In this document: positions 1-64,000 of the stretch, one piece after another | Layout: each line of letters opens with the position of its first letter | Numbering within the stretch: position 1 is the stretch's first letter | DNA from: Pyropia yezoensis | Taxonomy: Eukaryota; Rhodophyta; Bangiophyceae; Bangiales; Bangiaceae | Direction of reading: 5' to 3' | NCBI GenBank assembly: GCA_009829735.1 | Contig: CM020619.1 | Location: 2,858,590 to 2,922,589 of the forward strand | Length of the DNA stretch: 64,000 bases | The notes under the pieces: generated by a model | Told to the model about the DNA's origin: nothing | The model's input: the letters and a program-made list of their open reading frames with translations, nothing else | Database searches by the model: none | Made by a program: the position numbers and the translations under genes

Positions 1-94
1 CCTCTGGCGTCCATCTCCGTCGCCGCCCAGTCCCCACCACCCCCTCCCCCTGCGCCCGCGCCACCCCGCCGAGCCCCCGCCGGCCCGTGTCATC

Positions 95-1867
95 ATGCCC
101 GCGGCGGCGGCGGCGACGGAGGCAACGGGTGGCGCGGCGGCGGCGGCGGCGGCGGCGGCCGCGGCGGCGGCAGCGGCGGGGTCCCCTGCCCCCTGCCCGC
201 CCCGTGCTTCTCCGCCTTGTGCCCCGCGGCAGACCCCCTGGGACGGCGGCCCGACGCTGGCGCCCATCACCGCCGCCGCGACCGGCTGGCGTCACGCCCT
301 CCACGAACGCGCCGAGCTGTCGTCGGCCGAGTTCCGCACCGCCGCCTACCTCCTCGACGTGCTGCGGCAGCTGGACGGGGGATTGCAGCCAGCCCTGGTC
401 CCACCCCTCCAGGCGGCGTCGGCGTCGACGGCGGCGGCGGCTCCTCCACCCGCTAGGCTGGCGAATGGGTGGGTGACCCCCCCGCCGGCGCTGCGTCTGT
501 ACACGGGCGCCGAGTTCTTCCCGTCGGCGCCCACGGCGGTCGTTGCGGTGTTGCCCGGGACAGACCCCCCCCACCCCCCCCTGGCGGCCGGGGAGTCCCC
601 TCCCCCCTTTACCACCGGCGCGCTGCTGCTGCGCGCCGACACGGACGGGCTGCCCATCACAGAGGCCCCCCCGCCCCCCCCCGCCCCCCCCCGCCCGTAC
701 GTGTCGGCCACCCCGGGGGTTATGCACGCGTGTGGCCACGACGGGCACTCGGCCATGCTGCTGGGGGGGGTGGCGGCGCTGCTGGCCGCTGCCCGCCGGG
801 GCGGGGGGGAGGAGGGGGAGGGGGGGGAGGGTGGGGCGCGGTGGCCCCGGCGCCCCCGGCGGGATACGGTCTTCCTCTTCCAGCCCGCCGAGGAGCGTGG
901 GGGCGGCGCCCGCCGGCTGGTCGCCGACGGCCTCCTCCGCATGTTTGGCGTTTCAGCCGCCGTGGCGTTGCACAACATGCCGGGCAGCGTCGCGCCGGGG
1001 CGGGTGTACGTCCACCCGCGGGGGGCGGTGATGGGCGCCTCGTCGGCGTTTGACGTGACCCTCACGGGGTCGGGCGGGCACGCCGCTCGTATGCCATCGA
1101 GGGGGGGTGAGGCGGGAAGGACCCCCCCGCCGCCGGCCGCGTCGGTGCCGGATGGGTTCGCGAATGGCGGCACGGGGGTGGCGGCGGGCCACGGCGCCGC
1201 CCCCGCCATCCCCCCCACCACCGACGTGCTCGTTGCGGGTGCGGCGCTCATCACGGCCGGCACGGACCTGGTCACCACCACCCTCCCCGCTGGCTCCCTC
1301 CCCACCGTGCTGGCGTGGACGCGCGTTGTGCCGTCCACGTCGGCCTACAATGTCCGCCCCCGGTCCGTCTCCCTAGGCGGCACCGTCCGTGCGTCGACGG
1401 CCGAGGACCGGGCGGCGGTGCTGGGCGCGCTCGCCACCACCGCCCGGGGGGTGGCGGCGGACCATGGGGTGGGGGTGGACGTCCACACCCGCCTCGGCTA
1501 CCCGCCGACGGTCAACCACCCGGTGGCGGCGCGCGTGGCGGCGGCCGCCGCTGCCGCCGCCGCGGTCGACGCGGGCTGGGGCACCGCGGGCGCAGCGGTG
1601 CCCGAGGGCGGCGGCACCAGCCTTGCGTCTGAGGACTTCGCCTACATCGCCGCTGAAGTGCCTTCGGCGTATGGGTGGATTGGGGGGGCGGGAGGGGGTG
1701 GAGTGGAGGGGGAGGGGGGGGAGGGGGGGGAGGGGGGAGTGCCCACTCGTGTCCCCGACCTCCACACCGCTGCGTACGACTTTGATGATGGCGCTATTGG
1801 GGGGGGGATTGCGTTTTGGGTGCGCCTCGTCGAGGCGTTTGACGAGGCGGTCGCAAGGGCAGATTGA
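95..1867 (+). CDS. M20-family amidohydrolase, IAA-amino acid hydrolase (ILR1)-like
   Basis: A 590-residue uninterrupted ORF starting at an ATG. It carries the M20D amidohydrolase pattern of plant auxin-conjugate hydrolases and bacterial hippurate or N-acyl-amino acid hydrolases. The LLLRADTDGLPITE strand corresponds to the usual LRADMDALP. The metal-binding segment is HACGHDGH (Cys213, His215). QPAEE gives the catalytic and metal Glu pair (266-267), His293 lies in the LHN motif, and SEDFAY is followed by the C-terminal metal His557. All five expected metal ligands (C, H, E, H, H) are present, so the enzyme should be active with two divalent metals. The family hydrolyses the amide bond of N-acyl or indole-acetyl amino acids; the actual substrate cannot be read from sequence. 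The first ~45 residues are an alanine run plus a Pro/Cys-rich stretch, perhaps a targeting peptide. Gly-rich insertions near residues 230-250 and 530-550 are unusual for the family. Confidence 0.9.
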   Translation: MPAAAAATEATGGAAAAAAAAAAAAAAAGSPAPCPPRASPPCAPRQTPWDGGPTLAPITAAATGWRHALHERAELSSAEFRTAAYLLDVLRQLDGGLQPALVPPLQAASASTAAAAPPPARLANGWVTPPPALRLYTGAEFFPSAPTAVVAVLPGTDPPHPPLAAGESPPPFTTGALLLRADTDGLPITEAPPPPPAPPRPYVSATPGVMHACGHDGHSAMLLGGVAALLAAARRGGGEEGEGGEGGARWPRRPRRDTVFLFQPAEERGGGARRLVADGLLRMFGVSAAVALHNMPGSVAPGRVYVHPRGAVMGASSAFDVTLTGSGGHAARMPSRGGEAGRTPPPPAASVPDGFANGGTGVAAGHGAAPAIPPTTDVLVAGAALITAGTDLVTTTLPAGSLPTVLAWTRVVPSTSAYNVRPRSVSLGGTVRASTAEDRAAVLGALATTARGVAADHGVGVDVHTRLGYPPTVNHPVAARVAAAAAAAAAVDAGWGTAGAAVPEGGGTSLASEDFAYIAAEVPSAYGWIGGAGGGGVEGEGGEGGEGGVPTRVPDLHTAAYDFDDGAIGGGIAFWVRLVEAFDEAVARAD

Positions 1868-3232
1868 GGCCGTGCTCCTCCATGGGAGCCAGGGGGGGGT
1901 GGTATGGGGAGCATGGGGGCAGCATGCGCCCCATGCCCGGCCGGTGTGCCCATCTCCGACGCTCACCGTTGCTTTGGGGAAGCGTCATGGGCGCCGCTGC
2001 CACCACGGCAACAAAGCCCGCGCGGTTGGGGAGACTCTCGGGGGGGGGGGGCATGCAACTTCCCCTGACGAGCGGCGGCCGCTGTCGCAGACTGTCCCTC
2101 TTCCTACGTGCCACTACCGCGTAAGGGCCTTTCCCCTCTGCGCGAGCCTGTCTCTTGCAGCGGCATCAACAAGCTCGCCCCCTCTCGACGTGCCGGCCTG
2201 CAGCCCTGCGGGTGTAGAGCTTCGTACAAGAGCCTGCCGGGGGCAGCGAGTGCCACGCCGGCCGACGCGCGCCAGCGCCGCTTCGCCGGCGACGCCACGC
2301 CCCCCCCCCCCCGACGAGGTGTGCGCCCCGCGACTGTGTCTGGCTGCGTGGCCGTTGGGTTTTAGGGTATCGAGGTGCGGGGGAAGGGTAGCGGCCTTTG
2401 GGAGGCGGTGGGAAGGGGCGGCGGTGGTGCCGGCTGGTGGCAGCCGCGGCGGCGGGGCTGGCACAGCGGTGGTGCCGTCTGGTGGCAGCGGCAGCGGTGG
2501 CACCCAGACTCCCGCTGCCCCCTCGTGTTCCGGACCACCGCGGTCACTGCCGTTTGTGGCGAGGGCGCTGCTTTGCGGTGGTGCGCCGCGCTGCCGCTGT
2601 GGGCGAGGGACGACGTGGGCGCGGCGCGCGGCAGACGCCCCCAGTTTTTTTTTTTTTTTGCAGCTGGTAGCTGGCCGGAGGGGCGCTGCGCAGGTGGGAG
2701 TGGGGCCGAGCCGCCCCGTGGTCGTCGGTGCAGTGCATAGGGGATGCCAGTCGTCTTCTGCGCGTGGAGCCATCATGGCTTGCCTTCGCTTCAGCTCCAA
2801 GCCCGAGCACTAACCAGGTCCAGCGTTGTTACGTATCTACATAGGCCCAATACGTAGCGCTCTTGCCAAATTGGAAAAAAACATATTGACAGATCCCCCG
2901 TGGACGAGGCAGATCCGATCTGCTCGGCGCTTTGTGTTGGCCCGGCCACGGTGCGGCGCCGCAACCCCCCCGCTCGCACGACGTCGGGCACTGGTGACCG
3001 TCTGGCCACTGCCTCTCCCCCTCCGCCTGCGGGTGATTGCCTCTCCCCTGCGTGTGGACGGCCTGCCGGCTGCCGCGTGTGCGGAGCGGCTGGTCCGGAC
3101 GGGGCACGCTCGCTCGGCCGGCAGTGACAAGCGCGCCGCCCCTCTGCCGACACGTACCCCCCCATCCCTCCCCCCCCTCCCACTTTGCCCCCTTTCCACC
3201 TCCCGCCCTCTCCTTCCTCCGCCGCCCCGGTC
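1868..3232. other. intergenic region, no gene recognised
   Basis: No reading frame here has a recognisable motif or the composition of the flanking genes. It contains C/G homopolymers, a T run at about 2645-2659 and, just upstream of the next gene, a pyrimidine-rich leader. The stretch at 2830-2950 has lower GC and may hold the promoter of the downstream gene, but no clear TATA box was found. Confidence 0.5.
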
Positions 3233-6200
3233 ATGCCGCTCCCCCAACCCTCACCCCCCTCTCTGACCGCCTGCGCACTTGGTGTGGCGGTGGCCATGAC
3301 ACCAGCGGCGTTGCCGCCGCCGCCACGCCGCCGCCGCGGCGACGCCCGTCGAGCGGCGGTGGGACGGCCACCGGAGGCAGCGGCGGCGGCAGCAGCGGCA
3401 ACGGCGGCGGCGGCGGAGGCGACGGCGGCGGCGGCGGCGGCGGTGGCGTCAGCGGCGGGCGCCCCCCCCCAGTGGGCGTTTGTGGCGTCCCCGGGTGGCT
3501 CCGCACCCCCCGCGGCTGCTACCGCCGCGGCGGCCGCTGCGCACACTGCGCCGGCCGGGGGTGGCCGCCACTGCCGGCGGGCGGTCGTCGCCGCCCCCGG
3601 GCGGCGGGTGGGGCGGCGGGCGCCGCCGCCGGTCTCCCCCGCCGCCACCGCGGCGGTGAGGGCGGGCGCGTTTGTGGGTACCCCGCGCGCGGCCGCCGCC
3701 GCCGCCGCCGCCACCGCCGCTGGTGGTGGTGGTGGTGGTGGTGGCCATGGGTGGGGGCGGGTGCCCCCGCCGCCGGCGTCGACCGCCGGCAGCGTGGGCA
3801 TGGTGTGGGCGGCCGGCGCCGCCGGCGGTGGGGGGGTGGGGATGCCCAGGGGGGTGGGGCGGGGGTGGAGTAGCGCCTCCCCGCGGGGGGGGGACGGTGG
3901 GGGCTCCCCCCAGCGGGCCCCTGCCCCCAGCACCTCTGCCGGCGGTGGCAGTGGCGGTGGCGGTGGCGGTGGCGGTGGCGGTGGCGGTGGCGGTGGCGGG
4001 CGCGGCGGTGGCGGTGGTGGTGGTGTCCGCGGCCGCCGCCGCGGCGGTAGCGGCGGCGGTGGCCCCGGCGGGGAGCGCCCCGCCGACCTCTCTGCCGCGG
4101 ATGGCGTGCGGCCGTTTAACGGGCGTATCACCGCCGCGGCGCGGCGCGGGGACCTGCCCGGCGCGACGCGGGCGCTCGCGGCGCTCGACGCGGCACTGCC
4201 GGGCGGCCGGAACGTCTACACTCTCAACGCCATGCTGCTTGCGTGTGTGGTGGCGCGGCGCCCAGACGCGGCAGCGGGAGTGTGGGCGGCGTTTACCGCC
4301 CCCGCCGATGCGGCTGCCGCCGCCGACGGCGGGGCCGGTGGCGGCAGCGTCGGCGACAACGTCGGGGGTGGTCGGGCGCCGGTGGCGCCCCCGCCCCCGA
4401 TGCACCTGCCCGTGGTGCCGAATGTGGTCTCGTACAACACCCGCCTCAAGTTGTTCCTCCACCCCCCCAACCCGGCGGCGGCTGCCGCGCTGGTGGCAAC
4501 CATGGACGGCTCGTCGCCCGGCTGCCCCCCCCCCGACACGGTGACGTTCAACACGCTGCTTGCGGCAGCGGTGGCCGCCGGCGACGCCCCCCGCGCGGCG
4601 GCGGCGGTGGCGGCGCTCCACGCGTCGGGCCTGATGGGGGACACCGTCACGGTGACGACGCTGGCCAAGCTGCTGGGCGGGCGCGGGGACCTGACTAGCC
4701 TGGGCGACCTGCTCGTCGCGTACGTGCAGGGGGAGTATGGGCGGCTCGCCATGGCGGGCATCGCCGCGATTGCCGACGCGTACGTGCGGGCAGGGCGGGC
4801 GGGGGCGGCGGTGGCGCTACTCAGCCGCCTCGACGGGGGGGTGGCGTTTGCGTCGGTCCACGTGGTCACTGGGGGGGGGCTCGGCACCCCGTCGGCGGCA
4901 GCGGCGGCGGCCGATGGTGGCGGTGCCGCCAGCGGTCCTGGCGGCGACGGCGGCCCCGGCGCGGGCGCCGGCGGCGCCCTGCTCCCTCCTGGCGTGCCGC
5001 CCACCCTCCCCCTCACCCCCGACCTGTCCACGTACAACGTGTGGCTTAAGGCGCTGCGGGAGGCCCCCACCGGCACCATCACCGCGGGTCTGGACGTGGT
5101 GTCTCGGATGAAGCGGGCGGGCGTGGCGCCCGACTATGTGACGCTCCTCACCCTGACGGGCCTGTGTGGGCGCAAGGGGGGGGCCGCCTCTGCGGCGGGC
5201 GTTCTGGACGCCGCCGTTGCGATGGACACGGGGGAGGGCGCGTGGGGGGGGGGCAGCGTGCCGCTGCCGCCGGCCTGGAAGGCACGGCCTCGACGCCGGC
5301 CGACGGCGGCGGCGGAGGCGGGGAGGACGCCGGCCTTGCCCGCCACCGGACGCGGTGGTGCCCCCGCCAGTGCCGGGGGCGGTGGTGGTCGTCGCCCCCC
5401 CGGCCGCGCGGGCCGTGCCCTCCCGGTGTGGGTGCGCGTGCCGACGGGGGCCAAGGCGTCGATCGCTACCTTTAACGCGGTCATCCGGGCGCACCTGGCG
5501 CGGGCCCCCCCCGACCTCCTCGCCGCGACCGCCCTCTACGCCCGCGCCGTGGCGCTGTCGACGACGGCTGGGCTGACCTGGTACGCGCCCGACGGCCTCA
5601 CCTACACCCTCCTCGTCGACGGGGCCGCGCGGGCGGCGGCGGCGTCTCCGCGCGGAGGGGAGGCCGCGGCAGCGGCGGTGGCGGTTGCTGAGGCGGTGGT
5701 GGCGGACATGGAGGCCACCGCGATGGCCGCCGCCGCCGCCGCCACCGAGGGGCGGGACGCGGCGTCGACGCCTCGGGCGCTGCCTGCCGATGCGATGCTT
5801 CCCGCCTACAACGCGCTGGTCAAGGCGCACCGCCAGCGGGGGGGCGACGTGGACGCCGCGGCGCTGGCGCAGACCACCCTCTCCCGGCTGGCCGCGGCGG
5901 GCGTGGCGCCCGACGTGGTCACCTTCAACTCCCTCCTCGACGTGGCGGCCACCGCCGACGGGGGGCTGGCCGCCGCCGCGGGGCTGGCGGTGGCCGTCAA
6001 GCTGGTGCGGGAGGCCATGCCCGCCGCGGGCGTCGTCCCCGACCGGTGCACGTACAACACGCTGATCAAGGCGTGTGGGCGGGCGGGCGTCGGCACCGTC
6101 CGGGCCTGGGGTACCGACGCCGCCGCCGGCGACGGGGACGTAAGCGGCGGCGGCGGCGGCGGCGTTGTCGTTGGCGGGCGGGGGAGCTCGGCCACCTCCA

Positions 6201-7693
6201 CCGCCGCGCTGGCGATTGCGCACGACGCGCTGCACCAGATGCGCCGCGCTGGCCTCACGCCCGATGACTTTACGTACCAGGCCATGATGGGCGCCGCCGC
6301 CGCGGCGGGCGACGCCACCCGCGCCCTCCACTACTTTCGGCTGGCCGAGCGGGTTCGCCTGGTGGCGATTCGCGTCGCCCGGGGGGAGGACCCCGCTGCC
6401 CCCGACCGTCGTGACCGGGAGACGCGCCTCCGCGACGCGCGGGCGGCCGCCCCGCATGCCTCCTCCTACGTTGCCGTCATGCGGGCGCTCAACCGGGAGA
6501 GCGGCGCCAGTGCGGGTATGGCTGGCGGCGGCGGCGGCGGCATTGGCGGCGGCATTGGCGGCGGCGGCGTTGGCCTCACCCGCCTCCGGCCGCCGCCGTC
6601 GTTTGTGGCGGCGGTCCCCCCGCCGCTGGGCTCCCCCCCCGGCGACGGCGCCCGCGGCGCGCCCGCTGTCCTCCGCCTCCGCGACGAGATGCTGGCGCGG
6701 GGCGTGTACGTGGGGCGGGCCACCCACGCGGTCGTTGCCGACGCGGCGGCGGGGGCGGGCGACGTGGCCGCCACAGAGGCGGCGCTCGCCGCGGTGCTCG
6801 TTGCCGAGGCGCGCGTCGCCGCCACCGCCACCGCCCGTCGCCGCGCGGCCTCGCTGGGGGGGGGGGGGGGGGGGAAGGGGGGGGGCGCCGCCGCCGCCGC
6901 CGCCGTTGGGGTGACAGAGGGGGCGGCGGCACCGTCGGGGGCGGCGGTGCCGCCGCCCCCGTCGTCGGCCTACATGCGAGCCACGCTGCTGGGCGTGCCG
7001 GTCGACCCGCCAGAGGGGCTGGAGGAGGGCAAGGGGGGGGTGGTGGCCACCGCCCCTGCAGACGACGCTGCCGCCGCCGCCGCCGCCGCCCCCACCTCCA
7101 CCCCAACACCCGCGCCGACCCCAACCGCCGCCGCGGTCGCCGCCACCGCCGCCGACACTGCACGGGCCGCCGCCGCTGACGCTGCTGCTGCTGCTACCGC
7201 CGCGGCCACCACCCCAGGTACCGCCGCGGCGGCCACGCCGGCACTGTCACAGCCAACGTTGCCGGCACCCGCGGGGCGGGCACCCGCCGTTGCCGCCGCA
7301 GCGGCCGCCGCGGCGCCGCCACTGCCGCCGCGCACAGCGGCGGCGGCCGACGCGGCGGCCGACACGGCGGCCGACGCGACGGCGGCTGGTGCGGGGGCGG
7401 CCGACGGCGCGGCCGACGGGCCCGGCGGCATGCCCCTGGGCGCCCGCCTCAACGCGCACCTGTCGGCGGTGCAGGTGGTGACCCGCCTGCGGGCGTACCT
7501 TGCCGCCCCCGACGGGGGCGTTGCCGTCGCTGAGCGGGTGCTGGCCGCCACCGTCGCGGCCCGCCGGGGCAGCCACACCACCGCCACCGCCGCCGCCACC
7601 ACCGCCGCCACCACCGCCGCCGCCACCGCCACCACCACCGCCGACGACGCTGTCACCTCCGCCACGGGCAGTGTCGCCACGGCGTCAGCAGCC

Positions 7694-7763
<70 letters not shown>

Positions 7764-8074
7764 AGGGGGACGTTCCCCCCCCCAGCGTTGGGTACCCCCC
7801 CCTGGACGCGGCGCCCTTTAACGTGGTCCTCCACGCGGCGGTCCGTGGCGGGGACATGGACGCCACCCTCCGGGTGCTGCGGTGCATGGCCGCCGCGGGC
7901 GTGGCGCCCACCGCCGCCACCGCCGCCGCCACCCGGGGGGTGATGCGGTCGCTCGCCGCGACGGTGGGGGCGCTCGACGGGCGCGCCCGGCGGGTGCTGG
8001 CCGCCGCGGCGGTGGCGGCGGCGGCCAAGGCCCGGGGGGGGGACCAGCGAGACGACGGGGGGGCAGGCGGCTGA
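3233..8074 (+). CDS. large pentatricopeptide repeat (PPR) protein, P-class
   Basis: A 1613-residue ORF. The start chosen is the first ATG; the frame is open slightly further upstream only through TTG. The N-terminus is Ala/Arg-rich and poor in acidic residues, as in organelle targeting peptides. PPR-type helical pairs are visible as [VS]xTYNxLI / VxSYNTRL / VTFNTLL / LSTYNVWL / ATFNAVI / LPAYNALV / VTFNSLL / CTYNTLI / FTYQAMM segments, each about 30-35 residues after a V.PD or TPD turn, mainly at residues ~290-1060. One more repeat (APFNVVL...MAAAGVAPT) lies near residue 1525. The family binds organellar RNA in a sequence-specific way and acts in processing, stability or translation. No E, DYW or SMR domain was recognised. 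Between the repeats lie long Ala/Gly/Pro insertions, including a run of about 25 alanines near residue 1500. Its RNA target cannot be inferred. Confidence 0.85.
3949..3999. repeat. (GGTGGC)n minisatellite inside the PPR gene
   Basis: Hexamer GGTGGC is repeated about eight times in frame, encoding a glycine run near residue 240-256 of the PPR protein. A related GGT run lies at 3721-3742. Such runs are prone to length change without frame loss because the unit is six bases. Confidence 0.85.
7692..7763. repeat. (GCG)n microsatellite encoding polyalanine
   Basis: A nearly pure GCG repeat of roughly 24 units lies in frame in the PPR gene and gives an alanine run just before the last PPR repeat. 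It is a trinucleotide repeat, so expansion keeps the frame. Confidence 0.85.
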
Positions 8075-8737
8075 GGGGGGGGGGGGTGTGCGTGGGGGGC
8101 GTCGACCGACGGGGGAGAGGATGAGGGGGATGGATATGCGGAGCGGAGGGGGGGTGTGGGCGGACGTGCCGCTGGGGATGTGGCTGGCCGCGCGCCCCTA
8201 TGGGCGCGCGCCGACCCTTCACCCCACCACCGCTGCTCTGGGTGTGGGGGGGTTCCTGCCGCGACCGTTTCTTTCTCTTTTTTTGGGGGGGGGGGCCGCC
8301 GGCCGCGTCGGCCTCGCTGGCCAACTGCCACGAGCCGTGGGGTGTGCGAAGAGCGACTCCCGCATAGCTTGCTTCTCTTTGCAGAGAAGAGCGGCAGGCC
8401 GTCACCTGACTGTTCTGTGTCACTGGGTTTTTAAACATGCGCGAATGGTTGTCATGGTCATGTGATGGCCCCTCGGCAGCGCTCGAGCGCGCGTCCCGTC
8501 TGCGTACTCCCCTGTCCGAGTCCGCGTGTCCCCCACCCTCCCGTGCGCCACGTCCCCTCCGTCCCCCCCGAGGGGAGACGCATCCCCCCTTGGCACCCGC
8601 CGCCGCCGCCCCGCCCCGCCCAGTCCCGCCCCCGTCCCGACCCCGTCCCGCCACCGCCCCGCCCCGCCGCGTCCCGCCGCTGGCGGCCCCACCCCCCGTT
8701 CCGCCCCGCGCGCCCTGCGGGGCGGCGCTGCGCCCGC
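8075..8737. other. intergenic region between convergent genes
   Basis: This is the space between the PPR gene and the 3' end of the minus-strand bZIP gene, so it should hold both 3' ends. It contains G runs and a T-rich segment around 8270-8285. The segment 8340-8470 has lower GC. No gene or clear polyadenylation signal was recognised. Confidence 0.5.
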
Positions 8738-8950
8738 TCACCCCCGCAGCCGCCGGCGGAGGGCGGCCACCTCGGCGCGCAGCCGGTCGACGGTGCGCTC
8801 CCGGTCGGCGGCGGCGGCCGCCGCCGCCGCCAGCCGCGCCTCCAGCCCCGCCCGGTAGCGGGCGGCCCAGGCGCGCGCGCCCCGCGCGCTGATCCGGTTG
8901 TTCTCACACCGCGTCGCCGCACGGCGCTTCCGCACCTCCCCCGCCGCGGG

Positions 8951-8994
<44 letters not shown>

Positions 8995-9967
8995 GGCTGC
9001 TACCGCCACGGCCGCCAGCGTCGTTGGCTGCGTCGTGGACGCCGCCGTCGCCGCCGCCGCCGCCGCCGCCGCTGCCGCCGCCGCCGCCGCAGTCGGCGCC
9101 GCCGTCGCCGCTGGGCGCGCGGCGGCGGCGGCCGCGGCGGTCGTCCCCGCCGCAGCGGGCGGCCTGCTCGGCTTTGAGGCGGGCCACGAGGGCGGCGCGG
9201 CAGGCGTTGGCGTCCGCTTCCACAGCCGCCAGGTGCGCTGCCACCGACAGTGGGGGGGGGGTACGGCCGCCACCGCCGCCGCCGCCGCCGCCACCGCTAC
9301 CGTCGGTTTGCGGTGGAACGGCGGTGAGTGAGCCCAGCGGCAGGGGGGGCTCGCCGACGGGCTCGCCCGCTGCGGTCGCCGCGGTCGCTGCTGCCGCCGC
9401 CGCTGCTGCAGCGGCTGCTTCCATGGCCACCGACAGGTCGCCGTACCCGCCAGTGGCGACCGTGCAGCCGCCGCCGCCGCCGCCGTCGCCGCCGCCGTCA
9501 CCACCGCCAGCGGTGGCGTCTTCGACGGCCCAGTCGCGGCTGCCGTCGCTGCTGTTGGCGTCGCCGCTGCCACCGCAGCTGTTGGCGTCGCCGCGACTGC
9601 TGACTTGGTCGTCCATCGCCGCGGCCGCCGCCGCCGTCGTGGCCGCTGAGGGGGCGTGGCACCGCCGCGGCGGGACGGCGGTGGCGGCGGTGGCCGCCAG
9701 CGTCGGCCGGTGGGGTGGCGGTGGCGGTGGCGGCGGTGGCGCCGTCGCCGACGGGGAGGACGCCATGAACGAAAAAAAGGGCGGTGGCGACCCCCGCGGC
9801 AGTGTCGGCGGCGGCGGTGGCGGCGGTGGCGGCGGGGTAGGCATGAGTGGCGACAGCAGCAGCAGCCTTGACGGGGTAGGCAGCGGCGGCACCGTCGGGG
9901 TGGCCACCCACGGGGCAAGGACCGGCGGTTGCTCGGGGGCCGGCACTCCGGGCGCCACGAGCGCGTC

Positions 9968-10001
<34 letters not shown>

Positions 10002-10699
10002 TGCGGCGGCGACGGCGACGGCAGTCCCGCCGCCCGCGTCACCGCGGCGGCGGCGGCCACGGCCGCCTCGACGGCGGCGGCGGCCGTTGCGGCCGCCGCG
10101 GCGGCGGAGCGCGCGCGGCACGCCACCTCGAGGCGGTCAAAGGCGGCCTCGTTGGCACGCCCGCCGCCGCCGCCACCCCCATTGACGCTGCCGCCGTGAC
10201 CACTGCCGCCGCCGCCGCCGCCGGCATTGCGGCCCGGGGGCAATGTCCAGAGCAGCCCCCGCCCCGCCAGGCTGGTCGGTGTGGGGAGGGGCGGCAGGCC
10301 GCCGCCGCCGCCGTTGCCGTTGCCGTTGCCAGCCGCGGCGGCGCCGACGCCGCCAGTGGCCTCCCCCAGCGGCAGCGGTGGTGGCAACGGCTGGGCGTAC
10401 CAGTCGGGGTGCCCCTCGTCGGTGCCCCCCACCACCCCCTCGCCCAATGGCGGCGGAGACGCGGGGTGGGGCGGCGGCGAGGACCCGCAGCCGCCGCTGC
10501 CGCGGCCTGCCGCTGCTGCTGCCGACGCTGCCGCCGCTGCCGCCACTGCTGCCGCGGCGGCGGTTGCCAGGGAGGCCGCCGGCCCGACGGGGGCGTCGTC
10601 GTAGTGGGGGACGTGAAGGGTGGGGGCGCCGGCGGGCGCGTAGTGGCCAAGGGCGTGGTAGGCCATGGCACCACCCCCCGCCGTTGGGGCGCTCGTCAT
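8738..10699 (-). CDS. bZIP transcription factor, C-terminal basic leucine zipper
   Basis: A 653-residue ORF counted from the first ATG (10699); the open frame extends upstream only through a TTG. Nearly all of the protein is low complexity (Ala, Gly, Pro, Ser). The DNA-binding domain is the last ~65 residues: RKRRAATRCENNRISARGAR, followed by WAARYRAGL. The invariant N-x7-R pair of bZIP proteins is present, and Arg is followed by exactly nine residues to the first Leu. Heptad d-positions after that are L, A, R, L, L, so the zipper is short and two of its five positions are non-canonical. bZIP proteins dimerise and bind ACGT-core or similar sites in the nucleus. The glycine/alanine regions could act in activation, but this is inference. 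The gene is convergent with the PPR gene and divergent from the nicastrin gene. Confidence 0.85.
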
Positions 10700-13671
10700 C
10701 TGGGGCGACGGGCCGCGCACCCAAGGACAGACGGGGTCTGGGCCGGCTGTTGCGGGGAGGAGCAAGGCAGAACGGGGAGCACGAGGGGGCGGGCGGGGAG
10801 CGTGGTTTGGTGGCGCAGTATGCAAAGAGAGGGGCAGGTTGGTGACGGGGGGGCGGGCCGGCAGTCACAAGGGATAGACGGCACTCAAGGCGTGGGAAGT
10901 TGACTGCGGGAGAGGACAGGAAGCTGGGCGACTGTGGGTTGGGACGAGCGGCTGTGGGGGAGGGGAAGAGCGCGGCCTTCTGGGGTGCGGAGTGCGTTCT
11001 CATTGACGGCGTCGAAGGCGCGCCCGTAGTCACAGCGATGGTCCTGGGCAGTGGCCGTCGTGGCGGGTGACCATGGCTTGATGCGGGCGGCCTGTCCAGG
11101 CGCGGCAGCGCCGCGCGCAAGGGCGGCGCCACCGCTGTGTGGACCGCGCCACCGCAGTGCACCCCCCCCCCTGGCCGAGAGACGGGGCGCTGATTGGGGA
11201 GGGGCGGTGGTGGGGGGGGAGGGGGGGGAGGGGCGCGCCCCCCCCCCCCCCCCACTGCGGCCACACCTCCCTTGGCCCCCGGCCCTCTGCACGCGGCCGG
11301 TGGGGCAAGCGTCGCGCCGCCGCACACGCGCGGCACGGGAGCGCACGCGCGGCACGGGAGCGCACGCGCGGCCGGCCGGCTGGCCAGCGGTACCACACCA
11401 TGATGGACCGACGGCGGGCGCGGCTGGCACGCGACGGCGCATGCCAGTGAGCGGGTGGCGGCGCTCCCTGCCGCCAAGGGTCACAGCGGCGCTTCGACTA
11501 CGAAATACAACGTCTCCCACCCCCCCTTTCAGCTGAGGCAGTAACCACCCCCCCCAACGTCGGGTCGTAACCCGCCCGCGTGTGGCCCGCCGCCGCACGT
11601 GCGGAGCACGCGCCCAGTCGGGCGGAGGCGCGCGCCGCCCGACCGCCCCCCCCCACCCCGGCCGGCGGGGGTGCGGGGGGCGGGGGGTGTCCCTCTCCCC
11701 CGAGGCGCAAGGGCCACAGGCCAACCCTGGGGGGGGGGGGGATGCCGCGGGACCTTGCCCGCGGGCCAAGCTGCGGTTTACTCCCGTTGGCGGGGGGGGA
11801 GGAGGGGACAGAGGCGTACGAAAAGGAACGGGCGTGCCGCCGCCCCCTCCCCCCCCCCTCTTCCCTCCCGTGTGCTGAGCCCCGACGGTCAGCACAGCAG
11901 CGTGCTGCACCCCGCGGGGTCCCACACGCGGAACTGGCGGGGGGTGGGGGGGGGGTCCCCCACCGTGACGGTGGCGGGGGGAGGCAGGGGGACGCGGCGG
12001 ACCCCCGCCGGTGACGAGGACGGCCAGCGGGCGGGCACGCGCCAACGCCACGGCGGCTATCTCCCGGCCCGCGGCGGCCGACGCGGCGGGCCTCGCGGCG
12101 GTTTGGCACGCACCCAGATCGCCCAGCCCATGGGGGGTGGCGTTGAATGGGAGGGGAGGCAAACGCCATTGACAGTGGTGCAACGGGCAAGATGAACGTA
12201 GGGCTCTGTGGCCACCAGGCAGAGGGCCGCCCCCCCCCCCCCCCCCCCCCTCTGGTGACCGCCCCCCCACCCGTGCCGTGTCTTTTCCATTCTGCAGTCA
12301 GGAGGCGGCCATCGCGCGTGCCATTGACGCCCCGGACAACAATCCTGTGACGATAGCTACCGTAGGGAAGCCCGCGCTGCCCACCAACGGTGCCAAGAGC
12401 GGGCGCTCTCCCAGCGGATCTGCGGAGGCTCGCGACTGATGATCAACAGATCAAGTACCCAGCAGTATTTTGACAAAATGGAACAATGGGCGCCGCCCTC
12501 GTAGAATTGGAGACGTACACCCTTTCTGCGTGCGAAAGAAGCTTGTGCGGATTTTCTTGATTCAGCCTTGGGGGGGGGGGGCGAGGGGGCGAGGGCCTGC
12601 GTGCCCCCAGCGCCGCCCCCCAACATGGGGCAGGATTCGCGCGCCTCGACCGCCATCCACTACGCGCGCCCAAGGGGGTCAGATGTCTGGACTCGGGCCG
12701 GCCCTCTGCTGTGTGGTGCGGCGGGGAGCACTGGGTGACATCTCCCCACGCGACGTTTGGCCCGCTTGCAACTCCGTTGCCATGACAGCCGCAGGGCGGC
12801 GGGTGCGCCGCGGGCCTCCCGCCGCCGCCGCGCCGAGTCTTGCGGCCCCCGAGGATGGAGGGGAGGGAAAGAGAGAGAGGAAAGAAAAAAAAAAAAAGAA
12901 AAGAGAGCGCCCATGGACGCCACTGGATCCAGTGCGCCCGCACTCACTGTAGGACGCGGTTGGGACCCCCCTCTGCCAGTCAGACGAGCGCGTCCCGCGG
13001 TTCGACCCGGCGGCCGCGCGGCAGCAGAGCCTCACCGCCGCCGGAGTCGGCCCGTCATTCAGCACCATGGGTTGGAGGCGATGCGGGGGGAGAGGGGGCT
13101 GCCTACAGGCGGAAGAAGCACGCACCGTGGATGACTGCTGGTACCTCCCGCTCTGTGTCCATCCCGGGCTTGGGGGGAGCATTTAAAGGGCGGTCGCCTG
13201 TCCTACGACCTGAACCTCCTCTCGGGACAGACGTAAATACACGCTCGGCACTGCGTTGGTGGGGAAAGCGCGGATGGAGGCGGTGGGTGGGAGGGGGGAA
13301 CGCGCTTGGGCAGCCGGGCGCCTGCGCGCGAGGTGTGTCGTCGGCGACGGCGGCGGCCGGTGTGCGCGTTGCGGCCGTCGGGCGGGGTCCCTCCCCCCAC
13401 GGAATGCCGGTGGGTGGCCGTTGCCACCGGCCCCGCGGCGGCCGCCGGTGCGTGGCAGGCGTCTCGCCCCCACTGCCTTGGAGGACGGATTGGAGGGTGC
13501 GCGACGGGAAAGCGCAGGCAAGGCGCCTCACGCACCACCCCCCCATCGGCGCCCTTTTTTTTTTTTTTTTTGCACGACGTGCCCGCTGGCCGGCGGCCGC
13601 CCCCCGGCCCGCCGTCTGCCCACCCGCTGCCGCCCCTGGCGCCTACCCGCTGTCGGGCAGGCGGGGGCGTC
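10700..13671. other. long intergenic region, no gene recognised
   Basis: About 3 kb separates the divergent bZIP and nicastrin genes. Open frames are present on both strands, but they consist of Pro/Arg/Gly-rich translation of C/G runs, with no motif and no consistent codon bias. Visible features are G/C homopolymers, a short direct repeat of GCGCACGCGCGGCACGG-like units at about 11325-11370, a low-GC patch at 12340-12560, and a T17 run at about 13555-13571 shortly before the nicastrin start. The low-GC patch is the best candidate for regulatory DNA. Confidence 0.5.
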
Positions 13672-16600
13672 ATGGTGCGGGTGCGTCCTTCTCCCCGGCG
13701 CCACCGGCGGGCACCCCCCTGGCGCCCCCGCTGGTCTGCTGTTGCCGTGGCGACCGCCGCCGCTGCCGCCGTCGTCGCTGCGGCGGCCGGCGCCGCGTCG
13801 GCGCTGGGCGGTCGCTCCCGCCCCCTCCCCGCGCTGGCCCCCTTTGCGCGGGTGTGCTGGACGGCCACCGCCGCGCCGTGCGCGCACACGCTGTCCGAGG
13901 CGGGCGCGGCCGGCTGTGCCCAGTGCGACGCGCCCACCCTCGGCGCGCCCGTCAACGAGTACGACTCGGACAGTGGCCTCGAGTCCTTCCTGGGCGTCCC
14001 TGACGAGGACCGGCGGGTGCTGCTCCTCCCGTGGGCGCTCGCGTCGCGGCGGCGGACGGTGGACCGGCTGGTCGAGGCGGGCCGCCCCCGCGTGGCGGCA
14101 GTGCTGGTGGCGGGGGTGGACCCGGCGGGGGGGGGCGTGGCGGTCGGCGCCATGCCCCCCGGGGGGGTCTCCCCGGCGGCGGGGTGGCCCAACGGGGCGT
14201 ACCTGGCCGCCCCCGACTCTGGGCCCCGGTGGAATGTCAATGGGAATGGGGTGGACGAGCTGCTCCTCCCGTTCAACATGTGGGTCCTCCCGCCGGCGGC
14301 GGTCGACGAGGTCCGCCGCCGCTCCGCCCGCTTCCTCGACCCGCCGCCGACCAGCCCGTCGCCGTCGCCGCCGCCGCCGCCGCCGACGCCGACGCCTCTG
14401 CCGCCGCCGCCGGCGGAAGGCACGCCGTCGGCAACGCCGACGGCCACCCCCATGGGCGGGGAAACGCCCCCGGCAGCGGCGTCGCCGCCGCCGCCGTCGC
14501 CGTCGCCGTCGTCGCCGTCCGCAGCGCCCCCCCCCCCCCCCCGACGGGCCCGCCAACCCCATCCGCGTCGGCGTCCCCCCCCGCGGGGGTGCAGACGTCC
14601 GGCACGGGGTACCCCCGGTTTGTCATTGAGACGGCCGGCACGTCGGCGGCGTGCGGCCACGCCACGTCCGCCGAGTGCCTCGGCAATGGCACGTGCGCGC
14701 CGCTGGGGGGCTTCTCCGTGTGGGCCGTCGCGGGGGGGCGGCTGGTGCCCGAGCGGGCGGCGGCGGCGCTGCCGGGCGCCCCCGCCGGGGAGTACGTGGC
14801 GGTAGCGGCGCCCCGGGACAGCCGCGCGCTGGTACAAGCCGCGGGGGTGGGGGCGGCGGCTGAGGTGTCGGCCGCCGTCACCGTCCTGGCCGTCGCGCAG
14901 GCGTTTGGCGTGTGGCACCGCTCCTACTTGGCCGCGACGGGCGGCCGGCGGCTGCCCCGCCTGCCCGTCTACTTTTTGTGGGACGCCGACGCCGCGGGCT
15001 TTGCGGGCAGCGCCCGCTTTGTCCGCGACGTTGCCGCCTTTGCGTGCCGCGACGAGGTGACGGACCGGAGCCGCCGCGCCGACGCGCGGGGGGCCCTCGG
15101 GTGTGCCGCCCCGCCCGTCTGGTCCCGCGCGTTTGAGGCGTTCCGCCGGCCGCCGGGCGACGCGCCGCCGCCGCCGGCGGCCGGCGAGCCCGCCCCAGGG
15201 GCGGGGGCGCCCGCGGCGGCCGAGCCGCCACCGTCGCCGCCGCCGCGGCGGAGCCGGTTTACCCACGTCCTCGACGTTGGCAGCGTCGGCACCGCCCAGC
15301 GCCGGGCGGGCCGCGTCGGCGGCAGCCCCGCCGCCGGCGTCGTGGACGCGGCGGACTTTGTCAACACCCCCCTGTACGTCCACGCGGGGCCGTCGTCCGA
15401 GGGGCTCCGCCAGGCGCTGCTCGGCGCCTTTGCCGCGGAGCGGGTGCGCCCGTGGGTGGGCACCCCCCCGCCGCCCCCCCCGGTGCCCGACGATGGGGGC
15501 GGGGGGGGCGGCGCGCCCGGCCCCGGGGTGGCGACGCTGCCGCTGGCGGCGGCCGCCGACCGGTCGTGGCCGTTCTTCCCCCCCACCAGCGGCCAGTCGT
15601 GGGCGGCGTGGGCGTCCCCGGCGGCCGACGCGGACCTCCCCGACGGCCGCCGCCTCGACGGCCCCGTGGTGGTGGGCCTCACCGACTATGACGGCGCCCT
15701 CCGGTCGACGGTGTACCACTCGCTGCTGGACGTCCTCCCCGCCGACGCGCGGCCGCTGGCAGAGCAGGTGGCCCTCGCCGCCCGCGGGGTGGTTCGGGCG
15801 CTCGTCGCGCTGGCGCTGGCCGACGACCCGCCGGGCGCGCCGCCGCCAGGGGGCGTCGCGCCGCCCCCGCCGGCCGACCCGACCACCCTCCGCCACGCGC
15901 TCGCGCCGGCAACGGTGGTGGCCGCCAACGCTGCGGCGGCGGCGGTGGACGAGGCGACCATCCTCCAGCTCCTCTGCTGCTGGGCCCTCCCGTGGGCGCC
16001 GTCGTCGTCGCCAGCGGCGTTGACGCCGTCGCCGGCGGCGGCGACATCCGCAGCGGCGGCGGCAGAGCAGGCGGCGGCGGCGGCGGCGGCGACCGACGGC
16101 GGGGGGTGCGCCCTCGCGGCAGAGCTGCTGGGCGACCGAGTCGCCGCCGTGCTCGCGCCCGCCGTCCGGGCGTCCAACTGGGCGGGCCCCCACGCGCCCG
16201 TGGCCGCCGCGGCGGCCGCCTCGCCGTCGAGGGCGGCCAAGACGCGGCTGGCGCGCGCCTTCCTCGCCCGCGCCACCGCCGCCGCTGGCGCTGGCGCTGC
16301 CCCCCGCCGCTGCGCGAGCGGCGACGACCGGGCGTGCGCGCCGGTGGGGGGGGTGTGCGTCAGCGGCGCGTGCGTCGTCGGCGCGGTGCACCTGCACGAG
16401 GCGTACGGGCCGGGCATTGCGCCCGTCTCTGCTGCCGCCGCCGCCGCCGCCGGCGCGCCCGCGTCAGAGCTATCGGCCCCCGCCGCGCGCGCCGCCGCGC
16501 TGCTGCCCGCCGCCGCCGGCGCCATGGCCGCCGCCGCCGCCGCAGCCTCCGCCCCCTACACCGTCGTGGACCCGTCGTCTGGGGCGGCGGCGTGGGCGGT

Positions 16601-16844
16601 GGCGCCCACCGCCGGCCTGACCGTGTGTGGGGCGTCCCAGGACGGGAGCTCCCTCCACGTGGCCGTCCTTACCGTTGGCGTTGGCGTTGCGGTGTCGTCA
16701 GTGCTCGCCGCCGCGGGCGTGCGGTACGGCCTGATGGTCGCCGCCATGGCCGAGCGGCAGGCCCGCTGGCGCCGCGTCCGCGGCGGCGGCACGCACGCCG
16801 GGGGGTGGGTGCCCCCCCCCACGGCGGCGGCACGGACAGAGTGA
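13672..16844 (+). CDS. NCSTN: nicastrin (gamma-secretase ectodomain subunit), frame broken in a C16 run
   Basis: Two overlapping frames together give a nicastrin of about 1055 residues (709 in human). The first frame starts at ATG 13672. It has a hydrophobic signal peptide (~residues 22-46), the N-terminal Cys-rich small lobe, and a WNVNGNGVDELLLPFNMWVL segment matching the family's WN..G.G...F..P.FLL. The second frame carries the large lobe: VYFLWDADAAGFAGSARF corresponds to the F.QGE..DYIGSSR region of known nicastrins. PPTSGQSW, GLTDYDGALRSTVYHSLLD and a late Cys-rich loop follow. Near the end there is one membrane helix (VAVLTVGVGVAVSSVLAAAG) and a short basic tail. The frames join in the C run 14527-14542: frame 1 before, frame 0 after, as if one C were missing. 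This may be a sequencing error, a length polymorphism or a real lesion. Nicastrin recruits type I membrane protein stubs to presenilin. Confidence 0.85.
14527..14542. repeat. C16 homopolymer at the nicastrin frame break
   Basis: Sixteen consecutive C residues within a Pro-rich linker between the small and large lobes. The nicastrin-like frame changes by -1 here, which equals one missing or two extra C. On both sides the run encodes prolines, so it is a natural place for a base-count error. Confidence 0.9.
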
Positions 16845-17377
16845 GTGAGGAGCTCAGGGGGCAGGGAAGGTTGCCCGGGTCGGGGGGGGGGGCGGTGGCA
16901 GTGGTGGCCGTGGTCCCAGTGAAAAAAAACAAACAGTGTCTACTGGTAGGTGGAGGGGGCGGTGGCGGTGGGTAGAGGCGGTGGGGGCAGGGGTGTGTCG
17001 ACGACGGGGCGCGTCGAACTGGGGTGCTACGGATCATTCCGTAGGGGATAATTCGTAGGGGTGGGCCTTTTTGAAGAACGACGAGGACCACAAGCAGAAA
17101 TGGACAGAGACGGGACGAGTCCCCGTCACGATCTGCTCTCGTGTGTTCATGCGGCGATCGCGGCCGCGTGACCACCCCTGTCTCTCCCTGCGGCAGTGTG
17201 TCCGTGTTTGTCCCGCCCCCCTCGCCCCCGCCCCCCGGCTCGGGCACATGCCCTCCATCCCCCCCTTCTTTCCTTACTCACCGCCCCCCCCACTCGCATC
17301 GCCTCCCCCCACCCCCCCGGTACTTACACCCCCCCCCCCTCCCACACGGCGGTCGCGTCAGCACGACTGCCACCGTC
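16845..17377. other. intergenic region
   Basis: This lies between the nicastrin stop and the next ATG. It has a G-rich stretch, a short A run at 16921-16929, a near repeat of ATTCGTAGGGG (17036-17048 and 17052-17061) and a C-rich leader before 17378. No gene recognised. Confidence 0.5.
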
Positions 17378-18010
17378 ATGGCAGCGGCGGCCACCCCGAC
17401 CGCGGCCGCCTTCCTGCCCGCCCCCCTCCCACTGCTGCCACCGCTGCCGCGGCGGCGCCCCGCCGGCGGCGGCGGTAGCCGCGGCGAGCTGCGGGCGGTG
17501 GGGGGCGGGCAGCGGCGGGCGCACCGCCGCTGGCCGTTCCCCCTGCGGGGGGGTCCGTCAATGACCGGCAGCGGCAGCGGCGGCGGCGGCGGCGGCCCGC
17601 CCTCTCCCCCACGACGCCCCACCCCGCGGCGGGGGGCCTCCCCGCGCTGCTCTGGTGGTGGGGCTGCCGGCGGCGACGGCGGCGGTGGGGCAGCCGCCGC
17701 CGACGGTGGTGGCGGCGGTGGCGCCGCCGGCGGCGGGCGGGTGGCGCTGGTGCGGCCGCCCGCGACGGCGACGGCGGCGGCCGTGGCGACGGCGGCGGCG
17801 ACGGCGGCGGCGGGCGGCGACGGGGACCCCTGGACGGGGGGGCTCGTGTACGACGGGCGTGGCAAAACGGTGGAGGAGCTGACGGGGGAGGGCGGCGGGG
17901 GGGGGCGGGGGGTGCTGAGCGTCGGCCTCGTCGTCGTTGTTGGCGTGGCGCTGTGGCGGCGGTGGCGGCGGCAGCGGGAGGGGGGGGGGCGGGGCGGGGA
18001 GGGGCGGTAA
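17378..18010 (+). CDS. small Gly/Ala-rich protein with one C-terminal membrane segment
   Basis: A 210-residue ORF counted from ATG 17378; the frame is open upstream but only through non-ATG codons and C-rich leader DNA. The N-terminus (MAAAATPTAAAFLPAPLPLL, then many Arg) resembles a plastid or mitochondrial targeting peptide. The middle is a Gly/Ala linker. The conserved-looking part is the last ~55 residues: DPWTGGLVYDGRGKTVEEL, a Gly spacer, then a single hydrophobic helix (VLSVGLVVVVGVALW) followed by RRWRRQR. This layout suggests a small thylakoid or inner-membrane protein with the basic tail on one face. I do not recognise the family and assign no function. Confidence 0.55.
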   Translation: MAAAATPTAAAFLPAPLPLLPPLPRRRPAGGGGSRGELRAVGGGQRRAHRRWPFPLRGGPSMTGSGSGGGGGGPPSPPRRPTPRRGASPRCSGGGAAGGDGGGGAAAADGGGGGGAAGGGRVALVRPPATATAAAVATAAATAAAGGDGDPWTGGLVYDGRGKTVEELTGEGGGGGRGVLSVGLVVVVGVALWRRWRRQREGGGRGGEGR

Positions 18011-18116
18011 CGGGCAAAAGGGAGAAGAGGAAACAGGTTTCTTTGGAGGGGGGGGGGGGGGGGGGCAAGGGGAGGGGGCGGGGAGGGGCGGCGGTGGGGG
18101 AGCTTGTCGCGCCCGT

Positions 18117-20577
18117 TTACTTTTTGATCGAGTCAAACACGGTGCGGTCCACGTGGACGTCCTGGGAAGGGGGAAATGGAACAGAGGCGCGGGGGGGTGC
18201 GACCGGGAGGCCAAGGGTACACAACCGGGAGGCGAGCGGGGTGGGGGGCGGAGCGGGGGGGGGAGAGGGCAGAGTGCTGGTCAGTGGTGTGTTGCTCCCC
18301 CTGTACAGGACGGGTGGCCGAAACGCGGCACAAGCGGATAGCACAACCGCCACGGCGCGCGTCACCGCGGGACATACCTCCCTCCCACATCCTGTCGCCC
18401 CCCCAGCCCTCCCCACCCCCCTACACGTCGCCCCCCAACGCACATTGGACTGCAGCGTGTAGGTGTAGGCAATGATCTTGTAGCCCTGCACGTCGAGGAG
18501 CACAAACGTTGGCACCGGGGCCGTCAGGTCGGTCACGCGCGGCGCGCCCGTCGCCTGCGGATTGGGCCGGTGTAGTGGGGGGGGGGGGGGGGGGGGGGGG
18601 AGGGCGGTAGGTCAGCAGCAGCGGGGGGCGCGTTTCCAAAAAAGAACAACAAGTCAGTCAGCCGGGCTCGTGTGGCCACGGGCAGAGGCACTGGCGCCCC
18701 ACGGGGGTGGCCCCATCCCGTCCGCACCGCGCAAGGCCGCCTTTGCGCACCCCCACGAGGCCCTTCACGACCACAGCCCATCCGCCCCCCCCCCCCCCCC
18801 CACCCCCCGCCACAAAACACTCCCGCCCCCCCCCCATGCCACAAAACACTCCCGCCCCCCCCCCCATGCCAACGCACTGTGCCAGGGTCAACGAGCAGCC
18901 CCCGCCCCGCCCCCCCGCCGCTCCTCCGTCCGGCCGCTTTGGACTCCTCCCCCCAGCCCAGGCCGAGGCCCATGCCCCCCACCCCGCCGACGCCCCCCCC
19001 CCCCCACCACCGCCACCACCGACACCGCCGCCGCCACCACCGCCGCCGCCACTGCCGCCGCCCGCCACGAGGCGGACCGCGTGGCCACCCCCCCCCACCA
19101 GCACGTCCACGCCCATGTCCCGGCGCATCCCCTCGGCGGCAGCACCACCACCTGGTGGCATGGACGCGGCGCCGGTGCCCATGACGCCAAACGTCAGGGA
19201 GCCAATAGGCACAATCAGGCGGTCTGGCAGGTCCAGCTGGAGGGGGAACGGTGGCAGGGATAAGAGATGGGCCAAGACGCAAGAAGACGGTAAGCACGCA
19301 GAAGCTCCCGTCGTGCCTGCCATCAGTTTCCTGACCGTACGAGCTCGTACAAAGTAGCCAGATGGGGGGAGCACCTCGCAAGAGGTTAAACGCTCTTGGT
19401 GTGCGTCAACGGCAGCCATGGCGCACTCAAAAAGACTCGGCAAGAGTCACATCAGCACCAGAGCGGGTGCAGGGAGAAAACGTACCTCGTCCATGTCTCC
19501 CCGAACGATATATACACGTGGGCACAAGGACCGCAAGTAGGCACCCATCTCATCCGTGCAGAGGTTTCCCTACCGTCAAGCAGCACAAAACGGAAAGCAA
19601 TACAGGATACAAGAAAAAACAAATGGGGCGCCAGCCCAGTGGGAGCAACAAGAGTAGCGACACCGTGCGAGCAGCCAGGGTGTCAGTCCTCTCGTCACCA
19701 CCCCGACCCCCCCTTCAGCGCCCCACACAGCGGCAGCCGGCACGCCCGCCAGCCGCTCACACACCGCACGGCGCCCAACCACCCCCCACCACCACACAAC
19801 GCGCTGCCGCAAAACACACCGTACACAACACGACGTGGATGCGGCCGGCCACGAGGAGGGACCGGAACCGGGCGGGCAGGGACGGCACCCGGTGGGGCAC
19901 TGTAGTGTAGGGAGCAAAAAAAGGCGACCATAAGAAGGGCAGCGTAGGGAAGGGCAACGCAGGGCAGGAAAGGACAGGGCACGGCAGGGCAGGATAGCCA
20001 GGCACGCATGCAGCAGGAGAGACGGGTCGCGCGGGAAGCGTCGTCAGCCGCAGGGCACACCACACGGGGAACCAGAGGAATCTGGCAGAAAAGACAACAG
20101 ACAGTGTCGTACCCGGCGGGGGCTCACACGCACGCGCGCGGGAGCGGCGGCCAGACGCACCGTGAAAGTCGCCAATGACCAAAACGAGCTGTGCAGGCCG
20201 GAGTAGCAGCGGAATAAAAAAAAAGAGGGGGACGGGGGAAGCAGACAAGGGAAGGAAAGGCCGCCGAGAAGCGCACATAGCAGACCTCCCCCGAAAGGAG
20301 CGGGTGTCAGTCCCCCTTCGCCCGCGTGGCTCGAGAGGCATCGTGGAAAGATACGCAAAGCAAGGATGCCGCGACAGGTACAAGTGGCAGGCAGCGTTGC
20401 CGCCGCCCCTAGCGTGAAAAAACTCGCTGGCGCTCCAGGCTACCGCCGCGGGGGCCACCACACGCCGTCTCGCGCCGCCACCCCGCCCCACGCAGCGCGG
20501 ACCGCCGACCGCGGGGCGGCGGCGACGGGAGTAGCCAACCATGCGGCGGCGGCAGGGCACAGCAAGCGTACCACCAT
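18117..20577 (-). CDS. VPS29: VPS29, retromer subunit, about seven exons
   Basis: Minus-strand exons assemble into a VPS29-like metallophosphoesterase fold. Proposed exons: 20577-20572 (Met-Val, tentative), 20188-20161 (LVLVIGDFH), 19899-19820 (VPHRVPSLPARFRSLL, LCT), 19569-19486 (GNLCTDE, VYIVRGDMDE), 19236-18878 (LDLPDRLIVPIGSLTFG to LLVDPGT), 18554-18444 (ATGAPRV to FVLLDVQGYKIIAYTY) and 18161-18117 (DVHVDRTVFDSIKK, stop). Order and content follow animal and plant VPS29. Introns are 249-383 bp with 5' sites fitting GTRYGY and AG acceptors. VPS29 binds VPS35 in the endosomal cargo-recycling retromer. The exon ending at 18878 changes frame in its Gly-rich part at a 13-base C run (18993-19005), either an error or a hidden intron. 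The histidines of the usual HGH motif are absent, and only one His of GHTH remains. Confidence 0.85.
18993..19005. repeat. C13 homopolymer at a VPS29 frame change
   Basis: Thirteen C on the plus strand (G on the coding strand) inside the Gly-rich insertion of the fifth VPS29 exon. The upstream part (VDVLVGGGGH) and the downstream part (LLVDPGT) are in different frames, and the change most simply falls here. Confidence 0.6.
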
Positions 20578-21100
20578 GGTGCGGCTGGAAGAAAAAGAGC
20601 AGGCGCGGGGAAGGAAGAGGTAGAAGAACAGCGCGGCCCCCCTCGACCAGCAGACGGTGTCGGGGATGGCGCCCCCCTCCCTGGCGGTGGATACCGCGGC
20701 AGGCGAGGCGGGGCGCGTGGTGGCAGGAGCAAGACGCACCCGTCTCCCCCTCCGAAGGAGTCACGCATCTTGGGACAGGCCCCTCTTGTAATTGACTGAA
20801 CTACTATCCGAAGACACGTTCGAAAGAACGCCCATCAGGGGACACTTTCGACCATTGAGACACTTGCCACAAATAGTTTTGCTCTCGTGTACGGCTTTTT
20901 AGTGCTTGACAACCCATGTGTGGTTCGAGTGGTATAGAGTCTAATGTAAGGAAGATGAAGCGGGAGCCACGGCCTTCGAACCGACCGGGCAATCGCACAG
21001 AAGGTGGCCGTCGTCCGAGCGCACCTAAGCACGAGTGTATCCAAAGAGTCCCACTTGTCTTGTCCTCCCGACTTCCTCCTCGAACCTGGATGCGAGGGAG
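20578..21100. other. intergenic region upstream of VPS29
   Basis: Contains the presumed VPS29 promoter. GC falls clearly between 20780 and 20960. No gene was recognised and no convincing TATA box was seen on the minus strand. Confidence 0.45.
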
Positions 21101-21254
21101 CGTATATATAGGCGCGGAGCCGCTCGCCACACGCACGCACACGGCACTCCACACCCCACACGGACAGCAAGACACAACGTATATATAGGCGCGGAGCCGC
21201 TCGCCACACGCACGCACACGGCACTCCACACCCCACACGGACAGCAAGACACAC
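21101..21254 (+). promoter_or_regulatory. tandemly duplicated 77-bp TATA promoter module
   Basis: Two near-perfect direct copies, 21101-21177 and 21178-21254. Each starts with CGTATATATAGGCGCGGAGC, so TATATATA boxes lie at 21103-21110 and 21180-21187. The rest of each unit is CA-rich (ACACGCACGCACAC, CCACACGGACAGCAAGACAC). The second box is about 90 bp before an ATG, a normal eukaryotic distance. The near identity shows the duplication is recent or maintained. Confidence 0.75.
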
Positions 21255-21273
21255 AAAACAAAACAAGCACACA

Positions 21274-21324
21274 ATGCAGCGCGAGGATTCAGCGTCACTC
21301 ACCAGCGCGGCCGGCATGTGCTAG
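21274..21324 (+). CDS. 16-codon ORF below the duplicated promoter
   Basis: ATG at 21274 follows an A/C-rich leader directly downstream of the second TATA unit and ends at TAG 21322-21324. The peptide (MQREDSASLTSAAGMC) has no known motif. Its position right before the transposon region suggests either an upstream ORF or the first codons of a gene cut off by insertion. Support is only positional. Confidence 0.3.
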   Translation: MQREDSASLTSAAGMC

Positions 21325-21587
21325 CGGGGCTGATGATATGTGATGGAGCCGTGCGATTGGCCCATCACGTTCCATCACATCACAACGATGGAGCGCCGTC
21401 ACGAAATTGCCAATATGGAACCCACGTGGCATTGTTGTCAGCAACAATCATAACATTCGGAACCGTCTGGAACCGCGTGGCCGCATCGGATGACAATGGT
21501 GACGTTAGCCCCGTCAGGCACGGATTCACACCATGCTGTACATTGCAAATATTGAATACAGCCAGTATCCAGTTATATGCGCCCCGG

Positions 21588-21607
21588 TTATATAGCATGC
21601 TATATAA
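21588..21607. repeat. perfect 20-bp palindrome with two TATA motifs
   Basis: TTATATAGCATGCTATATAA is its own reverse complement. It sits at the same relative place in transposon copy 1 as a different palindrome in copy 2 (31041-31073). Confidence 0.9.
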
Positions 21608-22119
21608 GAGGGAGGATCGCTGTCGGCTTTTTCACCAACTCGATCGCCGGTTTTCTCGATCGTCCACCGGCATACAGTTATGCAATCCAGAGGAATTGAA
21701 CTCTTGAGAACATAAGGTGGCACGGAACGGGGGGGTCCTTTGGGGTGCGCCGTCACCGAGGACCCCACCGTCGTCGACCCCACCGTCATGACCCCACCGC
21801 TGTCACCGCCACCACCATCGTCCCGAATCATTCTTGCCCCGACGTGTCGACGGCACCGGGCCTGATTGCGGTTCGGTGTTTCACGTGCTTTCCAGGGTAG
21901 CTTGATTGCGGTGTGGCATCCCCCGTGTTTCTCATGGGGATTCTGCTTCTCGGCGATTTTTTTTTGTGTGTCGATTGGCACCCGTGAGGCTCCAGGTCCC
22001 CGACGTCGTTCTCTTTTCTTTTTTGCTGGGTGTCTTTTCGCAATGGATCTTGGTCTGTTTTTGTGGTTTTTTCGAGCTCGTCATTTTGTGTGCGTGTGCT
22101 AGTCTGTGTGCCTCTGCCA

Positions 22120-22595
22120 TTGCCTCCCCCAAAACTCCACACTCCTCTCAGGACAGCCCAGCATGGCGCCGTGTGAGCGATGTCGCTTCCGAGGCTGCGG
22201 CAGCAGCAGCAGAGGAGGTCTGTCCCGATCCGTCACGTGACACCATACATATCATCCAGATAGCCGCTCGTGCAGCACCAGCAGCCACAACGACGGCTTT
22301 GGTCGGGGATACTATGGAGCTTTCGGAATTTCTCTGGGCGATGTCTACACCTGGGGACGCTGCAGAGGCAGCGGAGCAGGGCACTGGTGGTCAGTTGGCG
22401 GACGAGCGGGGTGAGCGTGGCGTCGAGCGACACGGGCGGGGAGGCCGCCGAGGCCGCGGCCGAGGCGGCGGCCACCGTGGGGCAGGGCTGCGGCAGGGCG
22501 GGGCAAGGCGTGGGCGGGGTATTGAGCGCCCTCGGTCAGACAACGGTCGCAAAACCCGGACATCTGTGCCTTTGGGAGACAAGATCGCTCTTATT
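22120..22595 (+). pseudogene. pogo-like transposase, N-terminal part, cut by an LTR
   Basis: The frame that encodes SDVASEAAAAAAEEVCPDPS, IIQIAARAAPAATTTAL, an Arg/Gly-rich region and GRKTRTSVPLGDKIALI aligns with the N-terminus of copy 2. The last segment is the beginning of the CENP-B/pogo-type helix-turn-helix. The frame runs into the LTR at 22596, so the protein is truncated before the DNA-binding domain is complete. The true start codon is unclear; the conserved T-rich block just upstream ending in AG could be the 3' end of a 5'-UTR intron. Confidence 0.65.
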
Positions 22596-23090
22596 TGTAG
22601 CATCCCTGGCCTTGACTTGGCGCCGGCCCGGGATGGCGACCAGGGGGCACCAGGTGCCCCACAGGTGAGAGAGGGACTTCTGATGGGTTTTGGCATATTT
22701 GTGAGGGACTTCATTTGAGAGAATTTGAGTGTGAGATTAGTGAGGGAGAATAGAATCAGTAGTGATAGTGGCCCCCGACCTGAGGAGGTTAGACTCGGGT
22801 CGGGGCCACTCGGGGGTAGGGGGGGGCTACCTGGCCCACGTGCCGAGGCTCCTCCAGATGCACGTTAAGAGGGACAGCGAGGCGCCCTTGGCCCGCGCCC
22901 TCAGGAAAAAGACAACTGCGCGTTTGCTTTCCTCTTCCCCGTGTGCACATCCGTGCGTATCTGTTTGCTCTGTTAGCAGGCACGTGAGGCAACGGGCATA
23001 CCACTCTCGTAGTTCCCCTTTCTGTGTTACCTGTCCCTTTCCACCGAGGGATATTGACGCGTGTCTGAGAGGATCGAGTTTTATACCACA
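22596..23090 (+). repeat. 5' LTR of decayed chromovirus copy 1
   Basis: Begins TGTAGCATCC and ends ATACCACA (TG...CA), 495 bp. It matches the LTR at 47207-47777 except for about 75 bp missing near its start. A primer-binding site (TGGTGGAGCAGCAGGGG, 23095-23111) follows after four bases. The five bases to the left, TTATT, would be the target duplication, but no right-hand partner was found. Confidence 0.8.
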
Positions 23091-23299
23091 TATTTGGTGG
23101 AGCAGCAGGGGATTGGAGTGTTTGAGAAGACCCATTTGGGAGCAGTGGTTGGGTTTTTCCTGTTCTGTCCTTTTCTGTGGTTTGGGAATTATTTGCACCC
23201 GGTCACGGGAATCCCATTCCTGGCTCCCCAACCCCTCTCTTGTGGTCTGGCGATCTTTGGACACGCAGGCAGCTGGACTGTGGCTGTCAAGAGACCAAC

Positions 23300-24988
23300 A
23301 TGGCTACCCTCCCTGGCAAGACGGTGCCCGAAGGGGTAAACCCCGCGTCCCTCGACGCATCCCTGGTCACCGCGGGGGACGGTGTCCAACCTGGCGCTGT
23401 CCCTACGGGCGAAGCAGACCTGGACGCGACACCCGGTAGCGGGCTGGAGTCTACAGGCGGCCAAGTACCTCCTGCTCCCGCTCCTCCTGCTGTCCCTCCT
23501 GTGGGAGCCACCCCGGGGTCAACTGCGTTCGAGTCCGCGCGAAGCAGACGACTCCCTCCTTTCCGTTCTACTCCTGAACTTCCAGGGATACCCCCTGGTG
23601 TGTTTACTCCTGGACCTACAAATGGCAGCTGGGTGTATACACCTCTTCCTGTGGGCGCTCGCAGTGCCAGAGGCACCGCTGTAACTGGTTCTACGGGTCC
23701 CCCTGAGACCTCGACTCCTGGGACCGGCCAAGCTTTTTCCTCCCCTGGCGTCCTATGGGGCGGGAAGCTCCAAGACCGGTAACCGGAGCAGCCGGAGGCG
23801 GCGGCGTCGTCGTCGTCACTCCAGCACCAGCGAGACCAGTTCCTCCAGCTCTGAGGAGGATCACGACTGGGACGCGACCCCTGGTCCCACCCGGCGCAGG
23901 CTGGACGAGTTTGACTTTCCTGCCCATCAAGTGGGGGACGCCTCCCTGATCAAGGTCACGTATTGGGGCAACTACCGGCTGGAGATCCAAGACCAAGGTT
24001 ACACCCGGAAGATGGCCAAGAAAATGGCATCCCTGAACCGGCGCATGCAGCCGAGTTTCGGGGGACAACCTAAGTTTTCTGGGAAGAAGCTGGCGCTTAT
24101 CTTTGCCTTCCAGCGCCGGTTTGTCAAGGCATGTAACGACAACGATGTGTCGGAGGGCAAGGCACTCTACCCTCTTGTCAACTTCATGACCGGGGGAGCG
24201 GAACAGCGGTTCGCACAAGTTCTTCCAGATTCAGCCGGACACATCGTCGGGCGTACCGTTGGGAGCTATCCGGAAGCGGTCAACTGGCTCCTGTCCAACT
24301 ACGCGGACGCGGACTCCCTGAGCAAGGCGGTGGGAAAGTTGAACCGGGCTACCATGGAGCGACAAGAAACTCCAGAGGCTTCTCGGAAGGGCTTCCTGAA
24401 TATCTTCAAGTTGGCGCTGAGAAGTACAACCAGGAACACCATGAGCATACCTTCCAGCAGCTGATGGCCTACATCCAGGGCAAGCACCGGCAAGCCAAGG
24501 CCCTCCAGGCTCCCATGGTGTCGACTCCCAAGCCGTTGTCGCGAGTTCGTCCCGGACCCGACAAGTATAAGGGAGGTGATATCCCAGTACCGGTACTGGC
24601 TGTTGGCGAGAACTCTCCCGTGGCGCCAGGTGACAAGTGGGGTGGCTTCGTCTCTAAGGAGCAGCCTTCCTTGGTAGCCCCTGAGCAAGTCAAGAACCAG
24701 CGTTTCCGGTCTTGTTGGCTGTGCCAGAAGGAGGACCATATGTCTTACCAGTGCCCGACCATTCCCAAGGATCTCCAGGAGAAGCTCAAGCGTCAAGGGC
24801 TAGTGTTCGCTAAGGCGGTCAACTTGGCTGGCCGGCGAGCGCCTACCAAGACGGACAAGGCACAGGTACACGCGGTCCGGGTGGCAACCTTGCAGAGCAT
24901 CACAGAGGCTCTGACCAAGGAAGCTCCTTCGGACTTTGACCTGAAGACCGAGACATCCAAGGAATCCTTGGACTCGGGAAGCGAGTAG
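23300..24988 (+). pseudogene. gag, chromovirus copy 1, broken
   Basis: Starts at MATLPGKTVPEG like the intact gag. The frame shifts near 23760 just before the Arg/Ser-rich region and again after TMERQETPEA. There about 70 bases are missing relative to the intact copy, which removes the start of a conserved capsid helix segment. The last frame (24464-24988) keeps the zinc knuckle CWLCQKEDHMSYQC, a complete CX2CX4HX4C. At the 3' end the slippery heptamer of the intact element is changed to GGGAAGC, so frameshifting into pol would also be lost. Confidence 0.85.
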
Positions 24989-25119
24989 GGCAGGCGCTTT
25001 CCCCGAGTGTCTTCCCGAATATCCGACGGCAGGGTACTTCTACCTGTTCTCCCCTTGCGTGCCCGGAGAAAGGACGGCAGTTACCTGCTCAACTGGTAGC
25101 CGCCTGGACACCCTGTTTG

Positions 25120-26644
25120 TTCAAGGGGACCTTGCTCGTCTTGCGTAAGGACAACCTCGAGATTAATGCTCGTATGCATGTGGGGGATAGTCTCCCCCAA
25201 GCTGTCACTCCGGTGGTTGACACGGGAGCCGGACCAAGCGTCATCACTGAGAACCTGCTACCGCCGGGCTGGCGTCGAAAAGCCTGGAGAGCCCCCACCA
25301 AGACCTGGATTGTAGACGCTTCGGGTCAAACCTTACGACCGCTTGGCCGCCTTCCTGTCGCCCCCCATTTGTCAACAATGAACCAATGCTTTTTCCATTT
25401 CTCGTGGTCAAGACCCTCTCCGTCCCCCTCATCCTAGGCTGGGACTTCCAGAAGCAGCACGTCATGCGTATCCTGCCCGGAGAAGGAAAGGTGCAGTTCA
25501 ACCATGGGTTTGTGTCGCTGGTGCTGTAGCATCTGGACGCCAAGTTTCGTGTAGTCAAGAGCAAGAAGGACCGTGTGCCACCCTCTACCTTAACACTCTT
25601 CAAAGCATTGCTCCTTCCTTCTCGTTCTGAGACCACGGTTCAAGTGACCACCCGGACCACGGGTCAATGTTTGATCTATGGACGCAAGGAGTTTCTGGCG
25701 AAACACCGGCTACACTTGGCCCATGGGCATCACAAGAGAGTGGAAAGGTGTGGCAGGATTGACCCCAGGTGGGGGGGCAACAAGTGCCATGCAAGGGGCG
25801 GCAGGCAACTAGCCTGACCCGTTTCTCCCCATGCATTTGGGTCCATATTCCCTAAGTTAGGGATAGTTAGCGTAGTAGTAAATCCAACGTGGATTTGAGG
25901 GTTTTCTGCATTTTATCGTCTTGAATTTTCGTGTGGCCCGGTGGGCAGGTGCTGGGGTGGGAGATTCTGAGTGGCGAGCTTCTGAGGGGACCCTGGGGGG
26001 ATAAGGGGAGGGACAGCGGGGCTTGGCCTCGCTTCTCCGTCCCGACCAAGAAGCTGTTGGCCCGCACACCATCTTCTTGTTTGTTAGTGGGGGGATTGCC
26101 CCACGACAGGGACAGCGTGTGTGCGACTTGCACTGCTTCCGGTTCCCCCGGCACGGGAGGCAGCCCTTGCGCACCGCCCCAACTTGGGTGCCGTGTGTGC
26201 GAGTGGTTTTTGCCTCAAAAGGCACACCCCATTCTCGGTGCTCATCGTCAACGTGAGCCGGAAGCCAATAACTATCGCCAAGGGTACTCGAGTTGGAACG
26301 GCAGAAGCTTACCGAGGCTCTGCCCGTGCCATGAGCAAGAAGGATCTCCTGAACGTGCAACAAGAACTGGCATCCAACCTAACCGCCTTAGGCGTACCTC
26401 CAGAACAAGCAAAAGCTGGTGGTGTTACCCCGAAACCCGATCAAGCACCACCCAGGATGCCGAATGTCAACCACGTGCCATATGGGGCTATCCCGGAGCA
26501 AGGGCTTTCCTTTTGGCCGCACCAATGCTCCAACTATCTTCCAGAGAGCCATTGACATCATCCTGTCGGGACTAAGATGGAGGACATGTCTGGTTTACTT
26601 GGACGACATTATCGTCTTCTCCAAGACCCCAGCGGAACACCTAG
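25120..26644 (+). pseudogene. pol, chromovirus copy 1, broken
   Basis: Retains the aspartic protease DTGAGPSVITENLL and downstream protease sequence, with frame breaks near 25360 and a stop near 25530. It is split by the solo LTR at 25749-26217 and continues with TPFSVLIVNVSRKPI. A large deletion then joins the linker to the RT motif [12 protein letters not shown]. RNase H, integrase and chromodomain are missing. Confidence 0.85.
25749..26217. repeat. solo LTR of retroelement family 2, with 5-bp target duplication
   Basis: 469 bp beginning TGTGGCAGG and ending TTGCCTCA, inserted in the copy 1 pol. It is flanked by AAAGG at 25744-25748 and AAAGG at 26218-26222, an intact 5-bp target site duplication. 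The same LTR, also exactly 469 bp, stands at 46380-46848 with an internal region behind it. No internal sequence is present here, so this is a product of LTR-LTR recombination. Confidence 0.9.
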
Positions 26645-27340
26645 TGTGGCGTTGTGGCCCTTAGGTACCGTTGGGACCCGGGAGGCTGACTTGGGACCCG
26701 GCTGGCAGCGTTTCGTGGAACCCCGCGCTGGCTTGGGATCCCTGCAACGGTGGCCCGTGGCAGTGGCGACACGCCCGGTGCCCTGACTGGTCCTCCGGAG
26801 TGGAGGACTTGCCCGGTTGGGGGCATACTGACCTTCGGGTCATTTTCTTGATTTTTTGCATTTATATTCCTTGCGTGATTTCGTGTCTTTCCCCTTTTCC
26901 CACTGGGTTTTTTTCGGGGATTGACAGTTGTGTGGAGGGGGATTTCGCTTGCTTTTCGTGTGTTGGCCCGGTGAGCGGCCGGTGCCTTGCTGGCACTTGG
27001 CCCGCTGGGGGCGCCCTCTGGGGGCCTCGCTCAGGGCCCCTGGAGGGGCCACGGGGGGAGGTTCTTATGGGGTGCTCCGGGGTTCTCCCCGGGGCCATCT
27101 TGTAAAATCAACAGTACTTTGGGTTCCTTCTCCCTCGGGCTTTTGTCCTGTTTACCTTTGCCTCGTATCGTGGCGGGCGAGTGGACCAGCAAGGGCTCTT
27201 ACCTGTTCCTTCCTGGACATCGGACTGTGGTCTCTGTGTGTGTGGTTGTGGTTTCTGGGTCCGGGAATCTGGATCCCATTACGCTACAAATTGATCCATG
27301 TTGCCAGGAGATGGTTCGGCAGGATCAGTAAGGAGAGGTC
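26645..27340. repeat. LTR-like sequence of a third retroelement family
   Basis: Starts TGTGGCGTTGTGG exactly where pol homology ends and continues as T-rich then GC-rich non-coding DNA typical of LTRs and leaders. TGGCGGGCGAGTGGACC near 27168 could be a primer-binding site, which would put the LTR end just before it. No second copy in the window defines the ends. Confidence 0.35.
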
Positions 27341-27388
27341 CAAGATATTATTCCATAGGTATGAGGCATTGGATTAGGGGGGAAATCC

Positions 27389-27623
27389 TTACATTGACCG
27401 CCTTAGCGAACAGTAGTCCTTGACGCTTGAGCTTCTCTCGGAGATCCTTAGGGATGGTCGGGCACTGGTAGGACATATGGTCCTTCTTCTGGCACAGCCA
27501 ACAAGACCGGAAACGCTGGTTCTTGACTTGTTCAGGGGGCACCAAGGAAGGCTGCTTCTTGGAGTCGAACCACCCCATTTGTCACCTGACGCCACGGGAC
27601 AGGTCTCGCCAACAGTAGCAAAC
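27389..27623 (-). pseudogene. inverted gag zinc-knuckle fragment of the chromovirus family
   Basis: On the minus strand the sequence encodes a short piece of the same gag as copies 1, A and B: KKQPSLVPPEQVKNQRF then CWLCQKKDHMSYQC (CX2CX4HX4C) and LKRQGLLFAKAVN. It is cut at both sides and lies in the opposite direction to copy 1, so it comes from a separate inserted or rearranged copy. Confidence 0.8.
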
Positions 27624-27799
27624 AAATGTAGAGCCAGCTGATGGCTGGATGAAGGCATAGACGCGCAAGTAACATTTTCACGTTTCACCCCCTTAAGGAG
27701 TGCCAATAATGCATGCTTGTTCGTCGGGGGGCGGCGCAAAATCCTCTTAGGCCCCCCCGCATCAGGGGACGTAGTGGAAGAAGCTCTAGGGGGACCGCC

Positions 27800-29201
27800 C
27801 CTTACGCGTTGCCCGAAAATGAGGAAACAGAGGAGCTCCCCTTGGGGGAACTCGGTCGATCTACCTTCCCCTCTGGGGAGGGCGTAAACGCAGCAATCGC
27901 CCCGCCAGTTCGGGCGGAACCTCGGGCCTCCTTGCGCTCCGCGCGCGCCTTGGCCATCTGTGCTCGAGTCGCCTCCTGGAGGTGAGGACAATTCGACATC
28001 CAATGGGAGGTACTATTGCAGACGTCGCAGGGGAAGAGCTCCCGCTTCCCGTCCGTCCATCTTGACCCCCAGAGGGTCGATAATCCTTGCGAGAAGAGCC
28101 AGCGGCCTCCCCCACCTCCTGAGGTGACGACGTAACAGCCGCCAGAGCTCGACGCGCCACGCGGCGAGCGTTATGCTCCGCGTCTTCTTTCGCCTTCAAT
28201 TCCTTGGCGGCGGCTTGAACCCGCCGCCGGAAATCTCCTGCCCGTTGGTCATACTGTACCACCAGCTCAATAGGAGCATGAGGGTGGTCAGCTACGTAGT
28301 TCCGTACCGCGTGCCGAATTTCCCACCAAGTGCCCTGCATAAAGCGGGCTCGAACCTGGCCCGAGGTTTGTATGTATCCACACTTCGCGTGGAGCTCCAT
28401 GAGGCGGCGGTGAAACGCCGTCTCCGTCTCATCCTCCTCTTAGGAGGCACCATTGAAAATGGCCTCCTGTTCATTCAGGAGATGCTCATCTGCGTACGCG
28501 CGCAGAAGCCTATTCACCTGTTCCAAATAGGAGGTCACCTCCCCAGTACGCCGGCCGTCATCGACGGACGGGCGAATTCGACAATGGTCCCTCTTCAAGG
28601 AATCCTTAGTAAATTCCGGGAGAATGAGCAAAGCTCGCCCCGCTGAGAGGCCATTATCACTTGCCGCTTTTACGAAGCGGTTGAGAAATTCGAAGACTCC
28701 CAGAGGAGGGTCTCCCCCCCATTTACAATTGCGACCAAGTACACTGGTCAGGTCCTTTCGCTTCTTACCCAGGCCTTGGGCCTCGGCTCCTGATACTCGG
28801 TTGTCCTGGTCCTTGAGAGCATATGTCTCACAGTCCAGAAGGCTCCCACACCGGTCGTCTGCCGGAATGATCTTGGGGGGAATCTCCCGTAGGGGGACTC
28901 GCCCCGGTGCTGCCTGTGCGGACATTGCTCGGACTACAAGTCGCGGGCGCCGACGGCGCTCGGGAGGCGAAGCCTCCCCTCCGGAATAGTCCGAAGTCGA
29001 CTCAGATGACGAACTGGGCTGCCGACCACGCTGGCGCTCCCGCTTCTGCACATTTCGCTCCACAACACTCAACAGTTGGTTGAGCGGAGTCAGCAGGCCG
29101 CTAACGGTCTCCACCATCGCTTTCTTCCACTCCTCCGTAGGAGTATCCGATCCAGGGGCCACAAGCGCTCGAGGTGTCTCCTTAGAAGACGATGCCCCCA
29201 T
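27800..29201 (-). pseudogene. gag of a different LTR retroelement family, minus strand
   Basis: ATG at 29201 (MGASSSKETPRALV). Visible parts are a Ser/Arg-rich stretch, then a retrotransposon-gag-like region with GGDPPLGVFEFLNRFVKAA and a second part WWEIRHAVRNYVADHPHAP, VQYDQRAGDFRRRV. A zinc knuckle CDVCNSTSHWMSNC (CX2CX4HX4C) lies near 28040-27990. One in-frame TAA interrupts the frame at 28440-28442, and a frame change just before the zinc knuckle separates it from the rest. The layout matches a gag of about 450 residues, unrelated in detail to the chromovirus gag here. No pol of this family is in the window. Confidence 0.7.
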
Positions 29202-29639
29202 GAGGGAAACCGGAGGGGTGGGCGTTTACTCAGAATCCACCCCCGCAAAGGGGAAAATCCCAGGAAAATTGCCGAAGCCGGTCGAGTGCCCTCCCTCGCG
29301 CCTCCCGCACGGCTAGAAGTACGGTTCGCCCGATGGGCCTTCCGAACCGATTTCCAGCAGGGGTAGCCGGGTGGTCACCCTACGGGTGGCCAGGTCATCA
29401 ACTCCAGTCCCTTGGACGCGCGGAGGAGCAGTGCCTCCAATCGCGGTCTCCTTCGTCGCGGATGAACCGCCCTCCAGAACTCACGTCTCCCCCTGAGGGG
29501 GATTCTGTTCGTTATCAGACATCACTACGACCGCGTTCCCTTAGGAAAGACAGAGCACAACCACAGAAAGAGTACGAAGAAGGGGCAGACCCCATTGGCC
29601 AGAAGGAACCTAGTCCCCTCCCCCGCTGATCCACCTACC

Positions 29640-30330
29640 TGTACTGGTCTTACGTACCTTAGGCGCGTAGCACCCAGAACACACAGAGAAACAACCCACC
29701 AAGAACGCGGGGAGACCGGAGAGATACTGAACCGCCGACCGCCTGGCTGGTTCACGCGGGGATCCGCGACCAGGACGACAGTGTTCAAGCACACGCAAGT
29801 ATGTTTTTTTCGAAGGGGGAAGCAACGCGCACCCCCTCGCACACTCTTACCCTCTTTCACCCGCACCCGGCAACCCTCCACACCGGGCCACGTGCGGGCC
29901 AATCAAAACCCTCCAAGATGTCCGGAGGTCCCCCTCCCCCACAGATCATCCCTGCCAGTGGGGCAGGAATATCTAAGATACGGGGAAGAAGAGCCCCGCC
30001 GGACATCAGTGCCAACACTCAAGATCTCCCCAATCTCACAATCACACAAAATACACATTCACAATCCAAACACCAAATGCATCCCATCCCGGATTATTGA
30101 CCAAAGTCCAACTCCTGTCAGGGGAAAAGCCCATACACTAGGAATCCCAATATGGGCCCCAAAACCAATGGCGACCCGGTCCCATCTCCATAGGAGGGGA
30201 CCGATTGGAAGCCAGTAAAATCCCGAGGGGCCTAATCGGCCCCCTCTTCCTCACTAGGAAGGTGGGCACAGGGGTACGACGCGATCTCTACGAGGTCCCA
30301 CCCACGTGGAGGGCCCATCGGGTCCCTACA
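29640..30330 (-). repeat. candidate LTR of the minus-strand element
   Basis: Read on the minus strand it begins TGTAGGGACCCG at 30330 and reaches AGTACA near 29640; a possible primer-binding site TGGATCAGCGGGGG follows shortly. The right boundary is firm because transposase homology resumes at 30331 (Y-Q-P-L-D). CTACC at 30331-30335 would be the target duplication. The inner boundary is only inferred. Confidence 0.45.
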
Positions 30331-31015
30331 CTACCAGCCGCTGGACCTGGGGATTATTGCCTGTCTCAAAAAACGGTACAAGCGGAGGCTATTGGACCTG
30401 GTCGTCGGCGCTTTTGACTCTATGGGGGGCACAGGAGCCTCTCGAGATCCGGTGGCGGGTGCCAATGCGGGGGCAGCGAATGCAGCCGAAGATCCAGTGG
30501 CCGGCGAGGTGTTGCGCGCGGCTGCGGGCCCAGTGGCGAGCGTGCCGGTTGCCCCAGCGAGCGTGGGAGCGGACCACGTGGCTGCAATGCACGGGGACTA
30601 CCGCGCATCATCCCGGTCGCTGGGCTCGGACGTCTCTTCTATTGTGTCAATGATGGCGGGTTGTCGCTTTGGAGAGAGTACGTTTGGCAACACACCAATG
30701 CCTGCAAGGGAGACAGCCGTGCAGAGGTGGTTGATGAGGGAAGATGACGAGTGCGTGAGGGCTGCAACTGCCGATGCGATTGTGTATGAGAGCGAGGGGT
30801 GGGGAGACAATGCGGACATGGAATGCAATGCTGGGTCTAGTGATGACAGGGACAATGAACGACTTGCCATGGTGTTTTTCCCTTTTTTCGCCGCCTGTGC
30901 ACGGATATGCGAACCCAATCCTCTGGAACTGGGGCAATGCTGGGGTGCAAGAGAGGGGGGGGAGGTGGAGGCGGTGCAGGGATCTCGCTTGTCAGATGCA
31001 GTCGAATGGCTCGAT
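30331..31015 (+). mobile_element. pogo/Tigger-like transposon copy 1, 3' part
   Basis: Continuation of the element cut at 22595. It encodes the third catalytic Asp region of the transposase and its C-terminus. Its 3' non-coding part shares AGTCGAATGGCTCG with copy 2, marking a common end near 31015. Confidence 0.7.
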
Positions 31016-31036
31016 ACAGTGATGACCCGGTTGTAA
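30332..31036 (+). pseudogene. pogo-like transposase, C-terminal part
   Basis: The frame opens directly after the LTR with YQPLDLGIIACLKKRYKRRL, the third acidic-residue region of pogo/Tigger transposases (usual form QPLDQGII). An Ala/Gly/Pro segment (GGTGASRDPVAGANAG) follows, then a conserved block YRASSRSLGSDVSSIVSMMA and REDDECVRAATADAIV. In copy 2 the frame stops with TGA after SDCE; here the equivalent codon is CGA, so the frame runs on to 31036. Confidence 0.7.
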
Positions 31037-31040
31037 GCGT

Positions 31041-31073
31041 CCCAGTTGTATGGCACCCTGCCATATAACTGGG
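31041..31073. repeat. imperfect palindrome at the head of transposon copy 2
   Basis: CCCAGTTGTATGGCA and TGCCATATAACTGGG are 15-bp arms with one mismatch around CCC. It occupies the place of the perfect palindrome 21588-21607 in copy 1, although the sequence differs. Confidence 0.85.
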
Positions 31074-31498
31074 AGCATCGCGACCGTCGTCCTTCATGGA
31101 CTCGATCGCCACTCTGTACGATCGTCCTGCATACAGTGCAAACAAATGGAATGAAGTTACCTGGAGAGCAAGGGGGCACGAAATCGGGGACCATTGGAGC
31201 ACCCTCCGTCGAGGACCCCAGCGTCGTCGACCCCAGCGTCATCCACCCCACCACAGCCGTCCTCATCCTAGCGCTCCTCCTCGTGCCTACTTCACGCGCA
31301 CGGGCGGGGTTCGACGGTCGTGGACCTCTTGAGGCAGGATACATGCTTGGGGTTCATCGCGGTGGGACCTTTCGTGTGCCTCACCTGCATGCGTTGTTCG
31401 TTGTGGGCTAGGGTAGCCTACCATTTGTGCGTATCCCATTCCCGACTTTTTTTTTTGTTGGCTGGGTTCCTCTTCCCAATGAATGTTAGTCATTTTTT

Positions 31499-34368
31499 GT
31501 GTTTATTTTTGAGCTTGTTCTCTCGTGTGCTTGTGCTAGCCTGTGCGCCTCTGTCGTAGTGGACCCCTTTCCCCCCGACCCCTCCCAGATCCTACCAGAA
31601 TGGCAACGTGTGGGCGACCTAGCCACCGCGGCCGCGGTGGCCGCGGCGGAGGAGGTCTGCCCCAGCCCGTCCCGTGAGACGGTGCAGGTCATCAAGATAG
31701 CCGCTCGTGCAGCAACAGCAGCCACGGCGACGGCACTCGGATGGGACCCCATGCAGCTCTCGGACGTACCCTGGGGGGCATCTCCCCGCAGGGAGCAGTG
31801 CATGGCGGGTGCGGCGGGCGCGGTCCCGCGCGGTCTAGCCAGTACCGGCGACGAGCAGGCCAGCGCGCACGGTGCGCGGGACGGCGGGAGCGCCGCCGGG
31901 CAGAGCGGCAGCGGAGGGGACCGGCTGGGCGGCCAGGCACTGGGGCGAGGCGGGCAAGGGCTAGGACGACGTATTGAGCGTCCGCGATCGCGTGCTATCC
32001 GAAAACGGCGGACGCCCATTTCTTTAAGCGACAAGCTCTCGCTCATCGCTCTCAAGGATGAAGGTCACTCATGGACCGAGACGCTAGCCATCGTTCCGCT
32101 CCACATCAGTCGGTCGGCCGCAAGAGGCATCTACAAAAAGCGGGTCGACTACAGTCGCCGAGCAGCGACGGCTGAGGACCCGTCGTCGTTTCGTCGGAGA
32201 CGCTCATACTTTGAGCAGATATCCCAGGGTCTATGGGAGTGGTACTCGACCCTCCAGCGCCTGGGCGCGCGGTACGTGCCGGTGTCGGGCGCTCTTCTAG
32301 AGCCCTGAGCGAAGCGCATCGCGAGAGAGCAAGGGGTGGATGATTTTAAGGGTTCCCGCCACTTCGTGCAAAACTGGGCGAAGCGCAACAACCTCCGCAA
32401 CATTGCGCTGTGGGGGCAGGGCGGGCCAGCGGATACGGAAGGAGCGGCCGAACGCATCACTGAGATTCGGGCAGAACTCGAGGCCTACCCGGCGGAGCGG
32501 ATATACAACATGGACGAGACCGGGCTCTTCTACAGGCGCATCCCCAACCGGTCCTACGTTCGTACGTGGAGGCAGGCGGGCGGCGGCAGGCACGTGGCAC
32601 CAAGGCGATGAAGGCGAAGGACCGCGTTACCCTCGTTTTGGCCTGCAACGCAACGGGGAGCCACAAGATCCCGGTCGCCATGATCGGCAAAGCGAAGCAG
32701 CCACTGTGCTTTGAGCCCCCTCGTCGTCAATGCCCTCTTCCGTACTTCTCTCAGAAGAGTACATGGATGGACGCCGCTATTTCCAAGTCTTGGTTCGAGA
32801 CGGTCTTCCTCCCCGCTGTTCGGGCGCGCACTACTCATCCGGTGGCGTTACTGTCCGACAATTGCGGGGCTCATAACGACATCGAGAGCGAGCAGGTCAA
32901 GTTCGTTGCTCTCCCTCCAAACTGCACATCGGTCTACCAACTACTGGACCTGGGCATCATCGCCTGTCTGAACAGACAATAAAAGCGACAGTTGCTGGAC
33001 CTGGTCGTCGCTGCGTTCGGCTCAACCGGCACCAACGAAGCGCCACCGGTGACGAGGTCGGATTCGGCGACGCCGGCGACTGACCACACACGTGACCGGC
33101 CACCTGGTATGGGCGTCCAGGCGCCACGATCGGGCGTGCTATCTGAGGCGGGGGCGGGCGCATTGATCGCAGGCGCGGCGGGGCGAACCGCCTGCCCAGT
33201 GGCGGGAGCAAATGTGGCCAATGCTCGCGCAGCGAGCCCAATCGGCCCCCCAGTGGCGGGGACGGGTGTGGCCGACGAGGCTGGCGCACCCGCGGCGGGT
33301 CGACACGGCCCCCAAATGGCAGCGGCGGGCCTGGGCATTGCTGGCGTGGCGCGGCCAAGCGGTCCACCTGTGGCGGGGACGGGTGTGTCCGGCGGGGCTG
33401 TGGCGGGGTTTGATGGAGCCACACTTGCGGGAACGTGCCCGCCAATGGAACCCCAAGCGATCTCGCGACACAGTTCGTGGCTCACGGCCAACGGTTCGTG
33501 GCAGGCGATTGAAGAGACACCAAGCGACGAACGGGCGCGCCCGCCAATCACGGCGGCGGATGAGAACGCGCTGCGCGCCACCGTCCGATGTGCTGCGCGG
33601 CTGTCTGCTCGGCGGGCGGCGCGCGGCGCGATACGGCGAGCCGCTGACGGAGACCGTGGCCCGGCGCACGCCGCTTCCAATTCTAAGCCGCTGGTACACG
33701 TGAGCGCCGGTGCCACCATTCCGGGAGCGTCTGCCAGGGACGGCCAGGACGCGGTGGCCGGAGGGCCGCCGCATGCAGATCACAATTCCGGCGGGGCCAC
33801 TGAGATTAAAGGCGCTTCACGATCTGGTGCCGTCGAGGCAGGCCCGGGAATATGGGGCTTTCCGTGTGACTGGCCCCCCGCCACTGCCGTGAATTCCGAT
33901 CTGCCGAGTGGCCGGCGCTCTCGCCCTCGAGCCCCACCCGCCGATATTCGGGGTGTCAGAGACGGGGCTGTTGCGCATCTACAGGACACGTCCGAGATTG
34001 TGCTTGAGTAGTGGAATGCCGTGGAGCCCTCTACTATCGCGCACTGCTGGCTGAAGTCGACCATTTTTCCAGCCGCAGTTGCGATGGATGTCGCCGCGTT
34101 GCACAGTGAGTACCGCTCCTCCTCACGATCACTAGCCTCTGACGTCGAGTCGGTCGTGTCTCTGATGGCGGGGTGTCGCTTCGGCGAGGGAGCCTTTGGG
34201 GACACCCCCGCGTCTGTGAGGGAAATCGCTGTGGAGGATTGGCTGACACGGGAGGATGATGAGGGCGTCAGGGCGGCTACGGTAGACGCCATCGTGTTTG
34301 AGGAGGGGGGTGCAGACGCCGTGGACGGCATTGATGACGGTGCGTCGTCCACCAGCGACTGTGAATGA
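31499..34368 (+). pseudogene. pogo/Tigger-like DDE transposase, broken
   Basis: Contains an N-terminal helix-turn-helix (SLSDKLSLIALKDEG, SRSAARGIYKKR), then a CENP-B-type domain (FKGSRHFVQNWAKRNNLRNI). In the catalytic domain, YNMDETGLFYRR gives the first Asp, VTLVLACNATGSHKIPVAMI the core strand, ALLSDNCGAHN the second Asp and VYQLLDLGIIACL the third. A ~340-residue Ala/Gly/Pro tail follows, then WNAVEPSTIAHCWLK and a C-terminal block shared with copy 1. Lesions: TGA 32306-32308, a frameshift near 32580-32610, TAA 32980-32982 (Tyr codon in copy 1) and TAG 34009-34011. Tc1/mariner-superfamily pogo elements move DNA by cut and paste; this copy cannot make a full protein. Confidence 0.8.
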
Positions 34369-34545
34369 CCGGCTTTCTTCTCTTTGTTTGCCATCGTGTT
34401 CCCTGTGCGCGCCAGTTCCAGCCGAGAAAAGTCCTTGTGGGTGGGGGAGGGAGTAGAGGTAGGGGCGACAGTGCCGGGGGGAGGGAGGCGGGGGCTGGAG
34501 GGGAGGGCCGTCCCGAGACCTGCACCGCCAAGTCGAATGGCTCGC

Positions 34546-35448
34546 AGCACGGATGTGCATCGAGCCTTGCAGTCGCAACTGTTCCGGGGCAGCTGACGTG
34601 ACGCCATCCGGAAACATACGAAATACGGAATTGGGCCGATGCCCAGCGGTCGACCGATTGCACACTGTCCAGCTCGGCCTCAGATTCACGCGTTTGACAG
34701 TGATTTTGGACCTTGATCAGCATTCGAAGAGGACACGATCGCCGGCGAGCCGGCGACGTCCAGGGTTGACAGGTAATAATTATCATGTCAAAATTACTGG
34801 GTAAATTGTCGCAAAAAGAAACGATCACGAGGCTGCGTGTTCATAATCATCAAACGGTCGACTACGTGTCCCAGGATCCGTGCGAGCCCTCCGTTGAGCC
34901 ATCGTGCTCGACGGGAAAGACGCGATAACCATGAACGCGACCACCGTGGCGGCGACAGTCACCTGTGACAGTCCTGTCCCCCACTCGAAGGCACTTCGCA
35001 GCGAAGGCGAGGAGGTGGCTCTCAGCTACATGGTTGCCACCGACGTTGGCGTCCTTTCCACCGCCGACGTTGTCCCGCGCATCGACGGCCACATCGGCGA
35101 ACAGGCTGCACTCCGCGCGAGGGCGGCGAGGCCCGACGCCGTGCGCATGGCAACCTCCCTGAAGGCGATGCGCCCGTCAACGGCTGGGGAAAAGGGCGGT
35201 ACGTTGGTGCGAATGTCGGGAGGGCGGTCGCAGTCACCATCAGGCGGATCATCCTCGTCACCACGGACAAGGTCAGCCATCTCCAGTCGGTCTGTGCTTC
35301 AATTTTGTAACACGTGTCAAGAAACGTGGTGATAGTTATCATTTGATAATTTTGATCATTATCGCATAGATTTACTAACGATCGATGGTTTCTTGAAATA
35401 TAACAACCCTGGCGATGTCTGGAAGCGGACGCCCCGCCACTGCATCGC
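34546..35448. other. intergenic region with low-GC blocks
   Basis: Two A/T-rich blocks (34755-34830 and 35300-35400) flank a GC-rich middle. TTGACA...TGTCAA at 34764-34789 and GATAAT...ATTATC at 35343-35361 are short inverted repeats. The middle has open frames on both strands (for example ATG 35280 minus, 84 residues), but neither shows a motif. The layout could be a small non-autonomous element; the two ends do not pair convincingly. Confidence 0.35.
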
Positions 35449-35491
35449 TGGAACGGGGGCTACAAAGTGCACAAGGGTGCCATATAACCGG
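35449..35491 (+). promoter_or_regulatory. TATA-containing repeat, unit 1
   Basis: TGGAACGGGGGCTACAAAGT followed by GCACAAGGGTGCCATATAACCGG. An almost identical unit lies 235 bp downstream. The CATATAAC core matches the TATA-like motif in the transposon heads (TGCCATATAACTGGG at 31059). Confidence 0.6.
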
Positions 35492-35683
35492 GTCATGACT
35501 GTAGATGGAGAGGTCGAGAGGTGGTGATTTCAAGTCCGTAGTTGGACGCTGCCCTGAGCAATCGACCACTGGAGTCCAGTTCGACCTCAGAAGCCTGCGA
35601 TCGAGAGACCACGAACAGTCCTTTCCCAGTCAAAAAGAGCACGACCGCCAGGCAATCGAGGTTTTTAGGCTAAGAAGTTTGAC

Positions 35684-35726
35684 TGGAACAGGGGCTACAA
35701 AGTGCTCAAGGGTGCTATATAACCGG
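35684..35726 (+). promoter_or_regulatory. TATA-containing repeat, unit 2
   Basis: Second copy of the 35449-35491 unit with three substitutions; the core reads GCTATATAACCGG (35714-35726). It lies only ~20-30 bp before an ATG at 35744. Confidence 0.6.
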
Positions 35727-35743
35727 ATACTGTACTGACTGTA

Positions 35744-36247
35744 ATGGGGGAGGCTCTGTTTCTTGTCGGAGGGCACGCCACGATCTGCTCTCCACCACCC
35801 CGCCGCCTCCGCCCCTCGCCGCCGCCTCCGCCACTGCCGCAGCCGCTGCCGCCACCGCCGCTGCTCTCGCCGCCAGCGACGGTCACCTGGCGCGCAACGG
35901 CGGCCCCCCACCGAGGGTCTTCCTCCCCCAGGGCACCCGCAGCTCGGCGGCGACGACTCCGCAGCCCAGACGCGCTGTCCCCCCGTTCCACTGATGGCGG
36001 CGGTGCATCCCCCTGCAGTGCCGCCACCGCGGCCGCCACGTGGGCCGTCGGCGTGGCGGGGGCGTCATGGACCCTCCGCCGCCCTCCCCCTGCGGCGCAC
36101 CTTGTCGGGTGTGGCGAGTGGTGGCACCACGGGATGGTGGGGCGTGGCGGGCCGCGGTGCAATGCGGCGGGGGGCGTGGGTGGGACGGGTGGCACGGCGG
36201 CTCTCACCCGAGAAGGGAGAAACCAAGGAGGGCTGTATCCCGGATAG
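35744..36247 (+). CDS. Pro-rich hypothetical ORF
   Basis: A 167-residue ORF beginning at the first ATG after the second TATA unit. Composition is Pro/Arg/Ala-rich, with no motif or membrane segment. Two other frames over the same DNA are also open, so the coding frame is uncertain, and the ATG is closer to the TATA box than usual. Listed because of the promoter-like repeat upstream; it may equally be non-coding. Confidence 0.25.
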   Translation: MGEALFLVGGHATICSPPPRRLRPSPPPPPLPQPLPPPPLLSPPATVTWRATAAPHRGSSSPRAPAARRRRLRSPDALSPRSTDGGGASPCSAATAAATWAVGVAGASWTLRRPPPAAHLVGCGEWWHHGMVGRGGPRCNAAGGVGGTGGTAALTREGRNQGGLYPG

Positions 36248-37040
36248 CGGGGGGGACGGTGATGGTGGCGGCGGCGGCGGCAGCGGCGACGGACGTGGCG
36301 AGGATGGTGGCCGCGCCTACATCGGGACCGCGTCGTCAACAGACGGCGACGCGGCTATCGCAAATGGATGGGGTCCTCGCCTAGGTGGGGGGGCGCGGGG
36401 GGGGGGGGTAGGAGGGGTGGGTGGTGCTGGCGCGGGCGCGTGACGAGCCCCCTGCCCTGCGTCGGTGCCGCCGCCACGTTGTTGTCCCACCCCGCGTGGC
36501 TGCGACGCCGGCACCCTGGGGAGGAGGGTGGCGAGATTGGGGAGAGGCGGTGGGAGGGTGGTGAGCGCGCCACACGGTCGTGTGGCGTCGTTGTGTGCCC
36601 ACTGCCCTGGGGGAGCGGAGTCACGCTGGGCGCGCGGTCGGCGGCCGCCGCCTCCGCGGGGCACGGGCCGTCCTCCACCGGGCGCCCCCTGTGGTGGGGC
36701 GATGCTCATTGTTCGCCCTCAGCGGCCGGGTGGACCGTGCGGCAGCGTGTGGGAAGGGTGAGGCCGCCGCCGCCGCCGAGGTTGCGGCGGCGGCGGCGGC
36801 AGGGGTGGTGGTGGCGCCGGCGGCGGGTACAAGAGCGCGCCCCCCTCGCGGCGAGAAGGAGGTATCAAAATCGGGGTCATCAGCCCGCAAAGGTCACCTT
36901 CCGGCGCTCTTCCCCCCCCCCCCACCCCTTGCTTGCATCACCGCCCCCTTCCCCCTCCTTCCCCTTTTGGTCGACTCTCGTGACGCTCCTGTCCTCTGTT
37001 CGAGGCGCCGCCCATCTTCCGATCGCTCCGCTCGTCCAAG
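36248..37040. other. intergenic region upstream of the anchor-domain gene
   Basis: GC-rich, with G and C runs. Overlapping open frames lack motifs. The segment 36860-37040 is C/T-rich and probably contains the leader of the next gene. Confidence 0.45.
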
Positions 37041-38474
37041 ATGGGTCGGTGTGGTGTCCCTCCCCGCCGGTGGGTGGTGGCCGCCGCCGCGGCGAGTGCT
37101 GTCACGGCGCTCACCGCCACCACGTGTACCGCGGGTCCAGTTGGCCTTCCCCGCGTCGCCACTTCCGTGATGAACGGCCTGCCGGCCGGATGGACGGCAG
37201 CGGCGACGACGGTGGCGGCGGAGACACCCGCGGTGGCTGCCCCATGCGCCGCCGCCGGCGCGGTGGCGCCAGCGCTCTATCCGCCCGCGGGCGCAGTGGC
37301 GGACGGGGCAGGGGGCTGGGTGGTGGTGCCTGCTGGAGCGCCGGCCGCAGGGGGCGCGCCCAAGGGGCCGCCGCCGCCACTGCCGGCTCTGCCTCTGGCG
37401 GGGACACCCGCGCCAGCTGCGCCCGCCGTGGTCCCCGCTGGGGCGGCGACGCCGCAACAGGCCGCGGCCACCCCAACGGTGCCGCCGCCTACTGGGCCGG
37501 TAGTCGGGGCGGCGATACCACTGGAGGGGGCGTCCCCCACCTTTGATGTCGACCCTGTGGTGGTTGAGACCGAAGCGCCCATCCCCCCCCCGCCAGCCGT
37601 AGCCCCCGTGGGGGCGCTGCCGCCCCCTCTCGCGGCGACGGCGGCGCCATTGCTGCCGGTCGTTCCGGTCGGGGGCGCCTTTATCCCCCCGCCCCGGTGC
37701 CCATCATTCCCCCCCTTCAACCTCTACACCGCTGGCGCCGTCACACTCTCTGCGTCGGAGGTCCTGGGCCCGCTGGCATGTGGTGGCAACGCCAACCTGA
37801 CGGGCTTTTCCATCAACTACAACTCCACCTGTGATCCAACGTCGGGAGCGCTCGCGTTGGCCGTGGGTGGGGTGCTATCAGCCTCGTCTGGGCAGGTCAT
37901 CAATGGGGGCATCTCGGTAAGCATCCCCCTGCCCCAAACGGTCGGCCAGGTGTGTACCCGGCCAGTAGTCGCGGGGGCGGTGGACTTCCGCCGCATCACC
38001 ACCGCTGCCGTTGCCTCGTCGGCGGCGCTGTGCGACGGACCCGCGCCCGTTGGGTGTGTCACCCGCACCGACGCCGGCGGCGGGGTGGTGTTTGACGTTT
38101 CCGCTGCGCCGCCGGCCTCGTTGGCCGTCTGCAACGTGCCGGCACAGGTACTCACCGCCGCGACGGGGGTGACAGTGGCAGGCCGCCGGTCGGCCGGGAC
38201 GGTCGTCGCTATCAACGTGGAGGGTAGCGGCGGCAACCCGGCGGCTGCGGCTGTGCGCCTTTTTGGCTGCGAGTTCTTCGGTTTCACCCCGGCCACGACG
38301 GTGCTCAACTTTTGTGGCGTCGCCCGGTTGACGGTGGACAATGTGGGGGTGCCCGCAGCGGTATTGGGGCCTGCGGTGGCGCTGGACGGGCCGTCTGGGC
38401 ACGTGCAAGGCAGCGTCGTCGCGGCGGCAGTCAACACTGGGATTGAGTTTCGTAACGCGCCGTTTGCGTGTTAA
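37041..38474 (+). CDS. secreted protein with choice-of-anchor A-like domain
   Basis: A 477-residue ORF starting at ATG. The first ~30 residues form a signal peptide (WVVAAAAASAVTALTATTC). A Pro/Ala/Gly linker fills up to about residue 220. The C-terminal ~255 residues match the choice-of-anchor A layout known from bacterial surface proteins: FNLYTAGAVTLSASEVLGPL, CGGNANLTGFSINYNST, LAVGGVLSASSGQVINGG, then VDFRRI...LAVCNVPAQVL, VVAINVEG, TTVLNFCGVARLTV and GPAVALDGPSGHVQGSVVA. The spacing (open strand, N-V-G motif, LNF, G.v.GsvvA) is that of the family. The protein is probably extracellular, in the cell wall or matrix. No sortase or transmembrane anchor is visible at the C-terminus, which ends shortly after the domain. 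Eight or more Cys suggest disulfides. Confidence 0.75.
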   Translation: MGRCGVPPRRWVVAAAAASAVTALTATTCTAGPVGLPRVATSVMNGLPAGWTAAATTVAAETPAVAAPCAAAGAVAPALYPPAGAVADGAGGWVVVPAGAPAAGGAPKGPPPPLPALPLAGTPAPAAPAVVPAGAATPQQAAATPTVPPPTGPVVGAAIPLEGASPTFDVDPVVVETEAPIPPPPAVAPVGALPPPLAATAAPLLPVVPVGGAFIPPPRCPSFPPFNLYTAGAVTLSASEVLGPLACGGNANLTGFSINYNSTCDPTSGALALAVGGVLSASSGQVINGGISVSIPLPQTVGQVCTRPVVAGAVDFRRITTAAVASSAALCDGPAPVGCVTRTDAGGGVVFDVSAAPPASLAVCNVPAQVLTAATGVTVAGRRSAGTVVAINVEGSGGNPAAAAVRLFGCEFFGFTPATTVLNFCGVARLTVDNVGVPAAVLGPAVALDGPSGHVQGSVVAAAVNTGIEFRNAPFAC

Positions 38475-39194
38475 ACGGCTGCGGGAGGTCCGTAGCCGTA
38501 GTCGGACTGATCGAGAGTGCAAAGGGAACAAGAGGTCGCTGGTCTGTGCCGCACATTGAATGTGGAGAGGAACGCTTCGCGAGCGGCCCCGGAGCACCCC
38601 GCTTTCTTTCATGGTGTCCCACGACGTGTATAGGTGTTGCGTGCGAAAGAGGACCCGGAGTGTCCCTCCTGTCGCCTTCGCGCCCATCGTCGAGCGCACC
38701 ACCAGTGCACTGTATGTGTGTACGGTCCAGTACTATAATTGTGTACACACATGTACAAACATTCATACGTGTGTACAGTTCAGTCATATTTTGTGCGGAC
38801 GTGATGTGCCCCTGCTGATCTGCCCCATCTGCAGCCACCTTTTTGCAGCTGCCTCGCCGGCAGTGAAAATCATCTCCGATTCACGAGTAACAAAAAGTAC
38901 GCACAATGATAAGCACGGTCAAAGAAGTAGCGTACTTCGCGTAGCAATGCGGAGTCGCCTCTTGGCGACAGCCCGGCCAACGATCGAACAATACGATCCA
39001 CGGTTGGATGGACAGGCCTTTGCCCTGTGCCGTGCTTCCTTCTGCAAGGACCACTGTGCCGCATGCATGCTCGAGCAGAGCCCTGGTGGGCCAATCCCGC
39101 TGGCTTGACAAGCAGCAACTTGGTCGGCTAGAAGCTCTACACCCCGCTTCCAGACGACCCGTCGGAGGACGGCGAGGGACCGTGAGTGTTCGTC
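38475..39194. other. intergenic region between the anchor-domain and FkbM genes
   Basis: Lower GC than the genes. 38715-38785 contains a cluster of GTAC-centred short palindromes (TGTACGG, AGTACT, TGTGTACACA, ATGTACA, GTGTACA). No gene recognised; it should contain the promoter for the gene at 39195. Confidence 0.5.
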
Positions 39195-40478
39195 ATGAGT
39201 GCTCGCTGCTGGTCGCGTCGCTGTGGCCTCTTTTCTCTGGCGCTTCCAGTGCTGCTTCTCCCCCTGTTGCTCCCGCTCATTGTGCATCCATCAAGGGCCG
39301 ACTCCTCCTCTCCTTCTCCCTCTCCCTCCCCCTCCCCCTTGCCCTCCCCCTCTTCACCCTCCTATTTTCGCGCAGACCCGACGTCTGCGGACCAGTCGGC
39401 TCCCTCCGCCAAGCTCTTCCCTGCTGGTCTTGTCTCTCCCCTATTCCGCGAACAGCGGCTCTCCCACTATGCGTTTCACCACACGGGGAGCCAGGCGCGG
39501 CTGGCGCGCCTGGTCGCGCCCCCCCCCGCCACCATTGTCATCGTCGGGGTGGAGTGGGGGACGGACGCGATTGCGCTGGCGCGCGCTGGCTACCGCGTCA
39601 TTGGCATCGAGCCGCTGAGTCACTTCGTCGCCCACATGACGGAGGTAGCCGCCCGCGAAGGCCTCGACATCCGCATGGTTCACGCCGCCGCCGGTGCTAC
39701 GTCGGGCGAGGAGGTGACGGTCAACTATGAAAACGCTGGCGAGGCGGGGGTGGAGACCGTCACTGCCGTGACGGTGGACGATGTGTTGGAGGCAGAGCCT
39801 GGCGGCGCCCCCGCAACTGTTGCCGTGCTGGCTGTTGACATCCAGGGGGAAGAGGCTGCTGTTGTGGACGGCGCAAAGCGTGCCCTCGCCCGCGGCTCTG
39901 TTGCGTCCGTGTGGGTCGAGGCGATTGCGTGCAATGAGCGCGTACGACCGCTTCTGGCCACCCTCGACAACCAGTTTTCCCTGTTCGACTTTGCCCCGTG
40001 GGGTGCTCCCCGGGGCTGGTCCACCGCCGCCCGTGGTCCGCCCGCCATGGCCGATGCGTTTGTGGCCGGCGGCTTCCCGATGGAGTTTGCGCCGTGGTGG
40101 ACTGCCCTCTGTGCAGTGCAGAGGCGGATGTACCAGTGGCTGCAAACCGACGTTGTCGGGGTGCGGCGGGACCTACTGACCAACCATGTGGTGCGGGAGC
40201 TGGTGGGCCACGGCGAGGCGGTGTGTGTGACCAAAGGGGTTTGCCGGATGCGCGAAGTGGTGCCGCGGCGGATGGCCGCGGCCGCCAAGATGGCGTATCG
40301 GGGATGGCTTAGCGGCGGGCATCTGGTCAGCCGGGCGGTGCGTGGCAGTGGGTCGTGGGGCAACTTGTGGGGGGGAAGAGGGTCAGAAGATATGGTGCGC
40401 CGGGTCAAGAGGGTGGCCCGGGTCAAGAGGGTGGCACCGGGAGGGGCGGCTCGACGCATAGACAGGAAGGAGCTGTAG
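39195..40478 (+). CDS. FkbM-family SAM-dependent methyltransferase with N-terminal signal anchor
   Basis: A 427-residue ORF; ATG 39195 is the first ATG in frame. Residues ~10-32 are strongly hydrophobic (SLALPVLLLPLLLPLIV), followed by a Ser/Pro linker, which indicates a signal anchor or signal peptide into the secretory pathway. The catalytic domain has motif I, IVIVGVEWGTDAIALARAGY, ending in IGIEP (~117-140), where FkbM proteins usually show VDVGANxG; the acidic EP residue that binds the SAM ribose is present. The later FkbM hallmark VLAVDIQGEEAAVVDGA (~211-228) and WVEAI follow. FkbM enzymes are mostly O-methyltransferases, often on sugars or polyketides. In an alga with methylated wall polysaccharides a glycan substrate is plausible but inferred. 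The C-terminal ~60 residues are basic. Confidence 0.75.
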   Translation: MSARCWSRRCGLFSLALPVLLLPLLLPLIVHPSRADSSSPSPSPSPSPLPSPSSPSYFRADPTSADQSAPSAKLFPAGLVSPLFREQRLSHYAFHHTGSQARLARLVAPPPATIVIVGVEWGTDAIALARAGYRVIGIEPLSHFVAHMTEVAAREGLDIRMVHAAAGATSGEEVTVNYENAGEAGVETVTAVTVDDVLEAEPGGAPATVAVLAVDIQGEEAAVVDGAKRALARGSVASVWVEAIACNERVRPLLATLDNQFSLFDFAPWGAPRGWSTAARGPPAMADAFVAGGFPMEFAPWWTALCAVQRRMYQWLQTDVVGVRRDLLTNHVVRELVGHGEAVCVTKGVCRMREVVPRRMAAAAKMAYRGWLSGGHLVSRAVRGSGSWGNLWGGRGSEDMVRRVKRVARVKRVAPGGAARRIDRKEL

Positions 40479-41866
40479 GGGGAGAGGTCAATGTGGGTAC
40501 GGTCGGCCCGGAGGGGGGGGGGGTGAGGGTAGCATGCGGGGAGAGTCTACTCGGAGGGGGCAGTTTCAGACGGAGCGTCTTCAGATACTGCGCTGGGCAG
40601 TGCGTGTTGACCCGCTCGTCTCCCTGTGCCGTTCCTTGCACGCAAGCGCAGGGCTGGACGCTGGGTCGCCTCCCATCGTGTTCGAGCAGTAACCAAATCA
40701 TGTGTAAAGGCTAAAAAAACGACACGAAGATCATACACTACGCCTGAGCGAGCGCAAGAAACCACGGCACAAAAAGGGGGCTGCGCGCTCAGTCAATACC
40801 GTCTGGTAGACCGCAGAGCGTCTACTAACCGACAAAAACAATGGGCAATACGGCAGGAAGTCGGCCAAGCAGAGGCGGAAAGAGCAAGTCAGCACGACGA
40901 TCCCACCCACTGGCAACAGGTCGAGGGCTCGCACACCACACAGCACGCCAAACAAAACAAGGATGTTGAACCCATTCCATGCAAACCAGGCACGACGCAC
41001 GAATGCGTTTGCGTCCTGGCCTGCTCAAACTAAAGCTCAAACTTCGCTCTCGGTCACCCGTAGCACGGACACCCTCCGTCAGAAAACGGTGACAGGATGC
41101 ACACTGCTTTGCGTAAACAAAACAGCGTGCCTGATGACCTGGTACTCTCTACAATTGTCCCCACGCCAGAAGCGGCAATGTCCGCTCCTCGTTCCCCTCC
41201 GAGAAAGACACACGAAAACAGCCTATCCACACCCGCAGAGCAGATTCCAACATACCATCAGCGACGGAGGCCGGGTGAAGCCGCTCGCTGAAGTCAACCG
41301 TGAGAGAGAGAAGAGTCACACCAGACTTGCGCTATGCCAAACGATCGGACGCGGATCAGCCAAGCACGCCCGCGTCCAAGTACTGTTCCGACGGCTCGGT
41401 GACGTCTGGGAGGGGGTTGTGCGGCAGTCGTCGGGAAAAGATCAGGAAATCGGATCACAGTGAAACTTACATTGTGAACATAGTTCAGTTGTCCAATCAC
41501 GGCATCGAACACGTGTCGTCGTTTCTATTTTGCTTGTTTGTGGAATAATGTACTTGTAAGTAATATATTTGACAGTCCCGCCAGCGATCTAGCACGCGCC
41601 ACTATTTAAGAAAACCGCGGTCGAGGCTCGTGCCTCTCCGCGATTGAAAGGGTGTACCGGTTCAAAAAAATAAGACTAGATGTCGGCACGGCACGTTGAC
41701 CTCCGTACAACGACGCGCTCTGACCACCACCGTGATCGCTCACTGCATCGGCGGCTCGTTCCACCTACCCTCCGCCCCCACTCCCCCAATGAAAGAGGTC
41801 GCGTCCATACATCGGAAGCCGCGTCAGATGGCACAGCCAGCGGGTGTGCGACAGCAGCCGTCAACC
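40479..41866. other. intergenic region
   Basis: Moderate GC, with scattered short frames and no motifs. At 41555-41660 the DNA is A/T-rich, with CTATTTAAGAAAA at about 41602 and an ATG at 41680. A small plus-strand frame (41680-41922, 80 residues, Arg/His-rich) begins there and overlaps the 3' end of the ankyrin gene on the other strand. I cannot tell whether it is coding. Confidence 0.4.
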
Positions 41867-43750
41867 TCAGGCGGCACCGGCGGTCGGGCCCCTCTCCTCC
41901 GCCTCGGCCGGAGCGGCCTTAGGCGCAACCGCCGCGGGAGGCGGACGCTCGGCGTCGGCCAATATCCCCCCCGCGGGCGCCGTGGTGGCGCTGGCGGCGG
42001 TGGGGGAGGTCACCGCGACCTGCTCCTTAACAGCCTGCTCCTCCACCGCTGCGTATGAGGTTTGCTCGACGTTCCCGGCGGCGGCGCCCGCGCTGGCTCC
42101 CCCAACAGCACGCCCTCGCCCGCCCTCCACACCCGCCCCCTCCACCCCCTCTGCAGCGGCCTTTGACGTCGCCCGTGACATCACATCCACTAGCGCCGAG
42201 TGTCCCCGCGTGGCGGCGAGCACCAGCGGCGTGATCCCCCCCGCGTCGCGCACATCCGCCGACGCACCAGCCGCCAGGAGCAACGCCACCGCCCCCCCAT
42301 GTCCCCCCCGGGTAGCAGCGTGGAGGGGCGTCCCGCCCAATGCGTCGGCCGCCGCCACCTCCGCGCCGCCCCTCAGCAAAAGGGCCACCACGTCTACCGC
42401 GCCCGCCGCGCTTGCCGCGTGCAGGGGCGTCGTGCCCGTGCTCGCCGTCGTCCCCACCTCTGCGCCCGCCCTCATCAGCGCCGAGACGGTAGCGGCGTGG
42501 CCCGCGGCGGCCGCGAGGTGCAACGGCGTGATGCCCGACGCGGCCGAGGTTGCGGCCATCGCCCCCACCCCCGCCGGCGTCATCGAGCCGAGTAGCGCCG
42601 TCACGACCGGCACGCACCCACGACGAGCGGCAGTGTGCAGAGCGGTAAACCCCCCCGGTCCAGCCGCGTCGACCGGAGGGTCCGCCGCAGAGAGAAGCTC
42701 ATCCACCATTACCGTCGCGTCCCGGGCAGTGGCTAGGTGTAGCGCCGTCCACCCGGCGGCCGTCACGGCGCAAACGTTGGCGCCCTTGGCCAGCAACGCA
42801 TCGGCCGCGCGCACCTGGTTGTGCCACGCCGCCACATGGAGGGGCGTGGCCCCTCCTGCTGTCGTTGCCGCGTTAACCGCAGCCCCTGCGGTGGCCAGTG
42901 CGTTGATGACCGCGTCATGGCCGCCACGCGCGGCCGCATGTAGCGGGGTGGACCCGTCGGCAGAAGTGACGGGCATGGACGCGGCGGCTGCCGCCGCGGC
43001 TGCGGTGCTCGTCGCCTTCTTCTTGGCAAGCAGGGCCTTGACGACCAGCACGTGCCCATTCTGGGCCGCCACCCACACGGGCGTCACGCCGTGCGCCGAG
43101 GGGATGTCCACGTCTGCCCGCCGTGACAGCAGCGCGTGGACCACCCCGCCGTGGCCCGACTGGGCGGCCAGGTAGAGGGGCGTCGCGCCCGCCCGGCGGG
43201 TACGCGCATTGACCGCCGCCCCGCGAGCGAGGAGGGACTCGACAAGGTCCCGCAGCCCAGCCGACGCCACCAGATGCAGCGGCGTGACGCCGCCCGAGGC
43301 AACCGCACAGACGTCGGCACCCCGCGCGAGCAGAGCGCCAAACAGGGACGCGGCGGCCGCCGAAGGGTGCGCCGCCGCGGCGGCGGCGGCCAGGTGCAGC
43401 GCCGTCGCGCCCGTGTCAGACGGCGCGTTGACCGCCGCGCCACGCGCGAGCAGCGCATCCACCAGCCGCCGCTTGCCAGACGACACGGCCAGGTGGAGGG
43501 GCGTGACGCCCTCATCTGCAGCCGCATCCACATCCGCGCGCTTGGCCAGCAGCGCCTCGACGATGCGCCGGTGGCCGCGCGACACGGCGGCGTGCAGGGG
43601 GGTGTAGCCGTTGCACTTGGCCGCGTTGACCGACGCGCCCCCAGAGAGGAGGACGTCCACAATCCCGGCGTGGCCATTGGTAGCCGCCGCGTACAGGGGG
43701 GTTTCCCCATCGGGACCGGCAACGTCGATCATATCGCGGCCGGTGGCCAT
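41867..43750 (-). CDS. ankyrin repeat protein, 15 repeats
   Basis: A 627-residue ORF from ATG 43750; only a GTG lies further upstream. About 15 ankyrin repeats follow one another from residue ~12 to ~520, each with the G.TPLH.A...GH..[IV]V..LL..GA.V pattern (TPLYAAATNGH, TPLHAAVSRGH, TPLHLAVSSGK, ALHLAAA, TPLHLVASAG, and so on). Repeats 4 and 7 carry alanine insertions. The last ~105 residues are an Ala/Gly/Glu-rich tail without a domain. Ankyrin stacks bind proteins; no enzyme, membrane or DNA-binding domain accompanies them, so the partner is unknown. The repeats are divergent from one another, with no recent tandem copying. Confidence 0.9.
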   Translation of the reverse strand: MATGRDMIDVAGPDGETPLYAAATNGHAGIVDVLLSGGASVNAAKCNGYTPLHAAVSRGHRRIVEALLAKRADVDAAADEGVTPLHLAVSSGKRRLVDALLARGAAVNAPSDTGATALHLAAAAAAAHPSAAAASLFGALLARGADVCAVASGGVTPLHLVASAGLRDLVESLLARGAAVNARTRRAGATPLYLAAQSGHGGVVHALLSRRADVDIPSAHGVTPVWVAAQNGHVLVVKALLAKKKATSTAAAAAAAASMPVTSADGSTPLHAAARGGHDAVINALATAGAAVNAATTAGGATPLHVAAWHNQVRAADALLAKGANVCAVTAAGWTALHLATARDATVMVDELLSAADPPVDAAGPGGFTALHTAARRGCVPVVTALLGSMTPAGVGAMAATSAASGITPLHLAAAAGHAATVSALMRAGAEVGTTASTGTTPLHAASAAGAVDVVALLLRGGAEVAAADALGGTPLHAATRGGHGGAVALLLAAGASADVRDAGGITPLVLAATRGHSALVDVMSRATSKAAAEGVEGAGVEGGRGRAVGGASAGAAAGNVEQTSYAAVEEQAVKEQVAVTSPTAASATTAPAGGILADAERPPPAAVAPKAAPAEAEERGPTAGAA

Positions 43751-44042
43751 GGCGGCAGCGGGCACGACCGTGGCGGAGGGACGCCGACGGCGCGCAGGTC
43801 AACTCCCGTGGGGGCCAGCTGGTGACGGGAGCGATGTCGGTCGTGGCCACCGCGTCGATGGATCGTATCCGCCGCGCCAATGCGCGACGGATACCCACGC
43901 ACGACGGTGGCGGGCGCCCACGTGCTGAGGCGGGCGCCGCACTAGCAGAAAGCAGCCCGGGACCCCTCCCACATGTGTGATATCGCCCCTCAACAGATGT
44001 TGTGGTGATACATTTTCAGCTCATCTCAGACGGAATAGTGGA

Positions 44043-44078
44043 CTTCCATCATGACATGATACGTGATCATGATGGAAG
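44043..44078. repeat. hairpin with 12-bp perfect arms
   Basis: CTTCCATCATGA (44043-44054) pairs with TCATGATGGAAG (44067-44078) around a 12-base loop. It lies about 290 bp upstream of the ankyrin gene start on the minus strand. Confidence 0.85.
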
Positions 44079-44083
44079 CACTC

Positions 44084-44109
44084 TCCACGTGGCATGACAG
44101 CCACGTGGA
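44084..44109. repeat. hairpin with 10-bp perfect arms built on CACGTG
   Basis: TCCACGTGGC and GCCACGTGGA flank ATGACA. Each arm contains the palindrome CCACGTGG, a G-box core bound by bZIP and bHLH proteins in plants. It lies five bases after the hairpin at 44043-44078. Confidence 0.85.
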
Positions 44110-44740
44110 TTGTAGCCGGCGCTTATGCCCGCGACCTGGGTGGCAGGAACCCACCGGCCGAGGGGGTCTGTCACTCATGCCCCGTTCTGCACGCCTTTGG
44201 TTAAGGGCGGCCTTGTGGGTCTGAGCTGACGCATTTCATTGGTTGACAACCCCGGCAGACGCCCAGAAATGGAGTGTAGTGAGGGCCAAGAGAGACACAA
44301 ACGAGCACCTGTGGCCAGACAGGCAGGGGGTGGACATGCTATCCATGGACCATTAAAAGCGCTATGAGCTGATCTTTCTTATGCTCATTTCTTCGTGTCT
44401 TGGCCGTTTGTTCTTCACGCTGCTTCACGGGGTAGCAAGCCACATGTCCGCTTTTGGGCCGTCTTAACTAAAGGTCTAATCCATATAGCTAGTCACTTGA
44501 GAAAAGAGTTTTCATTCATGCGCTTCTGGTCGGCTACGGCTCAAACTAGGTGGACCTGATCAGCATCGCGCTCCGAGCCTGTGGTAGAAAAGACAGGACC
44601 TGAATCCGTGTTCTTGCGTCAGAGTGCACGCCTGAACAGCACGGAGGGTCCTCCCGCCCATGTGGGGCGGACCGGACATGCCCGTCTTGCCCGAATGCCG
44701 ATCGAGATCAAAATGGCGGGTTTTGTGTGTGCACGAACGG
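44110..44740. other. intergenic region
   Basis: Moderate GC with no recognisable gene. A further imperfect inverted repeat, GGGTGGCAGGAACCCACC, lies at 44138-44155. Confidence 0.4.
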
Positions 44741-44743
44741 GGG

Positions 44744-44962
44744 TTACATGCTGACCCATTCCTCACCGTAGTAGGATTTACACAGCGCGCGATGCGCCAA
44801 CTTCGTAATCCCGCCGCATGTGAGGACACAGTCGCAGCCGATCATAATCCCGTCGTCGCGGCCAAGGCGTAGGCCATTGCAGTGCGTGTCGCCATTGCCT
44901 TGGCCGCAAGACAACAGCCCCCCCGCCTCGTACGGAGACCTTCCGGGGACCAATTTTACGTC
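44744..44962 (-). pseudogene. Cys-rich relic, possibly PHD-finger-like
   Basis: A frame without ATG, on the minus strand, encodes SCGQGNGDTHCNGLRLGRDD, then GIMIGCDCVLTCGG and a stop after GEEWVSM. The MIGCD segment with surrounding Cys and a later H-x3-C recalls a PHD zinc finger, but the spacing is not canonical. It could be the downstream exon or frame of the ORF at 44778-45125. Confidence 0.25.
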
Positions 44963-45125
44963 CACCTGGATTACTCAAGGAGTGCGTCCGGCCGGCCGCG
45001 CGCTCCCCCTCAAAAAATCGACGCACGTTGTCCACCAGGACAGCCGTCTCCTTCGTCAGTCGGTAGAAAGTGCGACGCCGACGCGAGGGGCCACCACCAG
45101 AAGCAATCTGGCGCGAGGGCGACAT
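44778..45125 (-). pseudogene. short ORF resembling the N-terminus of a DDE transposase
   Basis: ATG 45125 starts MSPSRQIASGGGPSRRRRTF, then YRLTKETAVLVDNVRRFFEG and GERAAGRTHSL. A basic start followed by an E-T-x-x-x-V-x-N-V-x-x-F-F helix is seen at the front of some Tc1-like DDE_3 proteins. The rest of the ORF is Arg-rich and does not fit that family, so the conserved part ends near 44970. Confidence 0.3.
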
Positions 45126-46379
45126 AGTGGCAAGCCGAGCCTGAGCGCGCACGAGGCGTTGGGGGGAGGGAGGTGGTAGGGGAGAGTGCCAGGTGCAACG
45201 GCGGCGCAAGCAGTGACGGGTTGGGGTGAAGGGAAGAGGCATGTCTGGCAGCGCTTCAGCCTGACATAGTTCAGTCCAAGTTACTTGTTTTTTATGTCAT
45301 TGTACTTCTAAGGTAGCCCCCGTATCCGATTTTTACGTCCGATCGGTGGTCAGGAACAACGACCTCTGTTCTTCTCTGTCACGGCGAGGAAGCAATATAG
45401 CGTGGAACAGGGGAGAAAAAGCTCGTCCTGGACCTCTACAGTACTAAAGCACAATGCACCGCGTAGAAGAAGCTCAAAAGTGAGAAAAACGGAGGAGTTG
45501 CCGATTTTTACGAAAGAGTCACACAGCTGTCCTGGCTACGAACAGAGTGATATCTTTTAGAGCGCATGAGACCATCCCTGAAAATACAAAAAAAAAACGG
45601 CGCTATCTCATGCCTATGAGTACTGTACTCGATAGAAAACGTGAAGGGGTCGCTCCCGGCACGTACTGAGGCATGCGGGAGGCGAGAAGTCGGGTCATCT
45701 CAGGTGACTAGGTATATGGAATAGACCTTCAGGTGTGTCTGCCTTGCGCCGTTCCTCAAAAAGAGATGCGCTCGTAGGAATTGCACAAGGTAGAACGGGG
45801 CAGGAGTTTGGGACGGATGTGGCCTGTGTCGTGGAACGTGGGGAAGGTGGGCCAGCTGCCCACCTGCGTGCGTGCCGCCGTGTACCAGTGTGCCCCTCCT
45901 CGACCTCTGCACTAGGGATCGTGATCAACGCAGAGTCGTTCGTCTTTCTGAGACTCTCGGGCTACCCCCCTCGTCCCTCACTCTTATGCAACCCTCCAGG
46001 GAGCGCCCGCCCTCAGCAGGCAGTGCACCGTGCACCTCCCGCGTCATGGCGTACCCCCCTCCGCATCGGGCGGACTCGGAGCTGCTGCCCCGCCCGTACG
46101 GTCCAGGCCGCTAGCTCTGCGGCACCCCGCCGCAACTCCCCTTGGGTACCCCCTAGTGGGGCTCCCCCGCGTAGGCACTCGAATTGCCCGTCCTCATGCG
46201 CTCTCTCATCGTGCCTCTCCCGCCCGACAGTCACCCCCAGGGTGACGTGGGCAGGGCGTACGCCCTGCCACGGTCACCGCCCTCGCCAGCCTTGCACTCG
46301 CCACTCGACCCATGGGTACAGTGTGGGACCCCCGTTTACTAGGCTTGGGGGCCCAGGGCCTGCCCGCCACGCCCACGTC
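45126..46379. other. intergenic region
   Basis: 45240-45720 is A/T-richer, with no gene recognised. The frame open from about 45735 to 46487 runs into the LTR and has no motif, so it is not considered a gene. Confidence 0.45.
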
Positions 46380-46848
46380 TGTGGCAGTATTGACCCCCAG
46401 GTAGGGGGGCAACACGTGCCATGCAAGGGGCGGCAGGCCACTAGCCTGACCCATTCCTCCCCCTGCATTTGGGTCCATACTCCCTAAGTTTGGGATAGTT
46501 AGCTTAGTAGTAAATCCAACTTGGATTTGAGGGTTTTCTGCATTTATCGTCTTGAATTTTCGTGTGGCCCGGTGGGCAGGTGCTGGGGTGGGAGATTCTG
46601 AGTGGCGAGATTCTGAGTGGACCCTTGGGGGATAAGGGGAGGGACAGCGGGGCTTGGCCCTGCGTCCCCGTCCCGACCAAGAAACTGTTGGACCACACAC
46701 CATCCTCTTGTTTGTCAGTGGGGGGTTTGCCCCACAACAGGGACAGAGTGTGTGCGACTTGCACTACTTCCGGTTCCCCCGACACGGGAGGCAGCCCTTG
46801 TACACCGCCCCAACTTGGGTGCCGTGTGTGCGAGTGGTTTTTGCCACA
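46380..46848 (+). repeat. 5' LTR of retroelement family 2
   Basis: 469 bp, TGTGGCAGTA to TTTGCCACA, highly similar over its whole length to the solo LTR at 25749-26217. It is followed after two bases by the primer-binding site TGGTGGAGCAGCAGGGG (46851-46867) and a leader, so it is a 5' LTR. Confidence 0.85.
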
Positions 46849-46967
46849 TTTGGTGGAGCAGCAGGGGACAGAGGTAAACTTTACCTCCGGGTGCACCCGG
46901 GTGTAGGGGGCCCTCTGTCTCAGAGGAACGGTGGACTTGGACCGTGTCATACGGATCGTTAGCCAAC

Positions 46968-47206
46968 ATGGCTAGCTCGGACCCCCCGTCGTCCGGGGAG
47001 TACACGGGTGACGCACGTACCTCAGTGCCTTTGAATACTGGTGAGACACAGGTGGGTTTACCTGGGGTCGCAGAGGGACTAGAGGTCCCTCAAGCCAGCA
47101 GGACTGGAAGTGCGGGCGGGCAAAAGGCCACCTCGACTCAGTCGGGAGTTCACTCGGGTGACACTTCTGATGTGGGTGGGCCGAAGTCTGGCCACCGTGT
47201 GGTATA
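46968..47206 (+). pseudogene. gag N-terminus of family 2, cut by chromovirus LTR
   Basis: ATG 46968 opens MASSDPPSSGEYTGDARTSV and a Ser/Thr/Gly-rich frame that is interrupted at 47207 by the LTR of chromovirus copy A. The first ~80 residues remain. The rest of this element would lie beyond the chromovirus array, outside the window. Confidence 0.65.
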
Positions 47207-47777
47207 TGTAGCATCCCTGGCCCCGACTTGGCGCCGACCCGGGACTACAACCAGAGGGCACCAGGTGCCAGAACACGCCCGCCGTGTGGTGATGGTTGGC
47301 GGCCGTGGCCCGTGCCCGGCACTGGGATGCGGTGGACTACGCTATCCACACGTGAGAGAGGGATTGCGGATGGGTTTTTGCATACTTATGAGGGACTTGA
47401 TTTGAGAGAATTTGAGTGTGAGATTAGTGAGTGGGAATAGAATTAGTAGTGATAGTGGCCCCCGACCTGACGAGGTTAGACTCGGGTCGGGGCCACTCGG
47501 GGTTATGGGGGGGCTACCTGGCCAACGTGCCGAGGCTCCCCCAGATGCACGTTAAGAGGGACAGCGAGGCGCCCTTGGCCCGCGCCCTCAGGAAAAAGAC
47601 AACTGCGCGTTTGCTTTCCTCTTCCCCGTGTGCACTACCGTGCGTATCTGTTTGCTCTGCGAGCAGGCACGTGAGGCAACAGGCATACCATTCTCGTAGT
47701 TCCCCTTTCTGTGTTACCTGTCCCTTTCCCCCGAGGGATATTGACACGTGTCTGAGAGGATCGAGTTTTATACCACA
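47207..47777 (+). repeat. 5' LTR of chromovirus copy A
   Basis: 571 bp, TGTAGCATCC to ATACCACA. The primer-binding site TGGTGGAGCAGCAGGGG begins at 47782. The last ~220 bp recur at 56107-56328 after the gap. The five bases to the left are GTATA. Confidence 0.85.
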
Positions 47778-47989
47778 TATTTGGTGGAGCAGCAGGGGAT
47801 GATTGGAGTGTTTGAGAAGAGACATTTGGGAGCAGCGGTTGGGTTGTTCCTGTTCTGTCTTTTTCTGTGGTTTGGGAATTATTTGCACCCGTTCACGGGA
47901 ATCCCATTCCTGGCTCTCCAACCCCTCTCTTGTGGTCGGGCGATCTTTGGACACGCAGGCAACTGGACTGTGGCTGTCAAGAGACCAAC

Positions 47990-49750
47990 ATGGCTACCCT
48001 CCCTGGCACGACGGTGCCCGAAGGGGTAGACCCCGCGTCCCTTGACGCATCCCTGGTCACCGCGGGGGACGGTGCCCAACCCGGCGTTCTCCCTACGGGT
48101 GAAGCAGACCTGGGCGTGACATCCGGTAGCGGACTGGAGTCCACAGGCGGCCAAGCACCACCTGCTCACGTTCCTCCGGCTGTTCCTCCTGTGGGAGCCA
48201 CCCCGGGGTCAACGGCGTTTGAGTCCGCTCGCAGCAGACGTCTTCCTCCTGTCGGTTCTACTCCTCAACCTCCAGGGATAGCCCCTGGTGTGTTTACTCC
48301 TGGACCCACACATGGCAGCTGGGTGTATACACCTCTTCCTGTGGGCACTAGCGATGCCAGAGGCACCGTTGTGACTGGTTCTACGGGTCTCCCTGAGACC
48401 TCGACTCCTGGGACCGGCCAAGCTTTTCCTCCCCTTGCATCCTATGGGGCGGGGAGCTCCAAGACCGGTAACCGGAGCAGCCGAAGGCGTCGGCGTCATC
48501 GCCGTCGCTCTAGCACCAGCGAGACCAGTTCCTCCAGCTCTGAGGAGGGATATGATTGGGATGCATCTCCCGGTCCCACCCGGCGCAGGCTAGTCGAGTT
48601 TGACTTCCCTGCCCACCAAGTGGGAGATGCCACCCTGAACAAGGTCACGTATTGGGGTAACTACCGGCTGGAGAACCAAGACCAAGGTTACACCCGGAAG
48701 ATGGCCAAGAAGATGGCGTCCCTGAACCGGCGAATGCAGCCGAGCTTCGGAGGACATCCTAAGTTTTCCGGGAAGAGACCGGCGCTTATCTTTGCCTTCC
48801 TGCGCCGGTTTGTCAAGGCATGCAATGACAACGATGTGTCTGAGGGCAAGGCTCTCTACCTCCTGGTTAACTTCATGACCGGAGAAGCGGAACAGCGGTT
48901 TGCACAGGTTCTACCAGACTCTGCCGGACACATTGTCGGACGTACCGTCGCGAGTTATCCGGAGGCGGTCAACTGGCTCCTGTCCAACTACGCTGACGCG
49001 GACTCTCTGCGTACAGTAGTCGGCAGGCTGAACCGGGCAACCATGGAAAGACAAGAGACTCCAGAGGCGTTCGCCCGTCGTGTCCGGGAGATGAGCGATG
49101 CTTGTGGCAACGTTTACCCTGAGGACAGGCTCAAGATGATCTTCTCGGAAGGGCTTCCTGAATATCTTCAAGTGGATGCGGAGAACTACAACCAGGAACA
49201 TCAAGAACGTACCTTCCAGCAGTTGATGGCCTACACCCAGGGCAAGTACCGGCAAGCCAGGGCCCTCCAAGCTCCCATGGTATCAACTCCCAAGCCGTTG
49301 TCGCGAGTTCGACCCGAACCCGACAAGTATAAGGGAGGTGATAGCCCTGTACCAGTACTCGCAGTTGGCGAGGCCTCACCCATGGGGTCAGGGGACAAGT
49401 GGGGCGGCTTCGTTTCTAAGGAGCAACCATCCCTGGTCGCCCCCAAGCAAGTCAAGAACCAGCGGTTCCGGTCTTGTTGGCTGTGCCAGAAGGAGGATCA
49501 CATGTCCTACCAGTGCCCGACCATTCCCAAGGACCTCCAGGAGAAACTCAAGCGTCAAGGACTGGTGTTTGCAAAGGCGGTCAACTGGGCTGACCGGCGA
49601 GCACCCTCCAAGATGGACCAGGCACAGGTACACGCAATCCGAGTGGCAACCTTACAGAGCATCACGGAGGCTCTGGCAAGGGAAGCTCCTACGGACTTTG
49701 ACCTGGAGACCGAAACCTCTAAGGACTCCTCGGACCCGGGAAACGAGTAG
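47990..49750 (+). CDS. gag: gag, chromovirus copy A
   Basis: A 586-residue ORF from ATG 47990; upstream codons in frame belong to the leader. Order: Pro/Thr-rich N-terminus, basic SR-rich stretch (SSRRRRRHRRRSSTSETSSS, ~165-185), acidic segment, then capsid-like domain (FLRRFVKACNDNDVSEGKAL, EAVNWLLSNYADADSL, ~260-400). A zinc knuckle CWLCQKEDHMSYQC (CX2CX4HX4C) lies near 500. Gag assembles the cytoplasmic particle and packages RNA. The stop TAG at 49748-49750 follows the slippery site GGGAAAC by one sense codon. Confidence 0.9.
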   Translation: MATLPGTTVPEGVDPASLDASLVTAGDGAQPGVLPTGEADLGVTSGSGLESTGGQAPPAHVPPAVPPVGATPGSTAFESARSRRLPPVGSTPQPPGIAPGVFTPGPTHGSWVYTPLPVGTSDARGTVVTGSTGLPETSTPGTGQAFPPLASYGAGSSKTGNRSSRRRRRHRRRSSTSETSSSSSEEGYDWDASPGPTRRRLVEFDFPAHQVGDATLNKVTYWGNYRLENQDQGYTRKMAKKMASLNRRMQPSFGGHPKFSGKRPALIFAFLRRFVKACNDNDVSEGKALYLLVNFMTGEAEQRFAQVLPDSAGHIVGRTVASYPEAVNWLLSNYADADSLRTVVGRLNRATMERQETPEAFARRVREMSDACGNVYPEDRLKMIFSEGLPEYLQVDAENYNQEHQERTFQQLMAYTQGKYRQARALQAPMVSTPKPLSRVRPEPDKYKGGDSPVPVLAVGEASPMGSGDKWGGFVSKEQPSLVAPKQVKNQRFRSCWLCQKEDHMSYQCPTIPKDLQEKLKRQGLVFAKAVNWADRRAPSKMDQAQVHAIRVATLQSITEALAREAPTDFDLETETSKDSSDPGNE

Positions 49751-52700
49751 GGCAGGCGCTCTCCCCAAGTGTCTTCCCGAATCTCCGACGGCAGGGTACT
49801 TCTACCTGTTCTCCCCTTGCGTGCCGGGAGAAAGGACGGCAGTTACCCGCTCAACCGGTAGCCGCCTGGACACCCTGTTTGTTCAAGGGGACATTGCTCG
49901 TCCTGCGTAAAGAAAACCTCAAGATTAATGCTCGTGTGCGTGTGGGGGATAGTCTCCCCCAAGCTGTTACGCCGGTGGTTGACACGGGAGCCGGACCAAG
50001 CGTCATCACTGAGAACCTGTTACCTCCGGGCTGGCGTCGACATGCCTGGAGAGCGCCTACCCGGACCCATATCGTCGACGCTTCGGGTCAAACCCTACGA
50101 CCGCTTGGCCGTCTTTCTGTCGCCATCTATGTCAACAATGAACCAATGCTTTTTCCCTTTCTAGTAGTCAAGACCCTATCAGTCCCCCTCATCCTAGGCT
50201 GGGACTTCCAGAAGCAGCATGTCAAGAGCATCCTACCCGGAGAAGGGAAGGTCCAGTTCAACCATGGGTTTGTGTCACCGGTATTGGAACATCTGGACGC
50301 CAAGGTTCGTGTAGCCAAGAGCAAGAGGGAACGCATCCCACCCTCTACCTTGACTCTCTTCAAACCGGTGCTCCTACCTCCTCGCTCGGAGACCAAGGTT
50401 CAAGTAACGACCCGGATTGCAGGTCAATGGCTGATCTACGGACGTAAGGAATTTCTGGCGAAACACCGGTTATACTTGGCCCACGGACATCACAAGAAGG
50501 TAGAAAGGCACACCCCGTTCTCGGTGCTAATCGTCAACGTGAGCCGGAAGCCAATAACCCTCGCCAAGGGCACCCGAGTTGGTACAGCAGAGCCTTACCG
50601 GGGATCCGCCCGTGCTATGAGCAAGGAAGACCTCCTGAACCTGCAACAAGAACTGGCATCCAACTTGACGGCCTTAGACGTACCTCCGAAGCAAGAGCAG
50701 GCTGGCAGCGCTACTCCGAAACCCGAACAAGCACCACCCGGGATGCCGAAGGTCAAGCAAGAAAATGTCCCTCCCGACTTGAATGAGGCACTGGAGAAGC
50801 TTCTCCAGGAATATCGGCACCTGTGGTCGGGAGAGCTGGGCAAGATGGACGCCACTCTACACCGGATTCAACTCAAGCCGGAAGCTAAGCCAGTACACAT
50901 GCAACCATATCGGGCCGGACCTCATCGCCGGGATGAGATTGAGAAGCAGGTTAACAAGATGCTCAAGATGGATGTTATCGAGCCGTCTGATGGCGAGTGG
51001 GCTTTCCCGGTGGTAGTCGTCCCGAAAACCGGCGGTCACTTCCGTTTCTGCGTTGACAACCGGCGCCTGAACGAGATGACAGTCAAGGACGTATACCCGA
51101 TACCCCGGATGGATGATTGCCTCGACTTTCTTGGTGATGCCACCCTCTTCTCGACGCTGGATTGTAATGCCGGTTACTGGCAGATCCCTCTGGCTGACGA
51201 GGACATGGACAAGACCACGTTCACGTGCCACCTGGGACTATTCCGGTGCAAGCGTCTTCCTTTTGGTCTCACCAATGCTCCGGCGACCTTCCAAAGAGCC
51301 ATCGACATCATCCTGTCCGGGCTAAGGTGGAGAACATGTTTGGTCTACCTGGACGACATTATCGTTTTCTCCAAGACCCCAGCGGAACACCTGGAGCACC
51401 TTCGGGAGGTCCTGGCCCTCCTGTCCAAGGCTGGAGTTACCCTCAAGGCCGAGAAGTGCCACCTGTTTGAGACTGAGGTGGAGTATCTGGGGCATGTGCT
51501 GAGTCCGGGGGAGCTCCGAGTCAATGAGAAGAGCATCAAGGCCCTCCGGCATGCACGGCAACCCAAAACCCAGACGGAACTCAAGAGCTTCCTGGGTATG
51601 TGCAACGTCTATCGCCGGTTCGTACGGGACTATGCTCTGATTGCCCGGCCACTGACCAAGCTGACCAGCAAGAAGCTTCCCGCACAACTCCCGGTGTTCG
51701 ACGAGAAGCAGACCGCGGCCTTCGAAGAGCTCAAGAAGCGCCTGACCACCACTCCAGTACTGGCGTTACCCAAGCGGGAGGGCCAGTTTGTTCTGGAGAC
51801 GGATGCCTGTGGCGTCCAGGTGGGGTGCTCACTACTCCAGCAGCAACCTGATGGGCACTTTCTCCCGATAGGCTACTACAGTCGCGTCTTGACTCCAGCT
51901 GAGAAGAACTATTCCACGACCGAGCGCGAGTGCTTGGCAGTCGTCTGGGCTTGCTTCCTGTTACGGCCATATCTTGAAGGACAAGAGTTCCTCATCCGGA
52001 TGGATCACGCCAGCCTAAGATGGCTGCTATGTATGGACAGCAGTCAAGGAAGGGTCGCCCGGTGGCGCCTACGCCTTTCGGAGTTCAAGTACAAGGTGTG
52101 CACCAGAGCAGGGAGGGAGCACCACTGCGCTGACACCATGTCCCGGCTGGAGACTCCTGCAGCCGATACCGGTCCTATCCCGGAGGAAATACCTTGCTTC
52201 ATCCTCCCGAATGTCGGACGTGGCTGGCACGCTCCCCTGTATGAGACACCTGAAGCTCATCAACCGGTGACCATTCACCGGATGCTGGAGGCACAACTGA
52301 CGGATCCTCAATGCTTGGAGCTTCACCACCAAATGGACCTGAACCGGAACAGTCGTTTCTCCGAGTCTACGGACGGACTCCTAGTACGGGTGTCACCCTT
52401 CGATGGGGCCACTCAAGTCTACGTACCCCGGGGCCTACGAGCTGACATTCTACGCCTGGAGCACTCGTCTCCCCAGGCCGGACATCCTGGTATCAATCGG
52501 ATGTATGCTTCCATGAGACGACACTATTACTGGGAAACCATGGCCAGTGACGTCCATAAGTACCTGGAGGCTTGTGTTTCGTGTGCAAGGAACCGGTTGT
52601 CCCAGAGGAAGAAGACTTCTAAGCTACGCCTATTCCCTGCGGCGGAGCCCTTTGCAAGCTTAAGCATGGACATCCTGGGGCCCCTACCTGAAACATCCAG

Positions 52701-53835
52701 TGGCAACATATACCTGCTCATCATTTGTGACCGGTTCTCCAAGTTCACTCGAGCAATCCCGCTGAGGACCATCACGGCTCTGGATGTCACGTCAGCCTTT
52801 TGCGAGTACTGGATAGCTGCCTACGGCCCTCCAGACTCCGTCTTAACCGACAACGGTCCCCAGTTTGCATCCCTGTTCTTCCAAGGAGTCTGTGACCTGA
52901 TGGGCATCAAGAACTTGTACACTACGACGTACCACCCTCAAACGAACGGCCAGGTGGAACGATTCAACCGGACCCTAGTAGACATGCTACGGCACTACGT
53001 GGAGGAGCACCAAGAAGACTGGGACGAGCTCCTGGCTGTCCTCACTCTAGCCTACAACTCCCGAGTTCACCGGACAACGGGAGTCGCTCCACTCGACTTT
53101 GTCACCCCAAGGCGGCTGACCAACTTCTCCCTGGAAAGAATACCAGATGGTCTCCAGCCTGCACTGAAGTCAGGTCCCAAGGCAAAGGATGAGTTCCTGG
53201 AACAACTGAAGCTCCTGCTCCCAAGAGTTAAGGAGTCAATCTCGAAGACCCAGGAGCGATACAAGCGGGGCTATGACAAGGGCGTTCGGGAAAAGAACAA
53301 GGAACTGGGTGGCGACTGGGTTTTTGTGGACAACCATAGCAAGACCCGGGGGAAGCTGGAATCGAAGACGGATGGACCTTATGAGATCCTGAATACGGAC
53401 GGTTGGACCTTTCTTCTAGACGTGGATGGCTCCCCGTACCGCGTGAGCAGCGACCATGTCACCCGAGCTCCACAGCCAAGCCAACGGGACTTGACCCGGC
53501 GCAAGCGGGCCCCAGTACCCTGGCTATCCCAAGAAGAAGGTCGGGAATATGTCTACGTCAAGTTTGTGGACCATGCCTGGAGAGACGGACGCCTGTACCT
53601 GCGAGTACGCTGGTTCGGTTTTAACCCGGCAGATGATACCTGGGAACCCTCAAACCGGCTACCCATCGCGGATGTCTGTGCCTACACGCGACGGAACGGG
53701 ATAGAGGGCACTCCAGTGGCCAGAGCCGGCAAGATTCTGGAGTCGGACTCGGAGGAGGACCAAGAGGATGGGGCCAACCAAGACCCTCGGGACGAGCCGA
53801 GTTCATCCGCAACGGATGCGGAACAAGAGGATTGA
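49723..53835 (+). CDS. pol: pol: protease, reverse transcriptase, RNase H, integrase, chromodomain
   Basis: Open in the -1 frame relative to gag from 49723. There is no early ATG before the protease, which supports synthesis as Gag-Pol. Residues counted from 49879: aspartic protease VVDTGAGPS (~33); RT with FRFCVDNRRLN, LDCNAGYWQIPL and YLDDIIVF (~489); RNase H starting ETDACG (~639). In the integrase, the zinc-binding H-x-H-C-C part (HSSPQAGHPG ... CVSCARN, ~861-900) is followed by catalytic Asp in SMDILGPLP (~929), Asp in TDNGPQF (~990) and Glu in GQVERFNR (~1026). The chromodomain YLRVRWFGFNPADDTWEP ends near 1253. All catalytic residues are present and no stop interrupts the frame. The acidic C-terminus ends SATDAEQED. 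The chromodomain suggests targeted integration into modified chromatin. Confidence 0.93.
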   Translation, partial: GLLGPGKRVGQALSPSVFPNLRRQGTSTCSPLACREKGRQLPAQPVAAWTPCLFKGTLLVLRKENLKINARVRVGDSLPQAVTPVVDTGAGPSVITENLLPPGWRRHAWRAPTRTHIVDASGQTLRPLGRLSVAIYVNNEPMLFPFLVVKTLSVPLILGWDFQKQHVKSILPGEGKVQFNHGFVSPVLEHLDAKVRVAKSKRERIPPSTLTLFKPVLLPPRSETKVQVTTRIAGQWLIYGRKEFLAKHRLYLAHGHHKKVERHTPFSVLIVNVSRKPITLAKGTRVGTAEPYRGSARAMSKEDLLNLQQELASNLTALDVPPKQEQAGSATPKPEQAPPGMPKVKQENVPPDLNEALEKLLQEYRHLWSGELGKMDATLHRIQLKPEAKPVHMQPYRAGPHRRDEIEKQVNKMLKMDVIEPSDGEWAFPVVVVPKTGGHFRFCVDNRRLNEMTVKDVYPIPRMDDCLDFLGDATLFSTLDCNAGYWQIPLADEDMDKTTFTCHLGLFRCKRLPFGLTNAPATFQRAIDIILSGLRWRTCLVYLDDIIVFSKTPAEHLEHLREVLALLSKAGVTLKAEKCHLFETEVEYLGHVLSPGELRVNEKSIKALRHARQPKTQTELKSFLGMCNVYRRFVRDYALIARPLTKLTSKKLPAQLPVFDEKQTAAFEELKKRLTTTPVLALPKREGQFVLETDACGVQVGCSLLQQQPDGHFLPIGYYSRVLTPAEKNYSTTERECLAVVWACFLLRPYLEGQEFLIRMDHASLRWLLCMDSSQGRVARWRLRLSEFKYKVCTRAGREHHCADTMSRLETPAADTGPIPEEIPCFILPNVGRGWHAPLYETPEAHQPVTIHRMLEAQLTDPQCLELHHQMDLNRNSRFSESTDGLLVRVSPFDGATQVYVPRGLRADILRLEHSSPQAGHPGINRMYASMRRHYYWETMASDVHKYLEACVSCARNRLSQRKKTSKLRLFPAAEPFASLSMDILGPLPETSSGNIYLLIICDRFSKFTRAIPLRTITALDVTSAFCEYWIAAYGPPDSVLTDNGPQFASLFFQGVCDLMGIKNLYTTTYHPQTNGQVERFNRTLVDMLRHYVEEHQEDWDELLAVLTLAYNSRVHRTTGVAPLDFVTPRRLTNFSLERIPDGLQPALKSGPKAKDEFLEQLKLLLPRVKESISKTQERYKRGYDKGVREKNKELGGDWVFVDNHSKTRGKLESKTDGPYEILNTDGWTFLLDVDGSPYRVSSDHVTRAPQPSQRDLTRRKRAPVPWLSQEEGREYVYVKFVDHAWRDGRLYLRVRWFGFNPADDTWEPSNRLPIADVCAYTRRNGIEGTPVARAGKILESDSEEDQEDGANQDPRDEPSSSATDAEQED
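49738..49744 (+). promoter_or_regulatory. GGGAAAC -1 frameshift site between gag and pol
   Basis: In the gag frame the bases read G GGA AAC, the exact X XXY YYZ arrangement for -1 slippage, two codons before TAG 49748-49750. The -1 frame is open from 49723 through the end of pol, so slippage here yields a Gag-Pol fusion. GGGAAAC is a known functional heptamer in retroviral gag-pro junctions. A 7-bp perfect hairpin (TTCTCCC / GGGAGAA, 49809-49832) lies downstream, further away than usual. Confidence 0.7.
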
Positions 53836-53980
53836 GAAGAAGGGAACGGGTATATCAAGGAGAACACGCAATACAAGCATGGAACAATCAAGGAAAACAA
53901 GCACCCGCTCGGGCAACCCTTCTCTCCCCCTCTTCCCTCCTCGCTTCTCCCAAGACCCTCACCCTCCTTGCCTCCAACTA

Positions 53981-55460
53981 CTACTCCCGGCGCGGACGCT
54001 GAGCCGCGGGAGTGTCCTCCAGCGCTGCCTCCGCGGCACGACGGGAACCGGAGGAAGACGGGATGACGTAGTGCGGTGGACGCGGTGCATCCCGGTATGA
54101 CGCCATCGGAGTAGTACCGGTAGTTGCCGGGGGCTCCCGCTCATCCAGATATGCCCGTCGGCGCCCCTGGAAGCCAGTGAAGGTTTCTGACCACTGCTGG
54201 GCCAAGCCATGCCGCGTCAAGGTCGCCAGAAGTTCGCCAACCACCGGGCTGTTCGACATCTGGCCGCTGTCCGCGCAAGCAAACACCCGGTCAACCACGT
54301 TGTTTAAGACGCTGGCGTAAGTACCCAGTACCAGGGAGGACCCAACGCCTTCAACCTGCACCGGAAGACGACCCAGCTGGTCTTCAATCATACCGACGTC
54401 GTACTGGTCGCATGTCGGACCACCTTGGACCAGGTACCAGTCAGGCACCCGGAAGCAGGTAAGGCGCAGAGTCGGCGCCGGAATCTCGAACCGCCCCGAG
54501 GATGACACCACCGGACGGTCCACAACGGCCCCCGAAACCGGAGTACCCAACTCCAGCGGAGGCACAGCGCCGCCGGCGTTGGAAGAAGGCGTCCGAGGCG
54601 GAGCGGCCGGAGTGGTAGGCGACCGCACGGTCACCCCCAGACTCGCCGCAGACAGGCGCGGTGCCGGAGGAGCTTGAAGTACCGGCACAGCCGGAACAGG
54701 GCGTGAACGCGCCGGCGACGGTTCAGGCGAGGCCACCGGGGCGACAGGTGCAACAGGAGGAAGCGGAGCCGCCGCAGACGCCTGACCGACCGCCGCGGCC
54801 CATCCCGACTCCTGCACCGGCGGCCCAACTGGCAGAAGATCAAGGGCGGCCGGGGCAGGAAAGCTACCTAGCTGCGGCGACGCCGGAAGCGGCGTCGCCA
54901 GCTGCACCTTGGCCGGAGAAGACTGGTAGACCACCTGCGCCCAACCGAAGCCATCCCGACGCGGGCGGTTCTGGTCGGCAATCGCGTTCAAGAAGTTCCG
55001 GTCATGCACCGGCACCAGACGCCGGAAGTCAGTCATCGCCTGGAAGAGCCCCTTGTACTCTTCGTCCTGGCTGCACAGGAAGTCGACGGTCAACTTGTCG
55101 ACAATCCAGACCATCAGGAGGTCAGGGAAAAACCAAGCCGGTTGGACACCAAGACCTCGTGAAGCCAGTGGTTGGCCGCCAAGACTGTCATCTCGGACGT
55201 GTACATCATGTACTGGATCGAGTGGAAGAAGCCCTTGATCGACGCCTGAGTCAAGGCGTCCAAGAAGTACCAGGTGAAGGGGATGCTGGAAGGAGCAAAC
55301 CCGACCGGGATCTCGACTTCCTGCTGCTGCGGGATGACCTTGGGTAGTACGCCGCCCGGTTAGCCTTATCCAGCTTCCAGAACTCCTGATGTTTGCAGCT
55401 CACGAGGAAGTCACGCTGACGGCCGCGTCGCTCGCCTTGCTCCCGTGCCGGTGACAACTT
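53981..55460 (-). pseudogene. opposite-strand ORF downstream of pol, copy A, two 1-base deletions
   Basis: Same antisense ORF as at 62532-64000, but two bases are missing: one A near 55135 and one G near 55343. The protein is therefore broken into three frames. The largest intact piece (53981-55114) holds the Pro/Ala linker, the FRVPDWYLVQGGPTC block and the basic C-terminus RRAAEAALEDTPAAQRPRRE. The errors lie close to the assembly gap, so they may be sequence errors. Confidence 0.7.
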
Positions 55461-55606
55461 GGAGTACTTCCGGGTCAGGAAAGGCGGCTCCTAGAGCGAC
55501 CATGCTCGGACGGGGGTCGCAGTTCAGGCTCCCCGACCCCTTGAGCGCCTCGTCCCAGACCTTGAGCGCCCGGTGACGTACCCTTCCTCCTCCGGCCACC
55601 GGAGAA

Positions 55607-56106
55607 NNNNNNNNNNNNNNNNNNNNNNNNNNNNNNNNNNNNNNNNNNNNNNNNNNNNNNNNNNNNNNNNNNNNNNNNNNNNNNNNNNNNNNNNNNNNNN
55701 NNNNNNNNNNNNNNNNNNNNNNNNNNNNNNNNNNNNNNNNNNNNNNNNNNNNNNNNNNNNNNNNNNNNNNNNNNNNNNNNNNNNNNNNNNNNNNNNNNNN
55801 NNNNNNNNNNNNNNNNNNNNNNNNNNNNNNNNNNNNNNNNNNNNNNNNNNNNNNNNNNNNNNNNNNNNNNNNNNNNNNNNNNNNNNNNNNNNNNNNNNNN
55901 NNNNNNNNNNNNNNNNNNNNNNNNNNNNNNNNNNNNNNNNNNNNNNNNNNNNNNNNNNNNNNNNNNNNNNNNNNNNNNNNNNNNNNNNNNNNNNNNNNNN
56001 NNNNNNNNNNNNNNNNNNNNNNNNNNNNNNNNNNNNNNNNNNNNNNNNNNNNNNNNNNNNNNNNNNNNNNNNNNNNNNNNNNNNNNNNNNNNNNNNNNNN
56101 NNNNNN
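55607..56106. other. 500-N assembly gap
   Basis: Exactly 500 unknown bases, most likely a placeholder. By comparison with copy A it should contain at least the first ~348 bp of an LTR plus the 5' end of the antisense ORF. Confidence 0.95.
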
Positions 56107-56540
56107 AGAGGGACAGCGAGGCGCCCTTGGCCCGCGCCCTCAGGAAAAAGACAACTGCGCGTTTGCTTTCCTCTTCCCCGTGTGCACTACCGTGCGTATC
56201 TGTTTGCTCTGCGAGCAGGCACGTGAGGCAACAGGCATACCATTCTCGTAGTTCCCCTTTCTGTGTTACCTGTCCCTTTCCCCGAGGGATATTGACACGT
56301 GTCTGAGAGGATCGAGTTTTATACCACATATTTGGTGGAGCAGCAGGGGATGATTGGAGTGTTTGAGAAGAGACATTTGGGAGCAGCGGTTGGGTTGTTC
56401 CTGTTCTGTCTTTTTCTGTGGTTTGGGAATTATTTGCACCCGTTCACGGGAATCCCATTCCTGGCTCTCCAACCCCTCTCTTGTGGTCGGGCGATCTTTG
56501 GACACGCAGGCAACTGGACTGTGGCTGTCAAGAGACCAAC

Positions 56541-58301
56541 ATGGCTACCCTCCCTGGCACGACGGTGCCCGAAGGGGTAGACCCCGCGTCCCTTGACGCA
56601 TCCCTGGTCACCGCGGGGGACGGTGCCCAACCCGGCGTTCTCCCTACGGGTGAAGCAGACCTGGGCGTGACATCCGGTAGCGGACTGGAGTCCACAGGCG
56701 GCCAAGCACCACCTGCTCACGTTCCTCCGGCTGTTCCTCCTGTGGGAGCCACCCCGGGGTCAACGGCGTTTGAGTCCGCTCGCAGCAGACGTCTTCCTCC
56801 TGTCGGTTCTACTCCTCAACCTCCAGGGATAGCCCCTGGTGTGTTTACTCCTGGACCCACACATGGCAGCTGGGTGTATACACCTCTTCCTGTGGGCACT
56901 AGCGATGCCAGAGGCACCGTTGTGACTGGTTCTACGGGTCTCCCTGAGACCTCGACTCCTGGGACCGGCCAAGCTTTTCCTCCCCTTGCATCCTATGGGG
57001 CGGGGAGCTCCAAGACCGGTAACCGGAGCAGCCGAAGGCGTCGGCGTCATCGCCGTCGCTCTAGCACCAGCGAGACCAGTTCCTCCAGCTCTGAGGAGGG
57101 ATATGATTGGGATGCATCTCCCGGTCCCACCCGGCGCAGGCTAGTCGAGTTTGACTTCCCTGCCCACCAAGTGGGAGATGCCACCCTGAACAAGGTCACG
57201 TATTGGGGTAACTACCGGCTGGAGAACCAAGACCAAGGTTACACCCGGAAGATGGCCAAGAAGATGGCGTCCCTGAACCGGCGAATGCAGCCGAGCTTCG
57301 GAGGACATCCTAAGTTTTCCGGGAAGAGACCGGCGCTTATCTTTGCCTTCCTGCGCCGGTTTGTCAAGGCATGCAATGACAACGATGTGTCTGAGGGCAA
57401 GGCTCTCTACCTCCTGGTTAACTTCATGACCGGAGAAGCGGAACAGCGGTTTGCACAGGTTCTACCAGACTCTGCCGGACACATTGTCGGACGTACCGTC
57501 GCGAGTTATCCGGAGGCGGTCAACTGGCTCCTGTCCAACTACGCTGACGCGGACTCTCTGCGTACAGTAGTCGGCAGGCTGAACCGGGCAACCATGGAAA
57601 GACAAGAGACTCCAGAGGCGTTCGCCCGTCGTGTCCGGGAGATGAGCGATGCTTGTGGCAACGTTTACCCTGAGGACAGGCTCAAGATGATCTTCTCGGA
57701 AGGGCTTCCTGAATATCTTCAAGTGGATGCGGAGAACTACAACCAGGAACATCAAGAACGTACCTTCCAGCAGTTGATGGCCTACACCCAGGGCAAGTAC
57801 CGGCAAGCCAGGGCCCTCCAAGCTCCCATGGTATCAACTCCCAAGCCGTTGTCGCGAGTTCGACCCGAACCCGACAAGTATAAGGGAGGTGATAGCCCTG
57901 TACCAGTACTCGCAGTTGGCGAGGCCTCACCCATGGGGTCAGGGGACAAGTGGGGCGGCTTCGTTTCTAAGGAGCAACCATCCCTGGTCGCCCCCAAGCA
58001 AGTCAAGAACCAGCGGTTCCGGTCTTGTTGGCTGTGCCAGAAGGAGGATCACATGTCCTACCAGTGCCCGACCATTCCCAAGGACCTCCAGGAGAAACTC
58101 AAGCGTCAAGGACTGGTGTTTGCAAAGGCGGTCAACTGGGCTGACCGGCGAGCACCCTCCAAGATGGACCAGGCACAGGTACACGCAATCCGAGTGGCAA
58201 CCTTACAGAGCATCACGGAGGCTCTGGCAAGGGAAGCTCCTACGGACTTTGACCTGGAGACCGAAACCTCTAAGGACTCCTCGGACCCGGGAAACGAGTA
58301 G
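56541..58301 (+). CDS. gag: gag, chromovirus copy B
   Basis: The 586-residue protein is identical to the gag at 47990-49750, including the SR-rich stretch, capsid-like domain and CX2CX4HX4C knuckle. The slippery GGGAAAC (58289-58295) and the TAG stop are conserved. Confidence 0.9.
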   Translation: MATLPGTTVPEGVDPASLDASLVTAGDGAQPGVLPTGEADLGVTSGSGLESTGGQAPPAHVPPAVPPVGATPGSTAFESARSRRLPPVGSTPQPPGIAPGVFTPGPTHGSWVYTPLPVGTSDARGTVVTGSTGLPETSTPGTGQAFPPLASYGAGSSKTGNRSSRRRRRHRRRSSTSETSSSSSEEGYDWDASPGPTRRRLVEFDFPAHQVGDATLNKVTYWGNYRLENQDQGYTRKMAKKMASLNRRMQPSFGGHPKFSGKRPALIFAFLRRFVKACNDNDVSEGKALYLLVNFMTGEAEQRFAQVLPDSAGHIVGRTVASYPEAVNWLLSNYADADSLRTVVGRLNRATMERQETPEAFARRVREMSDACGNVYPEDRLKMIFSEGLPEYLQVDAENYNQEHQERTFQQLMAYTQGKYRQARALQAPMVSTPKPLSRVRPEPDKYKGGDSPVPVLAVGEASPMGSGDKWGGFVSKEQPSLVAPKQVKNQRFRSCWLCQKEDHMSYQCPTIPKDLQEKLKRQGLVFAKAVNWADRRAPSKMDQAQVHAIRVATLQSITEALAREAPTDFDLETETSKDSSDPGNE

Positions 58302-61300
58302 GGCAGGCGCTCTCCCCAAGTGTCTTCCCGAATCTCCGACGGCAGGGTACTTCTACCTGTTCTCCCCTTGCGTGCCGGGAGAAAGGACGGCAGTTACCCG
58401 CTCAACCGGTAGCCGCCTGGACACCCTGTTTGTTCAAGGGGACATTGCTCGTCCTGCGTAAAGAAAACCTCAAGATTAATGCTCGTGTGCGTGTGGGGGA
58501 TAGTCTCCCCCAAGCTGTTACGCCGGTGGTTGACACGGGAGCCGGACCAAGCGTCATCACTGAGAACCTGTTACCTCCGGGCTGGCGTCGACATGCCTGG
58601 AGAGCGCCTACCCGGACCCATATCGTCGACGCTTCGGGTCAAACCCTACGACCGCTTGGCCGTCTTTCTGTCGCCATCTATGTCAACAATGAACCAATGC
58701 TTTTTCCCTTTCTAGTAGTCAAGACCCTATCAGTCCCCCTCATCCTAGGCTGGGACTTCCAGAAGCAGCATGTCAAGAGCATCCTACCCGGAGAAGGGAA
58801 GGTCCAGTTCAACCATGGGTTTGTGTCACCGGTATTGGAACATCTGGACGCCAAGGTTCGTGTAGCCAAGAGCAAGAGGGAACGCATCCCACCCTCTACC
58901 TTGACTCTCTTCAAACCGGTGCTCCTACCTCCTCGCTCGGAGACCAAGGTTCAAGTAACGACCCGGATTGCAGGTCAATGGCTGATCTACGGACGTAAGG
59001 AATTTCTGGCGAAACACCGGTTATACTTGGCCCACGGACATCACAAGAAGGTAGAAAGGCACACCCCGTTCTCGGTGCTAATCGTCAACGTGAGCCGGAA
59101 GCCAATAACCCTCGCCAAGGGCACCCGAGTTGGTACAGCAGAGCCTTACCGGGGATCCGCCCGTGCTATGAGCAAGGAAGACCTCCTGAACCTGCAACAA
59201 GAACTGGCATCCAACTTGACGGCCTTAGACGTACCTCCGAAGCAAGAGCAGGCTGGCAGCGCTACTCCGAAACCCGAACAAGCACCACCCGGGATGCCGA
59301 AGGTCAAGCAAGAAAATGTCCCTCCCGACTTGAATGAGGCACTGGAGAAGCTTCTCCAGGAATATCGGCACCTGTGGTCGGGAGAGCTGGGCAAGATGGA
59401 CGCCACTCTACACCGGATTCAACTCAAGCCGGAAGCTAAGCCAGTACACATGCAACCATATCGGGCCGGACCTCATCGCCGGGATGAGATTGAGAAGCAG
59501 GTTAACAAGATGCTCAAGATGGATGTTATCGAGCCGTCTGATGGCGAGTGGGCTTTCCCGGTGGTAGTCGTCCCGAAAACCGGCGGTCACTTCCGTTTCT
59601 GCGTTGACAACCGGCGCCTGAACGAGATGACAGTCAAGGACGTATACCCGATACCCCGGATGGATGATTGCCTCGACTTTCTTGGTGATGCCACCCTCTT
59701 CTCGACGCTGGATTGTAATGCCGGTTACTGGCAGATCCCTCTGGCTGACGAGGACATGGACAAGACCACGTTCACGTGCCACCTGGGACTATTCCGGTGC
59801 AAGCGTCTTCCTTTTGGTCTCACCAATGCTCCGGCGACCTTCCAAAGAGCCATCGACATCATCCTGTCCGGGCTAAGGTGGAGAACATGTTTGGTCTACC
59901 TGGACGACATTATCGTTTTCTCCAAGACCCCAGCGGAACACCTGGAGCACCTTCGGGAGGTCCTGGCCCTCCTGTCCAAGGCTGGAGTTACCCTCAAGGC
60001 CGAGAAGTGCCACCTGTTTGAGACTGAGGTGGAGTATCTGGGGCATGTGCTGAGTCCGGGGGAGCTCCGAGTCAATGAGAAGAGCATCAAGGCCCTCCGG
60101 CATGCACGGCAACCCAAAACCCAGACGGAACTCAAGAGCTTCCTGGGTATGTGCAACGTCTATCGCCGGTTCGTACGGGACTATGCTCTGATTGCCCGGC
60201 CACTGACCAAGCTGACCAGCAAGAAGCTTCCCGCACAACTCCCGGTGTTCGACGAGAAGCAGACCGCGGCCTTCGAAGAGCTCAAGAAGCGCCTGACCAC
60301 CACTCCAGTACTGGCGTTACCCAAGCGGGAGGGCCAGTTTGTTCTGGAGACGGATGCCTGTGGCGTCCAGGTGGGGTGCTCACTACTCCAGCAGCAACCT
60401 GATGGGCACTTTCTCCCGATAGGCTACTACAGTCGCGTCTTGACTCCAGCTGAGAAGAACTATTCCACGACCGAGCGCGAGTGCTTGGCAGTCGTCTGGG
60501 CTTGCTTCCTGTTACGGCCATATCTTGAAGGACAAGAGTTCCTCATCCGGATGGATCACGCCAGCCTAAGATGGCTGCTATGTATGGACAGCAGTCAAGG
60601 AAGGGTCGCCCGGTGGCGCCTACGCCTTTCGGAGTTCAAGTACAAGGTGTGCACCAGAGCAGGGAGGGAGCACCACTGCGCTGACACCATGTCCCGGCTG
60701 GAGACTCCTGCAGCCGATACCGGTCCTATCCCGGAGGAAATACCTTGCTTCATCCTCCCGAATGTCGGACGTGGCTGGCACGCTCCCCTGTATGAGACAC
60801 CTGAAGCTCATCAACCGGTGACCATTCACCGGATGCTGGAGGCACAACTGACGGATCCTCAATGCTTGGAGCTTCACCACCAAATGGACCTGAACCGGAA
60901 CAGTCGTTTCTCCGAGTCTACGGACGGACTCCTAGTACGGGTGTCACCCTTCGATGGGGCCACTCAAGTCTACGTACCCCGGGGCCTACGAGCTGACATT
61001 CTACGCCTGGAGCACTCGTCTCCCCAGGCCGGACATCCTGGTATCAATCGGATGTATGCTTCCATGAGACGACACTATTACTGGGAAACCATGGCCAGTG
61101 ACGTCCATAAGTACCTGGAGGCTTGTGTTTCGTGTGCAAGGAACCGGTTGTCCCAGAGGAAGAAGACTTCTAAGCTACGCCTATTCCCTGCGGCGGAGCC
61201 CTTTGCAAGCTTAAGCATGGACATCCTGGGGCCCCTACCTGAAACATCCAGTGGCAACATATACCTGCTCATCATTTGTGACCGGTTCTCCAAGTTCACT

Positions 61301-62386
61301 CGAGCAATCCCGCTGAGGACCATCACGGCTCTGGATGTCACGTCAGCCTTTTGCGAGTACTGGATAGCTGCCTACGGCCCTCCAGACTCCGTCTTAACCG
61401 ACAACGGTCCCCAGTTTGCATCCCTGTTCTTCCAAGGAGTCTGTGACCTGATGGGCATCAAGAACTTGTACACTACGACGTACCACCCTCAAACGAACGG
61501 CCAGGTGGAACGATTCAACCGGACCCTAGTAGACATGCTACGGCACTACGTGGAGGAGCACCAAGAAGACTGGGACGAGCTCCTGGCTGTCCTCACTCTA
61601 GCCTACAACTCCCGAGTTCACCGGACAACGGGAGTCGCTCCACTCGACTTTGTCACCCCAAGGCGGCTGACCAACTTCTCCCTGGAAAGAATACCAGATG
61701 GTCTCCAGCCTGCACTGAAGTCAGGTCCCAAGGCAAAGGATGAGTTCCTGGAACAACTGAAGCTCCTGCTCCCAAGAGTTAAGGAGTCAATCTCGAAGAC
61801 CCAGGAGCGATACAAGCGGGGCTATGACAAGGGCGTTCGGGAAAAGAACAAGGAACTGGGTGGCGACTGGGTTTTTGTGGACAACCATAGCAAGACCCGG
61901 GGGAAGCTGGAATCGAAGACGGATGGACCTTATGAGATCCTGAATACGGACGGTTGGACCTTTCTTCTAGACGTGGATGGCTCCCCGTACCGCGTGAGCA
62001 GCGACCATGTCACCCGAGCTCCACAGCCAAGCCAACGGGACTTGACCCGGCGCAAGCGGGCCCCAGTACCCTGGCTATCCCAAGAAGAAGGTCGGGAATA
62101 TGTCTACGTCAAGTTTGTGGACCATGCCTGGAGAGACGGACGCCTGTACCTGCGAGTACGCTGGTTCGGTTTTAACCCGGCAGATGATACCTGGGAACCC
62201 TCAAACCGGCTACCCATCGCGGATGTCTGTGCCTACACGCGACGGAACGGGATAGAGGGCACTCCAGTGGCCAGAGCCGGCAAGATTCTGGAGTCGGACT
62301 CGGAGGAGGACCAAGAGGATGGGGCCAACCAAGACCCTCGGGACGAGCCGAGTTCATCCGCAACGGATGCGGAACAAGAGGATTGA
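58274..62386 (+). CDS. pol: pol, chromovirus copy B
   Basis: Protein identical to copy A pol, with the protease DTG, RT YLDD, RNase H, integrase D-D-E and chromodomain all intact and no stops. The open frame starts at 58274 in the -1 phase relative to gag. Confidence 0.93.
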   Translation, partial: GLLGPGKRVGQALSPSVFPNLRRQGTSTCSPLACREKGRQLPAQPVAAWTPCLFKGTLLVLRKENLKINARVRVGDSLPQAVTPVVDTGAGPSVITENLLPPGWRRHAWRAPTRTHIVDASGQTLRPLGRLSVAIYVNNEPMLFPFLVVKTLSVPLILGWDFQKQHVKSILPGEGKVQFNHGFVSPVLEHLDAKVRVAKSKRERIPPSTLTLFKPVLLPPRSETKVQVTTRIAGQWLIYGRKEFLAKHRLYLAHGHHKKVERHTPFSVLIVNVSRKPITLAKGTRVGTAEPYRGSARAMSKEDLLNLQQELASNLTALDVPPKQEQAGSATPKPEQAPPGMPKVKQENVPPDLNEALEKLLQEYRHLWSGELGKMDATLHRIQLKPEAKPVHMQPYRAGPHRRDEIEKQVNKMLKMDVIEPSDGEWAFPVVVVPKTGGHFRFCVDNRRLNEMTVKDVYPIPRMDDCLDFLGDATLFSTLDCNAGYWQIPLADEDMDKTTFTCHLGLFRCKRLPFGLTNAPATFQRAIDIILSGLRWRTCLVYLDDIIVFSKTPAEHLEHLREVLALLSKAGVTLKAEKCHLFETEVEYLGHVLSPGELRVNEKSIKALRHARQPKTQTELKSFLGMCNVYRRFVRDYALIARPLTKLTSKKLPAQLPVFDEKQTAAFEELKKRLTTTPVLALPKREGQFVLETDACGVQVGCSLLQQQPDGHFLPIGYYSRVLTPAEKNYSTTERECLAVVWACFLLRPYLEGQEFLIRMDHASLRWLLCMDSSQGRVARWRLRLSEFKYKVCTRAGREHHCADTMSRLETPAADTGPIPEEIPCFILPNVGRGWHAPLYETPEAHQPVTIHRMLEAQLTDPQCLELHHQMDLNRNSRFSESTDGLLVRVSPFDGATQVYVPRGLRADILRLEHSSPQAGHPGINRMYASMRRHYYWETMASDVHKYLEACVSCARNRLSQRKKTSKLRLFPAAEPFASLSMDILGPLPETSSGNIYLLIICDRFSKFTRAIPLRTITALDVTSAFCEYWIAAYGPPDSVLTDNGPQFASLFFQGVCDLMGIKNLYTTTYHPQTNGQVERFNRTLVDMLRHYVEEHQEDWDELLAVLTLAYNSRVHRTTGVAPLDFVTPRRLTNFSLERIPDGLQPALKSGPKAKDEFLEQLKLLLPRVKESISKTQERYKRGYDKGVREKNKELGGDWVFVDNHSKTRGKLESKTDGPYEILNTDGWTFLLDVDGSPYRVSSDHVTRAPQPSQRDLTRRKRAPVPWLSQEEGREYVYVKFVDHAWRDGRLYLRVRWFGFNPADDTWEPSNRLPIADVCAYTRRNGIEGTPVARAGKILESDSEEDQEDGANQDPRDEPSSSATDAEQED
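58289..58295 (+). promoter_or_regulatory. GGGAAAC -1 frameshift site, copy B
   Basis: Same heptamer, phase and distance to the gag stop as in copy A; the downstream hairpin is at 58360-58383. Confidence 0.7.
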
Positions 62387-62531
62387 GAAGAAGGGAACGG
62401 GTATATCAAGGAGAACACGCAATACAAGCATGGAACAATCAAGGAAAACAAGCACCCGCTCGGGCAACCCTTCTCTCCCCCTCTTCCCTCCTCGCTTCTC
62501 CCAAGACCCTCACCCTCCTTGCCTCCAACTA

Positions 62532-64000
62532 CTACTCCCGGCGCGGACGCTGAGCCGCGGGAGTGTCCTCCAGCGCTGCCTCCGCGGCACGACGGGAACC
62601 GGAGGAAGACGGGATGACGTAGTGCGGTGGACGCGGTGCATCCCGGTATGACGCCATCGGAGTAGTACCGGTAGTTGCCGGGGGCTCCCGCTCATCCAGA
62701 TATGCCCGTCGGCGCCCCTGGAAGCCAGTGAAGGTTTCTGACCACTGCTGGGCCAAGCCATGCCGCGTCAAGGTCGCCAGAAGTTCGCCAACCACCGGGC
62801 TGTTCGACATCTGGCCGCTGTCCGCGCAAGCAAACACCCGGTCAACCACGTTGTTTAAGACGCTGGCGTAAGTACCCAGTACCAGGGAGGACCCAACGCC
62901 TTCAACCTGCACCGGAAGACGACCCAGCTGGTCTTCAATCATACCGACGTCGTACTGGTCGCATGTCGGACCACCTTGGACCAGGTACCAGTCAGGCACC
63001 CGGAAGCAGGTAAGGCGCAGAGTCGGCGCCGGAATCTCGAACCGCCCCGAGGATGACACCACCGGACGGTCCACAACGGCCCCCGAAACCGGAGTACCCA
63101 ACTCCAGCGGAGGCACAGCGCCGCCGGCGTTGGAAGAAGGCGTCCGAGGCGGAGCGGCCGGAGTGGTAGGCGACCGCACGGTCACCCCCAGACTCGCCGC
63201 AGACAGGCGCGGTGCCGGAGGAGCTTGAAGTACCGGCACAGCCGGAACAGGGCGTGAACGCGCCGGCGACGGTTCAGGCGAGGCCACCGGGGCGACAGGT
63301 GCAACAGGAGGAAGCGGAGCCGCCGCAGACGCCTGACCGACCGCCGCGGCCCATCCCGACTCCTGCACCGGCGGCCCAACTGGCAGAAGATCAAGGGCGG
63401 CCGGGGCAGGAAAGCTACCTAGCTGCGGCGACGCCGGAAGCGGCGTCGCCAGCTGCACCTTGGCCGGAGAAGACTGGTAGACCACCTGCGCCCAACCGAA
63501 GCCATCCCGACGCGGGCGGTTCTGGTCGGCAATCGCGTTCAAGAAGTTCCGGTCATGCACCGGCACCAGACGCCGGAAGTCAGTCATCGCCTGGAAGAGC
63601 CCCTTGTACTCTTCGTCCTGGCTGCACAGGAAGTCGACGGTCAACTTGTCGACAATCCAGACCATCAGGAGGTCAGGGAAAAACCAAAGCCGGTTGGACA
63701 CCAAGACCTCGTGAAGCCAGTGGTTGGCCGCCAAGACTGTCATCTCGGACGTGTACATCATGTACTGGATCGAGTGGAAGAAGCCCTTGATCGACGCCTG
63801 AGTCAAGGCGTCCAAGAAGTACCAGGTGAAGGGGATGCTGGAAGGAGCAAACCCGACCGGGATCTCGACTTCCTGCTGCTGCGGGATGACCTTGGGGTAG
63901 TACGCCGCCCGGTTAGCCTTATCCAGCTTCCAGAACTCCTGATGTTTGCAGCTCACGAGGAAGTCACGCTGACGGCCGCGTCGCTCGCCTTGCTCCCGTG
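62532..64000 (-). CDS. unknown protein encoded antisense to the chromovirus, copy B, partial
   Basis: An uninterrupted minus-strand frame of at least 488 codons that runs off the window edge, so its start is not seen. It begins 145 bp after the pol stop, tail to tail. The N-terminal ~165 residues look like a folded domain rich in aromatic residues (FWKLDKANRAAYYPK, FTWYFLDALTQASIKGFFHS, VLAANHWLHEVLVSNRLWFF, MTDFRRLVPVHDRNFLNAI). A Pro/Ala/Val linker follows, then a second compact part (LTCFRVPDWYLVQGGPTC, YASVLNNVVDRVFACAD, ELLATLTRHGLAQQW) and a basic Arg-rich end that could be a nuclear signal. No known gag, envelope, tether or host domain was recognised. Codon use is like gag/pol, not like the GC-extreme host genes. 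Additional antisense ORFs are known in some plant Ty3/gypsy elements. Confidence 0.75.
   Translation of the reverse strand, partial: REQGERRGRQRDFLVSCKHQEFWKLDKANRAAYYPKVIPQQQEVEIPVGFAPSSIPFTWYFLDALTQASIKGFFHSIQYMMYTSEMTVLAANHWLHEVLVSNRLWFFPDLLMVWIVDKLTVDFLCSQDEEYKGLFQAMTDFRRLVPVHDRNFLNAIADQNRPRRDGFGWAQVVYQSSPAKVQLATPLPASPQLGSFPAPAALDLLPVGPPVQESGWAAAVGQASAAAPLPPVAPVAPVASPEPSPARSRPVPAVPVLQAPPAPRLSAASLGVTVRSPTTPAAPPRTPSSNAGGAVPPLELGTPVSGAVVDRPVVSSSGRFEIPAPTLRLTCFRVPDWYLVQGGPTCDQYDVGMIEDQLGRLPVQVEGVGSSLVLGTYASVLNNVVDRVFACADSGQMSNSPVVGELLATLTRHGLAQQWSETFTGFQGRRRAYLDEREPPATTGTTPMASYRDAPRPPHYVIPSSSGSRRAAEAALEDTPAAQRPRRE

What the first reader, a model, noticed from the sequence alone, without database searches (positions are those of the whole stretch)
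62532..64000. Chromovirus carries a long opposite-strand ORF of unknown function after pol
Both chromovirus copies have, 145 bp beyond the pol stop, a minus-strand reading frame of more than 488 codons. It has two compact-looking domains, a Pro/Ala linker and a basic C-terminus. It is intact in copy B. I recognise no known domain. A protein expressed antisense to the genome needs its own promoter in or near the 3' LTR and could regulate gag-pol, act as a nuclear factor or be a captured host gene. Antisense extra ORFs are established for some plant Ty3/gypsy elements such as maize Grande; whether this one is related is unknown.
Basis: partly seen in the sequence, partly recalled or inferred. 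Interest (0 to 1): 0.78.

Follow-up and report, generated by a model that had tools for sequence, protein, structure and literature searches.

The report
Conserved backward gene in algal retrotransposon
A jumping element present in hundreds of copies in a red seaweed carries, on the opposite strand to its usual genes, an extra gene for a 705-residue protein that resembles nothing we could find, yet evolution has kept its protein sequence.

Summary
The antisense ORF is real and longer than reported: 705 codons from an ATG at 64649 (beyond the window edge) to 62532, between pol and the 3' LTR of a Ty3/gypsy chromovirus in an assembly whose scaffold sizes match Pyropia yezoensis. It behaves as a conserved protein-coding gene. 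Two subfamilies differ there by 22 nonsynonymous and 55 synonymous changes (omega 0.18; 0.06 for residues 96-395). Eight copies down to 79% protein identity give omega 0.12-0.36 in 28 of 28 pairs. Differences seen in one copy only look neutral (0.94), as post-insertion decay should. A 30-mer of the gene occurs 451 times in the genome, a pol chromodomain 30-mer 473 times. No Pfam, NCBIfam, PHROG, PDB, viral or prokaryotic relative was found, and structure prediction failed. The arrangement matches the antisense extra ORFs of Grande, RIRE2, Retand and Boty; the one domain test possible (Retand's TRP28) was negative. I read it as an accessory, probably nuclear, protein that helps the element propagate. 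Expression and localisation are untested.

The parts
62532..64000 (-). antisense ORF (aORF); continues past the window edge to its start codon at 64649 (705 aa in all). Residues 96-395 are the most constrained part, 396-525 a Pro/Ala-rich linker, 526-660 a second constrained part; between the two subfamilies residues 1-95 and 661-705 show no clear constraint
53981..55606 (-). the same aORF in assembly copy A, cut by the N gap and out of frame from 55135 on, where A and B begin to differ by single bases
58274..62386 (+). pol (protease, RT, RNase H, integrase, chromodomain match); open from 58274, overlapping the end of gag in another frame
62117..62206 (+). chromodomain match inside pol (PF00385, E 0.00077, 19.8 bits, below Pfam's cut-off of 25.1)
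56418..58301 (+). gag frame (first ATG at 56541), with a weak CCHC zinc-knuckle match (E 0.019, below the cut-off)
62387..62531 (.). 145-bp spacer between the pol stop and the aORF stop; each of the 24 loci L009-L032 holds a gapless match across pol end, spacer and aORF end (62201-62700)
47207..47777 (+). 5' LTR (571 bp, TG...CA, GTATA on its left); the matching 3' LTR is at 64834-65404, outside the window, with 4 differences of 571 and GTATA on its right
55607..56106 (.). 500-N assembly gap between assembly copies A and B
56107..56329 (+). right-hand part of an LTR at the left edge of copy B

Best explanation
The ORF is a genuine accessory gene of a red-algal chromovirus, read from the strand opposite to gag-pol. 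It encodes a 705-aa protein with two constrained parts joined by a Pro/Ala-rich linker. Shown here: a reading frame kept in frame, and an amino-acid sequence kept by purifying selection, through several subfamilies, lying beside pol and the 3' LTR in the loci whose context was read and that hold the ORF. Inferred: it is translated from its own minus-strand transcript that starts in the 3' LTR or the leader next to it, and the soluble protein acts in trans on the element's own cycle, probably in the nucleus (control of sense transcription, import or integration). A pure repressor of the element is less likely, because an element should not keep a purely self-harming protein.
For:: 22 N and 55 S majority differences between subfamilies (omega 0.18, binomial p 2.8e-13); residues 96-395 3 N and 23 S (0.06, p 8e-10); 51 of 77 differences at third positions; the five other frames of the same DNA hold 6-19 stops; omega 0.12-0.36 in 28 of 28 pairs of 8 copies; length changes L042 -21, L045 +9, L049 +15 are multiples of 3; changes shared by 4 or more copies N1:S12, singletons N82:S39 (omega 0.94), as for pol (1:19; 253:104); the leader just before the ATG has indels against the window copy in 8 of 8 subfamily-II loci L033-L040, with a net frame change in 5 of 8; the ORF has no indel in the same 8 of 8; 451 aORF against 473 pol 30-mers with up to 3 mismatches (reversed-pattern controls 0); same pol-aORF junction in 24 of 24 loci; highest 19-residue hydropathy 1.49, so no clear membrane helix.
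Against: Nothing shows transcription or translation. Variants shared by only 2-3 young copies look neutral in the aORF (N35:S16, 0.98) but not in pol (42:44, 0.39), so recent constraint on the aORF may be weaker, or those copies are sisters of dead ones. In the frame control one opposite-strand frame also scored low (0.24 between subfamilies, 0.13 for changes in 4 or more copies) because its third positions coincide with those of the aORF; it holds 13 stops. The minus-strand TATA is not well conserved (4 of 8). No localisation test was possible, and the protein is charge-neutral (68 K+R, 69 D+E). The step from 'constrained protein' to 'nuclear accessory factor' rests on analogy.
Confidence: 0.5

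Rival explanations
1. The protein is coding and selected, but its role is structural: a second particle or chaperone protein that joins Gag in the cytoplasm.
For: Selection and linkage evidence as above. The low-confidence model drew helices and no strands, mainly in two blocks separated by the linker, a layout that also occurs in Gag proteins (recalled).
Against: The model has mean pLDDT 32.6 and proves nothing. Profile comparison with the element's own Gag gave probability 0.1%, and there is no Pfam match of any kind.
Confidence: 0.22
2. It is a captured host gene whose protein acts on the host (for example against silencing) rather than on the element's replication steps.
For: An orphan accessory protein kept by selection would look like this, and none of the searches can exclude a diverged host ancestor.
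Against: The 63 matches scored are 97-100% identical family members; no separate host paralogue was seen, but only 63 of 24927 first-look candidates were scored.
Confidence: 0.18
3. The antisense RNA, not the protein, is the functional product (sense-antisense control or dsRNA), and the ORF is incidental.
For: Antisense RNAs of retrotransposons without coding capacity are known, e.g. micropia (PMC7264820).
Against: RNA function does not predict frame-specific third-position change, net in-frame length changes, or an ORF free of indels next to a leader full of them.
Confidence: 0.05
4. It is a chance open frame in GC-rich DNA.
For: Long mechanical frames are common in this 65% GC window.
Against: None of 2000 simulations exceeded 566 codons, and omega is far below 1 in divergent copies.
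Confidence: 0.01

Closest known systems
Antisense additional ORFs between pol and 3' LTR (aORF-3R): maize Grande gene23, rice RIRE2, Silene Retand ORF4, Phaseolus PvRetro13
   Same: Position between pol and 3' LTR, antisense, present in most copies, protein conserved like other element proteins, function unknown (PMC7264820, parts 1 and 2 of 3 read; PMC11963269, passages).
   Different: Host is a red alga and the element has a chromodomain match, whereas Retand is a non-chromovirus lineage. No TRP28 domain (PF04195) or any other Pfam hit. No expression data here; Grande gene23 has its own promoter and a nuclear product.
Boty of Botrytis cinerea with antisense gene brtn
   Same: LTR retrotransposon outside plants with an antisense gene between pol and 3' LTR (PMC7264820; title of Zhao 2011 in a reference list).
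HTLV-1 HBZ
   Same: Antisense, nuclear protein of a retroelement (PMC11963269 passages); HTLV has an antisense promoter in the 3' LTR (PMC7264820).
   Different: Retrovirus of people. A spliced message of the HBZ kind (recalled) would need an acceptor before our ATG; the AG there is present in 1 of 8 lineages.

Membership tests
Ty3/gypsy chromovirus (the element) | protease, RT, RNase H, integrase in gypsy order | tested here: met
   RVP residues 20-113 (20.5 bits, cut-off 20.7), RVT_1 381-540, RT_RNaseH 634-736, H2C2 849-906, rve 923-1020
Ty3/gypsy chromovirus (the element) | chromodomain after integrase | tested here: inconclusive
   PF00385 at 1230-1259, E 0.00077 but below Pfam's gathering score; the motif looks right by eye. 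No RT tree was made
Ty3/gypsy chromovirus (the element) | paired LTRs with target-site duplication | tested here: met
   571-bp LTRs, 4 differences, GTATA on both sides, taking copy A's 5' LTR and copy B's 3' LTR as the ends
antisense aORF-3R | antisense ORF between pol and 3' LTR | tested here: met
antisense aORF-3R | present in most copies of the family | tested here: met
   451 against 473 30-mer matches; 46 of 69 exact aORF 30-mers on contig C1 have an exact chromodomain 30-mer at the expected 1552-1556 bp (exact matches on both sides required, so a lower bound)
antisense aORF-3R | protein conserved by selection | tested here: met
antisense aORF-3R | transcribed antisense | not testable with these tools
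   no RNA data
Retand/TRP28 proteins | TRP28 domain PF04195 | tested here: not met
   no Pfam family at E <= 10 in 8 of 8 members of A3
Grande gene23 | sequence homology | not tested
   gene23 sequence not held; only Pfam and general searches were made
env-like ORF | sense orientation and transmembrane helix | tested here: not met
   antisense; highest 19-residue hydropathy 1.49

The most novel reading that the evidence does not exclude
An orphan antisense-encoded protein that a chromovirus lineage needs for efficient propagation, unrelated to any known retroelement protein. Because it is made from a different RNA than the packaged genome, its long-term conservation would imply a way for a copy to favour its own protein (action at its own locus in the nucleus) or very few active source copies.
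Probability: 0.3. Interest if true: 0.78.

Novelty: new variant of a known kind. Interest (0 to 1): 0.6.

Why it matters
The roles of antisense ORFs of plant LTR retrotransposons are described as not yet determined (PMC7264820). Here one family offers hundreds of copies over a wide range of divergence in a single genome, a mapped start codon and two constrained blocks. That makes protein-level tests direct, in red algae, for which the papers listed by my searches (10 of 237, 12 of 17, 1 of 1) showed no described example in title or opening abstract.

Tried and rejected
Homologue searches, negative except for P0001, a 583-aa, 97% identical protein with no source named: whole protein and two regions against 5.8 billion proteins (in one search only the 7993 candidates sharing most words were scored); IMG/VR and GTDB scans (pol in IMG/VR); phage records; Pfam, NCBIfam, PHROGs; PDB by sequence and profile. 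The PDB hits to Rieske subunits (best E 0.0066) lie mainly on the Pro/Ala-rich linker and I treat them as composition matches. No collection of eukaryotic genomes besides the window's own was searchable for distant relatives.

Spliced antisense message: the CAG|GTAAC donor-like word in the LTR is kept in 8 of 8 lineages, but the AG just before the ATG in 1 of 8; dropped. LTR TATA promoter: TATAAA kept in 4 of 8; kept only as a weak lead. An earlier count said 5 of 8; 4 of 8 is right. Gag-derived origin: hhalign probability 0.1%. Codon usage did not separate the frame from others (correlation with pol 0.62 for the aORF, 0.67 for a neighbouring frame). The six-frame control gave one opposite-strand frame a low omega too (0.24 and 0.13), explained in the Against line. 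Structure model: mean pLDDT 32.6, so no fold search was run. Of six stretches picked, three (L041, L044, L046) held no aORF, and no pol end or LTR either. L047, L048 and L043 carry stops or frame breaks and were left out of the 28 pairs. L042 and L049, which carry 2 and 3 internal stops, were kept. One search's leader counts put L014 and L018 in both groups with partial leaders; one search replaces them.

Full report
What is there. The minus-strand frame starting at 62532 is open to the window edge (488 codons). In the adjoining genome it runs to 64871 stop to stop (779 codons). The genome has scaffolds of 43,592,136, 34,331,705 and 29,385,039 bases, matching the 43.6, 34.3 and 29.4 Mbp scaffolds of Pyropia yezoensis (PMC7423979, passages); that paper.0% of the genome repeats, with LTR retrotransposons predominant.

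The element. pol holds protease, RT, RNase H and integrase, and a chromodomain match below Pfam's cut-off. LTRs of 571 bp lie at 47207-47777 and 64834-65404, differ at 4 positions, and are flanked by GTATA on the outer sides. The ORF therefore lies inside the element, between pol and the 3' LTR.

One insertion or two copies. Copies A and B differ by six single bases. One is at 47728 in A, 56280 in B, 173 bp right of the gap; five lie at 55135-55598 in A, left of the gap. The 7.4 kb between is identical. With the shared outer GTATA, this is one insertion assembled twice or a very recent LTR-internal-LTR-internal-LTR tandem; the data do not separate these. The two are not independent evidence, and copy A's broken frame is probably a contig-edge error (inference).

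Where the gene starts. In the 8 subfamily-II loci L033-L040 the 184-bp leader upstream of the ATG at 64649 carries indels relative to the window copy in 8 of 8, with a net change that is not a multiple of 3 in 5 of 8, and the open frames reach back to different stops. The ORF itself has no indel in the same 8 of 8. In subfamily I, 2 of 22 leader rows have an indel, each of one base, leaving out L014 and L018, whose leaders are partial. The ATG is present in 8 of 8 lineages compared. The gene is 705 codons.

Is it selected as protein. Young copies first. Of the 40 best DNA matches, I read 24 loci. Of 21 rows holding the full ORF, 17 have neither frameshift nor stop. For pol it is 6 of 18, but pol is longer; disabling events per kb are 0.170 against 0.307. 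The loci were picked by aORF similarity, which favours intact aORFs. In a protein search 48 of the 63 scored matches have no internal stop, again a picked set. Changes in one copy only are neutral (N82:S39, omega 0.94), changes in 4 or more copies are almost all silent (N1:S12, 0.04), and pol behaves alike (253:104, 0.98; 1:19, 0.02). Changes in 2-3 copies look neutral in the aORF (35:16, 0.98) but constrained in pol (42:44, 0.39); this counts against uniformly strong recent constraint.

Between subfamilies. A second subfamily at about 95% identity has copies of its own: 40 of 40 matches listed with L014's second copy as query are 99-100% alike. 8 further loci were read, and with the copies in L014 and L018, which lack the first 345 bases, that makes 10 rows against 21 rows of subfamily I. 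Majority differences: N22:S55, omega 0.18, p 2.8e-13 by binomial test against the singleton spectrum. By part: residues 1-95 7:3 (1.03), 96-395 3:23 (0.06), 396-525 5:15 (0.16), 526-660 5:13 (0.18), 661-705 2:1 (0.89).

Deeper lineages. Searches with diverged copies listed places at 77-92% identity besides the queries themselves, many spanning the full query. Nine copies outside the young set were read. Four (L045, L050, L051, L052) have no internal stop; L042 and L049 have 2 and 3 stops; L047, L048 and L043 have stops or frame breaks. Nei-Gojobori omega over the 28 pairs of L009, L033, L051, L045, L050, L052, L042, L049 is 0.12-0.36. Protein identity of these to the window copy falls to 79% (L049). 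Length changes of L042, L045 and L049 are -21, +9 and +15. The pairs are not independent, and each copy carries its own post-insertion changes, which push omega up.

Linkage. An aORF 30-mer with up to 3 mismatches occurs 451 times in the genome, a chromodomain 30-mer 473 times, reversed-pattern controls 0. Among the exact matches on contig C1, 46 of 69 aORF sites have an exact chromodomain site on the other strand 1552-1556 bp on; exactness on both sides is required, so this is a lower bound. A 500-bp stretch across pol end, spacer and aORF end matched without gaps in 24 of 24 loci. The 3' LTR adjoins the leader in 7 of 7 diverged copies aligned with the window's, each with different outer flanks.

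What the protein is. No relative was found beyond a 583-aa, 97% identical protein without a named source. No Pfam, NCBIfam or PHROG match, and no PDB match that I hold meaningful. The model is unusable (mean pLDDT 32.6). No membrane helix is apparent. So it is an orphan; the two-part layout is inferred from constraint and composition only.

How it may work. Since it is on the other strand, gag-pol RNA cannot encode it and it needs a minus-strand transcript. The only TATAA word in the 3' LTR and leader, on either strand, is on the minus strand at the outer LTR edge, placed to read inward, but TATAAA is kept in 4 of 8 lineages. A pyrimidine-rich block about 20-45 bases before the ATG is largely kept. 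Promoter position is therefore open; in Grande it lies in the region upstream of gene23 (PMC7264820). A protein kept by selection in the lineages that spread is more likely to help the element than only to restrain it (inference). Grande's protein and HBZ are nuclear, so I place this protein in the nucleus with moderate confidence.

Comparison and novelty. The arrangement meets the description of aORF-3R elements (PMC7264820, parts 1 and 2 of 3 read). It fails the TRP28 test that 97% of Retand clusters meet. Homology to Grande gene23, RIRE2 or Boty brtn was not tested. Searches for red-algal or chromovirus antisense ORFs (open-licence PMC only, lists capped) showed no description of this one in the titles and abstract openings listed. 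The one paper holding both 'antisense ORF' and 'chromovirus' is on Retand, a non-chromovirus lineage. I file it as a new variant of a known kind.

Noticed in passing
window 47555-55606 and 56107-64158: A near-perfect 8-kb repeat on both sides of a 500-N gap, with its six differences near the gap: assembly duplication or very recent tandem of one LTR element.
   Followed up: yes
window 58274-58301: The pol frame opens 28 nt before the gag stop in another frame, which suggests a frameshift between gag and pol.
   Followed up: no
window 22618-26642: Decayed relative of the same family (86-91% identical pieces, one inverted piece at 27394-27613 at 85%), interrupted by 25749-26217, which recurs at 93% identity at 46380-46848 just left of the 5' LTR.
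   Followed up: partly
L042, L053: A diverged copy whose 3' LTR is 94.8% like the window's while its pol end and aORF are about 85% alike: LTRs are either more constrained or exchanged by recombination.
   Followed up: no
L014 and L018: A subfamily-I copy and a subfamily-II copy of the aORF lie in inverted orientation about 0.7 kb apart, with LTR sequence between, at two places in the genome.
   Followed up: no
window 7055-9139: 12-base-step tandem repeats with inverted partners about 1.3 kb apart.
   Followed up: no
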